64,000 nt of DNA from NCBI GenBank assembly GCA_949710005.1, contig OX453272.1:5022173-5086172 (forward strand). The letters are read 5' to 3'. Made by a program: the position numbers and the translations under genes. This DNA comes from Ricordea florida (taxonomy: Eukaryota > Cnidaria > Anthozoa > Corallimorpharia > Ricordeidae). Of the stretch, positions 1 through 64,000 are shown in pieces. The notes under the pieces are model-generated. The model was not told the DNA's origin. It searched no databases and saw nothing but the letters and a program-made list of their open reading frames with translations. Each line of letters begins with the position of its first letter. Within the stretch, counting starts at the first letter, position 1.

Positions 1-72
1 ATTTACAGCCGGTGGTGAGGATGACAGTGGAAGTGTTAGCTGTCGTATGGTGGCAAAAACCCAGGAGAAATT

Positions 73-272
73 GAAACGTGTAACGCGCGTTCGCAGCTTG
101 TCCAGACTCGGTATTTTCCAGGTACCATATTTGGAAACTGCCCGCCCCAGTCTTTGGATTTATTGGCACTTATCGGTTCATTTGTGGCTTCTCTTGAATT
201 TCCAAATATGGTACGTGGTAGGCTGAATGTGGACAAGCTGTGGTTGAAGATATTCAAGGCAGTTACACGTTC
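73..272. repeat. Imperfect foldback element, copy 1
   Basis: The arms are imperfect inverted repeats of about 75 bases meeting at the matching pair ACCATATTTGGAAA and TTTCCAAATATGGT. The outer ends match as AACGTGTAAC and GTTACACGTT. The same structure recurs at about 2409-2637, and part of the right arm recurs at about 48262-48330. This looks like a non-autonomous MITE or foldback family. Confidence 0.6.
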
Positions 273-550
273 CAAGTCTTGTGGGTTTCTGATGGTGTTG
301 TATGCGGTTGTACTGTAGCAGTGTTAGTGAGGATGATTGTATTGGCTGTGGTAATAGTGGAACTGTTAGATATTGTGGTGACGATGCTGTTTGTGGCGGG
401 GGTGCCGTTTTTGATGGTGATGGTGTTGGGATTGTCATAAATGGTAGAAGTTTTAGCTATAGTGGTGTTAGTGGTAATGATGATAACTGTAGCTTGATCA
501 TCTATTTTAATTGAGTCCTCATCGGTTGTTCATTTGCTTGTTTATTACAG

Positions 551-640
551 GAAGGTGAACGTGGAGGGAACGAAGAACGCGAATCCAAGCCCGAGAGCGG
601 AGAACCGGCCGAGAAAGCCGACGGCACCGCGGATAATTAA
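551..640 (+). CDS. Terminal coding exon of an unidentified gene (5' part outside window)
   Basis: A splice acceptor (TTTATTACAG, ending at 550) is followed by an open, GC-rich stretch of 29 codons and a TAA at 638-640. The encoded tail is very hydrophilic and rich in Glu, Gly, Lys and Pro, like a disordered C terminus. Its base composition contrasts sharply with the AT-rich flanks, which is the main reason for calling it coding. A poly(A) signal AATAAA lies at 1008-1013, which would give a 3'UTR of about 390 bases. No domain can be recognised, so no function is proposed. The upstream exons would lie left of the window. Confidence 0.4.
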   Translation, partial: EGERGGNEERESKPESGEPAEKADGTADN

Positions 641-1007
641 CACCGGGAATATTGTGAGGAGATTAGGCAGCTATGACCCTCAACGCTTATTTTGTAGCTT
701 TTTTTGTGTACCAGCAAGGGAAAGACCAGCTAAATTTGTTTGTCATCAAACTATTGACAGGAACTAAACTTTCAAAATGGCTCTAATTCTATTGACCAGT
801 ATTTCTCATGACGTATTCCTTTACTGGTGAATGATTTGATTGGCTGTATGGTCGTTTGGTTTACTGGCAGACTTATGTATTGTAGTGACAAGTGAGGTCA
901 TAGTTGTTGTGTTTTGAATTTATCATCATTTGTACCTTTTTCCATCTTACAGCGGATCTCAGTATGTGTGAAAGATCGATTTTTTGCCATCATTTGCCGT
1001 CGGGATT

Positions 1008-1013
1008 AATAAA
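1008..1013 (+). terminator. Candidate poly(A) signal AATAAA
   Basis: A canonical hexamer follows the stop codon at 640 with no competing open frame between. It is plausible as the 3' end of the unidentified gene above. The hexamer is common in AT-rich DNA, so the call rests on position only. Confidence 0.3.
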
Positions 1014-1269
1014 AACCGTTCGTGATATCTGTTTGATATGTGTATTAACGTAAAAGACACTCGTGCTTGAGGAATGCGTTCCCTAAAAGGCCTTTAGGTT
1101 TTCGGAGGCAATTTTAAGTGCAATAATTCTCACTGTAGGTCGAACACAAAAGCAATCTGCAGCCAAGCGATCTTTTTCAATAAGAACGCTTCCCGCCATC
1201 GTCTAAGGTCATCCCTTCCTTTGTAAAAGATGTCTGAGCCCAAATTATCGCTATGGGCCCTTCGAGCTT

Positions 1270-1490
1270 AAGGGTAAAAACCAAAAAAAATTCATGCAAG
1301 GGAAAATGCCAAGAAAAAAATTAATGCAAAGAAGGTAAAAAAAAATTCATGGAGAAGGAAGGTCCAATTGTGACTTTTTCACACGTAGTTAGAAACATTC
1401 GTGCAGAGGGGTTCACCTGAAAAAAAATTCCTGCACAAGCAGTGAGCGAAAAAAAATTCATCCAAGCTGAAAATTCCCCCCCCCCCCCAT
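1270..1490. repeat. Degenerate A-rich repeats with C homopolymer
   Basis: Five or six diverged units of the type AAAAAAAATTCATGCA occur at irregular spacing, and the tract ends in a run of about a dozen C residues near 1478-1489. This is low-complexity DNA without coding potential. Confidence 0.5.
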
Positions 1491-2408
1491 CACTTTTCTA
1501 ATGGTCCGTCCCTAACATTAAAGGCCGCATAGCGTTATCGGCCCGGGTGAACCCCTAAAGTCCCCCTAAAGTGGGATGGCTATCGGAAAGAGTTTTAAAA
1601 TCACTCGCCCATGCTGTTGTGAGTGAAACAATTTTGCAACAAATACTTGGCTTCATTTTTGCGTCGCGGTTTGCGTTAACTCTAAAAAACAAAAACTAGT
1701 ACTCGATTAGAACGTCTTTGCTATCGCGCATTTTAATTTCTACATGAGGCAAGACTACGTTGTAAACGCCAAAGTGGTAGGATAAGGTATAGTTGGTATC
1801 ACACAGCACTTGAATAATGCAATCCAAACTCGCTCGCTCGTTTTCCAAGTCTATATCGTGGACGAAACGTTTCTTGGTTAACTCTGGTAGCTCTTGTAAG
1901 TGTAGCTTTTATAATGTTGTTGCAATCTGCTCCATCTTTATTTGCCTTCAATGATGGTTTCCTTTGTAATTAATACTGTCTTTATTGCCATCCCTGTCTT
2001 CCAGCCGGTGGTTCTTTTTGTTGGACCCGTCCTATTGTTCTTAGCTACTTGGTTGTCTTAAAGCTTTGTGACCATTTAACGTTATAGCTCAGTACGTAAA
2101 TTGGTTGATTGTAGGTTGGTCTGTACGTTCATTTATTGGTAAATTTTTAGATATGTTGATAAGAAGGTCAGTCATGATGGTAGCTGGAAAAAAATTCGTC
2201 TGTTTGTGGATATGTGGACTGCGGTATTTGTGGGTCGATAGTTGCGTTGAGAAGTAGATATGCTGGGTACAGTAGGGAAGTAAATCAAGATCGTTACGTA
2301 CGTTCAGTTGTTTGTAGGTACATTACAGCAATAATTTTGGTAGGTAGGTAAATAAGCACTCGGTTTTTACGTGCAGTGGTTGAGTGTATAGAGAAACCCA
2401 GAAGACGT

Positions 2409-2637
2409 AAAGCGAGTAACACGCGTTCACAGCTTAGTCCAGATTCAGTATTTCCTAAGTACCATATTTGGAAACTACCATGTTTTGAGCAGATGGGCAT
2501 TTCCCGCTAATTAAGTCATACTACTGAAGCCAATTTGATTGGTGTATTTGGTTTTCTCGATTTTCCAAATATGGTAGTTGGTAGATTGGATGTCACGGTG
2601 GACAAGCTGTTGTTGAAAAAAGGCAGTTGCACGTTTC
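2409..2637. repeat. Imperfect foldback element, copy 2
   Basis: This has the same arms and the same central ACCATATTTGGAAA / TTTCCAAATATGG pair as the copy at 73-272, with a different loop. The internal GGACAAGCTGTTGTTGAA segment corresponds to GGACAAGCTGTGGTTGAA in copy 1, so both derive from one family. Confidence 0.6.
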
Positions 2638-3059
2638 TTATGGGTTTCTGGTATATAGGATGTGGTTAAATAATGACACTCCGAAACAACGAGTAAATTC
2701 TCACAATAAAGTTGATTAAGTGGAGACTTTTTAACATATATCAGTGGATCCTGTCGCTTGCAGTCACGAGGTATGAAGCCTGTAAGTATTTTCATTGGAT
2801 CGTAGCTACAGTCCAGTAAGTTGTTAGGTTGATAGGTGAAAAGGAATTTGAACCACTCGGTTTTCAGTAGTCTTTAGTAGAGTAGGAAGTTTGAACAGTC
2901 GGTTCGCGAGTAACATGATCAGTTTGTTAAGGTGTTTTATCGTCTGAAAAATTGCATTGCATTCCAAAAGCGCCGGACTTAGCCTTCTGAATTGACAAAA
3001 AGTTGTTAAGTAGGAAATTTTTTTCCTGTCGCTTGTAGTAATAAGGTACAGTAGGAAGG

Positions 3060-3900
3060 TCCGTATTTTGGTTGACTAGTTTGTACGTACAGAGGCAGGT
3101 AGTTCAGTTAGTGATTAGGTGTGTTGGCACTTCGTTGATACGTAGATTTGTTGGTACAGTAGGTAGATAAGTACACAATATTATGTACTCGGTGTAATGT
3201 TAAGTCTGTAAAATTTGGGGGGAGTAGTTCAGTCTGTCAGTTGTTGGGTATGTAGGCACTCTGTTGATAGGCAGACGTCTTAGTACAGTGAGTAAATAAG
3301 TAAACATTGTTCTGTAGGTAAGTCTTAGATGTAATGTTATGTCTGTAAAATCTGGGGGGAGTAGTGCAGTCTGTCAGAGGGTAGATACCTAGACACTGTT
3401 GATCTATAAATATGTTGGTACAGTGAGTAAATAAGTGCACAATGTTTTGTAGGTAAGTCTTAGATGTAATGTTATGTCTGTAAAATCTGGGGGAAGTAGT
3501 GCACTCTGTCAGTTGGTAGGTACGTAGGCACTCTGGCAGACGTGTTGGAATAGTGAGTAAATAAGTAGACATTGTTCTGTTGGTAAATGTTACATGTAAT
3601 CAATGTTATGTCTGTAAAATCTGCATAAGGTGGCTCCCCGGCTAAGTCAGTGGGTAGTGTTGGCACGTCGTTGATGGGTACACATAGTTCTGTGGGTAAA
3701 TGTTCTCTAAAAAAATGTGTTGTAGGTAAATGTTCTGTCTGGTGTGATATCTGGGTGAGGTGGTTCAGTCAGTCTGTGGATAGGTGTGTTCAGTTGGTAC
3801 TCCATTGATAGGTTAATGTGTTGGTACACTGAGTAATACATAATGTTCTGTGTGTTAATGTTCTGTGCAATATTATGATCGTATACCTGGGGGAGCCTGT
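3060..3900. repeat. Tandem array, unit about 135 bp
   Basis: The landmark GTCTGTAAAA recurs at 3204, 3341, 3476 and 3610, giving spacings of 137, 135 and 134. Flanking words such as GTAGTGCAGTCTGTCAG and AGTGAGTAAATAAGT recur at the same period. The outer units are more diverged. The array creates several open frames of no meaning. Confidence 0.75.
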
Positions 3901-3904
3901 AGTG

Positions 3905-4010
3905 CAGTCTGTTAGGGTGCGTTTCTTTGGTATGATCCGGATTTGGATTTGTGATCCGAGATCACACAGATCATGGTACGTCAGAGGAACCAATGAATCA
4001 TTCTCCAGAA
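3905..4010. repeat. Left part of a MITE related to the one at 32117
   Basis: GGTGCGTTTCTTTGGTATGA followed by a GATCCGGAT/TTGGATT segment and GTGATCCGAGATCACACAGA matches the left half of the element at 32117-32500. This copy has no nested insertion, so it serves as the empty-site reference for that locus. The right arm is not recognisable. Confidence 0.55.
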
Positions 4011-4779
4011 TCATTCAAAAACTGTTTTACATATACTTTTGAGAAATCATGTTTTGTTAACGAAATCTGCGCCAAACTCCGTTTGTATACGAGCAGTCAG
4101 ATAATACAACGAAGAATTGAGGAGTGTGCAAAATTAAGAGGCATTTTAGTCTCTTTTAAGTTTCCAAATATAAATGGGCGTTACTCCAAACCTGTCGGAC
4201 GAAAACACTTAAAGCAACGGCGGTTGTCTCTGTTTCCTCATTATATACATTTAAAAAATTACTCATCTCCATTTGATTTATTGGTTGAAAAGGAGCTGAA
4301 ATCATTAGTTTCTGCCGATCACGGAGAGTTAAGCAGTTAGTACAACCCTCTTACAATAAAGCGTTTCAAGCTTTTGAAATACGAGCCAAAGAAAAAGCTC
4401 GAAAAAGAAATGGAAAAAAAGCTGTCCTAAATTGAAATTGCAATGAAAAACCCAAGCCCCGAAGAAATCATGATTTATACAGATTATTTCATGTAAAAGC
4501 AAACGAGAAAAATGTCTCGATGGCATCTAAACATGTCGCTAAAGGCGGCGTACGTTTTGTGCCAGTATCTTCGACGATTTGTGATCCGCTCGCGAGATTG
4601 CCATACCCTTCTGCTCTGCCTTAAGAGAATCTAAGACCTGGGTCCAGTTTCGTTCAACTGCTTAGTCACTGTGTTGTCTCTCTGCATGATATCGTTAGTC
4701 AACTACTTTTCGTAATCCTTTCGCTAGCCTTGGTCGGAGGATCCACAAGTGTTCAGTTGGTTTGTCAGTGAATCTGTCT

Positions 4780-5870
4780 CCTTTTGTCAAGTATGTCACT
4801 ACCGTCCTGCCTTTCCTAGTTTTCATGTGTCATTAGTCATGTCAAGTTGACTTGGTGCATAGTCTCCTCTGAGTATGCTTGGTGTTTATCAGACTTCAAG
4901 TCACGTTCGTCAAGTTTCCATAAACAATACGTCATTTTATCGTGTCAGACTAGTCAAGTTTGGATCGGCGTTTGTTAGCTAGACTTCTCGTCACGTTTAA
5001 CAAGTTCCCGTGTACCATACATCCTATACAGTCTATACAGTTGACTTTGGGTGTCAGCCATTGGTAGTTTGCCATTTACAGAAAGTTAATGTCTACGTAC
5101 AAACAGGAGCGGGTTTTGCAAATCAGGGTAAACGACAATCCCTAACGGAATTCCCCAGTTTTGAACTCTGTATAACATTTGCGGAAACCGTTCCGGCACT
5201 GACAGGTTTTCCCGCGTAAAAGGTAAAAAAAAAAAACCCTGAAACTTTCTGTCACGTTTTTCTAATTATATCAAACCCATCAAGTTTTAGCGTCAAACAA
5301 GTTTTCGTGTGTCTCAAGTCCTGTAAAGTCGACTCTTTGCTCGTCAAACTCTCTGTTACGTTTTACAAGTTCCCATGTGCTACCAGTCCTGTTAAGTCAA
5401 CTCTGGGTTTGTCAGACTTTCTGTCACTTGTCTATTAAGACTTAAAAGTGTTCATGTGTCATATCTGACGTCTTAGGTTTGTCTCGGCGTTTTTCAGACT
5501 TCTTGTCAATTTTTGAAGGGCTCCAATGATCATGTATTGACAACTGCTTCTTCACGTTCGTTTGTCACGTTTTACACATTTCTACTCGTCAACTGTTACG
5601 TCAATTTTCACTTAAAGTTACGTGCGACTTCGTTCTCTGACCTCCTGTCACATTCGTCACTTTTTCATGTATAAACAGTCATGTCAATTTTGGTTTCTAC
5701 AAGGGAGCTCTTGTCACGTATTGTCAAAGTTTGACAGCCATGTCATGCTGACTAGTTTATAAGACTGTGTCCCGTTCGGTGCGCTTCCGTCAATCATATG
5801 CCATGTGTTTTTTGACACGACAGACTTCTTGTCACGTCTCGTCTCGTTTGACACCACTGAGTCAGGTCAA
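4780..5870. repeat. Diverged GTCA-rich satellite, unit about 80-95 bp
   Basis: Words such as AGACTTCTTGTCACGTTT, CAAGTTCCCATGTG and CGACTTTGGGTTTGTC recur at about 80-95-base intervals with heavy divergence. No open frame of interest exists. This appears to be an old tandem array. Confidence 0.55.
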
Positions 5871-6939
5871 AGATCGAAACAGGTCTTAACACTTCACTAA
5901 TTCCCCAATGGTTGACCTTTTTTGTGGATCAGTGACCCTTTTCAAAGCTAATAAACAGATTCGGCTATTGGTTGTTCTTGAGTAAGTTTCTCCAGGGTGC
6001 CCGGACGAGAATGATTTTTTTTTTCTCCAATGTGTCTAGTCCTATAAAATAAATCCTGTTTGAAAATACGTTGATCTTGTTTCTTAACAGGTTTCCTCGG
6101 TTTTAGTCAGGTTTGTCACGTTTACCTCGATATTCGCAACTGTCGTGGATGTCGTTGTTGATAGATGTTATCAGTGTAGACGTTCTCGTTTCATGTTTGA
6201 TGTGGAAGTGACCTAACAGATCGAGGTATTTGTTCTTTCAGTTTTGTTTCGTTTCGGCCGAACTCTCCAAATGTTTGTCACCAAGTTTGTAGACGTCAAT
6301 GAGTTACATTGCGGTTTTTGTACAGTTTTACGTCTCAGCAATTTTTGTTTCCTGTTTGTTACAGTCTCGTGTCATCCTTCGTCACCGGTGATGTTTTGTG
6401 GTATCAACACAGAGTTATTTTTCTTTTCAGTGGTGTCTGTATGTCGTGAGCCTGCTTGTTCTCAGCAGAACATCACTAGTTTCTTGTATGTCACGTGACA
6501 GTCTGTCGTACTGGTTGTTAGGCATCCTTGAGAGTTGTTAATGTCGCTATTGGCTTCAGTTCATCTTTACCTGATTGAAGACTGCCAAAAAACCAACATT
6601 ATCCAAAAATATCTAAATCCATTGCGCATGCGTTGATGATGGTAGCTGCTGATGGTGCAAGTCGGTAATTTTCTTCCAACCGTTGGGCTTTACAAGGCGA
6701 ACAGAATTCCTGATGTCAATAAGGCCTATGTGTTCCAACCATGTGCCATAGAAGATCTGTCTTACAAAAGCTTGGTCATTTTGCGATGACACTGCACGCT
6801 GTTGATGAGTTGGAATGCAGATTTGTCATATGCGATTCAGGAGTAATCACGTGAAGTATCATCCAAAACCGTCATAGTCCCATCTGACTATCACGTGAAC
6901 AACTTCGCTGAGGTGCCTGCTGTCAATTTCACCGGAGGC

Positions 6940-9199
6940 TCAGAGGTAATCATCCATCAAATAACCGAACATCTGAAAATCGTGTTTGTATTTCTCGTAA
7001 AGTTTTTCTCTCGTTCCCAGAGGAAGTGATTTCAAATATTCTTTAGCTATAACGTTTGTTGGGTGCTTGTATCGAGAAGTTTTGTTGTGCGGAAACTGAA
7101 CCTGTCCTCGTACCTGCAGAATGTCTAACAGCATTTCGGCCTCTGTGTACAAGCTTTCAAAGCGTCCTATAAAGTCGTAGTAAATTAAACACGGATGACA
7201 TAACAAGTCGTATTGCTTCCAATGCCAGTCCATAAACTGTGGATCAGAATTCTGAATAAACTCGGTAAATTCGGTAAAGCTCACGCCTTCGCCAGTTTTT
7301 AACGATTTTAAATCGGGGTTTTGTCGATATTTGCGGATAATTCGACGTCCGTACAACTCCTTAAACAGCGTCAAGTTATATGAGTCAATAAACTTGTTTC
7401 TGTACGCAGATACTAGCCTTTCAAATGGATGCCTAACGAAAAGAAACTTGTAATAGGTGTTTAGTCTATGGACAATTTCTTCCGGCGAATATTCGTTCAA
7501 ATATCGAAAGTAACCGAGACTACGGTTGTGTACGTCCGCGGTTTTGATTTTCCAGGGGTCAGCAGCATCACCGTTCATGACCATGAGCACGCGTTTCCAA
7601 TTCGAACACGCCACTTTGGGAATGTAACAGTAAAGTAATTTATGTTTGTCGCTAACGATAATATTCCTGAAGTAATACGAGGGTATTTCATTGTTATTGG
7701 CGTATGGCGGTAGAAGTTCTTCAGCGTTACGTGTTTTGCAATGGTCTATTAGTTTCTTTTTACGTTCTTCTTGTGTCTCGCAAAGATCCTAAGAAACAAA
7801 AACAGAGGAAATAAAAAGTCACATTTATGAAATACGCAGTAAGGAAATTATAGTCATAGAAATTTTGATCAAACACTTTTTTTCCGAACAAACGAATCAT
7901 TTTACACATTTTTTTTATCATTGGAATTCGTGAGATCATAGGTTTGGTTGGAAACAGTGTTTAAGCCTGTCTTTAGCCCCCTCCCCCCACCCCCTCAGGT
8001 AGTGGGTAGATGTTCCCATGTTTCCATATTTCCTTCACATTTTTTTCATTTTCTTCCCTATTCCCCATCAATAAAACTGCTTGTTCCCTAATCTTTCAAT
8101 TTAATCAGAGGTTCCCTAGTTCCCTTGAACATGATAATTCGAGAATATCTCCTGTTCCCTAGGAGAGACTCTGTTCCCGTTTTCAGGCTAAATCGCATTT
8201 GTGAAAAATGACTACTGAAATCGGTTTATTAAACGAGCTGATAAGATAAGTTGTACCACTGCCGTTCTTACGAAAGGCTAAAGCTGTAAACGTTAGCTCC
8301 GCTCTCATCTTGCAGTGGTGCGACTTACCCAAGGCTTATCTACTCACTGATTAAACCCATTTTTTGTGCGTTTCAAGTTTCCTCTGCGCTACACTAGTTT
8401 TTGTATATATAAACTAAACTCTTTATATTTTTGATTAAGAGTTCTCTCTGACGAAGGGCTAACGCTCGAAACGTCAACACCTCCCTTTTACCTTACGGTG
8501 GTATAACTTACTTTATCAATTCGTTTGATTATCCCAATTTTTTAAGGGTACAGTAGTTGATTTGCCATTTAATCGTGGATTAGAGGTTAATCTTACTTAT
8601 CTACATCTCTCCAATCAACCATTACCGAGTTGTTAAGGGGGTTTCAAATTTAGAACCTAATTCACTACACTAGTGGTTATTTTCAGGCTATCAGTTTCTT
8701 AATCGAAACATCTATTTTCATTTTAAGACACTGAAAACTTATAAGCCGTGATTAAGTTTGTCGCGTACACATAGACAAAATGTCCCAGTTTTTACACTGT
8801 TATGACTCTTAAGTATGTGCAAACTTTACGGTTCAAATGTGGAAACCTTTAAAGATATGGTCGGTCTGGCTTAGAAAAATAGTAAATTTTCTCTCGAATG
8901 GGGCAGTGCATAACATAACCGCAGAAGACAGTCTTCCAAAACCTACCTTCCATATGTTGTTAGCTGCGAGACTGTAAGTATTCTGGCTTCTAAAGTTGTA
9001 TTTTTCTGTAAGGAACGAAATAATTTTTATTATCTAGCAGCAAGGGACAAACTAAACAAACAGTAAAACCATGGTTGATTTCACTTCCGCTGTAGTTACC
9101 TGCCAAAAGATGGTCGTTGTTTCTGTAAAACGCTTCCCAGATAAGTAAACCGAGTAGACTCAACAAGGAACCTAGACGAAACAAAAACAATCTAACCAT
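6940..9199 (-). CDS. Carbohydrate (chondroitin/HNK-1 type) sulfotransferase, three exons
   Basis: Type II Golgi enzyme moving sulfate from PAPS to a glycan. Coding exons (minus): 9199-9100, 8963-8947 (a 17-base microexon) and 7788-6940; together 966 bases, 321 residues. Exon 1 holds a short cytoplasmic N terminus and a signal anchor (LGSLLSLLGLLIW). The 5'-phosphosulfate loop IPKVACSNWKR lies near residue 95 and the 3'-phosphate site FVRHPFERLVSAYR near residue 157. The C terminus (GTREKLYEKYKHDFQMFGY) is typical of the sulfotransferase-2 family (CHST8-14). The microexon is needed to join exons 1 and 3 in frame and has AG and GT flanks (GCAG / GTAGGT). Length and motifs indicate a complete enzyme. 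Acceptor sugar and exact orthologue cannot be told from sequence. Confidence 0.85.
7970..8180. repeat. TTCCC-rich repeat in sulfotransferase intron
   Basis: Many scattered TTCCCTA/TTCCCTT words occur here; on the opposite strand they read GGGAACA-like. This resembles the body of the small element at 32166-32364 in reverse orientation, but the ends are not clear. Confidence 0.4.
8230..8520 (+). repeat. Two tandem degenerate copies of a hammerhead-like repeat
   Basis: The better copy (about 8450-8516) carries CTGACGAAGGGCTAACGCTC directly followed by GAAACGTC, then CACCTCCCTTTTACCTTACG. A more decayed copy lies at about 8265-8340. The same family forms the perfect palindrome at 28482-28610. 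The CTGANGA, hairpin, GAAAC, GTC order resembles the hammerhead motif of Penelope-like pseudo-LTRs. No retroelement coding sequence lies nearby. Confidence 0.5.
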
Positions 9200-10172
9200 A
9201 TGGGAAAAACCTGCTTTGCAAAGATTTCAAAGTAAAGGGGCGCTGGTGAAGCTGACTCAGAATTCGGAGTTGTGCACTGGACTGTCTTGGAAGCCTTTTA
9301 CATACGCAGTGATCCTTTTTTGTCAAATATAAGCGACATTCTCAGAACCATTACGCAAGACTAGTGGTATGAAAGTATTTACGGTGTTGCGATCAAGCGT
9401 TCACTCCTTCTGTGTCTAACTGTTAATGCAAAACACTTGAAATAGACACAAACAACTTTGGACCAATGAAATTTCATCAGGTTTTGGCTGGCTTCATGGC
9501 ACCTGTTGAAATGTTTTGGCGCGGTGACCCGTATGATTCTCAATGAACAGAGAAATGTTTCCCAAGTGATTTCTTCGGGTTAGGCTGACCTCGCGAGTTT
9601 ATCTCATGACTAATAATTTTTCTCCAGATCCGTGAAAGTCATGACCCGTATAGTCAAAAACACTCGATTCGTAAATTGTGGGCAACCAAGGTTTTAATAT
9701 AGAACAAGACTGCATCTCTTGAAAACAGAATTCTCACCGCGTGTGAATCTAGCTCAGACTAAACAGAAACGAAAAAACGTAAGCAAAGCTAAGAAGGACG
9801 ACCAATTTTACCAGTCTAGGGTGATTAAGTAATGCCCTGCCCATAAATGAATATTTTAAATCATTTTGTCAGTCCGTACGCTATAGGAGCCGCAAAGAAG
9901 TCTATGAACTTGTGACAGAGCGCCTACAAAATCATAATAACCCTCACATCGGCAGGATCCTTTGTTTCGATTTTAGTCGTGTTTTCACTTGTTTTAAAAA
10001 ACCGCTTAGTTTGTTCTTGTCAGGAATTTCTGCCCTGTGATGTTGTAATGTAGCTGTCAAAACAAATAAGGAAGAAACACCTGCCAGAGTTGTTTTGGTT
10101 GCCATAGCAATGCATCACATTTTCAGAGGGGGGCGACCAATGATTTTGAGGAGGGGTGAATGACAATAAAAA

Positions 10173-10173
<1 letters not shown>

Positions 10174-10242
<69 letters not shown>

Positions 10243-10297
10243 GCTACTGCTACTGCTACTGCTACTGCTACTGCTACTGCTACTGCTACTGCTATTG

Positions 10298-10360
<63 letters not shown>

Positions 10361-10393
10361 TTACTACTACCACTACTACTACTACTATTACTA

Positions 10394-10431
<38 letters not shown>

Positions 10432-10466
10432 GCTACTGCTACTGCTTCTGCTACTACTACTGGTAG

Positions 10467-10501
<35 letters not shown>

Positions 10502-10558
10502 GTGCCAGTGCTACTGCTACTGCTACTGCTACTGCTACTGCTACTGCTACTGCTACTG

Positions 10559-10606
<48 letters not shown>

Positions 10607-10625
10607 ATAATAATAATAATAATAA
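10174..10625. repeat. Long trinucleotide microsatellite with alternating ACT and GCTACT blocks
   Basis: About 450 bases are made almost entirely of ACT units, interrupted by three blocks in which ACT alternates with GCT, and ending in AAT units. It produces long homopolymer reading frames on both strands (poly-Leu, poly-Thr, poly-Val) that are artefacts of the repeat. Confidence 0.95.
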
Positions 10626-12989
10626 CAATTATAATGATGGTGAGGATGATGATAGCGAGGATAATGATAATGATTTGTATGGCACCTTACTAAAAGTCCA
10701 AAATAAAACCAAGAATGAGCAAAAAAGACGAGGTGCATGAACAATAAAATGGTTTAAAAACAGAGTATGTATCTGTTAACCGCTTATTTCTAAAGCTACA
10801 GACTTAGATGGGAAGGGAAAACGATATCAGAAGTATTATTAAAAAGATGTTTTAAATTTTTTGTTTAAAAAATTCGGTTTTCAAAGTGCAAGGTTTTACG
10901 TTTATAAGGGGGAGGGGGAGGGGAGCATATATTATCTTTGTTCCCTTTCCCCTCGTCTCCTCCTCTACATGGCCTCAGTGCTAAAGAATTCTGCTGCCAC
11001 CTAACGACCAAAAAGCCTTTCTCCAGATGTTCAAAAATAGTCTCTATCGAAGTTCACGGCAGTCTCAGTGAACATAATAATGAAGGATTGGCTTCTCTTC
11101 CCTCTCTATTCTTCTTTTCCCCAGCTCAACTCTCCGCGTAGGTAAGCTTTAATCTCAGCTCAATCTCGCCAGGCTACATCCACAAACGAGATTCCGTTAA
11201 GGAAATGAATTCTGCAAGCCACTTAGCCTGGAAGAACACGTATTTATCTTGTTCCGCTCTCAAAGTCGTGAATATTTCGTTTCCTTAACCCTTTTTGGTT
11301 TGTTGCTATTTCAGTGCGCAAAGTTATAGTGAAAAAAAAATCTGCAATATAATTAATAACCAGACATGTAAATCGCAGAATGGAATGCATACGTCAGGGA
11401 AATACGTCATTTAAAAAAATGATTTGCAGTATTCAGTTTTATCTCTCGCTCTGGACTAAAATAGTTACACAAAAAAGATGTAATGTAAAAAAAGTTGAGC
11501 AGAAGGAAATTACCTCGTACTGTACTGAAATACATTTTTCCTCAATTGACTTTGCACCTAGGTACCGAAGAGGACAACAATGACTACTTGTGCTTGTATA
11601 AGACGATCTCCTGTTTTTATTTTACTTGAGGGAGGTGGCTACAGTTAATGTTCCTACTTACATTAAGAGGAAGAGCCTGTTTTAACTATAAGTTCACGAG
11701 TACCACGACGATAACGAAAAACGCCATGTAAAATGCGACGTTTGAGATAATCGAATTCGACGGTTAGGTTCTCGACAAATCTGCGATTGAACATGATAAG
11801 TCGACGATTCTACCTGTATGACATTACTTGAAAATATGAATTCAGTTCAAGAAGGCACTGGTAATTTAATCGTGGTGCCTATAAAATTAACAGATTTGCA
11901 ACATGCATGATAGCAGGCAAAATAACTATGGCGTTGAGGATAATGACAACATCAACGATAATAATAACGAAAACGATGATGATGACGATGAAGATATCAA
12001 TACTATTAAAATAACAATAATAATAATAATGATAATAATAACGCAGAATTCAATATTTTAAATCTGCACGATCCCTTCTAAGGAACTGTTTGAAGTTTGC
12101 GTTCACATTTTATATGTTCGAAAAACACCTGAAATCCCAGATTTTTTTATGAAAAGTTACGTTTGCTAAAACTGCTAGAGTCTAGAGAACAAGCAATTCG
12201 AAAACCTTGTTTAAAATAATTAGGAAGAATAAACCTGGAAGAATTCAATTAATTTTAATGTTTAGACAAAAATGGATGATGAAAATACCCTTTGGGGTCA
12301 GACACACCTAAGAAACCCTAACACACCTAAGAAACCCTCAGTATTATACATATATTTAAAGCTAATGCCGCCAAACAAATGAGTTAAACGAATAAATCAA
12401 CTAAACATCAACAAGATTAAGAATCCCAACTGGCTGCAGGTGAACAAGTTAGATATTTATAAACGCGGTCGGGGGCGAGATTCAAAATCGGGTCCTCCGC
12501 CACGCTTCATTTATATGATTGTACTATACTCCCCCGGCACTTTGACTTTTCACCGCACACTAATGTCAGCTAGACAATGACTGATACTGGCTGCATTCCG
12601 TATTCTCTAATATCTTTTCAACAGACTAATCACGTTGACCTTTTGTTGTTCAAAATAAGCTAAAGGTAAAGAAATTACATGTAAATTAATCATAATAACA
12701 TTATACAAACCTCGTTCAGCGTCTTTATCAATAAATTAAACCCTTCAATTGACATATTATAAGATGATTTACTGTTTGGAACGTTCAACTCTGCACGTTG
12801 CGGGAATCAGCGGACAAATTGATGTGATATTGCGAACCTTATTTTCAGGATAGGAGAGTGTGACTAATTCTCCATCGCTGGACAATTTGGCACGAAAACG
12901 AAGAACGTGGACGACTTAGTTTTCTGCTCAACCCATGAGCTGAAGTTTCGTGCAGTTTAACCCTTTCCCTTACCAACTCAGCGAAGTCA

Positions 12990-13990
12990 AAGAAGTTTAT
13001 TCTTAAATTTCAGGGATAAAACGTGTATATCTACTCCTACACGGTAGCTTTCCGATCCAGCAACTTCATGGCTTGATTCACAGATACGAAAGTTGGAACC
13101 ACACCGTATAGTAAAACAAACAGTACCACAGTACAGCACTGTGCTGTAGCTTTTCAAAGAATGGTCACACTGCATGGTTTGATCCACAGATGAAAAAGAT
13201 AGAACAACACTGTATAGTAAAACAAACAGTACCACAGTACAGTACTGTTCAGTAGTTTTACAAAGAATGGTCCCACTGCATGGTTTGATCCACAGATGAA
13301 AAAGTTAGAACCACACTGTATAGTAAAACAAACAGTACCACAGTACAGTGCTGTTCAGTAGTTTTACAAAGAATGGTCACACTACATGGTTTGATCCACA
13401 GATGAAAAAGTTAGAACCACACTGTTTAGTAAAACAAGCAGTAACACAGTACAGTACTGTTCAGTAGCTTTACAAAGAATGGTCACACTACATGGTTTGA
13501 TCCACAGATGAAAAAGTTAGAACCACACTGTTTAGTAAAACAAGCAGTAACAGTACAGAACTCGGTTTAGCTGGTAACTTTCCAAAAAAAATGGTCATAC
13601 TGCATGGTTTAATTCTGATGTGTGAAACTGAGAACAACTCTGTATGGTGAAACACACAATACCGCGGCCACAGTACATACAGTACCGTTCAGGATGGTCA
13701 CACTGCATGGTTTGATCCACAGACGAAAAATTTAGAACTATCCTGTACAGTAAAATAAAGAGTAACAAAGTACCGTACTGTTCAGTAGCTTTGCATAGAA
13801 TGATCACAATACGTGATTTGACTCTTAGATGTTAAACTTAGAACCAAACATAGAAAAACACACATTACTACAGTGCAGTACTGTTCAGTACTTTTACAAG
13901 GGATGGTCACACTGCATGAAAAAGTTAGAGCCACACTGTATAGTTAAACAAACAGTACCACAGTACAGAGCTGCGTAACAGTTTTCCATT
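12990..13990. repeat. Minisatellite array A, unit 106 bp, about nine copies
   Basis: The landmark CCACAGATGAAAAAG recurs at 13184, 13290, 13396 and 13502, a spacing of exactly 106. Diverged copies extend the array on both sides. Each unit contains the near-palindrome CAGTACAGTACTGTTCAGTA. The same unit forms array B in a chordin intron (19745-20335). Confidence 0.85.
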
Positions 13991-13994
13991 TCTG

Positions 13995-14055
13995 GGGTAT
14001 AGAGAGTATGATTTATAGAGGGTATAGAGGGGTATAGAGGGGTATAGAGTATGAT
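13995..14055. repeat. Short tandem GTATAGAGGG repeats
   Basis: Four to five copies of an 11-base unit (GGGGTATAGAG) lie directly after array A. They have no coding content. Confidence 0.6.
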
Positions 14056-16995
14056 TTTACATTTTATGTAAAAGCATAACTATCAACAAGAATTTTCGTA
14101 TTTGACAGCATAGAAGAGGTGTAAAACGCATAACGATGTACGTGGAATAAGGGCTCACGTAAATGTCGGCATATCAAAGAAATACGGCCCTTGACTGCAT
14201 CCTATTAAAAAGCGAAATTCAGTTATGGACTTACTTAGCGATTTACACTGTATTTGACCGAGCGTGATAAACGACCTCCACGTTTTTTGTAGAGATCTCT
14301 GATGGCATTACTCGACTCGCAAATTTCCAAGCATCTATCGTTTCACGCGTAAGCTTTTGTATTTCCAACAGATTACCGTTCAACAAAGACAGGTTGACTC
14401 AGTTGAGATATGAATTATTTTGGAATTTAATTCGATGCCAATAACATCCTGGGTAATTTTATCCCACAACAAAGAGAGCGAGTTCGAATTCTGACGGACT
14501 CTACCTATGGATCAAAATCGGGACAATTGAATTAGGCTTCTGACAACTTTTGTCGACTTTTTCCAAAGGCATAGTATTCTTTTAGACCTCCACTAAAATA
14601 TTTATTTTTAGTTTCTTCCAAAATAGCACGGAAACAATAACTTTTCTTTATTTGAGCTCTCCAAAAGGTTGTGTGTTTAATAGTTTAAGTAGCTAACACA
14701 ATTCGTGCTGCAGAAATGATTTAAGTCCATTTAATGACAAGTTGATATTGTTCATGTGAACTGAGAAGGAATCATGCGGACACAATTTACTTCGCACGAA
14801 AAAAAAAACATCTTAACAGAAGAAATATCAGACAGAACGGAGCCTGAAAAGGAAAATCGCTCAGACTATATCTATAGGAATTTTTCAAGTATCTGTAAGT
14901 TAATTACGTAGTTTCGAACGGGAAAATGTAAGATTCTTTGCTTGGTTTCGTGCAAAGGCGTTACAGTTGCAAATTTTTTTCTCTCCCCTAATTAATGACT
15001 TTTGCTCTAAAGAACTGAAATCTAGTCGGCTGTTAATCACAATAAAAACAAAGAAACCAAATCACTTAAACCACTTTTGTGCAGATCGTGAAATACGAAT
15101 TGCAAAGAAAGTCGTTAGATATTGACCCGGAAATTGCGGTGTGGTTTTTGAGGCAACCGCAAAAATTACGAACGTCTGCCTCCCCATCAAGGACATTTCA
15201 TCTTCCTTCTTCCGGTCTTTCAGGCACCAAATGTGCGTTCTTCAAAAACACGTCATCTCAGTTATGTTTTCTAAGTGTTATATCCGATATCTTTCGCAAG
15301 AAAGAGGATCGAAAAAATTTGTAGAGAGCCGAGAGGGGTTTAAACACGTCAATTTAGATGAGGCTTGTGTTGGTATACCTGATTTTCATCGATTTAGAAC
15401 GTAGTACTCGAGGTAAGTTTTTATCTCTGCCTGAAGTGCTTAGTTACGTGTTACTTTTGCTTCGCAGCCAAAGACGAGTCTCAAGTCGACCGCAAAGTAG
15501 TCACATGTTGTCAGCACCCGTCGAAAGAGCAACAAGTGGTTGATTTCATCGTGTGCAAGAATAAAACAACACATGAAAACAAAGGGAGGAGTTGACACAA
15601 GAGAGCTTTCAACTTTGACATTTGTTCATATTGGTTGTCACTCAAAATCATTTTACACAGTAAGTTGTAATTTTTCTGAAAAGTTTAATCGTTTAGTTAG
15701 ACCAGGTTAGTGTGTCTTTACATCGCTTCGTAGCTTATCTCCCAAGAGAGATGAAGACAGCGGAAGCTTAACGCGCGCTTCACAGAGTGAGAGGGGGTAT
15801 CCGGATTGTGCCCTCCCAATTGCACTGTTTTTTTTAAGTCTACAATACCTCTCATTCATAAAAAAATGTTGTGATAAATTACACGATATCACAACTTTGA
15901 AGACTTGTTGGCAAAACAAATTGTCACCCCGCACCATTAACGCTTGTCATCATATTGTTGCAAACTATTTGTGTTGAATGCGCTTTGAAATAAATGACCG
16001 CTCGTACCTCCAACGAAGGAAATTGAGTGTTCACTGTCGTTTAACTTTGCTCTCCCTGCTTTGCTCTCCTCAACTCCTTGTTTCAACTTTGCAATGCTCG
16101 AATTGAGCTATGACAATTTGTATCTGGCTTCCTAACACAACGACTTGATTAACAAGTTGTTTTTTTTCTATTACACTTCAATGCTTGCCTGCAAGTTTCA
16201 CATGAGAGAAATCGCGCCGGGAAAGTTTCACTGTCGAGGTACCTTTTCTTGCGGATTAAGTTTGACGTGATAGCAATGTTTACAAAATGTCTGCCGATAT
16301 TGTCAAGAAGTATGCAGGACCTTTGCGTTGGATGTGACCATAGAGTTATCAAAAACGACCTCCCCAGAGCAATTGTTTACTTTTACGAACAGAGTGTTAA
16401 AAATAATTGTTTGACACGATTAAGGCAGCCATGTTCGTTGGAAGGTCCTGTTCGGCGCTACGAATTGATAACTCGTCAGTCACAAAACAATGATTATCGG
16501 AACAATTGAGCCTAATTGAGTCAACAGTCAATATAATTCTCCCTAAACAGTGATAAACCTTATTTGAGCGACCAATGAGACGGGTCAATATAAAAATTGC
16601 AAGCAATTCCAGAAATAGACAGCGCTGCGAAAGATCGGCTGCTTAAAAGTGTTTTCCTCGCCTGAGCTATTTTGCACTTAAGAGGTACATCATATTTAGA
16701 CAAAAGAGTGCCTTTAGCCGCCGCTGAAGTTTCAACAATTCTCAATCACGCTTTGCCTTATTAAAATCACGATATTAGGTTATAAAGAACAAATACGACC
16801 GAGGGGGGCCAAACACAGCTAACCAAGAACTTTCGAACAATAAAAATAAATATTGTCACCGCTGCAAATTACTTCAGTGTTTGTTTTCAGGTGAAGCTGA
16901 CGTGAACTAGCGAGGCTGCTCAAAGCGTTGCGAAGTGTCTGTACAAACTCAAGTCTGAAAACCAACTCAAAACTCCTGGTTTAATTCATTTTAGG

Positions 16996-19900
16996 ATGAA
17001 GAGTTGTTTAGCAACAAAAATTCTGCCTTTTGTCCTGCTGTCGCTGTGCGCAGCGTCGGAGCTGATGCTTCGGCCAGTTGGAAGTGAATACCAGCCTACT
17101 TCCAATCATGATCAAGGTACGATCCTTCTCTATATTCTACTATCCATGTCTTGTGAACTCACTCTTAAGCTTTAATTAATGCTAAAATATTCTCCACTAG
17201 TGAACTCTATAAGTATCATTTTCAACTGTCTTTGCAAAAGTCTGAGTTTTACTTAGCTGTCTACCAGAATATAAGCATTACAGATAAGAGTTCATTTGTC
17301 TTAAATCTCCTATCGTTTGACGCGACCGACGTCGTATCGTAAATTTGTTTGCATAGTCTTGGCGCACGCTTAACGTAGTATCCATTTCTTGTATAGGTGC
17401 ATGAGATTGATTTTGCTCTTTTTAAGTTAAATTCTCCTAAATCCATAGCTCAAATTAATCTTTTAGTCAAGGAACATTTTTACGGCTACATACCAACTCA
17501 GTTTTGTTTACTTTTACGTAAATTAGCCACACAGATGACTTATGTTTCAGTTCTTCCTAATTTGTTTTCTTTCACAGGTTGTACCTTCGGTTATCTACAC
17601 TATGACATCGGAGATTCCTGGCACCCAGATCTACCACCGCTTGGAGTAGTGTACTGTGTGACTTGCACGTGCAAAGAGGTATCCTAGCAATAATTAGTAC
17701 AACTCGGACTTGTGAATCAGGGAAAGTCTTAGCCTTAAGTTTGTAGGCTAAGATTAAATTAAGACAATTTTGGAGAAAAAACGCTTTAAATTGGTAAGTC
17801 AGAAGGTACCAACTCAAAATTCCTCTGCAGATGTTAAGCAAAACGACAAATTTCACTATGCTTGCAATACATTTTCATTCGAGTTCAATTTGAAAATAGT
17901 GAACTACGGTCTCAACGGATTATTTATTTTTTTGGAAACTGCATTCCTTAACTTCTTTAAGTCGAGTATGTGAGAAGTTTATCTCATTTTTATCGCTAAC
18001 AATCTAATTTGCGCTCAATTGATACGGAACTCCCGCTGTGTGATCAATGCCTGCTCTCCATGAGAGAAATCAGTTTTGGCAATTTATCCTTTTTGTTTCG
18101 TTCTAAATTAACAAAGAAAACATTTATTTGAAAGATGACAATTCACTCGCCAATTAAAATAATCCCATATACACAGAAGAACAACAGCCTTTGTAGTTTG
18201 TTCGCCGGAAGCTTAATAATGAGCAAGATTTAGAAGCTTAAGTCAGCGGTGAGCGTTCGTTTAAACAAAACGTACCATAGTACGTCTTGTACTGTGCAAC
18301 GACTGTGCATTCAGTTTAGACTCCGATAGTTTACGTATATTGAAACAATATTCCTCCTTTGAAGAGCAATGATCGCTATTTTATACAGCCGAGGAAAGAG
18401 ATAACTGGCTTTTAATTTCGTGGTAATGGCCTATAAACAAACTTACTTTAATTTCATAAACAAAACGGTTTTCCACCACACGCGAAGCTATAGGACAAGG
18501 GTTATCAATAGAATGGAGAGGCGACTGTTATATAGCCCCAGCTAACTTCTGTGGATTAATTCTAAAGAGGAAAAAAACTCAACTCGAAAAGAAACGTGTC
18601 CTTAGTACCTACCGTTAAAGAGCTCTAAATTCCGATTACAGATCACATACACTCCAGGGACTCGTTTCATTGCTTGACACGTTACGTCATAGGGAACGCC
18701 CTTTGTAAGTCCAGGACTGAATCCCGTTCTCACTGTGTGCCATACATGATATAATTCCTTCAGTCACTGTGCCGCCAGAGGTCAAACGTTCGCCATAGAG
18801 TGTGGTCCTAACTTTTAACGGTGTGATTCCACTTTGCACCAACAGATTCAAACCTTGAGTCGTACATTGTGCTTCTAACTTTTAATTCTTCCTCTAGCCA
18901 GAGTCAAACCGCGAGTAATACAATCGGTGACTCCAGCTTTTGACTCTTGCACTCACGTGTTCAAACCTCAGTTGAATCGCACTATGTGGTTCTACTTTTG
19001 AACCCTTTCTATGACAAGAATTCAAACTTGAGTCGAACATCGATGTTCTAGCTTTTAACCCTTCCTCTAGTAAGGCTCAAACTTTGCCAGCCTCAATCAA
19101 GTTTGTAAATAAGATTCGCCTCCAGCTACTTGGGATTCTATGGCTTGTTAACCATGCTTTCTGATTTATTTACTTCACTCATTCACTTGGCCCCTCTCTA
19201 GCCTTAAGTGCTTTAATTACTGCGGATGGTAAATAAATGTCAGCTACACGTTGTAGTCACTGAATGTTGATCGCGACGTTTCGACTGCTTACTGCTAGTC
19301 TACTTCAGGCCATGGGGTCGAATGATTCCGGTTCATCATTATGTAGCTGTGTGGTCTGCTCTGATTGGTGCGTTTCGATTTTGCTATTGTTCTCATCATA
19401 TTGTTATCATCACATTTTCCACGATGAACAACAACCCATTCCTTAACAAAATGTCAGCTATTTTAATTATTGATTCTCTTTATGCTTTTCTGCAACCGGG
19501 TCCGGACACATTTTCATGGTTTTCCATCAGCGCTAAATTAAGAACGTCTTAGAATATAATGGTATTAGCTTGTACTCGTGTTTTGATTTGCATTAATTAC
19601 GTCACTTTCCACAGATTTCAAATACATCAAAAACCGGCAGAGTGACCTGCCGTGATACGAGACACCGCTGTCCAACAACATCGTGTGCCAACCCGAAACT
19701 CGCCCCAGGTCAATGTTGTCCTTCTTGTCCCGACGGTAAGAAACGCACTGTTGCAATGCATGGTTTGATCCACAGATGAAAAAGTTAGAACCACACTGCA
19801 CAGTAAAACAAACAGTACCACAGTACAGTACTGTTCAGTAGCTTTACAAAGAATGGTTTGAAAACGTTAGAACCACACTATACAGTAAAATAACCAGTAT

Positions 19901-22900
19901 CACATTACAGTACTGTTCAGTAGCTTTCCAAAGAATGGTCGCACTGCATGGTTTGATCTACAGATGAAAACGTTAGAACCACACTGTATAGTAAAACACA
20001 TAGTACCACAATACAGTACTCTTCAGTAGCTTTACAAAGAATGGTCACACTACATGGTTTGATCCCCAGATGAAAAAGTAAGAACCACATTGTATAGTAA
20101 AACAAACAGTACCACAATACAGTACTGTTCAGTAGCTTTACAAAGAATGGTCACACTGCATGGTTTGATCCACAGATGAAAAAGTTAGAACCACATTGTA
20201 TAGTAAAACAAACAGTACCACAATACAGTACTGTTCAGTAGCTTTACAAAGAATGGTCATACTGTATGATTTGACCCACAGATGAACAAAAGTTAAAACC
20301 ACAGTATATAGTAAAACAAACAGTCAATTGTACAATACTCTTCTGTCTCTTTTGATATAAATTTATATCAATAGACTTCAAAATTTTCGTCTTGCTTACT
20401 GGATATATTCCCAAAAGTTTATACCAGTTGAAACGCTAAGAAGCAGTGACTAGCAACAGCGACAGCGAGAAGAGCCATTCACTCGCTGTTGTGAAATCAA
20501 AATCAAGTATTTACTTGTTTGAGTGTCAGCGCAAGTAATGAATGTATGCGAGAAATTCTAACTTTCATAAAAGATAACTCTTCAATTGTTTCTTCTTTCA
20601 GAATACATTTCTTTACTGACGGTTCCGGACGCTTCCACTTCCCACCAAAATGGCATTGCACGTGCGCATTTCACATTGGTCGGCCATGCTCTTCACATTT
20701 CAATTCGCTATGAGGGGTAAGTGAAGATATGAGTGGATAGGTATGAATGAGTGAACTACTTAATTTGAATAATGTAATTTCATAGATTTCCTGTGTTATA
20801 AGCTGCTTCACATTAAGTTCGCATTTCTGAGTAAAGCGTTGGAGTAATTAAATACGATGAGCAAAAATTACACAACAGCAAATTAATTTTAACTTGAGTT
20901 TTTCATTTCAAATGATAGTTCTAGGTTTCACTTCTGCAGTATTAACCTAAGTTGTGAATTGCGAGGTAGTCTGAAAAAAAAAGAACGAGCTGAAACGGGA
21001 TTGGTAGCAGCGACCTCGCGGACGCTAAGCTAGCCGAGTATGCTGGGAACGGGTCAACAGTGGGTTCATGTTCGAACAAGTATTCTCGAATTCATTAATA
21101 ATGCAAAAGAAAAATACAAAGGAAATCAGGCACCGTGACGTATTTGGATATCTGATGAAACACGGCTCGATTTTGGCTCGTTAATTTCTCCTTCTAAATA
21201 ATTTTGTTTGAGAAGCTATATTAGACACTCGATACATGTGTTCACATATCAAACACCTCGACTTTCACCAAAAATGCACTGAGCGTCGCATTTTTAGTTC
21301 TCTTCTCGGTGTTTTATATGTGATGAAACACTGTATCTCGTGTTTGATATATTACAGGAATGATATCAACAATTTGAGTACGTATGAAATAAACCGCAAT
21401 GCATATATGATTAATTTCATACATTTACTGAAACTGTAGACTCTATTCTCTTGTCATTTTTAACTAGTATAAGATTAATTTTTCTCGTTTCCATTCAGGA
21501 CACGAAAGGTTCGAGAGGCGATATTCTTTGGTTTAGATGGTTCACCGGTCAAAGAAATAAATATTCAGCGAAGAGCTATCAATGGAACGCGGGTGAGTTT
21601 CATGACATATTAACCAATCACAGGAGCACATTACCCGTGGGTGGGCTCCTGTCAATCATCTAAGTTAAGCAATACAGAATTAGTCCAAACTCACAATTTG
21701 AGTACTATTTGAAATAAATCATATACTGACTACTATCTGTTGTTTTTATATTATCAGGTTTGTCTGGTGTGGAATCATTTAAACTACAAACAGGTCCAGT
21801 CTCTTAAAGATGGAAATGTCAGTTTAGCGTTAAAATTCAAACGACAAAAATCTGTGGGACTCAAGGGGAGTATCTCACGCTACAATTCGTATTCAGAGGG
21901 TAAGTGTGGGGAGTGGAATTGCAGTATTGGTATCTCTAACATGGCACTTTGGATTTGTATTTAATTTTTGCCAGGAAACAAAAGTTTCCGAGGATTATTT
22001 ATCTTCTTCCAATTTTCGCTGGGTAAGGCCCAAAAGTGGAAAGTTCTCGGAAAGGAATAAAATCAGTTAGCAGTCAGGGAGAATGGTGGGAGTGGAAGTA
22101 CAAAAGTAGTTGTAATACTATTTAGTAATAGTTGTAGTAAAGGCAGAAGTGTTATTACTATTTTTGCCATTATAATTATTATTAGAAGTAGTTGATGAAG
22201 CGTAAAAGTGCCAGTAGTATTAATGGTATGTTGGTACCGATGCCAGTGTTTGTTAGGTTAGTGTTGGTGTTGGTGTTAGTGTTGGTGTTGGTGTTAGTGT
22301 TGGTGTTGGTATTGTTATTGTTATTGGTGTTGGTATTGGTGTTGGTGTTGTTAATGTTGTTGTTGTTATTGTTATTGTTATTGTTACTGTTATTGTTATT
22401 GTTATTACCTCCGCCAAGGAGGTTATGTTTTCACGCCTGTCTGTTTGTTTGTATGTCTGTTAATCATTTTACGCAAAAACTAATCAACTAACCAAATTTG
22501 GTGGAAAGGTCGCAAATATACCCAGGATCAATCGATTAAAATTTGGGATTTATCCGGATTAAACTCCGGATCTCAGATCCAGATGAGTGTAATATCAGGT
22601 GTACATATGTGGCGGGGCGGAGGTATGCGCTCTACCGAGTGCCCTTCTAGTTGTTATTGGTATTGGTGTTGGTGTTGGTGTAGGTATTGGTAATTGTATT
22701 GGTATTGGTGTAGGTAATGGTAATGGTAATGGTAATGGTGTTGGTCTTGGTGTTGGTGTTGGTGTTGGTATTGATATTGGTTTTGGTATTAGAAGTAGTA
22801 AAAGTATTGATGGTATTAGTATAAGTAGTAGTGCCTCACTGGTAGTGTACCGTTTATCCTTAATATTACAGAAAGTTTCGAAGCATTATTGTCTTCCGAT

Positions 22901-25900
22901 GACACAACATCAAGCGCGCTGGTATCCTTAAAGTTGGGGAAGAACGGAAAGCTAATCCGAATTTTCCTTCGTTACAGTGGATCTCGAACTACTGGTAGGT
23001 TGTTGTTTTAATTCTCGTTGTAGTCGACGTTCAGCGAGGTTGGATTCTCTTATTTGTTTCCTTTTGACTTTTCTTTTCAAGGTCCAGAAACCCAAGTGAC
23101 CTTGAAAATTGTCAAGATGGCTACAGACCACAAAGATGCACGGGTTTTGAAAATACTGAGAGCTTCGCAAGTAAAGAACAAGGTAGAACAACACATGGTC
23201 CAAAAAAAGCTCAAGTATAAGAAAACAAAGTCCCACAAAAGAAGACATTTATTACAGACCATAAGAATACACTTCAATAGAAAAAAAACGCTTGTTATGA
23301 GAACAGACAAGATTCGGAGTCATAGAATAGCTACTACCGGTGTTATGCTCTACCAGCTACGTTATCTAGCTGTTCATGCTGGAAGAAGGCCAATGTAGAC
23401 AGTCCATTGACAATTTGTAATGGAAACTTCTATTCCAAATGATAGAAATGTTTGGCAGCGTTACACTCACTACAGGTTGCAAGTCAAAGAACTGCAGTGC
23501 TGCAGTAACTATCCTTTTACAACTAAGTTTCTTTCTTTGTGTAGAAAGGTGATTTCAGGATGACATGGTCTAATCCAACGGAGCATGCTCTGAAGTGGCT
23601 AGTACGTGGATTTCTAAACATCACTGCTTCGATACAAACCGCTGACCATACCACAGAACTGAGTGGGTGCATTAAGACAAAGCAAACTTGTAACAGTGAG
23701 TATAAAGAAATTCCTAATTTTTGTGTACTGAGAAATTAATCAAGAAAACGTTCTGAGAAATCCTCTTTTTACGGTATGTTTCAAAAACTTCAAGTGAGCA
23801 ATTTCGCTCAAACATAACACGCCTCTTAACACTTTTACTCCAACGTTTGATCAAAGTTTAACTTCTCCTGATATCATTGCATCGTTGACCAAAAGACTCA
23901 CTTAAGGAGGATAAGGCAATTGATGAACTTCGGGATTTTGAGTTAGTCTAGCATTTCATTCTTCAAACTGTTATGTAAGGAAGCTTATCAGACACTCTAT
24001 TGAGAATTGCTTCTTTGATCTCAAAATTGAAAGGTTTGCATTTGAAAGACACCCTGCTACAGTGAAGGCTTTAATGTACTTGAACAGAACGTTTACAAAA
24101 CCTCAGAGTCTTTCACTACAATGAGTGACTAGAATGTCACTTCTTCAAACGAGATCAGTGCATTAATCAGACACTCAAATGAGGAGAATTGAGTAACTTT
24201 TTTAACTTGATCTAACGTTTGATTCCTTCACACTGACAAATAAGGAGGTGTATAGCACACACTGATGAGAATTGCTTGTTAGATCTCGGGACGAACCGTC
24301 AACATGACTGCTGTACGTTGTTTCGGAGAAACTGAATCAGCTTGAAAGCTCAGTTCAATATTGAGTGAGTTTATTGTTCTGTTGCAGCGATTGTCTCGCA
24401 GCTGTCCGGCCGAGATGCGCCCAGGCCTACAATGACAGGAGCCAGCGGTTTTGCTTCCTTAGAATTTGACGAGAATGGACAAATACACTATCAGGTACCA
24501 AAGTAGATGAAAACAAATATAAACACTAATAACAACAATAATGATAATAATAATAATAATAATAATAATCATAATAATGACTATAATAGTAATGTCAAAC
24601 TTGGTTTAGAATGTAGAACTGAAGAGACACTTGCTTAATGAAAAGCTTTCAAGGTTTTACAGACGGCGTTTTGTCACAAAGTAACCTTTTTGTCATTTGC
24701 TCGTAGATCTTTTTATCAGGTTTGGTGAGCGATGTCTTGGACATTAGTATCCAGGCTTCAAAACTCAGACAGACTGTGAAAAGACTGTCAAGACTAGTCA
24801 CCCCAGACTCCCACGGACGGATTAAGGTATATATCTCAGAGCGGTTGTATAACTCTTTGTATTTTGGGGCAGAACAATGGAGAGAATGACCTTTCAAACG
24901 TTAAAAGAGTTATTTAGCCGGACGGTTTGCTTTTTCTTTCGACAATTTTCCGTAAAAAATGTGAACTTAGTTTTCATTGTTGCCTATGTTTTTGAATGTT
25001 GCTCTCCTGCTTTTAAATAGGTGGTAGGTGTATGGGAGAGACCATCATTTTTGGAGACGTGTTGGCTATTCAGTGGAAACATGTACATCAATGTACGCAC
25101 GACTGGCAACAGAATTGGAGAGATACACGGCCAAATTAAACAGTTCCTACACCAAGGACACCATTTATCATACCATGGTAATAAATCCCGTATTTCATAA
25201 TTCACTATCGAGTTGTTCTTATGCATGTTGTACTACTTCGTTACGTAATGGCGTTTTGATATGAAAAGCAACAATGACCAAATCCACTTTTGGACATCAA
25301 AAATTTGAGCGTAAGTAAATCAAATTGGATATTGGCTAGCAACTGAGTCGTACACTTCAAATCAACCGTTATAATGGTGTATGGTTTATCATTTTCAAAA
25401 CGTTTCCGGAAATTCAGGCTGGAAAGTAAATGGAACATAAGTTTCTTGGACCTTTCAGTGGAAATTTGCCAGTAACAACGGAACGTATGGAAAGGTAGTC
25501 CTGTTTGTCCATTCGGAATGTTCCAAACGAAATTCTGTGTTCCATTTCTTTTAAAGTCATCTGTTGATGTTAGTTCTAGATTCTTCGTTCCAACAGAAGT
25601 GGATCTTGCAAATGGTAAACAACCATCCCAAACAGAATTTCCCAATCATGAATTTTGTTTGCCATTTGCCAAAACCGTACACTGACCGGTTTTCCCATGT
25701 AAATGGTAAACAACCAATAATTTCCGAAGCACACCTCTTGCATCTCCACTATTAGGTAAACATAATAATCCGGCGAAATAATTGTGAAGACAACTAATAG
25801 ATTTCTTTCTTTACGTCTAGATCCTCCCGTTCTTTTATCTGGAAACGAGGTTGTTCCCAGTATTCAGACGGGTGCAGCCGGGCAGGCCTGGTTCACACTT

Positions 25901-28900
25901 GATAAACAATGCGCCCTCCATTACCACCTGCTGCTGAGCGGTATGAATCGCGGGCAAAATACCCAGGTCACTGCAGAACTTCAGGGTTTTGCAGATTATG
26001 GCGAGCTTCCTGCTCCTTATGCTGAACACGTTCACACCTTACGGTCGTTTGAAGGAGAAATGGTGAGAAATCATGGACCTTATTATTAGGAACGTTGAAA
26101 TGCTTTACAATATTAATAGATATTAGCATATGCCAATACAGCAAGCTTGGCATTTTGAGCAATCTGATTGGCTCACCATCTGGAAATATCCAACTCCACT
26201 AACCTCCTTCGAGGTGAATTGTGCCGGGGATTTTAAAAAAAACTTTGTGCAAGTGAGTTTTGGTCGAGGAAAGAAATAAAAGCAGGCATCAATTCCAGCT
26301 TTGCCGCTGTTTCCGCGTCCGCAACTGAGGTTGCTTCATTGGTATACACTAAAAAAATTATTCTTTTTAATCTCGGTGAACAGTGGCTTGGAAATATTCT
26401 GCCACTTTTTTACCACGATTTCAGAAAGTAATTGTTAAATATGCCTTGACTGCCGGTGTCCCAGTCGTGAACATGGTGCATATTAGGCGTGCCGGCAAAG
26501 GTACTTGGATTTTACACAGTCAAGCCATGTACTCGTTCTTAAACGGTGTACATAAAGTTGAGTTTACACCGGAATGAGAGCTTATTGGTTCTAAAGCAAC
26601 CAAGCTATTTGCCCTTTTTTACGATTTCCTCTAAGCTCGCCAGATTTGACCTACTTAAAGCTTTGTGGTTGATACAAATTATCATTGCTGTTTTCAGGCA
26701 TCTGGTTCAGCACGCAACCTTGACCCAGAATTCCTTGTGAAACTCGTACAAGGCCTGGTTTACCTGCAAATCAGTAGTGCAGAGGTTCCTCAAGGAGAGC
26801 TTAGGAGCCAGGTCATAGTTGATGGCAGTGCGTGTAGCGAGCGGTTTCCCCATATACAGGAGGCCAATTCGTTATCGGGCTCTTGTAAGATAGGAGACAG
26901 TAGGTACTTCAACGGAGAGAGCTGGCACCCAGAAGACGACAAATGTTCCTTGTGCACTTGTCAGGTAAGTTGTACAAAGCAGTGAGAAAGTTCAGAGTTG
27001 AACCTGACTAGTTAAGACAAGATGGCCTCCCCAGCTCAGTTGCAGATGAGGGTATTTTTAGAACTCGTTTTTCTCGCGAAACTCTCTTCCAAAAAAGGGG
27101 GCATAGAAACCTCGGATGAAAGTCCAAGAATCGCGCTAGAATTTATACAAGCTCGCATGCTTAATTAAGATGCTATATGTCGCAGTTTGATTGCTCCTTG
27201 TAATCATTTGTTATTATTGCCTCGAGACATGAGTTAAAAATAATGTTTATTTCTTACGATTGCGCTATCTGATATTCTAATAAATGATCGACTGCTAGTA
27301 CCAGCTACTACTGTACGAAGTAAAGACCCAAGAAGGAAAGAAGTTTCCCTTGTTATTGCCTTCCTGTTTAAACTTATAACCATTTCTGTTCATTTATTGT
27401 TCTTCTTTTTGTCTTTTTAGGACACTGAGATCTTATGCAATCCAGTCAAATGCAAGCGCTTGAACTGTACCCAGGCCCCTGTGGTCCTGCCTCACCTTTG
27501 TTGTCCAGTTTGTCCAGGTGAGCTAAGAATAGCAAAACCACGGGTCCGTTATTTGCCCTGGGTGCCTCGTACAAAACACGGTACGACTGCTCACATATAC
27601 CACAGCCAAACTTGCTTTTTCAGGACGAAGCATGTATCTGAGAACCACATACTCGATGACGAACGAACTTCACTAACAAATAATAATGCATTTTACTATA
27701 TCTCTCAGTTAGTACGCGCGCTGTGATTGGTCAATTTAGCGGGCCGTGCTTCGCTGTACGGCCCGCTAGATTCACAAGTTTGTTTTGAGATATAATGAAT
27801 ATCTTACAAACCTCGTTTTCTCGGTCCGTACTGTAAGTTACGGTTCTCGGTTCGTAACTTACAGTACGGACCTCGAACTCGGTTAGTAAGAGGTCTGTCT
27901 GCCAATCAGCCAACATTGTAAATTTGTGCTCACCTTTTACGCTAGTAGTTTGTTTTTCATTCCTGATTCAGATCTTGAGGAAGACGTAGTCATTTACTAT
28001 GAGAAGAAGAACCGCCCCTCACTACAAGGCTGCTATGTCAAACGGGACAGAAAATTTTATCCAGCAGGGGCTGTGTGGCATCCCTACACACAGTTCGGTT
28101 ACATGAGATGCATCGCCTGTGCCTGCATGGTAATTGAATTTATGAGCCCACGTAGGAGCCCATTGCCATAAGTGCCCATCGTTGGCAGGAATGTGCCACC
28201 TCGTCCCGAGGGTCGTCAATGCTTGCCCAGTATGGCGGTTACTCAGGCCCCTGAAAAAAGTAACACTTGAGAGACCCTGGGGACGAGAACCGCGAATTCT
28301 ATTTACAGCTATAATTCGATTTCGATTTGGCTCAAAAAATATCATGTTCTCCACGAAATCCGCAATAGCGGTCAAAGCCAACAATAAGGAAATCAAGTAT
28401 TGTGGGAATAGTTTCTAAAGAAACTGGTGCTGCGTCGGTGGGAAATTGAAACACAAGAAACTGGGTAGATCAAACGAGTTGATTAAGTAAGTTATACCAC
28501 CGTAAGGTAAAAGGGAGGTGCTGACGTTTCGCCCATTCGCTCCGACGAAGGGCTAACGCTCGAAACGTCAGCACCTCCCTTTTACCTTACGGTGGTATAA
28601 CTTACTTAATAAGGAAATCAAATTGGAGTTCTCAATTAAATTATCGGTCATCTTTGAAAGTGTTTTCTACAATTAACCAAAAGTATAGTGAAAAGAGTAT
28701 CGAAATTTTCTTTAGCGCGAATTTCGCCTGCTGACTATCCTGTTTAGAAGATGGTTGCATAGTAATGGCTGCTCGTCTGTATTATTCAAATTATTGGGAA
28801 CTCTCAGTTAGCAATGGGCCTGTCAGGGTGAAAGTACGACCCCGCTATTACGAACATTTTTTTCGGTACCGCGGCACTTCGTTATAGCGGGGTTCCACTG

Positions 28901-31900
28901 TACGTGTCGTTAGCCCTAAGCGCGGGAAGGCTACGATTGGTTCTAGTTTCATCTTTGATTGGCCGAGAAAGTGGCGTGAGCCTTCTTGACCAATCATTTT
29001 CCATAGCAATGCAAGATCAAAGCGATTGTGCAATTACTTTAAACAAGTAAATTCCCCAAACCATAAATTGCATGTTTGACAGAAAATGGAAATCAAGCAC
29101 CTTGACTTTTTGTCTTTGAAACAATGTTCGTTTTTACGTCGTTAATTTTTCCTTCTTAACCATACCTTTTGAGAAGCTATAACAAACAATCGATACATGT
29201 GTTCCAGCACATTTGAAACACCTCGCGTCTCGAAGAAAATTTTGAACTGCGCGCCGTATTTGCGTTCTATCTGTGATGAAATACTGTCTCACGTGTTTGA
29301 TTTATCACATGAAAACATTTCTTTAAACGTGTTTGAACCAAATTGGTGTGAGTGAGGGTTTTCTGTAGTGTTCTTTTAATAAATCGCTCATGCGATGCTT
29401 AGAATCATCTGCTTTATTGTAACAAATCGCATGCCTTTCTGTCATTAGTTAACCAATCAGATTTCCTTTCCCAGGAAACCACTGAAGAGATCAAATGTCA
29501 AAGGGTCAAATGTCCAAAGCTTCACTGTACGAATCCTACAAAACTGAGCAAGTTTGACTGTTGCATGCGTTGTCCTGGTAAGGAACTTTTTTTACATGTA
29601 TCAAGACACTATAAATACCAGTTTTAAAAAACCGTAAATACCAGTTTTAAAACACTGTAATTACCAGTCTTAAAACACTGTAAATACCAGTTTTAAAACA
29701 CTGTAAATACCAGTATTAAGACACTATAAATACCAGTTTTAAAACACTGTAAATACCAGTTTTAAAAGTGAAAGCCAAATTTCACTGCCTTATATTTTTT
29801 TCTGGACAAAGCCATGCGAGGGGACCACACATTCGAAAGCCACTCACTAATTAACAATCACGAATCGAGAGTCAGCGAGGCACGATCGCGGGGGACAGAA
29901 TTTATTATTTTTTCTAAAAACCATAGAAAACGAGAACGAGTAGTGTAATTGTGTTAGAAACCAACTAAAATACTTTATAATAATAATAATAATAATAATA
30001 TTAATAATAATAATAAACTTTATTTGAGTGTGAACTGTTTCTGCCACTGATGTACTAATTGGGGATACTGCAAACCACAAATTAATGCAAATCAAATCAT
30101 ATTAAATTAAATGAAATCAAATGTTGGTTTTTGTTGAGAGGGGAAAACCGGAGTACCCGGAGAAAAATCTCTCAGAGTAGAAAACCAACAAACTCAGCGC
30201 ATTATTTCGGGATATTTATTTATTAGTGGCTTTAGAAGTATTCACCTTCCTGCTTTGCAGCCCGGTTAATATTCTGCCACTTACAATTCACCTCGATTTC
30301 AGAGAATAATTGTTAAAGAGATAATGAATACGTTAGCCAATCAAATTGCAGGATTCGTGACAGAATGCAAGTTGCTTTCTGGTAACGAGTGATAAACCGT
30401 TGTCCGGTTCAAATGTTAAGTATCCACTTTTAAGAGTATTAAGGGAGAAACAAGCAAGTTTTGATCCTCCCGCGCAAATGACTGGTTTTGTTTCACATCT
30501 TTTGTAGATGAAGAAGAGCAATCTGACGATCCTAAGATAAAGACTGGAAAAGGTAGGAATCAAGTCAAACGACACTAAACTAAACTATAATATTCCATTT
30601 AACTCTGAATTCATCAAAACAGCTGATTATTTGTATCGTTGTCCTCGCGGAAGGGCAAAAGAGCCTTGTACTTTATTGTGATTAGATAGTTAAATGTTAT
30701 TCTATGGCTGGTTCTAATCTGCTAGCAGGCAAGATGGCGGGAATCCTGAGTTCCGATTGGCTACCGTAGTATGCACGCTGGACCTGTCTTGCACACTCGG
30801 GATTTCCCGCGTTGTTCCGCGAAACTAAACAAATGAAAATGACCGTGTCATAAATCCTTTATTGAGCAGGCTTGTTCTGTCAAGATGACTGGGTATTGGC
30901 CTCGTTCTTTTTCTACATCTTGATCTCTTGCTTCGGTTTATAACGCAGATTTAATAATTAGCTCAATAAATTAATTAAATTGCGAAACTACACTTCTTAG
31001 TTCCTTGCCCCCAAGTGGGGGATAGGGCCGGAAGTCAATGCTCGCCATCTGTCCCTATTCTTGGGTACAGCTGCTGCTGCGGCCCACGATGTAAGTCCCA
31101 GCTCAGCACGTTCCTTCTCCACAGTTCTCCGCCATGTTTCCTTTGGCCGTCCTCTACTTCTTTTTCCACTTGGTGTCCAGGATAATACCACGTGTGGGTT
31201 TCGGTTTGGTGCCATACGCAGAACATGACCTAATTCCACTTCCATCGCCTGCGTCGCACTTGTGTACTGATCTTTTCGATTCCCGCTCTTCTCCGAATTT
31301 CATCATTGGGCACACGCATGGGCCAATGGACTTTCAAAATTCTCCTTAGGCATTTGTGAAGAAAGGTGTCAAGCCTTTCTTCGTCCGCAAAACTACAGAG
31401 AGTCTAACAAAACCGACTTTAGAGCTGTATATCAGTTGTTGTTCTTCAAAAATCTTCACAGCTTAAATATCCGCAAAAGCTATTTACGAGGAGATTAACT
31501 TGAACTGGGAACTAAGAACTATGCCAGTATTATTGTAACATTGTAATCCTCTAGATATGCAAAGCGAAAGTGCTATGGAAATCCAAACCGAGACTGAAGA
31601 GAAAGTAAAGATCTACAGTTTTAGGGATTACATTTTGTCACTTTTCTCAAGAGCGAAAAGCAAGAGAGAGGGGATGGGAATGAGAGGCGGGAACAACACA
31701 AAGCCGTGGAGTAGATATTATTTAACTGACACAGCTCATTTTCTCTTTCCAGCATGTAATTTTCATGGGAGCAGATTTGATGACGGTCAAACATGGAAGC
31801 CATATTTTCCTCTACTTGGTCTTTCAAAATGCTTCACATGTACATGTCAGGTAAGAAAACTACGTTTTGTCTATTGTCTAACTTCTTTGTTCTGAAATTA

Positions 31901-33846
31901 GTTTACAGAAGAAATGCATTTCCAGTCCATGGCTTCAAATTCCTTTAAACTGAATTTGTAAGTTAACTGGTTACAGATTCTAGCCGGATTATTGCATATA
32001 TCTTTTTTCATTGTCTTTCTGTTGCTATGTATTACATTCTTTTTCTTTTAGCACCGAATTATTTGTCGAAGAAGTGCTCATCCATTCGATAGCCAGAAAA
32101 CACCTTTTAAACTAAAGGTGCGTTCCTTTGGTACGATCCGGATCTGGATTAGTGATCCGAAATCAGAGGGTCTCCCAGGGGTTTTGGGGAACAAGGGAAC
32201 ATTGGCAAAATATCGAAGGGAACAAGGGAACATTAGCCAATTTTTGGGAACAGGGGAACAAAATTCGAAAAATTACAAAGGGAAACAAATTACGAAAATG
32301 TGTGGGAACATAGGGCAATTTTGGAGGGGAACAAGGGAACAAGGACCCCCCCTGGGAGACTCTCAAATCACACGGATCATGGCGCATCAAAGAAACTTAT
32401 GAATCCACACTGGACGAGGATTAATCGGGTCCTTTGATGCGCCGTGTGATCTCGGATCACTAATCCAGATCCGGATCATACCAATTTAAAGGAACTCACC
32501 CTAAATGCAAACCTGTTTCGTAAACTATTGACGGATGGTAAAAGAGTTATTGCATTTTTCCGTTCTTTTTCTTTTGTTGGTTGTAACTCCTCTGTTTTGG
32601 AATTCGCTAACTTCGTAGAAGAACTCTTTATCCAGTCGATTGGCCTTAAAATGCCTTTTAAATCGAATTTAAAGGAATTTTGTAAACTAGTCAACTGATG
32701 GTAACAGGATTGTAATATACCGTGTCTTTTTCAGAACGGATTAAGCAAATGTCAACGTGTTTCATGTCCCGAAGGACAATGTCAAACTTCACTTGATGCA
32801 GCGACGAGTACTTGCTGTGGCCCTTGCTTAGGTAATTTACTGGATATTTTTTTTACTGATAACATTTTTCTTTAATTATAGACTGAGGGAGGGGGGTGGG
32901 AGGGAGGGTGGAAAGGTAAGGATATTTCACGATGAGGCACATTGCTTGGGTTCAAATTTTGACTCTGGGACTTTTAAGGATTATCATCCCATAATATGAA
33001 CATACTTATTTTTCTTGGACAATTCTGTCCAAGGGGGAAAGGCGCAGTGAGGTTATCCCTATGTGAAGCGCCAACCTAAAGGCCCGACCACAACACCGGG
33101 AACTACGTCCCCTCCTCTTTACGATCAGTGTGTGGGTTCTTTAACGTCCAACTAAGTTATCATGAACAAGGGTTGTGAGACGGGACATACGGTTTATCGT
33201 CCTTTTCCGAGAAGACTAGAAAGTATAACATATGCAGATGTCATTACAAAGGCAGCACCTTCTCCTCAAGGTTTGATTATGATCAATCTGATCGCTTTCA
33301 GTGACTTAACAAAAGTACCAAAACAAGAGCTAATGAAGAAATGGTTAACGAGCAGCGTGCAACCATCGAGTTATGGACGCACGCGGGAGGTTGCTAAGCA
33401 CGAAGAAGCGTAATCTCTATCTTTTTGAGTGCTTAGTAAACCTCCCAAGTGCGTCCATAACTCGTTGCTTGCACAGCTGCTAAGTTTGCCGGCTTTTTTT
33501 GTAACATAACTTCACAACGTCAAAATCAGATGGCAGGATGCAACCCCAGTTCCGTTCTAGCCTGGGCTACTTGTGGTGTGGGTAGAATGTTTCTCTGCTG
33601 TTATTTTGAACTAAAATGATTATTTTTACAATTCAAACGAGAGTTTATTCTCACAAGTCAGCTATAACGTCTTCAGAGTAAATGTTTTTACGCAATTTGT
33701 GAATACTGCATTTAATAAAATTTATGTGTTCCGTACGCTAAACTCCAGACTTTTTTCCATGTTTAATTCTGCACTCTCTACCTGCTTTTTTTAGTTCAGT
33801 GGAACTCATGCTCTCCTTTTTGTCTGATTTTTCTGCAGGATCTTGA
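16996..33846 (+). CDS. CHRD: Chordin, secreted BMP antagonist, 21 exons
   Basis: Coding exons: 16996-17116, 17578-17678, 19615-19735, 20602-20716, 21499-21592, 21758-21899, 22872-22994, 23082-23182, 23545-23695, 24388-24494, 24707-24826, 25021-25177, 25821-26062, 26698-26964, 27421-27517, 27972-28129, 29475-29577, 30508-30552, 31555-31850, 32735-32831, 33839-33846. All introns are GT-AG and the phases agree, giving 2766 bases and 921 residues. A signal peptide (core ILPFVLLSLCAA) starts at residue 9. vWC1 is about 41-114, four CHRD repeats about 115-620, and vWC2, vWC3 and vWC4 about 622-686, 706-773 and 855-919. The vWC ends are CCPSCP, CCPVCP, CCMRCP and CCGPC. This is the standard chordin architecture; vertebrate chordin binds BMPs through vWC modules and is cut by tolloid. 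The last exon is uncertain: an acceptor at 33794 would give a slightly longer, different tail. Confidence 0.93.
18770..19090. repeat. Diverged repeats in chordin intron 2
   Basis: About five units of roughly 62 bases carry variants of TTCAAACCTTGAGTCG and CTTTTAACCCTTCCTCTAG. They are strongly diverged, with no coding or splice signals used by the gene model. Confidence 0.5.
19745..20335. repeat. Minisatellite array B in chordin intron 3, same 106-bp unit as array A
   Basis: Five to six units begin ten bases downstream of the exon 3 donor. Landmarks CACAGATGAAAA and CAGTACTGTTCAGTAGCTTT recur at 106-108-base spacing. The unit sequence matches array A at 12990-13990, about 6 kb upstream, in the same orientation. 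Confidence 0.85.
22255..22408. repeat. (TTGGTG)n and (TTATTG)n microsatellite
   Basis: Hexamer and trimer repeats in chordin intron 6 immediately precede the dispersed element at 22408. Open frames here encode only Val/Leu runs. Confidence 0.85.
22408..22652 (+). repeat. Widespread metazoan dispersed element (CCTCCGCCAAGGAGG type)
   Basis: It begins with ACCTCCGCCAAGGAGGTTAT followed by a run of TGTCTGTTTG-type words. It ends with GGCGGAGGTATGCGCTCTAC followed by CGAGTGCCCTTCTAGTT. From memory this head and tail belong to a non-coding repeat found in many marine invertebrates and some vertebrates. It is inserted between two microsatellite tracts and carries no open frame. Confidence 0.6.
22653..22800. 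repeat. (GGTATT)n/(GGTGTT)n microsatellite
   Basis: Imperfect hexamer repeats sit just after the dispersed element, ending about 70 bases before chordin exon 7. They resemble the repeat on the other side of the element, so the element may have landed inside one longer microsatellite. Confidence 0.8.
27823..27872. repeat. Perfect 20-bp inverted repeat with 10-base loop
   Basis: The arms GGTCCGTACTGTAAGTTACG and CGTAACTTACAGTACGGACC are exact reverse complements, separated by ten bases. They lie in chordin intron 15 beside a second imperfect hairpin, AGCGGGCCGT / ACGGCCCGCT, at about 27738-27770. The surroundings look like a foldback MITE common in coral DNA. Confidence 0.7.
28482..28610. repeat. 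Perfect 50-bp palindrome with 29-base spacer
   Basis: The left arm is 28482-28531, the right arm 28561-28610 and the spacer 28532-28560. The arms are exact reverse complements, including GTTATACCACCGTAAGGTAA and its complement. The right half is a member of the hammerhead-like family seen at 8450-8516, so the structure is a head-to-head junction of two copies. It lies in chordin intron 16. Confidence 0.75.
29595..29770. repeat. 23-bp tandem repeat, about eight copies
   Basis: The unit TACCAGTTTTAAAACACTGT plus AAA recurs with a few substitutions, without unique spacers. It starts about 18 bases downstream of the chordin exon 17 donor. Confidence 0.85.
29975..30017. repeat. (AAT)n microsatellite
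   Basis: A simple AAT tract in chordin intron 17. A similar tract lies at about 24535-24590 in intron 10. Confidence 0.85.
30715..30930. repeat. Dispersed element of the AAGATGGCT family, copy 1
   Basis: It carries GCAAGATGGCGGGAATCCTG, GATTTCCCGCGTTG and TCATAAATCCTTTATTGAGC, which recur in related or reverse order at about 34980-35190, 36180-36420 and 44240-44470. This is a non-coding dispersed family with imperfect inverted ends. Confidence 0.45.
30990..31390 (-). mobile_element. 3' fragment of a non-LTR retrotransposon (RT C terminus)
   Basis: On the minus strand the region encodes the C-terminal signature of LINE reverse transcriptase ORFs, including LHKCLRRILKVHWPMRVPND followed further on by RGRPKETWRRTVEKE. 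One frameshift separates the two halves near 31243. Only the last ~130 residues remain. It lies in chordin intron 18, opposite to the gene, and is dead. Confidence 0.75.
32117..32500. mobile_element. MITE with terminal inverted repeats, hosting a nested insertion
   Basis: The left end GGTGCGTTCCTTTGGTACGA and right end ccaatttaaaGGAACTCACC are imperfect inverted repeats extending over about 48 bases (GATCCGGAT...AGTGATCC). The flanks CTAAA at 32112-32116 and 32501-32505 look like a 5-bp target duplication. Without the nested element it is about 179 bp. A left-arm relative lies at 3905. Confidence 0.75.
32166..32364. mobile_element. Nested 199-bp element with AAATCA target duplication
   Basis: The ends GAGGGTCTCCCAGG and CCTGGGAGACTCTC are inverted repeats. 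AAATCA occurs at 32160-32165 and again at 32365-32370, and the uninterrupted relative at 3905 carries a single AGATCA at that point. The body is a set of GGGAACA-type direct repeats without coding content. Confidence 0.8.
33045..33275 (+). repeat. Dispersed coral-type repeat (GGGTTGTGAGACGGG family)
   Basis: It contains GGGTTGTGAGACGGGACATA and CCGAGAAGACTAGAAAGT. From memory this repeat is frequent in stony-coral genomes, often ending in a reversed tRNA-like part. Here the 3' part fades after CAGCACCTTCTCCTCAAGG. It lies in the last chordin intron. Confidence 0.5.
33352..33480. mobile_element. Foldback MITE, copy 1
   Basis: Arms of about 50 bases pair around a short loop: GAGTTATGGACGCACGCGGG on the left against CCCAAGTGCGTCCATAACTC on the right. 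A second copy lies at 48085-48241 near the RER1 start. Confidence 0.7.
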
Positions 33847-34299
33847 AACATGACCTTCCATGAAACAGAGTTCTATCATTGGTCGAGATGTTTTCAGACT
33901 CTGCACACATAAAAAAAAACAATTTTTCTACTGATCAACGAACCATGGCCTCACGCACTGGAAACAGCTTTGACGTCACGGTCTGAGGAACGGAGAGCAA
34001 GTCTCCTGAAGACGAAGGAATTTTCAGTGTACAGCTATACGACACCCCTAAAGAAGCAACGATTTTGTAAAAAGTCTGACAAACTTTGCGAGCATGCGTA
34101 AAAAGTTCACTTATTATGATAAAGCAACTCGTGACCCGAGTTCCCCTTCTGCGAGGGAGGATTTTTTATGGGAAATGCAACGTTTTTGTTTTTGATTTTG
34201 TTAATTGATAAAAATGATTGAAATAGAAGATTTGACCCTCGCGTTATTGACAGGGGCATACATCGAATCAGTATTGACCCGCTCGTAGCGTGGATGGCA

Positions 34300-34370
34300 A
34301 GTTAAGCTCAGCTGGCAGAGCGTCGCACCGGTATTTGCTACGTCGCGGGTTTGAATTTCATTCCATTTTT
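34300..34370 (+). repeat. tRNA-like SINE remnant
   Basis: AAGCTCAGCTGGCAGAGCGT resembles an A box and GGGTTTGAATTTC a decayed B box. The body GCGTCGCACCGGTAT resembles the copy at 36965. Stem pairing is poor, so this is a SINE head, not a tRNA gene. Confidence 0.4.
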
Positions 34371-34979
34371 TTTAGGGTTAATCGCGACTAATAAAGGTAC
34401 ATAATAATTCGAGGGTCAAATTGCGGTCTATTCCTAACAGCAATGCCAGTATGTCGACAAAATCGAGCGAAGTCCCCATCAAACACAACGCTAGCTGGGC
34501 AGAGTCATTTCGGATAAACTGAAATGACTTCACATTTCCCGCTTCTTTAAGACAAAACCATGAAATTTTCTATAGAAAACCTTTAAAAACCAGAAGCTTA
34601 GGCCACCTGTGGTACAGTGGGGTAGATTTGTTTCTTGTAGCTTATTTACGCGTCAGAAAGTTTCCTTGTTTTTTACATGTCGCGGCCAAAGTGAAACATC
34701 AAGAAGACAGTACAGCTTCGTAATACGTAGGAGATATTTTATAAGATATAAATTTCATTTTCGAGTGGTAAAGATATTTTACTAACAAACGCAGCTACTA
34801 GATTAATATATAAACAGCGCGCACAAATAGTTCACTGCTCTTGATGCAAGGTGACGGCATAATGTAAATCCTTTGTTGCTCATTTTAGACATTTTAAGCA
34901 ATTCGCCATGCGATCTGGTTAAAGTAACTTGTAAATTCATCTGCAAGACACAAGGTATTTTGAATTGTATATATACGTT

Positions 34980-35190
34980 ATTGACCAAGATTCAAGATGG
35001 TTACAAATGGCCCAAAGAATCGCATAGACGAACGAGACCAATACCCAGCCATCTTGACCTAAGAAGCGTATGACCATTTTGCAGGACAAAGCGGGAAGTC
35101 CCGAGCGGGCAAGACAAGCTTTGCGTGCCTGATCGGGTAGCCAATCAGAACTCAGGATTCATCTCAGCTTGCCCGCTCGCGAAACCAGCT
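34980..35190. repeat. Dispersed element of the AAGATGGCT family, copy 2
   Basis: It contains ATTCAAGATGGTTACAAATG, GCAGGACAAAGCGGGAAGTC and CCGATC-type GGGTAGCCAATCAGAACTCA words shared with the copies at 36180 and 44240. It is non-coding. Confidence 0.4.
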
Positions 35191-35384
35191 ATATTTAATA
35201 ATGTAAAATATGGTGTTTGATTTTTCATATCTTTATGCGTTTGTCACCTGCTCTACTGCACCACTTAATTTAACATTGAATTTTGAAAGGTAAGAAAACA
35301 ATGAAATGGTTGAAAATGAAAAAAAGTAAAGTAAACAATAAAATATACAACAAGCATTCTTCCTTTAGTTGGACTAGCAGCCCA

Positions 35385-35820
35385 TCCAGGGGGAGTAATA
35401 ATACTCCCAGGTGCTTCATGCTACAGAAACCGGGATAAGCTGGGCCTCCTGTGGCACTAGTGGGTCTCCTGTGGCATCTGCTATGTAATGCTGGGAATAA
35501 CCCTGCGTTGGACCAGCATCCCATCCAGGGGGAGTAATAATAGACCGAATGCATAAATGGCGGCCAAAAATGTATTCTTTTGTTTATATGCTAATTAAAG
35601 TCACTAACCTCGCTCTCAAGCAACAATTCTTTTGAATTTTGTCCATGCAAACGGTGCTAGTGAGTCTAATTAGCACATAAACAAAAGAATAATTTTTTGG
35701 CCGCCATTTATGCATTCGGTCTATACTCCCAGGTGCTTCATGCTTCAGAAACCGGGATAAGCTCCTGCCGTTGGGCCTCCTGTGGCTCGTGTGCACCTTT
35801 ACCTTACCCAGGAGCCCATC
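35385..35820 (-). repeat. SINE 3' parts (ATCCAGGGGGAGTAATAATA type), duplicated and interrupted
   Basis: CCCATCCAGGGGGAGTAATA and CTCCCAGGTGCTTCATGCTA occur twice in tandem, and the second copy is split by the MITE at 35541-35723. A complete relative with a tRNA-like head lies at 45140-45445 and reads in the plus direction as these do, so the strand call is uncertain. Confidence 0.5.
35541..35723. mobile_element. MITE with ~50-bp TIRs inserted at TA in a SINE
   Basis: The ends GACCGAATGCATAAATGGCG and CGCCATTTATGCATTCGGTC (through a GGCC junction) are inverted repeats continuing to about 50 bases (AACAAAAGAATA). TA flanks on both sides and the intact SINE copies at 35394 and 45345 show it to be an insertion, consistent with a Tc1/mariner-type target. 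Confidence 0.8.
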
Positions 35821-36179
35821 ATGGGCTCCTGCCTTACCTTATTCTTTCTTTATGAACAATATTTCAACACCGAATTCTGTCTGGTGCAAGACAGTGTCTG
35901 TAAAACCCAGGCCGCAAACGGGCTTCTTTCCCTTTAATTTTCCGATTTGACTATAATGTTATGCAAAACTTAAACAGCAGTTTAATTAATATGCGTTGGT
36001 CTCACTACAAGCTTGGGATGTCTTGTGTTGTTTAATCTTCTTTTTCACTGCACCCTTCATTAAGTTGACATTTCTAAATTATTTCCAAACCGCAGCCAGG
36101 TTTGATCAGTAAAAGTGTTTTTGCATCACTGATGATATAATGACGTCAGTCTTGAATACTCACACTACGATGAATATAT

Positions 36180-36420
36180 GGGTTAGTGACCAAGCTTGTT
36201 CGGTCAAGATGGCTGCCAAGTTCTTTTTTGCGTTAAACATAAAAAAGAGCGAGGCCAATATCAAGCCATATTGACCTCACGCTTGGTAAGAAAAGGATTT
36301 ATTATATGGCCACTTTGTTTCCTTTTGTTTTGCAGGACAAAGCGTGAAATCCCGAGTGTGCGATAGCCATCTTGCTCACTGGGGTAGCCAATCAGACCTC
36401 ATTATTTGCCTCTTGTTATA
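36180..36420. repeat. Dispersed element of the AAGATGGCT family, copy 3
   Basis: It has CGGTCAAGATGGCTGCCAAG, AGCCATATTGACCTCACGCT as the complementary arm, and a right part with GGACAAAGCGTGAAATCCCG. The layout closely matches the copy at 44240. Confidence 0.5.
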
Positions 36421-36613
36421 TACCTAGGCTTTCACTCAACAAACGAGCACTGTGATTGGTTGATTCTTGGTCACGTGCCCCCGATCAAATTTAAGTGTAT
36501 CCCGACCGGGATAAAATTGCGCAGTTGTTGCTAGCGCGCCAGTTGTGCCGTCTTCGTATGTTTGTTTTTGCTATATAATTGTTTGAGGGAAAGTCCAAAT
36601 ATATAACAAAGAA

Positions 36614-36668
36614 CTTAACGTATGGTCCCTCGAGAAACTAGCCGTTTCCCTCGGGACCATACATTAAG
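36614..36668. repeat. Near-perfect palindrome
   Basis: CTTAACGTATGGTCCCTCGA pairs with TTCCCTCGGGACCATACATT plus AAG over about 20 bases with two mismatches and a short loop. This is probably the centre of a foldback MITE. Confidence 0.6.
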
Positions 36669-36836
36669 TGTATATTATTATATGGTCAGAATAATACGAG
36701 CGCTCTGATTGGCCGCTGAGCGGGCAAGATTTTCTTGTAATGACCGGGTATTATGAAAATTTTTCCAAAAAAATATATATTTACGTGCACTGCAGGTTAA
36801 TAACCAAAGTAACCTGCACTGCACGTATGTGAAAGT

Positions 36837-36905
36837 TTACATCTATATCTATCGATCTATATATCTATCCATCTATCTACCTATTTATCTATCTATCTAC
36901 ATATA
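36837..36905. repeat. (TATC)n microsatellite
   Basis: Imperfect TATC/CTAT tetranucleotide units over about 70 bases. Confidence 0.85.
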
Positions 36906-36964
36906 TGTACGTTCATTTCTTCATCTTCTACAGGTACAGTACAAACTCACAAATGACCAGCTCC

Positions 36965-37055
36965 CAGTTGGATGGATAGCTCAGTTGGTTAGGGCGTTGC
37001 ACCGGTACCGCAAGGTCATGGGTTTGAATCCCGTCCAAGGCAGATTTGTTATTTC
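36965..37055 (+). repeat. tRNA-derived SINE head
   Basis: GGATAGCTCAGTTGGTTAGG is a good A box and GGGTTTGAATCCC a good B box at tRNA spacing. The acceptor stem does not pair and the anticodon loop lacks U33, so a functional tRNA is unlikely. Confidence 0.55.
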
Positions 37056-39267
37056 AGGTCTTATCTTGGCAACTGACTATGCTGCTTACATAACGGCGAG
37101 GATCTTTCATTCATCAAAATAACCAGCTGGCTGGTGAGACCAGATGCACGCAGTCTAATTAACCAATCAGAACCCAACAAAAATGCTTAGTTGTCAGCAG
37201 CAAGGCGGATAAACGCGTGCGACCAGCGCACGATTCGTTTTAGTCTGATTTCAGATTGGAGTTGTAAGTGGCTCTATATTCATATACGCAAAACCAAGGA
37301 CATCGTAATATTACAAAGTTTCAACAGTGGATTGAAAATTGTTCAAAATAAAACTTTGTAAATCTCTTGCAAACACTTGGGCTACTTTCAAAATTCAAAA
37401 ATTTAATACATTTAATGATGATAATAGTAACAACAATAATTATTACTATAGTTATTAATTATTACTAAGGAGTTATTACAGAGGATAGCAAGTTACATGA
37501 AAGTTTATTTAACAACGTTCACCAGGGATAACAAAGGGCAAAGCTCTTAAACTGGGGCAAGTTTCTCGAAAGTCCAGCTAACTTTACGGGTGCAAAGTTA
37601 CATTATACAGTTGGAGTCTACAAAATGCCGTTGTCGTCATCAGGGTATAAACCAGTCTAACATGCAAGTCAATGTAAAATGTTAATGCTTAACAATGGTG
37701 ATGTTTTTCCACATCACTTTTTTTTAGCTGCCAGGCTATTAACCTGCTTGAAAAAAATAACCTTGAAAACCGATAAAATTGTTATTCCAGCCTAAATATT
37801 GCGATCATAAAATAGCTTACAGGGCCCCATTAAGTTGATGGCTCTTTCAATAAATGGGTCCCAGTACAGTAATGATCACTACTTAATGACCAGGACGATC
37901 AGCACCCAACATCTCCTTACTGTATGAATGCACTAACAAGCAAACAGATAGAGAGAATTGAGAATTGATCAGGGACACTGAATCAATCAAACACCCAAAT
38001 CTTCAAAACTATGGTATAATAGTAAGTGACTTGTGGCACTGATAACTAAGGTAGAGATTAATAAGAGTTTCCAAGCTAAATGGGGCCAAGACGGTCCTGA
38101 AGAAAGGTCAAGTTATTGTTATATTTCTAAAGTGAATACAAGTTAATTTCAAGGAGAGTCTAGCAGTTTATCAGAGGCCTTTAAAGGCTTTCTTTGCACG
38201 TACAAAGGTCTTTAAAAGCTCTATACCCAATTTTGCAGTCCAACTAGTAAATGCTCTTCAATAAAACTTCAAACATGTCAGATTGACGCAAACAAACAAA
38301 CTGATGTTTGAGAGAACACCAACACACATACAGTAGATACTGCTAGAGTTAAGTTTCAGATACTTGGAACTCTGGCAAAGTCCTGCTAGTGTCTACATTA
38401 GGGAATAATATAAATGTATACACCATTTTTAATTTATTACTGCCTTCAAGCTTTGTTTTTGATGGGAAGAAGAAAATTTCAAAAGATACATGTTCAGGAT
38501 TGACAGCAATTAAACACACTGAACCATTTGTCAGCCACCAGAGTGTCTAGGTCACTAAACTCTCACCTAAATACACGGAGTTCAGACAAACATGGAGTAA
38601 CAGAAAGGCCAAAATTCAATACACGACATAAAGTAAAGTTCTTATTCAACCATACACTGTACATGTACGTGTTCTCAATCCTGATCAAAAGTATCAAAAT
38701 TTGCAACATGCAAAAAAATGGCTAGCCAATTTTAAACTGCGTTCACATGAAATCACTAGACAATGTTTTTTCTACCTGGAGTCACTTTCTTAGATGTAGT
38801 GCAGAAACTTAGATACATGTACCGTGGACATAATTTTGAATCTTGGTTTTGATCAAGAACATACCTACACTTACATTATAAAATCTTAAATTTAAAGTAA
38901 ATTATCTCGAAAAGAGAAACAATAAATGCTTCTTGCTTGTTTGATTAATCATGCAATACAGTATGTTATAAGATCTTTTTCCCTCTTATTTGGTAAAACA
39001 AAAATTTACATAAATATCCCACAGATTTCAAGTGGAATTTTAACCTACAGTGAAAATGAGCTGACATCTTTTGGTCGCATGATAAACAACAACATACAGT
39101 ACCTACAACATGTAATACCTTCAACAACAATATACATGTAATACCTACACTGAATGACTGTTAATTACAGTGCTTTATCATACTGGGGTAAAACAATAAT
39201 TTTTGTTTACATACATGTACAGTAACTTTACAAGGTCGTGAACAAGGTAAAGATATTTTTTATTCTA

Positions 39268-42200
39268 TTATGACGTTACTGATTCACTGCTATCATCCTT
39301 CCCCTTGTATTTTTGTTTGCCATGGGTGAACGGCAAATATCGGTACTTGATCATATGCTGAAAAACACAAACAGAGAATTTTAAACCTGCCAGATACTAT
39401 ACACAACATTTCTAGGAGGCAAAAAGCTGTCCACATCTCAACTAACCAGGCTAGAACATGCATTTTTGTATTGACTGATTGCGTGAAAAAAACATATTGG
39501 AACTAAGTGTGTTTTTTTGTTTGGGTGCTGTAAATAAAGCTGGCAAGTTAAAGTAGTTGCACATTTCCAATGATTCTGGAACAATGTTTTTCAAACAACA
39601 AGCATGTCAGAACCAATTGAGTCAGTGTCAAGTTTATTGTGCAAGAGACGAAGAAACTCTTAGACTAGTCAAAGGTGCTGTTATTGCTCAGAAAATAAAA
39701 ACAAAAAACAGACAAAAAACATTCCTTGATAAACTGGAGACAGGACTGTCAGGTTACATCAATAAATGTCAGTTGTCATGGCAAAAAAGGGAGTGGTTAA
39801 ACCTACTGTAATATAATCAGAGCAGGTGGGAACAAAGGCGCTGGTTCATAAGAGCAGTGAATAATCCCTTTCTTACCTTAATCTGTCTTTTCATGGTGAT
39901 TATGAAGAGAACAATAAAATACATCACTAAGATCGGCCAGAAGACAGGAATGTTGAAAAACTCAAAACATGTGCAAATCATTGCAATAATAATGGCTCTT
40001 GTGGCACCATACCTGTGAAGTAAAGAAAAAAATATGTTCCACTTGAAAACTTTTTTAAAAAAGGACATTTATTACCGTATTCGCACCCCGACTTTTGACC
40101 ATATTTTACATACCTACATACATACTTTATTGGAACTCCCTTTAACAGGGCTTTTCAGTCACAATAAACTAACTATTGAAAAATACTAAAAACTTATTTA
40201 CAATAATAATTTAAATTTAAAATTCAATTAATTGTTATAAAACATATTCTTAAAAAGAGTCTTCTTAAAACTATTAATTTCTTTGATATTCTTAATGTTC
40301 TCAGCTAGCCCATTCCATTCCCTTGGACCCCGATAGGAAAACTCCCTTTGTCCTGTTGACAGTCTACATCGGGGAACCACAAAATTATTACATCCCCTTG
40401 TGTTCCTATTGTGAACTGCTGAACGTTTAACAAAATATTTAACTAAATAATCTGGAGCTAGACCATTTACACATTTAAATGCTAAAACTAAATCATTAAA
40501 TAAAACTTTCTCTGTAACATCTAACCATCTCAGAGATCTCCGACCCTGAGATATATGGTCAAACTTCCTTAACCCTAATACAACTCTGGCTGCAAAGTTC
40601 TGCACCAACTGTAGTTTGTGTAGATTACGTTTAGATGTGTTCCCCCACACTGAGGAACAATAAAACAATTTACTGAAAACGAAGCTATTTATAAGCAATA
40701 ATAGTGTTTTCTTGTCTAAGAGATGTTTAATTCTTCTGATATGTACCAACTGGTTCATGCAACTAGAAGCTGTCTTAGAGATATGTACATCATAAGTGAG
40801 ACATTGGTCAATATATACCCCTAGATCCTTGGCAAATTGAACTGGTGAAATAGTTTTGCCTAACATAGACAATGAAATAGGAGGTAGCTTCTTAATAAGT
40901 TGTGCTGAGCCAACAACCACTAGTTTTGTCTTGTCAGGGTTTATGAGTAGAGCATTTGTTGCGCACCATTTGCTGATATTCCTAAGATCTTGGTTTACAG
41001 CTGCCATAGCACTTGATGAAGCTGATACAGAAAATTTAAAGTACAATTGACTATCATCAACATACGCGGCAGCTTGACTGTAGGTAATAGCACTAATTAA
41101 ATCATTAATATAAATTGTAAAAAGCACTGGACCCAAGATTGATCCCTGAGGTACTCCATTTGTTAAAGGTAACATTTCTGAAACTGAATCTTCGTATCGT
41201 ACCCTTTGATATCTACTAGATAGATAGCTGCTAAACCAGGAAACTGCCGAAGCTTTAAGGCCAAGTTTTCGTAGTTTTTCTAACAATAGATTATGATTAA
41301 GACTGTCACAAGCTTTTGACATATCAAGCAGTACAAGTAACGAGGCTGATTTTTCGTCAATTGCTTTCAAAAGATTGTCTGAAACATTAATGAGGGCAGT
41401 TTCTGTCGAATGCATTTTCCTATTACCACTTTGGTAGAGCGACAGTTTATCATTCGTTGTTAAAAATTCCACAAACTGCTTGTGTGCCAGTCTCTCACTT
41501 ACTTTCGATAGAATGGGTAACAATGATATCGGTCTATTGTTAGCCAGTTCTTCTGAATTGTCTTCTTTAGGTACCGGTATCACCTCAGCAATTTTCCATG
41601 CTTTGGGAAAGGCAGCCATTTGAAACGAACCATTTACCAGTCTAGAGATCACAGGCGCGATGCAGTCACAACTGTCTTTCAGGACTCGAGCAGAGATTTT
41701 ATCATATCCTGACGCTTTGTTAGAAGCTAAACTCTTAATAGCAGACTTGACATCTGTTTCTTTTACATTTTGAAACTCAAATCCTTTTTGTTCAGCATGA
41801 AGGCCGGTTTCCATACTTTCCTCCCTAGGACCACATTCTTTATCGAAACCTTGTTCCTTTGTTAGCAAGTTCACTTTATAGGCAGTAAGTTCGCCTACTG
41901 ATGTGAAATACTTGTTGAATTTATTTGCCAACGTCTCATGGTCCTCCAAAGTACTTGGACGTTTAGCAACACCTCGAGACATGCATCGATTTAAGATCTT
42001 CCAAATGGCATTTGTATTTCCTCTGCTGTTAGCTATTTCGTTCCTTACATGGATTTTTTCAGCAAGCTTCAGTTCTCGTTTCACTTTTTGTCGAAAGAAG
42101 CGATATCCATTCCAGCATAGTCTGTCATTGGTTTGAATGGCTTTCTTATGCCAGCAGTCCCTGGTTTTCATGAGCTGCTTTATTTCAGGTGTTACGAACG

Positions 42201-45200
42201 GATTAGAGCGGGATTTGATCTTTATACGTTTGATAGGCGCATGCTGATCCAACACGTCTAAGAAGAGAGAATTAAATGTTTCCACTTGGGAATCGATGTC
42301 ATCAAAGAAGTGTACCATGTGCCACGGGACAAGAGAAAGGTCTTCGCAAAAGCTATCGGATATGTACCAAGAATAGCTTCTTACAGTAACATATTTGGCT
42401 TTAACTTTAGGGCACCTTATCCTCAATGTAACTTCAACTAAGTTGTGATCACTTATTGAGGACGCTACGACTGAGCAAGACTCCGCTAGGGTGGGGTCCG
42501 TACAAATAATGACATCAATCAGTGAGCGTTTCGTTTCTGTGATTCTAGTCGGTTCCTTCACCAATTGTGTCAGGTTGAAAGTAGCACAAAGTTCCCTCAA
42601 GGCTCGACTACCCACTGTGTCATCGAGAATGTTGCAATTTAGGTCACCCAGAATGATGATTTCATTGCCAAGCAGTAACATATCCAGTAAACTGCTTGAC
42701 ATACCATCGCTGAAAGTTAACGTAGCACTAGGTGGTCTATAAACAGTGCAAATAAGAATTGATTTACAGTGACGAACTTGGACTTTTATCCAGAGCTGTT
42801 GAAAATTTTCGACGCTAATTCCAGAGACATCCTTTATAAGTGTCGCTTTGAATGTATCTCTAATGTATACTGCAAGGCCGCCACCGGATTTATGTTCTCC
42901 CTGATCTTGGCGGAAGAATGCAAATCCCGGGATGTGCATTACTTGATTATCAACCGTCGAGTCAAGCCAAGTCAATTTTCTTGTAAAAAAATTCACGCAT
43001 TCTTAATAGCACAAAGGCCTGGCAAGTGCCGAGTACACCAAGATATTGTTATTTGTTTATATTAAAAGATTCATTGCGATAAGTAATCTAACATAGCATA
43101 CAACCTGTACAATCGATCGAACAAACAAAACTGTGTCAACTCGATCGCATGTAACTTCTTGTGTTTCCTATGTAGTGTTCAAGCTCAGTTGTAAGTAAAC
43201 GTAACTGATAAATTATTTGACAGAAGAATCCAATGTGAATCTCAAATCTAATTGAAGACACAAGAACACAAGACATGCGATCACTACTTTAGTGCACTTG
43301 TACACGCGTTGTCACACATATGTTGACGGAGATTCTGGCAATTCCACATGCGTGGATCATTTCTCATTTATGAAAAACAGTGAAAGCCCTCAGATTGTCT
43401 CTGAATATTTTATCGACTCAGTGCAGGGACCAAACTTCAAGACATTTGTTTCGCTCACGCACAAATTATTGTTACAGGTTGCTAAGGTTACTGAATGAAT
43501 CAAAGATGACAGCGGATAGTGTCAACTTGCATGAGAGTTTACACTGCATTTCCTATGCAATGTTTGATGTTCTTGGACTATGTTTTCGTTAGAAACCAAG
43601 CTAAGTTGTAAGCAAATGACAGAAAAACCCATGCTGAGTCGCAAATCTATTTCTAAACATACAGCACACGAGACATGTGAACGCTACTTGTACACGTGTT
43701 CTGTTAGATTCTACATATGTGGATCATTTCTCGGTTACGAGAAATGATCCACATATGTAGAAATGCTATATGCCTCCATATGTAGAAATGCTATATGCTT
43801 AAGCCTCCAGATTTAATGATTTATTAAGTCAGCGAGGTGTAAGGATCGGACTGATGCTTTCAAGCTTCAAAATGTTCGTTTCAGCAGCGATTGACTAAAA
43901 TATCAAAGCTCGATATCTGACCAAGCCTATACACTTGTGTTGTACAAAGAATTACGTGAAAACTATAAAGGGGTTTTCACTAAATCATATGAAGATTTTA
44001 GTTATACCGTGTACAGGCAGCACCCCCATTTAGTACAAAATTTATAAAAGTGTGACCTATACACGTGTGAATACGGTAACTCAATTTGTTACTTACTGGG
44101 TTAGGAACTTATGTAAGTGTATTACTAGCAAGCATGGCAAACACACACACAGACTGACTGTAAAATGAACAGGAAACTTGTATACATTTACTACAAAGAT
44201 GTATGTAAAAAATGAAACCAATTGTATATGCATTATCAACCAAGGGTGAGGTACAGTGTACAAGATGGCTGCATGCTGGCTGGGTTCTTTCAAGGCCTTT
44301 TTTTCTTGACCATGACACAGTCACAGTCAAAAAATGCAAAAAAAAAAAGATGCCAATATACAGCCATCTTGACAAACAAGCTTTGTCAATAAAGAATTTA
44401 TTATATGGTCGTTTTGTTTTCTTTTGTGGGACAAAGCAGGAAATCTTTAGCAGGCAAGATAGACCCACCTTGGCCACTCAGTGCAACAGGAAACAGGTGC
44501 TACTGGTGTAAACGTACAGTACTCTAAAACGGAATACACGTAAACTAAGTGTCTTTTTAAATCCTAGATACGTAGTTAACGATAAAAGCTCACCAGAATT
44601 TAAACTCTGGCAATCTTCTGATGAAAGGTCGAAACTCTTGGTCAATCTTAGTAGGAAGTTCAGGACCATCTTCCTCTACCAAAAAAAAGAGGAAATTTGA
44701 CATCAAATAATGTGCTCTACAATGGATACTGTTTACAATGTGGTTTGGTTCTTATTTCCATTGTCAAAATGTTACCATACATTGTCGCGCTGAAAAATAT
44801 TCACGACAATGCAAAGTCCAGGGAGGATAGAATTAAACAATACATGTACTTTACTTGCAGTTTATTTTGTAATAATATCACGGCATAATATTCCATATTA
44901 ATCACATGGTTACAGTACAGTTTACAGTATGTATATAACAGAATATTAACAGACACTCACCAGCACATTACAACAAGTTCAAATAAAATAAAGTCAAATG
45001 AAAATACACAAGAGATCTAACTAACTGGCATACAAAATAAGCTAATTAAGATACCGTATTTACCCCTGTATAATACGCGCCCATGTATAATACGCATTGC
45101 AAATTTGAACTGTAATTTCTTGGTAAAAAAGCAGTACTATATACAGGTAAGTGGAGACACAGAAGTGTAGTGGATAGCGTGTCTGACTTCCGAGTTTGGA

Positions 45201-48200
45201 GGTTTGGAGTTCGAGCCCTGGTGCTGGTACTGTGTTGTTTCCTTAGCCAAGAAACTTTACTCCACACTGTCTCTCTCCACCCAGGTGTATAAATGGGTAC
45301 AATGCTGGGGGTGACCCTGCAATGGACTAGCATCCCATCCAGGGGGGGAGTAATAATATTCCCAGGAGCTTCATGCTACTGAAACTGGGATAAGCTCCGG
45401 CCGTGTGGGCCTCCTGTGGCTCGTGTGCGCCTTTACCTTTACCTCAGTTTGCAAAAAAATATCTTCATCTATATGGAAAAATTAAGTGGATAAGAAAGGC
45501 ACATCAAACGTCCCTTGTGTAACTCTTTATATTCAGAATATAAATGGCTACGTTGTGGTTCAATTTTATCCTTGGTTTAAATTTTGGTTTCATTTGTTTC
45601 AAACTCATTATCACACTTTACCACACCAAAACAAAAGGAAAATAAAATTTAAACCCAGAAAACAATTGAACCATAACTGCTATACACTACATGTATGTAA
45701 CAAAATATCAACCGCCCTGGAAACCCTGGATCAGCACCTGAAGTAATAGTACATCTAAATGCTTACCTAATTCCTGTAGAGCAGGGTCAATCTTTGGCGT
45801 CAGAAAAGCAATAAACAAATTAAGGTGGTAAATCCCAAGTGCATATGTGACTATATACCAACCCTGAAACATAAAAATTGTAATATGTTTGTTTACTATA
45901 AGGCTTTTTCTATGAGCAAGCAAGATGGGGACAATCCCAGGTTCTGATTTGCAACCCAAGTGGGCAAGATTAGCCCATATTTATGTAGCATGCATTGGTT
46001 TTGTTGGCAAGGTGTTCAGATAATCAAGTCTGTCCAAATATAATACAGCAACTACAATGTTCGACAAGTTGCAAAATTGGGGAGAGGCCAAGTAAAAGAC
46101 ACCTCTTCTTCTTGCATGTATATGTTGTGGTTCAATTTTATCCTTGGTTTAAAAATTTTTCTCTCTTTGTTTTTGGCTATGGTAATGTATGATAATGTAT
46201 GATAATTAGTTTAAAACAAAGGAAAAAAAACTTAAACCAAGGACAAAATTGAACCACAACATGTACATCACCAATGACACAAAGCTTTGGGGATTTTCTA
46301 GCTTCCCCCTTCTTATGTCCTCTTCAAAATTGTTTTCACCATGGTTTTCCACCCTACCTCTCTTTTTAAGTGTTGTATGTTTAAGTTTTTTGTATGCTCT
46401 TGTGATGGTGGAAACATTGATAAGGAGGCAAAGGGAACTTGAATGTGTGAGAACATTGTTCAATTACTGACATCCCAAAAAGGTGCAGTGTTTTAAGTAA
46501 TTCTGCACCCTGTTGGAGCATTGTTTTACAACTACATGTAATTCATACCTGTAAATATAAAACTCTAATCAGAAATAAAGCCATCAAAACAAGCGTTGCA
46601 ATCCATCTAGGTACTAGATGAGGCACTGTATTGTCAAGGAACTTTTGGTATCTCTAGAGGAAAAAAAGATTCCAACTTGTCTTGTTAGCATCAGTGCTTA
46701 ATCCAAAAATCACATTATATAAAATCTATGCTATTTGCCTGCAGCAAGGATGGAGGCATATGCACTAACTGTAAAATCAGTTTATACAATTATTATCCAA
46801 ATCCATCAATACTACACAACTATACAAATAATGCCCACAATGAGTACAATTATCCTGCAATATTTGTACAGTTGGTTATTTGTATAGTAGGATACCTGTT
46901 TGACCGGTTTGCCACAATGAATATAAACATAAATTTGTGAAGAAAAATTAAAAATGGATGTTATTCTTGAAACATTAATTTTTATAACTTTAATTAATTT
47001 TCCCAACAATAATGACTTAATTTGGCCGACGACTGCATTAAAAGACAAAGCCGCATTTCTGGCACTGACAACAGAACCCAATTTACGCTGAGATACGCCA
47101 GAATTCATAGAGAAAAACAAAAACAGTGACACGGCAAACAAAACCAGGACTGTCCTGAACATCGTAAGATAATAATGTAGTTGGAAGAACATGTGAACAC
47201 TCGCAGAAAAAAAGAATACGAAATCCATCAACAGCTTCTCAACAGTTTTATAGAAGAAAATGACATCCTTGATGATTAGCCTGCGCTTGATTCCATGAGG
47301 TCATGAAATCGGGCAGCTCATTGCAGCAGCAGTGCTTCAAATGCCAGAACCAGTCAAGATATTTCAACTTTTACATCCAATCCACATTCTTATCACTCCA
47401 ACAGTTCCTATGACTGTGTCATCACCATGTAATAAAATCCGGCAATGAAAATAGAGCGAAGCCGATATAGATACAGTTTGTGGCAGCGTAGAATTTTGTT
47501 ATTTTTTCCGCAAAGAGGTTTTGTTTCGGGAATATTTTTCAGTCAGGGCTTGTTCATTTCAAGCAATAACTGTAAGTTTTCATTGAGAAATCCATACACT
47601 GTAACTAATTTATAGTACTCATGAAAACTTCCCTCTTCAACTTATAATTGCATTAGATGATTGCGGTTTAAGCATAGTTTAGACAAGTTTGCCTCCTTTA
47701 TCTTTGAGTTCCCTTGCAAAATGCTCCTGTTAGTTGAACTCTATCTTAAAAACTTCACATTTTCTTACTTGCAGTTCTAACAAATGCGGTACATGTTTTG
47801 AAAACCATGTTTGCGGTAGAGGAGTGAACACACAACGCAGCTTGATTTGGCAAGCTGTTTGTTTGCAGCACAGGTGGGTATTTCCCACAGTACTGAAACG
47901 AGTTTAATTGGTTACTGAAGGTTTCCATTGCTTTCCAATCACGGTACAAGGTAGATTATAACATAGCTTTGGGAAAGCGTGCACTTTGAAAGGCTAATAC
48001 CTGTGATCCATTTGCCCATGGGCTGCATACTGACATCAGATTGTGAAGTCTTACGCATACGTTATAAAAGAAATGGCAAACACTGCAGCTGTGAAACCAT
48101 CAATTTATGGACGCACTTGGGAGGTTTGCTAAGCACTCAAGAAGCTAGAGATGCTCTCAACTGCACCTCAAGCATCTCTTACGCTTCTTTCGTGCTTAGC

Positions 48201-48510
48201 AACCTCCAGCGTGCATCCATAACACGATGGTTGCACACTGCACGTTTAACATTTCTTCATTGATTGTGGACAAGCTGTGGTTTAAGAGATTCAGAGGCAC
48301 TTACATGTTTGAATTCTTATGGGTTTCTGTAGTAACATTACATATCTCACACAAACAACCATTCACTCACAAAAAGCAAGCAGAGGTAAAAGAATGCAAT
48401 TTGCTCAGCAACAATGTCAAAGAAGGAGAATTTACCTGTGACATTGTCGTGAACAGCTTCTTCAAAAAACCTGGTTGGGCTGGTTTACTATCATCTACAC
48501 CTGCATCCAT
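39268..48510 (-). CDS. RER1: RER1, ER/Golgi retrieval receptor, six exons
   Basis: Coding exons (minus): 48510-48436, 46653-46549, 45863-45767, 44675-44594, 40012-39877 and 39357-39268; 585 bases, 194 residues, against 196 in human RER1. All junctions are GT-AG with agreeing phases. Diagnostic segments are [20 protein letters not shown] in exon 3, [15 protein letters not shown] in exon 4, [14 protein letters not shown] and TMKRQIK in exon 5, and [20 protein letters not shown] in exon 6. RER1 is a four-pass membrane protein of the cis-Golgi that returns escaped or unassembled ER membrane proteins through COPI. The 4.6-kb intron between exons 4 and 5 carries a LINE. Family assignment is secure. 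Confidence 0.95.
40100..43000 (-). mobile_element. CR1/L2-like LINE, 5' truncated, in a RER1 intron
   Basis: The insertion reads in the same direction as RER1. Downstream of the ORF is a 3'UTR with AATAAAG and a short GTAT repeat (about 40100-40130), as in CR1-clade tails. At the 5' side the coding similarity starts inside the endonuclease domain (TWLDSTVDN), so the first residues of the endonuclease and any ORF1 are missing. 5' truncation is typical of target-primed reverse transcription. Confidence 0.85.
40228..42996 (-). CDS. LINE ORF2: endonuclease (N-truncated) and reverse transcriptase, 922 aa
   Basis: The N-terminal ~200 residues are an exonuclease-endonuclease-phosphatase domain ([37 protein letters not shown]). 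The reverse transcriptase follows from about residue 430: [64 protein letters not shown] and the catalytic box YVDDSQLY in place of the commoner YADD. The frame is fully open, so the copy is young or selected only recently. The endonuclease lacks its N-terminal metal-binding residues, so the encoded protein is unlikely to mobilise itself. The listed start codon is only the first ATG of the open stretch. Confidence 0.85.
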   Translation of the reverse strand: MNFFTRKLTWLDSTVDNQVMHIPGFAFFRQDQGEHKSGGGLAVYIRDTFKATLIKDVSGISVENFQQLWIKVQVRHCKSILICTVYRPPSATLTFSDGMSSSLLDMLLLGNEIIILGDLNCNILDDTVGSRALRELCATFNLTQLVKEPTRITETKRSLIDVIICTDPTLAESCSVVASSISDHNLVEVTLRIRCPKVKAKYVTVRSYSWYISDSFCEDLSLVPWHMVHFFDDIDSQVETFNSLFLDVLDQHAPIKRIKIKSRSNPFVTPEIKQLMKTRDCWHKKAIQTNDRLCWNGYRFFRQKVKRELKLAEKIHVRNEIANSRGNTNAIWKILNRCMSRGVAKRPSTLEDHETLANKFNKYFTSVGELTAYKVNLLTKEQGFDKECGPREESMETGLHAEQKGFEFQNVKETDVKSAIKSLASNKASGYDKISARVLKDSCDCIAPVISRLVNGSFQMAAFPKAWKIAEVIPVPKEDNSEELANNRPISLLPILSKVSERLAHKQFVEFLTTNDKLSLYQSGNRKMHSTETALINVSDNLLKAIDEKSASLLVLLDMSKACDSLNHNLLLEKLRKLGLKASAVSWFSSYLSSRYQRVRYEDSVSEMLPLTNGVPQGSILGPVLFTIYINDLISAITYSQAAAYVDDSQLYFKFSVSASSSAMAAVNQDLRNISKWCATNALLINPDKTKLVVVGSAQLIKKLPPISLSMLGKTISPVQFAKDLGVYIDQCLTYDVHISKTASSCMNQLVHIRRIKHLLDKKTLLLLINSFVFSKLFYCSSVWGNTSKRNLHKLQLVQNFAARVVLGLRKFDHISQGRRSLRWLDVTEKVLFNDLVLAFKCVNGLAPDYLVKYFVKRSAVHNRNTRGCNNFVVPRCRLSTGQREFSYRGPREWNGLAENIKNIKEINSFKKTLFKNMFYNN
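43120..43890. repeat. Diverged tandem duplication of about 370 bp in RER1 intron
   Basis: Parallel landmarks recur in order: AGCTCAGTTGTAAGTAAACG and AGCTAAGTTGTAAGCAAATG, CACAAGACATGCGATCACTA and CACGAGACATGTGAACGCTA, then GTGGATCATTTCTC in both. The second unit contains the palindrome at 43710. Confidence 0.6.
43710..43761. repeat. Perfect 24-bp inverted repeat, 4-base loop
   Basis: Arms 43710-43733 and 43738-43761 (core CATATGTGGATCATTTCTCG and its exact complement) flank the loop GTTA. It is followed by two direct copies of CATATGTAGAAATGCTATAT. Confidence 0.8.
44240..44470. repeat. Dispersed element of the AAGATGGCT family, copy 4
   Basis: CAAGATGGCTGCATGCTGGC, a complementary ACAGCCATCTTGAC arm and AAGAATTTATTATATGGTCG match copy 3 at 36180. 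It lies about 120 bases from RER1 exon 4. Confidence 0.5.
45140..45445 (+). mobile_element. tRNA-derived SINE, near complete
   Basis: The head has an A box (GTAGTGGATAGCGTGTCTGA) and a B box (GGAGTTCGAGCCC) at about 30-base spacing. The body contains CCCATCCAGGGGGGAGTAAT and the tail CGTGTGCGCCTTTACCTTTA. Partial copies are at 35385-35820. It lies in the RER1 intron between exons 3 and 4, opposite to the gene. Confidence 0.7.
45552..45677. mobile_element. Foldback MITE (GTGGTTCAATTTTATCC family), copy 1
   Basis: GTTGTGGTTCAATTTTATCC with TTGGTTTAAA pairs with TTTAAACCC...AATTGAACCATAAC. No coding content. A second copy lies about 580 bases further on in the next intron region. Confidence 0.65.
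46134..46260. mobile_element. Foldback MITE (GTGGTTCAATTTTATCC family), copy 2
   Basis: GTTGTGGTTCAATTTTATCC pairs with GGACAAAATTGAACCACAAC. The arms are about 32 bases with one or two mismatches and are better preserved than those of copy 1. Confidence 0.7.
46812..47162 (-). CDS. Unassigned ORF with signal-peptide-like start, inside RER1 intron 1
   Basis: From an internal ATG at 47162 the frame encodes a strongly hydrophobic N terminus ([18 protein letters not shown]) with a plausible cleavage site, then a short basic stretch. The first ~60 codons look coding in composition; the remainder is AT-rich and hydrophobic and probably intronic or chance. It could be a first exon of a small secreted protein on the same strand as RER1. 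No homology is recognised and no donor can be fixed with confidence. Confidence 0.2.
   Translation of the reverse strand: MFRTVLVLFAVSLFLFFSMNSGVSQRKLGSVVSARNAALSFNAVVGQIKSLLLGKLIKVIKINVSRITSIFNFSSQIYVYIHCGKPVKQVSYYTNNQLYKYCRIIVLIVGIICIVV
48085..48241. mobile_element. Foldback MITE, copy 2 of the family at 33352
   Basis: The ends GCAGCTGTGAAACCATCAAT and CACGATGGTTGCACACTGC bracket inverted arms (ATGGACGCACTTGGGAGGTT against AACCTCCAGCGTGCATCCAT). It lies in RER1 intron 1, about 200 bases from exon 1. Confidence 0.65.
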
Positions 48511-50928
48511 CTTCAACTTGGATCCTGCAAAGGTCAAATCTTTCGTCTTCTATATTTGGTGACAGCACAGTTACTGAACAGTTATATTAAAGTCTCCAAA
48601 TGAATTTAGGAACATAATATGTTATAAACTCTGTCTAATCACTGAAACTTTCTGAATGTTTATATCTAAAAACACGTCAAGGAGGAAATATATTTTTCTA
48701 ATTCTGCTATAAACACAAGGTCGAAGCATTTGAAAGCACGCATCTATGCGATGAATGAGTGGGTGTCCATCAAACTACTGTATAAGACAAATCTCAGCAA
48801 TGAGCACACGTTCACTTAAACCATTCGCATATAACGATCTCATGTTGGCATGCTGCTACTACTGGGATATACCAGGTTTGAAATCAAAGTTACACCAAAC
48901 AAAAATGACCGTATTTCTCACTGATCTCCGAATTTAGAGAATAAACGACATAAAGTTTGTACAATTGTCAGCTAGTACCGGCTTTTATTGTCGACACGGT
49001 TAACTCGCGAAAGATACGATCAAAGATACCGTTTGAAGGATACTATTCGACCCGTAACTCACCTGCTTCTCTTACTGTACAATAACTGTTCTCTACACCT
49101 TCCAAGATGAGGAAATAAATCAAATTCTGTATAATATTTTTACCAGATTGTATGCCAACACATCCTTTCACGCCACGTTGCAAATTTCTTAATACTGTCA
49201 GCGGTTAATTTAGTTTGGCACTTGCGCAACAGCCAGAAAGGGTTCTGGGAACGAGTAAACCTGCAAGGTCGATGGGAGTTAGTTATTAGTAAACATGAGG
49301 AAAAAAAAGTCTCTGATTTTGTCTCGTTTTTTTTTTTATTGTAAAAGATGTATTTTTCACAAATTTTCAAGGTTTAAAATATACCAACTCAGGAGCACAT
49401 GACCAATTTCATACATACATGCATCCACTTTATTTCAGCATGATGAAAGTTAACTTTAAAGCTAATGCTTGTGGGGTTGTGCATCTAAGGTTCTGTCCTC
49501 GTATGCTGGTACACGAGGGAATAACCATTGTATTCTCTTTGATTAGGAGACATTGTTTAGTTCTAATGTATTGTTTGGTCTTTTGTATTGGCTCTTGTGT
49601 ACCGGTACACAAGGACAGAGCCTGCATCTAAATACTATGTTTACAATAATTTACAAGTTATTTAAAACAATAGTTTACCATGATATCCTTGAGGCTTGAA
49701 TGGTGGAACTACCAAAAATATATAAAATCGTCATGACTATCATGAACAGTTGAGGCGGATGTCGCCTTCAAATGAAAGTCTCATGAATCTTACTTGATCT
49801 AGAATCTATAGTTCAACATTTAGCTTGTGTTATATCCAGGTGTTTGAACGTAATAATTGTTTTTCCAGAGAATATATTGAGTGCCCCAATGTACATAACT
49901 GCATGATAGACTGTTCTAAGAAGCAAGACTGAAAACCTTGAAACAACCCCTTCAATTTGACAATTAAATCCTAGCAACATGCAGGATGTTTGTCCCCTGA
50001 ACCTAGTTTAATATGGCTTTTATATATACCTGCACAAGTCTTCCATATCTAAGTGGTAGCCTGTCCAAACTAGCATTAGTGGAAGGGAGCAAGTGCGACT
50101 CCTATAGTGAGAACTCAGATTTGCTTTTTGCGAGTGCCAAGAAATACACCTTTCACAATTTTATTTATTTTCTGGAAAAAGATGAGTGTGTGACCTGTTA
50201 TAAACAGCCATTTCATGTCTTTAAGTGCCTGTCAACTACACAGACTGCATGCTGAATCTCATATTTTTATTAATAAATTGTAATGGGCATGTTATGATAC
50301 AACTTGTTGCAAATTTTCAAAAAATCACAGCCGCTTTGAATTTTGGGGGAATTTAAGGTGGCTCTGAACCCTACAACCCCCATAATTTTTCTTAGCAGTT
50401 GCTAACAGCTGCATGACAACATGCAATCACAACTACTAGTTTTTCTGTCATTTAATCAGCAATGCCTCAAACAAAGAATTCACCTAGCTCTATAAATATT
50501 ATTACTTGATTGCAAATGTTAATAATGATCATATTGTGCCATGGTGGTTTTCAATTGAGGGTCAATAAAGTAAAATCAGAAATTATGTTTTGGTTCCAAA
50601 ATTATGTATAGTATAACCTCTCTATGTAAATGTAATGACACCAAATACTGATGGACTTAACTCAGGACTGTAAGTTTTACCTAACTCTAGTTTTGCATTT
50701 TACAGCACTCAACAGAAAATCATTAAACCTAACAATACTAATGCCTGCAATCAAACAGGATGCAGAAGCAACTAGCCATAATGTACACCCTAATCATGCA
50801 AGCATTCTTGAAGCAGACATGAATAACAGAGACAAAAGATCATTTTTGATGTCCCCTCACCTATCCTTGGACAAAAACTCTGCCAATGGAAGAGCACCCT
50901 TCCTGAGAGTTAATGCATCACTTGGTCA

Positions 50929-50944
50929 CCCCCCCCCCCCCCCC
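50929..50944. repeat. C homopolymer (16)
   Basis: An uninterrupted run of sixteen C residues. Its length may be inexact if assembled from error-prone reads. Confidence 0.9.
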
Positions 50945-51294
50945 TGAGGGAATGCAAAACAATAACAGCTTACCTTGCACATTTGCATGCCATCATTCTT
51001 GCCGAGTGATTTCTCTTAAGAAGACCATGGAAGGCAGTCAAAAATTCATTTTTTTTCTTTTTAATATGTTAGATCTGTTTCCAACATTTTAAAACACAAG
51101 ATAATACTACATGAGACTCTAATAAATCATCTCAATCTATCTTAATTCAAGTTATATATGTAGCTGCACAGTAGGAACCCTGTTGTGAGAAACAAAGCAA
51201 TGTGCCTTAGGCAGACAAATTAATTCTAAAATGTTTTTCAGAGTTCTGACCTGATTCACATTTTCTAATTTGAGTCACATTTGCTAATTTTGCA

Positions 51295-51300
51295 TTTATT
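51295..51300 (-). terminator. Candidate poly(A) signal of the caspase gene
   Basis: AATAAA on the minus strand, about 145 bases after the caspase stop codon. Confidence 0.4.
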
Positions 51301-51443
51301 TTACCTGTGATTTGGAATGGCAAATTACTCATGTTCTTTCAAACTTCTGTTTAATGTTAATAATAACTGCTGTGAAATTATTGGTATTCTGCCACCTGTA
51401 ACATCCATAAACTACAACCTTGCTGGATATATTATTTGAAGCA

Positions 51444-54400
51444 CTAATCACTGCTTTGAGTGTTAATACCAGGCCAAAAGAACAGTTTTTTCCTTAATGT
51501 AGTTTCAGGTTGAGAAACTTGTTTAGAGCCAATTTCACCCATTTTGCTAACTCTATCATTCACCATTGTTAGCATACTGATGAGGTCTTCCTGTCCAGCA
51601 TATTCTTGAAATACTTCAACAATACAGCGGACAAAACGACTTCCCATCTCTGTGTTTCTGAATGCTGCATAGCCCCTTACAGTTGAATGAGCCACCAAAA
51701 TATCAGCATGTGCAGGGATGGTGTCCTTAAGATTAAACCTCCAATGCCTGGAACTGCTTTCATTGCTTTCTCGTGGTTGGTCATCACCTGTTGAAGGCTG
51801 AATTGGGGGAGGGTTTGGAGACTGAGGAGAATCTGCTACCACTCCAACATCTCGTTTCCTGCCCCTGCAGGCTTGAATAAAGAACAGCTTTGGTTTCCCT
51901 ATTAGATGCTGGCAACTTGAATTGCTAAACATGTCCCGGACCGTTTCAACATGCACTGTTCCACCATCACTACCATACAAAATGCCTTCCTCCCCATGAG
52001 TCATAAGCCACAACACAAAACAGTCGTAATTTTTGTGTTCTGGATCAGCAGCAGTATCATCTAATATTTTCAAAATCTGTTCTTTTGATTGATTTGTTTC
52101 TGTCTTTACCTTGAAGTCAAGTGCCTCAAACAAATCCTCAAGTTGCTCAACATCTCGCTGTGACCCTAACCGCACCTCAAGCTGCTCCTTCTTGGTGAGT
52201 TCACTTTCATATGTTTTTCCTGGCTCACTCTCAGAGCTGAATGTTTCATTGTTTATGATCAGAGCAATCCCCCTGGGTTTGGCAGTCATTTTATACACTA
52301 AATCTGACCCTGGGTGGTTACGGGCTGGAATTTTGTTCAAGTCTGTGGGTTCAACAAAACTTTCATAGTCAGATGCCTGACATTGTGGAGACCCTTGAAT
52401 GTCAGTATTTCCAAGACGAGGTGGTAACTCTTCGTGATGCTCTGAACTTGGCTTCTTGTTTGCCGTTTCTCCTTCATGTTCAACAGGTGTACCAGAGTCT
52501 ACATTGAGACACGTAAACATTAGAGGATGGCACGGTAAGAAGTTAATCTAATAAGCCCTGAGCTCAGTTCAGATTTACCTGCCTTTGCCCACTGTCACAG
52601 TAATGCTTATTGGACTTTTAATCCTGATGTTGGCTACATATACTTAAAACAAATTTCTGAACACAAATGTAACCTTTTAAAGGCTTAAACTTACTACTTT
52701 GTGAGGTCCTAATGCCTAGAATGGCATAAACAGTGTGAATTTTACTATTCCCATAGTTCACTGAAACACTTACAAACACAAACAAGTCAATGAAAAGATA
52801 TAGGGAAAATAAACCATCTGCTGGCTTAGTAATGGTCAGTAATTATAGTAAAAATGCTGAAGCCGTTGTTCATAGACTGATCCCTATTTTTGACTTTACT
52901 GACCTCCCAGACAGGACATACATAAATTTGTCGGATCAATATCAGTTTCTGGGCAACCAGGCACCTACCCCTCCCCTAAACCAACATCAACGCTGACTGT
53001 TTAACTCATTAAAACTTGTTGGATTAGGGGAGGGGTAGGTGCGCAGTTGCCCAGAAACTCATTTGTCTATATAGCAAAATGGACTGTGGTTGTTTCACCC
53101 AAGAGCCAGTTTGCTTCAATTTAAGTCATTTGCCTCAACCTTAATGGTCAATTTGCCTGAACAATTCGTCAGTTCTCCTGGAATATAATTTGTCAAAGTG
53201 TTATACCCAGGAAATACTTGCATGTGCGTTGGTTCTTTTTCATACAATTTACTATTGATGCGGTGAAGAATATTCTTTTTGTTACCAAGGATTTTGTTGT
53301 ATAAGAGGTTTGATAAAGCAAGGCTCCACTGTATCTCACCATGAAACAGTTAAAATGTTGGAACTGTCACGTACTTAAATCAAAACAGGTTTAATTCAGA
53401 GAAAGACCATGCCTGTCTAAATATGTGGATGGATAAACTTTAAACCTTAATGTTTGTCATAAGATTTCTTAGTTCTGCTGTTCCGTGTTGACTGGAGTTA
53501 AACAACTTTAAATAAGATGAATTGACTATTAAAGAAATTTATTTCTTATTTTTTATCAATGATATTGTGATTTCAAGGTCGCCTCTCCTATAAGCCTGGT
53601 GGTTTCTTAAGGTCTCCTCGCCTAACAACTACCAAAATGCTGTAATCTGTGAAATTCATTTTAATAATTTATGGCCAGTTACCAGCACAATCACAATGGT
53701 AAGGAAAGGACAAGAAGACTACTTTGACAACAGAGTGCAAGCACTATACCTTTATGCTGTGGTGGTAGCTCAATTTGCAGTCCACTAAAACTGAGAATGC
53801 TACCGATGCTATGGCCAGTAACAGGCACCTCTAGAAACAAAAAAGCTAATTTTCAATTAGTTTTTATGACTGCATAAAGACACTCTCAGTAACACAAGTA
53901 TGCCCTTGGCTCAGTCCCTAGATATCTCACTGACTAATGCCCACAGCACTAATGGTACAGTATCACCATAGTAAATCCTCTATTAAGCCACACAGTTGGC
54001 TTATTAACTTTTTTAAAGTACCTTTTGAGGATGGGTGGTTACATATTACATATTACAAATTCAAAATTATTTACGGACTAAATAAAACGAGAAATACCAA
54101 AAAAAGTAAAGTTAAAACGAAAAACTTCCATGGATAGACAAACCTTGTGAATGCAGATCTTCGTTTGCTACCGGTTGCTGTAACAGCTTGTACAAATGAG
54201 GCTGTGTTTTACTAAGAGCATTCACAAACGTTTGCATATTTTCACTGCCTGACCGGAGGATTTTTTCTAAAAGCTTTTCTGCCTTCTTCTTTCTCGTTTT
54301 CTCGCTCTTAACGTCGTCCATGTCGTCTTGATCAAATATTCCATCTTGAAACAAGTAACTCAAAACTTTTAAGGGTTCGAGATCTTTGAGAACGTCTAGG

Positions 54401-54444
54401 TAGTTTCTTTGTAGTCTAAAATGGTAAGGAATTGCCATGCTCAT
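51444..54444 (-). CDS. CARD-containing caspase, three exons
   Basis: Cysteine protease of the apoptosis or inflammation pathway, initiator type (caspase-2/-9 like layout). Coding exons (minus): 54444-54144, 53830-53750 and 52498-51444; 1437 bases, 478 residues, introns phase 1. Exon 1 encodes an N-terminal CARD of about 85 residues (DVLKDLEPLKVLSYLFQDGI, KKKAEKLLEKILRSG). The p20 domain starts near residue 200 (GIALIINNETF). The catalytic His is in LMTHGEEGILYGSDGG (about residue 295) and the Cys in FFIQACRG (about 338). An Asp-containing linker (GVVADSPQSP) precedes the p10 domain (HSTVRGYAAFRNTEMGSRFV). All catalytic residues are present. A second in-frame ATG lies two codons after the first. 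Assignment to caspase-2 or -9 would need a tree. Confidence 0.9.
52945..53058. mobile_element. Foldback MITE in caspase intron 2
   Basis: GTTTCTGGGCAACCAGGCAC followed by CTACCCCTCCCCTAA pairs with TTAGGGGAGGGGTAGGTGCG followed by CAGTTGCCCAGAAAC over about 35 bases, around a loop of about 40 bases. Confidence 0.75.
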
Positions 54445-55219
54445 ATAAATACAAAAAACGCATAACTTTCACATTCATAGTTAAGTCATTCAGTCAAGAG
54501 TATGATCACTTCCTTGGGAAATTCCCTACGATGCTTTCGGTTTGTTCGCAAACATATTTTCCTTTCCCATAAGTCTGTTCACGCGCTGTGAAGCAAAAAA
54601 TGTAGGGCCGCATTGTGTACTCACAAAACGGGAGATGATCTCTCACAGGACGTTTCGACAATTTTGCGGATAGCGATAAATTTCGCTGGTTTTTGGATCT
54701 GGAAAATACTGTGGATCTTTGGTCATTGTCTATCCTAAACTGCGTTAAGGTACCGACTCCTAACTGGCCCCAGCAACCCAAACATCCCCCACTCCTTCGG
54801 GGTCAAATTTGATACAACTTCCCTTCCCCCTTCCCCTCCCCGTCCTCTTTCCTTTTGTCCTCCCAACATTTTCCTAGCGTCTCCTCGCGCCTCAGTGTTT
54901 TTCGTTTTCCTCGCGCCACAGCTCTTGGAACGCCAGTTGCAGGCTAATTTTTGTGTCTACTGCGCTTGCGCAGAAGATACTAAAGCCATGAACATGAAAA
55001 CTGAAGAAAAAGTTTGTTAAAATCGATAATCCGTAGGTAATCAATAAATTATCGCACTTCAATTTCAACCAATCACAAGTGAAACAGAGCGATTAAATAT
55101 GTCCGAACATAAATCCATATAAACTCAAGTCATGGAACGATGTAAGTCAGTGCAGTCATTGTATGCTGTTCGTGCGTGCGGTGAAGACTTCAGAGATAGG
55201 AAAATGCCGATACTGAGCC
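54445..55219. other. Upstream region of the caspase gene, up to the virus-like block
   Basis: No coding exon is seen. A pyrimidine-rich stretch lies at about 54780-54870. Composition is ordinary until about 55200, where it turns AT-rich. Confidence 0.5.
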
Positions 55220-55303
55220 AAATCATAATTTAAAAATATATATAAATATATAAAATCATAATTTAAAAATATATAAATATATAAAATCATAATTTAAAAA
55301 TAA
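55220..55303. repeat. AT-rich direct repeats at the left edge of the virus-like block
   Basis: Two full units and a partial third unit of AAATCATAATTTAAAAATAT plus AT-rich filler, period 31-33 bases. They coincide with the change from host composition to the AT-rich, intronless block and may mark or lie near its end. A 26-codon ATG frame at 55306-55386 follows but is too short to call. Confidence 0.6.
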
Positions 55304-55599
55304 AAATGTTGAAATTCTTTAAAAAAGATTTATTCAAAGTTCTCCACCATAAAATTTATCCAAAGATTTTATCAAGATATTTTTAAAATATAAATGAATT
55401 ATTTAATTGAGAGTTAAAGAAAAGTAATGAAATATAAAATGGAAAATTTACAAGGATTATATTTAACACAATTGAAAAAAATTTCTAAAGAGTTGAAAAT
55501 TAAAGGTTATTATAGAATGAATAAAGAAGATTTAATCAAAGAGATGGAAAAATTTACAGATGAAGAGAGTATTAAGATAATCTCAAAAGTTACTATTAA

Positions 55600-57536
55600 C
55601 CCACTGAGCTCCAGACCTCAGAGCCCAGACCACCCCTTAAAATTCCAGAGGAAATGGCTGCCTCAATGAAAACACACACCACTGCCAAAATAATTGAAGA
55701 TTTCAATAACTTTTATTCAATCTACTGAAGGAAAACTTCACAAAGTTACTTCTTACATAATAAAGATTAACCTAAACAACTTCAATCCTTGACTTACGCA
55801 TTTTGCTTCCTTAAAAAAAATCTAATAGCTTGTGAACTCATTCAACATCCTGATGCAGGGTAAGTTTCTTGCAATGTGGTATCTAACTTTTCGAAAATTT
55901 TTCAGTTTTGCTTACTCTTGTTTGTACTGTTTGTTTATCAGAATCACATAAAAGGCCTTGCTTGAAATACTACATCATAAATCGGGTCATTTTTCTCTCA
56001 AAGAAGAAAGAAATCTGCAAGTTTTCTCACGCGGGCCAATTTTAAATTTGCCGCCATTGCTGACATCACAGCACGTCACAAGACGCAACTTCAAAAATTT
56101 ATTTTGCGACTCAAGAGTACTAAGAAACTCTACTTCTCACTTACATGAATAATTCCACTATCAACAAAGCAGATTCGTTAAATTTCAGTGATCATAAACA
56201 ATAAACTACCAAACAATATGAATTTAGTTGTTGTCTTCTTCCTCGCACAATGGACAACAAGCGAAGCGCGACATAAGTTACACGCACTCATAATTACACA
56301 GCCAAACGTGCCTATAACTACAAATAGTTAAATCATATCGATAAAAGCACACTTGAAATATTACATTATTTACAAATTTCCACCGTGCCATTCGGAAAAG
56401 CATGATTTATCACCGCGCATCTTGCGACACAAAGGAACACCACACTGTTCGCACGCGTAAGATGTCTCGAAGGTGCGGCCTTCACCTCGCTTTCTTCCAA
56501 CTTTGGCGCACATAGAACAAGCTTTCTTTCTGCCTTCCAGTTTGCCCAGAAAGTGCCCCTTAAGGTTTTCTTCGGTGGCAACTGTTTTTATTGCACGTTT
56601 TCCTGAGTTTGATGGCCGTTTATATCCATTGTAGAGATGTAAATATTTCCCTAGAGTCTCAAAGCGGTGCTTTGGGATAGTTTTCTTGAAGCCTTCCACT
56701 CCAATAAACTCGTCAGAATCCCAGTACATTTCAAGCTGGGGAAGTTCGTGGATACCAAAGAGAATATTGAGCCCGAGATATGCTGAAATTTCCGCTCGAG
56801 TTGTCGTGAACGTTTGATCCCCTTTCCAACGAGCATACGCAACAGTGCATCGGACGATTTCATCAATGTAAGCATCGTCGATAAAAACATTGAAGAAATC
56901 CTTGAAAGTCGCGTTGTCTCCGAGATCTCTGGTCGGGCCATGACGAATGGAAAATTGTTCAACATTAATTCCCTGCAATCTGCTGGACCACTGAAGAGCA
57001 GCTGGTTGGTTTTCTTCAGGCGTAGAGTCTTCATAGCTACTTTCATCGCTTTCTTCTTCTTCCTCGCTAGCATATAGCTCGACATCGGAATTGCTGCCCC
57101 TTTCTTGTGGCAGTAGATCAAAAAATTCTTTAATCTCTTCGTCCACATTGCGAAGCAAGTTTTGTTCTTGCCGTGTTTGACGAGCTTGCCGGATTTCGCC
57201 GATTTCTTCGATGGTAAAACCAGCGAATAATTCTTGCTCTTCATCGGATGAAACTCTGCTTTCATCAATTCTTCCAGAAGCCATGTCTAAAACGAAGATG
57301 CTTTTTGGAAAATTCGTGAAAAATCGTATACTGAACGTAAAATGGCGAGTTTGGTCTCAAATGAAAGTTTAATTTATGCACATCACGTCTCACTGCTTTC
57401 CAATTCCCAGGGGAGTGTTGTTTCCGAGCTACAGCCAATTAAAACGAGCCATTTTTGACAGGGCGCATGTGGGCGCATTGGAATTTCAGAGGGGTTTTGT
57501 TTCCGGGCGCATGAGGGCGCATCGGAAGTCAATGGG
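55600..57536. mobile_element. piggyBac-type DNA transposon, 1937 bp
   Basis: TTAA occurs directly on both sides (55596-55599 and 57537-57540). The ends CCCACTGAGCTCC and, on the opposite strand, CCCATTGACTTCC are short inverted repeats. Near the right end GGGCGCAT is repeated four times, as in subterminal binding sites. The only gene is an internally deleted transposase on the minus strand. The sharp ends, clean duplication and intact frame of the host gene suggest a fairly recent insertion. Confidence 0.9.
56370..57284 (-). CDS. piggyBac transposase derivative lacking the catalytic core, 304 aa
   Basis: Residues 1-115 are the acidic N-terminal region (EEEEESDESSYEDSTPEENQ). About 120-225 match the start of the piggyBac transposase domain (TRAEISAYLGLNILFGIHEL, IPKHRFETLGKYLHLYN). 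The sequence then passes directly to the C-terminal cysteine-rich DNA-binding domain (CSMCAKVGRKRGEGR, YACEQCGVPLC, CFSEWH). The intervening segment of roughly 250-300 residues with the three catalytic Asp residues is missing, and the frame is kept. Full-length family members have about 560-600 residues. The product could not cut DNA; it might still bind transposon ends or other transposase subunits. Confidence 0.8.
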   Translation of the reverse strand: MASGRIDESRVSSDEEQELFAGFTIEEIGEIRQARQTRQEQNLLRNVDEEIKEFFDLLPQERGSNSDVELYASEEEEESDESSYEDSTPEENQPAALQWSSRLQGINVEQFSIRHGPTRDLGDNATFKDFFNVFIDDAYIDEIVRCTVAYARWKGDQTFTTTRAEISAYLGLNILFGIHELPQLEMYWDSDEFIGVEGFKKTIPKHRFETLGKYLHLYNGYKRPSNSGKRAIKTVATEENLKGHFLGKLEGRKKACSMCAKVGRKRGEGRTFETSYACEQCGVPLCRKMRGDKSCFSEWHGGNL

Positions 57537-57840
57537 TTAATGATAAATATATTTGTATTCATGGAAAGTGTAAATATTACTGTAAAGAATGTGGCGGATC
57601 TTATATATGCGAACATAATAAAATTAAGTATCAATGTAGAGAGTGTAAAGGGTCTAATATTTGTAAACACAATAAAAATAAGTATCGTTGTAAAGAATGT
57701 GGAGGATCACAAATATGCGAACATAATAAACAAAAACAACAATGTAAAGAATGTGGAGGATCACAAATATGTGAACATGGTAAACAAAAAGCTTCTTGTA
57801 AGGAATGTCGAAAAATAAAATTGAAATTATGATTTAAAAA

Positions 57841-58350
57841 ATGTTAAAAATGTTATTTGAACAATATAATGAAAACAGAATTCTTATTTTTGAGTATTTT
57901 AATGAAAAAGAACTGGGTTTTTATGATTTTATAGAGTCAATCAATGAAGATTTGTTAAAAAAGATCTCAAAAAATCGTGGTTTTATTATTGAAGATGAAG
58001 ATTATTGTTGTTGTTTAAATTATTATGTTAAGAATGATAATATTTTTTGTGGTGAATGTATTTTAGATTTTGAAGAGGGTTTGATGTTAAATGAAGAAGA
58101 GCTTGAATTAGTAATTTTTTATTGTGGTAATGATGATGATAAGATAGAATATAATATTAATAATTTTATTATTTATTCATCTGTGATTACAATAGAAAAA
58201 GATGAACATAAGGTATTACATAAAAAGAAATTCTTTAAAGATTTACATGATGAACTAATACCTATAGCATGGAATCCGGATAGGTATATGGATTGGTTTC
58301 TTGATTTTGAGGAGTTAAGGGATTTGAAAGAACGTTGGGAGAAAAATTAA
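57841..58350 (+). CDS. Unknown 169-aa acidic protein with AWNPxR motif
   Basis: An intronless ORF eight bases after the Cys/His-repeat gene, in the same direction and possibly co-transcribed. It is rich in Glu, Asp, Ile and Tyr. A cluster CCCLNYYVKND and a later FCGECILDFEEG could bind metal. Near the C terminus, IPIAWNPDRYMDWFLDFEEL resembles the AWHPxR...WC motif seen in many unassigned proteins of large DNA viruses. That resemblance is from memory and unverified. Function is unknown. Confidence 0.7.
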   Translation: MLKMLFEQYNENRILIFEYFNEKELGFYDFIESINEDLLKKISKNRGFIIEDEDYCCCLNYYVKNDNIFCGECILDFEEGLMLNEEELELVIFYCGNDDDKIEYNINNFIIYSSVITIEKDEHKVLHKKKFFKDLHDELIPIAWNPDRYMDWFLDFEELRDLKERWEKN

Positions 58351-58411
58351 GTTATATAACCCTTACTTGAGTTATATAACAAAATACCTTAAGGACCAGC
58401 TACGATGAAAT
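58351..58411. other. Convergent intergenic gap with GTTATATAAC repeats
   Basis: The palindromic decamer GTTATATAAC occurs twice, 27 bases apart (58351-58360 and 58371-58380), followed by CCTTAAGG. It lies between the ends of convergent genes, so it may serve 3'-end formation. Confidence 0.4.
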
Positions 58412-59047
58412 TTATCTAAATCTTAAACTTAAAGTTATGTGAGAACCCTTCAGATCAAGTTTTTTCCATTCAATATCTAAGATGCTTAAATCAAAGTGGT
58501 TTATGAGACTCTCATATTTTTGAACCGGAATTGATGGATATTCCTGTGAGGGTATGTTAGCAAGTAGGTGTGATGGTGAGAGTTTTACAAGTTCTCCATA
58601 TTTAGTGTTATTCATATATGATGACTTATTATCCACTATACTACACAAAAGTCTCAATGGTTCCTTAATCTGTATATTTATGAGGTATAATTTACCCGGA
58701 TTTATAATTTCTGGCACTCCTAAACCAACTTGCAACCCTCTAGTAAGTTTAATGTTGAAGTTCTTATTTGAATATAGATAGTCAACAGTATCAGTCTCAA
58801 TTATTGTTATCTTCGCCCTATCAGTATCATTAAGAAAGATTGATTGAATATTACGCAGCGAATATGTACCAGGCTGTATTATTATGAGGGGTTGATTCTT
58901 ATCATTGAACAATATCTGTTGATCCTTGAAATTAATCAATCTTTTGGTTTTTATATTACAATCCAGGAGTTGTATCTCCCTAAGATTTTTCAGCGGAGGA
59001 TCTAAATAAATCCTAGTTTCTGAATCATACATGGTAATACTCAACAT
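58412..59047 (-). CDS. Beta-rich 211-aa protein, candidate jelly-roll (minor capsid-like)
   Basis: An intronless ORF. The sequence is mostly alternating short beta-like segments. The start reads LSITMYDSETRIYLDPPLKN followed by an LREIQLLDCNI segment, and a central IIQPGTYSLRNIQ segment has the PG-x-Y-T/S-L pattern frequent in virion jelly-roll and spike proteins. It ends in ITLSLRFR, like the last strand of a jelly roll. No signal peptide or membrane segment. A TTTAAAGAT box lies 24 bases upstream of the ATG. I do not recognise the family; the capsid idea rests on strand pattern and context only. Confidence 0.65.
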   Translation of the reverse strand: MLSITMYDSETRIYLDPPLKNLREIQLLDCNIKTKRLINFKDQQILFNDKNQPLIIIQPGTYSLRNIQSIFLNDTDRAKITIIETDTVDYLYSNKNFNIKLTRGLQVGLGVPEIINPGKLYLINIQIKEPLRLLCSIVDNKSSYMNNTKYGELVKLSPSHLLANIPSQEYPSIPVQKYESLINHFDLSILDIEWKKLDLKGSHITLSLRFR

Positions 59048-59070
59048 TTTGTTTTGATTACACCATATTC

Positions 59071-59079
59071 ATCTTTAAA
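59071..59079 (-). promoter_or_regulatory. Upstream box TTTAAAGAT of the 211-aa gene
   Basis: TTTAAAGAT on the minus strand, 24 bases before the ATG at 59047, preceded by A/T. The same box precedes five other genes of the block. Confidence 0.6.
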
Positions 59080-59298
59080 TTTCTATAATCAAAACCTTAA
59101 CAAAAATTTGCATTGACGTAATCACATTCCTGAGCGACGTTAGAAACCGACCTTTTTGAAGTAAACATAAAATCTACTTTTCGATTACAAATCCACTTTA
59201 CATTTTGCTTGTTGCTATGTCGTAAAAGTATGCAATCTATTGTTCTACACGTGAACACTAATTTACAAACAATGATAATCACGTGAAATGGTCATGAA

Positions 59299-60882
59299 CT
59301 ACCGAAATAGATACCACGCTAAGCCACCAGCGACAACCATAAATGCTAATATATTCTTTTCATGCTGCGTTGAGTCAATATTATTTTCCTGTTTCGTTGA
59401 GTCTGTTTGTGTAGAGTCTTTTTTCATCGGTGGTTTTGATTCTTTCTCAACTATATGAGGTAACTTTACCTTTGAAGATCCCATGTTATGACTTATTCCA
59501 ACCTGTTTTGCTTCAGTGTTTAGGGAATTATTCACTCCAAAATTCATATCATTACTCGCTTTCATAAGTTTGTTGTTAAAACCAGTCACGCTTTCAGTGT
59601 TGATTATCGTATTACTTGGCATTAACCATACACCAGGAGCAATAGCTAAATCGAGCCGCAATTTTGCTTCTTGTACAGCTAATTGATATCTTTGGATAGA
59701 ACTAGAAATGTCATTCTCGATCACACTACTTTCAAATAAAGATAAGAATTCTTGTTGAGTCTCGATCGCCCCACCACCATTACCATAAATCGAATTTCTA
59801 GTGTTGACTTGTGCACCCAATATACAGTAAACAAAAGCTTCAGCGGATCGATTCAATCTACCAAGTCCAGATTTAGTGAGTCCATGACCACTTGTTGGGA
59901 TAAACCAAGCATATTTAAAATCAACAAAGTCATCATTACGTATAAATGAGATTAGATTACCCTTTTCTTTCTTACCTCCTTCATCAGCGAATTTACCACC
60001 TTCACCGGGCCATTGATCTGCTTCATGATCGTAATTTCTTACAATATGCACATTTTGATATCCCCCACCTTTTCCATGATATCCAGAACCATAATCAAGG
60101 AATATATCTCCTAATCCTCCGTTTCTACCACCTTTCCATCTAAAGTCAGCCAAAGGCTGGGACCCACTCCGCGGAAAGTCAGAATTATTACTAACCCCAA
60201 ATTCAGCACACAATCTTTGATATGCTACTTTATTGTATGGATTGTTGTTTATTACAAAGGGTTGCTCATCAGGTAAGGGAAGACTTAATTCATATAATAT
60301 CCTCCTTATTGTGAAATACACATGAAACTTTATAAAACTACTCACTACTTTAGGGTAATTTAGACTTTCAAAAGGACTTATACCACAACCAGATGTTGCA
60401 CACCAAACTGCAAAGTTAAGTTGTTGAGGCCAATAATTCATATCTGGTGCATTCAACCATTTTCTACTCTGTTTTCCAAATTTGAAAGTCACAACTTGTG
60501 ATGTAAATATGTTTCTCATCTTTGTTGTAAATTTCTTCGTATTTGATACATATATATCCTGTTCAGTCAACATTTTTGTAATATCACTTGAAAAGTCATC
60601 AAAATCAATAGCGGGTATTGGATAAGATTGATTTGTTAATGTTAAACTCTTGGGGAATGAACTCAATTCTACATCATCCAGTCCTAAATCTTTCCATAAA
60701 AGTTTTTTCAAACGGGGCGATAGGTCATCAGTCCATGTTTTTCCAGTGGGGTCATCATTAGACATTATTGTTATACCATTCACTTTCCACTTAATGTACC
60801 CTCCATAAGGATCAGCTACAACTTCAAATTGACCTGTATCAGCCTTTGGGTACATATTTCTGAAATCATTGTATAATCCCAT
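59299..60882 (-). CDS. Unknown 527-aa protein with C-terminal membrane anchor
   Basis: This is the largest intact product of the virus-like block. It starts MGLYNDFRNMYPKADTGQ. It has a mixed alpha/beta body with aromatic-rich stretches (PQQLNFAVWCATSGCGI), a glycine-rich, probably exposed segment (GYHGKGGGYQNVHI, PGEGGKFADEGGKK) and a helical part (QRYQLAVQEAKLRLDLAIA). A low-complexity Ser/Thr/Gln/Lys linker then leads to a single C-terminal membrane segment (ILAFMVVAGGLAWYLF) followed by Arg. The layout suits a surface or structural protein held by a tail anchor. I recognise no family. A TTTAAAAGT box lies 27 bases before the ATG. Confidence 0.75.
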   Translation of the reverse strand: MGLYNDFRNMYPKADTGQFEVVADPYGGYIKWKVNGITIMSNDDPTGKTWTDDLSPRLKKLLWKDLGLDDVELSSFPKSLTLTNQSYPIPAIDFDDFSSDITKMLTEQDIYVSNTKKFTTKMRNIFTSQVVTFKFGKQSRKWLNAPDMNYWPQQLNFAVWCATSGCGISPFESLNYPKVVSSFIKFHVYFTIRRILYELSLPLPDEQPFVINNNPYNKVAYQRLCAEFGVSNNSDFPRSGSQPLADFRWKGGRNGGLGDIFLDYGSGYHGKGGGYQNVHIVRNYDHEADQWPGEGGKFADEGGKKEKGNLISFIRNDDFVDFKYAWFIPTSGHGLTKSGLGRLNRSAEAFVYCILGAQVNTRNSIYGNGGGAIETQQEFLSLFESSVIENDISSSIQRYQLAVQEAKLRLDLAIAPGVWLMPSNTIINTESVTGFNNKLMKASNDMNFGVNNSLNTEAKQVGISHNMGSSKVKLPHIVEKESKPPMKKDSTQTDSTKQENNIDSTQHEKNILAFMVVAGGLAWYLFR

Positions 60883-60908
60883 CTTATTATTTACGTTGAT
60901 AACATGTT

Positions 60909-60917
60909 ACTTTTAAA
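60909..60917 (-). promoter_or_regulatory. Upstream box TTTAAAAGT of the 527-aa gene
   Basis: A variant of the shared box, 27 bases before the ATG at 60882. Confidence 0.5.
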
Positions 60918-61002
60918 TCATCTATGGTTTATTTCTAATACCGTTCTTTTCTAATACCAGCAAAACAATTACATCCCACAGGAGTTCTTTCATATGAAAT
61001 TT

Positions 61003-61632
61003 TCAGCGTTCTCGACCGGTTAGATCTTTTAATATTTCCGCTCGAACCTCTGTTCTTATCTGATTCATATTTAAATTTTTTTCAGTATCTTTCCGAGTTT
61101 TTTGACGGATTTCTAGTTTTAGTTTTTCAAACTTTTCCACCTCTGATAAAATTAAAGAAAATTCTTGATCAGAGATAGCGTTATCTTTTAGTGCCTTTGA
61201 AACCAAGTCGTGAATTGTATTTACTTTTGCTTTTGCTAGAGAAACTGTCTGTTCATGTTTACTAACTTTATGTGAAAGTCTTTTAGAAGCTGTACCAAAT
61301 CCAACCGATATTCCACCACAAACACCACCGACAACACCTAATGGGATACCAACAACAGCACCAAAACCAGTAAGAGAGGTACCCAATCCACTTGCAGATA
61401 GGATAACTGAAAACACCCCACTACTAACACTGATTTTTGTAAATATTCCTCTCGCTCTATTGTATTTTTTCCTAACATCCTCGTAATGTTTTATTTCCTT
61501 TTGAAGATTATTTAGTACTTCACATGACTTTTGCAGTCTGAAATTATTTGGATCACCATTCATAGGTAATTGTGGATAAATCGAGCTTTGCTCGGGACCG
61601 GCCACACCGTAAATTCTATTGTAGTCTTCCAT
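61003..61632 (-). CDS. Unknown 209-aa membrane protein with Gly-rich helical hairpin
   Basis: The N terminus is polar. A predicted helical stretch (EVLNNLQKEIKHYEDVRKKY) precedes two closely spaced hydrophobic segments rich in Gly, Ser and Val (SSGVFSVILSASGLG, GFGAVVGIPLGVVGGVCGGI) at about residues 70-110. A second long charged helical region follows (LSHKVSKHEQTVSLAKAKVN to the end). Coiled coil, Gly-rich hairpin, coiled coil is reminiscent of membrane-inserting or pore-type proteins, but no family is recognised. The shared TTTAAAGAT box lies 26 bases before the ATG. Confidence 0.7.
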   Translation of the reverse strand: MEDYNRIYGVAGPEQSSIYPQLPMNGDPNNFRLQKSCEVLNNLQKEIKHYEDVRKKYNRARGIFTKISVSSGVFSVILSASGLGTSLTGFGAVVGIPLGVVGGVCGGISVGFGTASKRLSHKVSKHEQTVSLAKAKVNTIHDLVSKALKDNAISDQEFSLILSEVEKFEKLKLEIRQKTRKDTEKNLNMNQIRTEVRAEILKDLTGRER

Positions 61633-61657
61633 ATTGTATTTTACTGATCAACACGAT

Positions 61658-61666
61658 ATCTTTAAA
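61658..61666 (-). promoter_or_regulatory. Upstream box TTTAAAGAT of the 209-aa gene
   Basis: An exact TTTAAAGAT, 26 bases before the ATG at 61632, followed by TTGATCAGTAAAA as in the next genes. Confidence 0.6.
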
Positions 61667-61684
61667 TTGATACGAACAGATTTG

Positions 61685-62647
61685 TTACCGTCTCTTATTT
61701 TTAAATTGGTCCACAAAATATAGAACCACAGCTAATATCAATAACCAAGCATTCTTACCTAAAAATCCAATAACCTCACCAGCTGTTTTGAATAAAAAGC
61801 TAACTATTGCACCAACCATTCCTGGTAATATTTCACCAAGTTTTTTACCTATAGTTTTCAAACCATTACCGACACCTTTACCCAATGTTTTTAGTCCATT
61901 AGAAAGATTAGAAACGATAACACCTATTATTATACCAACAGCACTCATAACAGCGAAGACTGTAAAACCATACTTTTTGAAAATAGCCTTCACACGATCA
62001 CGTAATGACATTCTATTTTGTATTCTATCTCTCTCACTCTCAATGTTTGATATATCATTCTCTTCATCAGTAATTTCTCTATTTAGATTTTCAAGCTCGT
62101 TATTTTCCTCAGGTGTCTTAAGCGGCTTATCCTCAAGGAATTTTACCTTCTCAATCTTTTTAGTTAGTGTTTCTTTTTTCTTAGTAATTTCAATATCCAT
62201 ATCTTCAACAACATCTTCTGCTCTTTTACCTAAAGCATTTTTTAATTGATCAGGAAGTTTTTTACTTTTAGTTTTAAAATTTTTTAATTCACCATCCAAA
62301 AGAACATAATCAGCCGCTTTTCCTCTGTTTAATTTAACGGCAGGTAATTTTATTCCTTCTCCGATATCTTTTAAAAATGTTATAAAACTTTTAAATTTTG
62401 CACGTGGATAGATCCTTTTGATTTCCTCTTCAGCTTCTTCTTGTTCTTCCATCTTAAAACCTAAAAAGGGTTGTTTTTCACCACCAAATGAAGTTTCTTG
62501 TTCATAATCATCAGGGTAAGTTGGAATAGCGGTGGATGTATTTGGAGATAAATAAATTGTTTCATCATTACCACTACCACCAACATCTTTTGATTTATTT
62601 AGTTCAGTTGGATCAATATCTTCTGGTAAATATCCTCCTTCTGCCAT
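61685..62647 (-). CDS. Unknown 320-aa protein with coiled coil and C-terminal membrane segments
   Basis: The N-terminal ~80 residues are acidic and disordered. About 110-225 is highly charged and helical, with a long coiled coil (RDRIQNRMSLRDRVKAIFKK at its end). Three hydrophobic segments follow: VFAVMSAVGIIIGVIVSNLS, PGMVGAIVSFLFKTAGEVI and AWLLILAVVLYFVDQF. A short basic tail KNKRR ends the protein. It is probably a multi-pass membrane protein with a large internal domain. A TTTAAAGAT box lies 24 bases upstream. No family is recognised. Confidence 0.7.
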   Translation of the reverse strand: MAEGGYLPEDIDPTELNKSKDVGGSGNDETIYLSPNTSTAIPTYPDDYEQETSFGGEKQPFLGFKMEEQEEAEEEIKRIYPRAKFKSFITFLKDIGEGIKLPAVKLNRGKAADYVLLDGELKNFKTKSKKLPDQLKNALGKRAEDVVEDMDIEITKKKETLTKKIEKVKFLEDKPLKTPEENNELENLNREITDEENDISNIESERDRIQNRMSLRDRVKAIFKKYGFTVFAVMSAVGIIIGVIVSNLSNGLKTLGKGVGNGLKTIGKKLGEILPGMVGAIVSFLFKTAGEVIGFLGKNAWLLILAVVLYFVDQFKNKRR

Positions 62648-62670
62648 GATTTTTTACCAATTAGTAAGAA

Positions 62671-62679
62671 ATCTTTAAA
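62671..62679 (-). promoter_or_regulatory. Upstream box TTTAAAGAT of the 320-aa gene
   Basis: It reads TTTAAAGATTTCTTACTAAT on the minus strand, then a T/A-rich tract to the ATG; 24 bases from box to ATG. The same extended string stands before the 72-aa gene. Confidence 0.65.
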
Positions 62680-62689
62680 CGTGCAAAGC

Positions 62690-62725
62690 ACACCGCTGCA
62701 GAGCAGTAGACCCTTTAGGGTCGCG
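62690..62725. terminator. Cluster of three short GC-rich hairpins
   Basis: CTGCAGAGCAG, ACCCTTTAGGGT and the neighbouring GTGCAAAGCAC (62681-62691) are short palindromes packed in an AT-rich gap. They lie between the end of the 139-aa gene and the box of the 320-aa gene. Hairpins at gene ends are used for 3'-end formation in some large DNA viruses; that role here is inference. Confidence 0.4.
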
Positions 62726-62748
62726 AAGCAAATTAATCACACACTTTA

Positions 62749-63168
62749 CTAAAAGAATTTACTAGCTATATAACCTAATGATAACATACCACCGCCTACA
62801 TATAACATTTCACCCGTCTTTTGATTATCACTGGGTGTATAATAATCCGCAAAGCGGGGCTCTTTCAGAGTTTCAGAGAATTTTGGTTCGTGCATTTGAC
62901 TATAAAATTTCAAAGCTTCATCGGTATTAGAAATATTTTTTAATGCTTGATATTTAGCATCCTTTTGTTGTACTTTCCAATCAATGAGATTCTGTCTTTT
63001 TTCTTGATATGCAGCATAATCTTTTTGATATTTTTCTAATGCCTTATCGTGTCGTATTCTTTCCACATCTGTTTTATCACCTGATAGATATTTTGCAAGA
63101 TATGAGCCGCCAACAAATGTAGTTGCATTCAATATAGCTCCTCCAACCATCATTGCTATTGTTGCCAT
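62749..63168 (-). CDS. Unknown 139-aa protein with hydrophobic ends and central charged helix
   Basis: The N terminus MATIAMMVGGAILNATTFVG is a hydrophobic helix, and the C terminus GEMLYVGGGMLSLGYIASKF is a second one. Between them lies a charged, Gln/Lys-rich helical stretch (EKYQKDYAAYQEKRQNLIDW). It may be a double-anchored small membrane protein. The upstream box is the diverged ATTAAGGAT, 28 bases before the ATG. No family is recognised. Confidence 0.7.
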   Translation of the reverse strand: MATIAMMVGGAILNATTFVGGSYLAKYLSGDKTDVERIRHDKALEKYQKDYAAYQEKRQNLIDWKVQQKDAKYQALKNISNTDEALKFYSQMHEPKFSETLKEPRFADYYTPSDNQKTGEMLYVGGGMLSLGYIASKFF

Positions 63169-63195
63169 GTTTCTTCGCTTCGCACAGGTCTATAA

Positions 63196-63204
63196 ATCCT
63201 TAAT
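63196..63204 (-). promoter_or_regulatory. Diverged upstream box ATTAAGGAT of the 139-aa gene
   Basis: The weakest of the six boxes, at the expected position 28 bases before the ATG at 63168. Confidence 0.35.
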
Positions 63205-63258
63205 TTGAGGTTCCTCCCTCGCTTCGCTCAGTTCGGTAGAATCAATCGAATATTGGCC

Positions 63259-63271
63259 CCGGCTAAGCCGG
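63259..63271. terminator. Hairpin CCGGCTTAGCCGG overlapping the stop of the 72-aa gene
   Basis: A perfect 5-bp stem with a 3-base loop covers the TAG stop at 63263-63265 and the bases after it. It is GC-rich within an AT-rich context. A similar hairpin, AGCC GACA GGCT, lies at 63530-63541 after the next gene upstream. Confidence 0.4.
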
Positions 63272-63481
63272 TAATATCTTTTGATCCTCTAAATATGTTT
63301 TTAGATACATACTACCTGACAATACAGCGACCCATTTAGCATAGTTTGTAATACTTGAGGATGGATCGTTCATAAATGATTCTTTCATAGCCTTTTTAGC
63401 TACATAACCAACACCAGCTGCTAATCCGATAAGGACTGCAGAATCAGTAACAGTTTTCACAAGTTTGTTTTCGTTTGACAT
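63263..63481 (-). CDS. Unknown 72-aa small membrane protein
   Basis: A short Lys/Asn-containing N terminus, then a hydrophobic helix (VLIGLAAGVGYVAKK), then a second weaker one (YAKWVAVLSGSMYLKTYL), ending in a polar tail. It has a strong upstream box and the same 3' hairpin type as its neighbours, which supports its being real despite the small size. No family is recognised. Confidence 0.65.
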   Translation of the reverse strand: MSNENKLVKTVTDSAVLIGLAAGVGYVAKKAMKESFMNDPSSSITNYAKWVAVLSGSMYLKTYLEDQKILPA

Positions 63482-63506
63482 GATTTTTTTACTACATCAG
63501 TAAGAA

Positions 63507-63515
63507 ATCTTTAGA
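63507..63515 (-). promoter_or_regulatory. Upstream box TCTAAAGAT of the 72-aa gene
   Basis: TCTAAAGATTTCTTACTGAT, 26 bases before the ATG at 63481. It is nearly identical over 20 bases to the box region of the 320-aa gene. Confidence 0.6.
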
Positions 63516-63597
63516 CCGATTATATCTGAAGCCGACAGGCTTTAATCTCTTAGCAGGTCCGTATATGAAACTACTTATTTCATCTTTAGATTCGTAC

Positions 63598-64000
63598 TTA
63601 TAACATTCCTATTTTAAGTGGAGCTGGTCCTGTGGGCCGTGGTTGTGGTGTAGGAATCTTTGTAGGTTGTGGTCTTTGGAGAACTTGTGATACCGTAGGA
63701 CAAGCGGGTATTCTGTTTTCCTTCGGGTCTTTCTTATAATATCTCATAAACATGTCAAATGCTGTAAACCCTATTCCAACAATGGATAATACAGTTGTAA
63801 AAGATAGCTCTGAAAGCCATGCTTTTGATTCACTCTCTGTATTTTTATTTTCCTTTTGCTCCGCGGCCCGTAGGGTCTCTTCTTCCTGTTTAATTTGCTC
63901 CTCAGCTCGTAGGGTCTCTCTTGCTAATGCTTCTTTTGCTTTTTTATTATATTCAGCTAATTTCTTACCAGCAGCGACTTTTTTAGGATCTTTCTCTTTC
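63598..64000 (-). CDS. Partial unknown protein, C-terminal 133 residues, one membrane segment
   Basis: The frame is open from the window end to a TAA at 63598-63600; the start lies beyond the window. The visible part begins with a Lys/Glu/Ala-rich coiled coil that includes two similar ETLRAEEQ/ETLRAAEQ units. One membrane segment follows (FTTVLSIVGIGFTAFDMFM), then a Pro/Gln-rich tail (PQPTKIPTPQPRPTGPAP). The layout, coiled coil then single anchor, resembles the other membrane proteins of the block. A hairpin at 63530-63541 lies after its stop. Confidence 0.7.
   Translation of the reverse strand, partial: KEKDPKKVAAGKKLAEYNKKAKEALARETLRAEEQIKQEEETLRAAEQKENKNTESESKAWLSELSFTTVLSIVGIGFTAFDMFMRYYKKDPKENRIPACPTVSQVLQRPQPTKIPTPQPRPTGPAPLKIGML

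Follow-up and report, generated by a model that had tools for sequence, protein, structure and literature searches.

A packed gene block in the Ricordea florida genome is very probably the left half of an endogenous Polinton/Maverick virus

Results

The window, by which we mean the whole 64,000-nt stretch analysed, ends in a block of nine packed genes (Table 1). The preliminary description had counted nine genes, one broken and one cut by the window end, and this was confirmed; the others encode proteins of 527, 320, 211, 209, 169, 139, and 72 aa. The transcription converges: two plus-strand genes meet six complete minus-strand genes and the cut one at 58350/58412. Open reading frames cover 0.81 of positions 59290-63990, as compared to a highest value of 0.63 and a median of 0.12 in 100 host stretches and a highest value of 0.26 in 200 mononucleotide shuffles. 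The term "without introns" refers here to open reading frames judged from the DNA sequence only. The membrane-type character of the products was also borne out by hydrophobic segments in the 209-, 320-, 139-, 72-, and 527-aa proteins and in the product of the cut gene. No window protein could be named convincingly from PHROGs or NCBIfam, a search of IMG/VR found no relative of the 169-aa protein, the 320-aa protein, or the Cys/His-repeat piece, and the latter piece matched no Pfam family over its cut-off. Of 10 related elements, 6 contain a match to the 169-aa protein (33-46% identity) and the other four contain none.

Table 1. Features of the element. Plain positions refer to the window; L031 is the stretch C1:5085973-5095972, which overlaps the window end and was used for the right half.
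Feature	Position	Strand	Remarks
Left target duplication ACTTC	55187..55191	.	5 bp; right copy L031:8729-8733
Left terminal inverted repeat	55192..55444	+	253 bp, 1 mismatch to right repeat
Broken gene, first piece	55427..55599	+	Rho_N domain, PF07498, 1.1e-06, above cut-off
piggyBac-type transposon remnant	55600..57536	.	TTAA at 55596-55599 and 57537-57540
piggyBac transposase, internally deleted, 304 aa	56370..57284	-	DDE_Tnp_1_7, 2.7e-20; zf-Tnp_2, 1.7e-06
Broken gene, second piece	57542..57832	+	About four CKECGG-type Cys/His repeats
169-aa protein	57841..58350	+	Open reading frame
Penton, single jelly-roll vertex protein, 211 aa	58412..59047	-	Predicted fold
TTTAAAGAT box before penton gene	59071..59079	-	
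527-aa conserved protein	59299..60882	-	C-terminal hydrophobic segment
209-aa protein	61003..61632	-	Two hydrophobic segments
Further TTTAAAGAT boxes	61658-61666, 62671-62679	-	
320-aa protein	61685..62647	-	Two hydrophobic segments, highly charged part
139-aa protein	62749..63168	-	N-terminal hydrophobic segment
72-aa small membrane-type protein	63263..63481	-	Hydrophobic segment
TCTAAAGAT box	63507-63515	-	
Gene cut by window end	63598..64000	-	Starts L031:337; ~179 aa by coordinates
206-aa protein	L031:309-926	-	Open reading frame
Packaging ATPase, A32-type	L031:1034-1654	-	Pox_A32, PF04665, 2.6e-11
MCP, 411 aa	L031:1687-2919	-	Capsid_N, PF16903, 3.1e-05
Integrase	L031:2954-3967	+	rve, PF00665, 6.5e-09
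PolB, 1066 aa	L031:3931-7128	-	Polymerase motifs
Terminal-protein part of PolB	L031:7201-8493	-	Precedes PolB in same frame
Right terminal inverted repeat	ends L031:8728 = C1:5094700		

The block had been described as starting at 55220 with an abrupt change of composition. It is sharp on the left side, where the GC content in 50-bp steps falls from 0.50 at 55150 to 0.22 at 55200 and 0.04 at 55250, but GC is 0.28 over 57540-59060 and 0.35 over 59060-64000, the latter resembling the lower host windows. The terminal repeat and the target duplication place the true left end at 55192; position 55220 is the start of an AT-rich tandem repeat (31-33-bp unit) inside the left terminal repeat. Reading rightward past the window showed that the complete element occupies C1:5077364-5094700, a length of 17,337 bp, of which a piggyBac remnant accounts for 1.94 kb; without the remnant it is approximately 15.4 kb long. 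Beyond L031:8750, the composition is host-like again. The element ends read AGAGATAGG...CCTATCTCT, with ACTTC flanking both sides, and the terminal repeats have the form 5'-AG...CT-3'. AG/CT ends are typical of polintons, the usual target duplication of which is 6 bp; the one insertion examined here has 5 bp. The element lies on the upstream side of a host CARD exon that adjoins a caspase, with approximately 0.75 kb between the insertion and the start codon of this exon.

The remnant was assigned to piggyBac from its DDE_Tnp_1_7 transposase, the TTAA on both sides, and the matching inverted ends (CCCA[C/T]TGA). The transposase covers positions 4-99 of the 349 in the DDE_Tnp_1_7 profile, followed by the zinc finger, and most of the catalytic domain is missing. 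The remnant interrupts a single gene of the element, the Rho_N/Cys-repeat gene, the start of which sits within the left terminal repeat, and 9 of 10 related elements lack it at the corresponding place. A second gene is broken by an in-frame stop that separates the terminal-protein part from PolB. The window copy is no longer intact.

Extension to the right, as proposed in the preliminary description, yielded the packaging ATPase, the MCP, the rve integrase, PolB, and the right terminal repeat. The ATPase is of the FtsK/A32 type, the integrase scored 36.4 bits against a cut-off of 32.6, and the MCP was barely above its cut-off (24.1 versus 24 bits). The assignment of PolB rests on its motifs, since the Pfam type-B polymerase families matched neither the whole protein (E up to 1) nor two pieces of it (E up to 10), and a sequence search of the PDB also gave no match. 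Exo I (183), exo II (349), exo III (562), and motifs A, B (802), and C (898) occur in order, according to patterns that we take to be those of the family; motif A (DLDANNLYG) was read by eye, having been missed by the pattern script. PolB also holds an endonuclease-VII-like insert. No Ulp1/adenain-type protease was recognised by profiles in the ORFs scanned (those of 72 aa or longer, with the cut gene covered in part), which is weak evidence for ORFs so small and divergent.

Structure prediction, also proposed earlier, was informative for one of the two conserved proteins. The 211-aa protein is predicted to fold like the mavirus penton, with 6g41 as the best PDB structural match (1.1e-07) and "MELD virus sp." as the best BFVD match (8.3e-09), although full-length superpositions have a high rmsd (7.9 Å across 198 residues with mavirus). 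Its Foldseek matches also include proteins from Megaviridae and klosneuvirus. The alignment used for the fold contained 28 of the 60 homologues listed. The predicted fold of the 527-aa protein (34 of 120 listed homologues aligned) was uninformative, with low confidence (mean pLDDT 56.9) and no structural match of note. The 527-aa family has 884 matches. Neither family has a Pfam match of note, a sequence search of solved structures provided nothing useful for either protein, and IMG/VR contained no relative when searched with the 527-aa protein or with the alignments of the 527-aa protein and the penton. The median dN/dS values, calculated against 11 of the 29 copies, were 0.11 (527-aa protein) and 0.12 (penton). 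The divergences of the two proteins are correlated (r 0.53, reached by 56 of 5,000 permutations) over 12 loci, namely the window and 11 contigs that were paired by their equal length, with one penton row taken for each of the two contigs having two.

The common upstream box noted earlier was confirmed. TTTAAAGAT, with at most two mismatches, is found 23-27 nt before the ATG of all six complete minus-strand genes and is exact in three of them, the 527- and 139-aa genes being preceded by degenerate forms. Within the block, the same box precedes 2 of the remaining 113 ATGs on the minus strand and 1 of the 74 on the plus strand, and in host DNA it precedes 43 of 1,897 ATGs; as the consensus was derived from the same six genes, the test is partly circular. 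Outside the window, the MCP gene has an exact box at 26 nt.

The genome contains 16 pairs of the terminal repeat, 11 of them spaced 14.9-15.7 kb and 13 spaced 14.9-17.4 kb; of the main terminal-repeat rows, 38 of 40 are elsewhere in the genome. Comparison of coordinates by hand indicated that 15 of the 16 pairs enclose a PolB match. An open frame of 1,400 aa or more is listed for 30 of the 43 PolB places scored, and for at least 3 of those 30 an inner stop is listed as well. Of the best 82 genome matches to the 527-aa protein that were scored, 77 have no inner stop. Two sets were compared. Set A comprises 29 loci chosen for their match to the 527-aa protein; set B comprises 10 of the 16 repeat pairs, chosen for the terminal repeat. 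The gene order 209-527-211 is kept in 20 of the 29 and 7 of the 10 copies. The identities in each set lean toward the part by which it was selected. Each set A locus extends 1.5 kb to either side of the 527-aa gene. Most of the Rho_N piece therefore falls beyond these loci (matched in 6 of 29), as does part of the Cys-repeat piece (matched in 26 of 29, in full in 16; the repeats can align out of register). The capsid side and the terminal side of the window copy have different nearest relatives, which suggests recombination. By hand comparison, only one of the best 82 527-aa places, the window itself, falls within any of the 16 repeat pairs. This overlap is the part of the mosaic claim that is independent of set selection.

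Discussion

The structural features and gene content led us to conclude, with high confidence, that the block belongs, as its left half, to a complete endogenous Polinton/Maverick (Polintoviricetes) virus. The preliminary description had taken the block for the left part of an element resembling the polintons, adintoviruses, and large DNA viruses that insert in invertebrate genomes, and the termini and hallmark genes agree with an integrated element of the polinton/adintovirus type. It had also left the class undefined and possibly undescribed, having seen no hallmark gene in the 8.8 kb shown; the penton, recognised from the predicted fold of the 211-aa protein, lies inside the block, and the other hallmark genes and the right repeat lie just past the window. 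The suggestion of a new class is without support because a coral polinton, that of Stylophora pistillata, is already in print (PMC11071308).

The element would have been inserted by its own rve integrase, and its replication may be primed by the terminal-protein part preceding PolB. Genes on the minus strand that carry the TTTAAAGAT box may be a late set for virion building, with expression from very short leaders; the set would include the MCP, the penton, the membrane-type proteins, and the 527-aa protein as a putative membrane-anchored virion part. The particles would possess an inner membrane. A more extended proposal, which we consider rather unlikely, is a polinton lineage without the Ulp1 protease or with a replaced one, still replicating in the host germ line, in which an enlarged membrane-type set and the 527-aa protein, as a tail-anchored new fold, build the virions, and the capsid-side module is swapped between subfamilies by recombination.

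A fragment of an endogenous giant virus (Nucleocytoviricota) would fit the Rho_N and Cys-repeat gene, the A32-type ATPase, the Pox_A32 and Capsid_N profiles, and the likeness of the penton to giant-virus minor capsid proteins, including the Megaviridae and klosneuvirus matches. However, a large genome without polinton-type closed ends would be expected in that case, whereas the present element, 17,337 bp in size, carries an rve integrase and is closed by paired repeats with a target duplication, with 13 of the 16 pairs in the genome spaced 14.9-17.4 kb. First the penton, by its predicted fold, and next the genes and repeat on the right decided against this highly improbable origin and against the reading without a hallmark gene. 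A host intronless gene cluster, or an element domesticated for host use such as caspase regulation, could account for the low dN/dS (11 of 29 copies) and the location upstream of the CARD exon and the caspase. Low dN/dS can instead reflect selection in replicating lineages, and the many dispersed copies, the near-identical terminal repeats, and the two broken genes make either of these very unlikely.

A misassembly that joined host DNA to free viral or bacterial DNA is negligibly probable. No direct support for it was found, and the many repeat rows elsewhere (38 of 40) could mislead an assembler only in principle; the contig is 48.6 Mb long, the terminal repeats and the target duplication match, the piggyBac remnant lies at an internal TTAA, and host-like composition resumes beyond the right end. 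It is possible, though doubtful, that the element represents a separate polinton-related lineage, having polinton replication, integration, and capsid genes, an enlarged membrane-type set, and no Ulp1 protease. The unrecognised protease, the lack of a Pfam match of note or an IMG/VR relative for the 527- and 211-aa families, and the position of cnidarian MCPs outside the main Maverick-Polinton cluster, as described in PMC10120064, are consistent with this lineage. With ORFs this small and divergent, however, the lack of a recognised protease is weak evidence, and the published Stylophora polinton (PMC11071308) argues against it.

With the assignment to Polinton/Maverick, what had been an undefined element becomes a virus family with clear bounds within one chromosome-scale genome, based on the 16 repeat pairs, the 77 stop-free copies among the best 82 of the 527-aa gene, the near-identical repeats, and the signs of module exchange. 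The family allows testing of whether polintons still make particles in living corals, and of what role is played by the common, unnamed 527-aa protein family.

Among known systems, the Stylophora polinton ("Stylophora coral adintovirus") and other polintons share with the element the repeats, the rve integrase, PolB, the ATPase, the MCP, the penton, and an animal host; for Stylophora, the likeness is to the published description (PMC11071308). According to the same source, PolB is preceded by a terminal-protein part and has an inserted endonuclease domain, as here. The separation of these two parts is presented there as gene organisation, whereas in the window copy it results from an in-frame stop, and most of the scored PolB places (30 of 43) list a frame long enough for 1,400 aa or more. 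The gene list published there (PMC11071308) includes an Ulp1/adenain-type protease, whereas none was recognised among the ORFs scanned here. Adintoviruses and MELD viruses, as described in PMC11071296, share PolB and the integrase, and the best BFVD match of the penton is a MELD virus protein. Mavirus and the virophages (Maveriviricetes), for which marker HMM profiles of the hexon, ATPase, and protease are described (PMC9952930), share the predicted penton fold, but an assignment to them is disfavoured by the animal host and by a long PolB that bears exonuclease motifs. In stony corals, "Maverick" repeats are reported to make up 1.41, 5.20, and 6.74% of three genomes (PMC12005156). Maverick-class DNA thus has a high share in corals; those values represent a RepeatMasker class only, whereas the present analysis describes one family gene by gene.

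Extent, ends, and class of the element

The block that the preliminary description had left without a class, as a candidate endogenous virus or element from 55220 to the window end at 64000, in fact starts at 55192 and continues past the window edge to L031:8728 (C1:5094700), C1 being contig OX453272.1, on which the window occupies 5022173–5086172, and L031 the stretch C1:5085973–5095972 that overlaps and continues the window. The proposed rightward extension and search, which covered the next 20 kb as two separate pieces, located an ATPase, a major capsid protein (MCP), an integrase, a type-B polymerase (PolB), and the inverted repeat. The element totals 17,337 bp, of which a piggyBac remnant accounts for 1,937 bp and a single additional copy of TTAA. 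Its terminal inverted repeats (TIRs), 253 bp each, start with AGAGATAGG, and ACTTC stands immediately outside both. Because the TIRs differ at one position in 253 bp, they point to a recent insertion. We conclude that the element is genuine, a complete Polinton/Maverick of an ordinary kind. Moderately notable are its copy number, an unexplained 527-aa family, an unrecognised protease, and likely module exchange.

A host CARD exon has its ATG about 0.75 kb downstream of the element. The best solved relative of the adjoining caspase is 6wi4, which is mentioned once in a paper on stony-coral caspases (PMC7586219); this makes a coral host likely.

Features of the window and its rightward continuation (plain positions are those of the window)
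Feature	Position	Strand	Remarks
Short-unit repeats	10023-10737		Long tract, open in several frames
924-aa open frame	40231-43002	minus	LINE-type retroelement protein appearance, judged by eye
Caspase and CARD exons	51447-54468	minus	3.6e-55 and 1.2e-16; just left of element
Rho_N + Cys-repeat gene			Leftmost in element; interrupted by piggyBac remnant
169-aa protein			Second from left
Penton (211 aa), then 527, 209, 320, 139, 72, ~179 aa		minus	Left-to-right order
206-aa protein	beyond window		Next after ~179-aa gene
Pox_A32-type ATPase	beyond window		Profile match, 2.6e-11
MCP	beyond window		Capsid_N, 3.1e-05, barely above cut-off
MCP/integrase gap	L031:2920-2953		34 bases
rve integrase	beyond window	plus	6.5e-09
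PolB and its terminal-protein part	beyond window	minus	Motifs; position
In-frame stop between these two	L031:7129-7200 (C1:5093101-5093172)

Gene content and the upstream box

A 431-aa part with weak profile matches is presumably the terminal-protein part, a name given from its position. PolB itself was matched by none of the Pfam polymerase profiles; within it, motifs of the exonuclease and of the polymerase follow one another in the customary order, and an endonuclease-VII-like insert is present. No protease of the Ulp1/adenain type was recognised in the element ORFs scanned.

The common upstream box noted earlier, TTTAAAGAT with at most two mismatches, lies 23–27 nt ahead of all six complete minus-strand window genes, compared with 2 of 113 other minus-strand ATGs there and 43 of 1,897 host ATGs. 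Outside the window, where the 206-aa, ATPase, and MCP genes are likewise on the minus strand, the box is exact at 26 nt for the MCP gene, has one mismatch at 22 nt for the 206-aa gene, and is weak (two mismatches at 20 nt) for the ATPase gene. No clear box was found upstream of PolB, its terminal-protein part, or the ~179-aa gene cut by the window end, and the two plus-strand window genes are without it. We infer that the box would be a late-type promoter of virion genes. The MCP and integrase genes point away from each other, and the MCP box falls inside the gap between them or at its edge.

Related copies and possible mosaic structure

The genome searched comprised 537.8 Mb in 48 contigs. 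The 527-aa protein gave 82 scored matches from 6,011 first-look candidates, 77 of them without an inner stop, and PolB gave 49 match rows at 43 scored places from 6,382 candidates. For the terminal repeat, 40 of 63 candidates were scored and 56 rows obtained; its 40 main rows comprise 16 oppositely oriented pairs and 8 singles. Eleven pairs are spaced 14.9–15.7 kb apart, and the others 16.8, 17.3 (the window element), 20.0, 30.5, and 32.5 kb. The Rho_N and Cys-repeat pieces, parts of one gene, are 6 bases apart in nine of ten TIR-paired relatives, which are therefore without the window's piggyBac insertion; the Rho_N piece had no match in the tenth relative.

Two sets of copies, both picked by similarity, were compared with the window: set A (the 29 best other 527-aa loci, extending just 1.5 kb past that gene) and set B (10 of the 16 TIR pairs). 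In set A, median identity was 90% for the 527-aa protein and 63% for the Cys-repeat piece (26/29 matched); in set B, the values were 81% and 92% (10/10 both). The penton was matched at full length in 20/29 and 7/10, respectively, and partially in the remainder (about 40% in the three of set B). These patterns suggest that the capsid side may have been exchanged between subfamilies. Where the penton start was matched, the box recurred with at most one mismatch in 14/20 (set A) and 6/7 (set B).

Against 11 of the 29 copies, median dN/dS was 0.11 for the 527-aa gene and 0.12 for the penton gene (median dS, 0.39 and 0.29). These ratios indicate that purifying selection acted on the lineages during divergence.

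Public data yielded 884 protein matches to the 527-aa protein and 60 to the penton. Eleven contig sizes were common to 120 listed 527-aa homologues and the 60 penton homologues, against an average of 0.14 and at most 3 in a jittered control. With contigs paired by size alone, this lends support to a linkage between the 527-aa and penton genes. Some contigs that carry homologues of the 527-aa protein (e.g. P0017) are very long, reaching 1,121,608 bases. Under midpoint rooting the homologues split into two deep groups, and the members of one are longer at the N terminus by about 60 residues.

Comparison with known polintons

No description of the window element's family was found in the main texts of the open-licence papers searched. 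According to excerpts of the respective papers, a coral polinton is already in print from Stylophora, and homing endonucleases are inserted in polinton PolBs (both PMC11071308); Maverick-class repeats make up 1.4–6.7% of three stony-coral genomes (PMC12005156), cnidarian MCPs lie outside the main cluster (PMC10120064), and the penton is a conserved polinton protein (PMC4028283). In the window element, the terminal-protein part and PolB share one frame, and the listed PolB open frame is 1,089 aa; at 30 of the 43 scored PolB places the listed open frame reaches 1,400 aa or more, with a stop inside at least three of these 30. The published excerpt on the Stylophora polinton gives terminal protein and PolB as 'split', whereas an in-frame stop parts them in the window copy.
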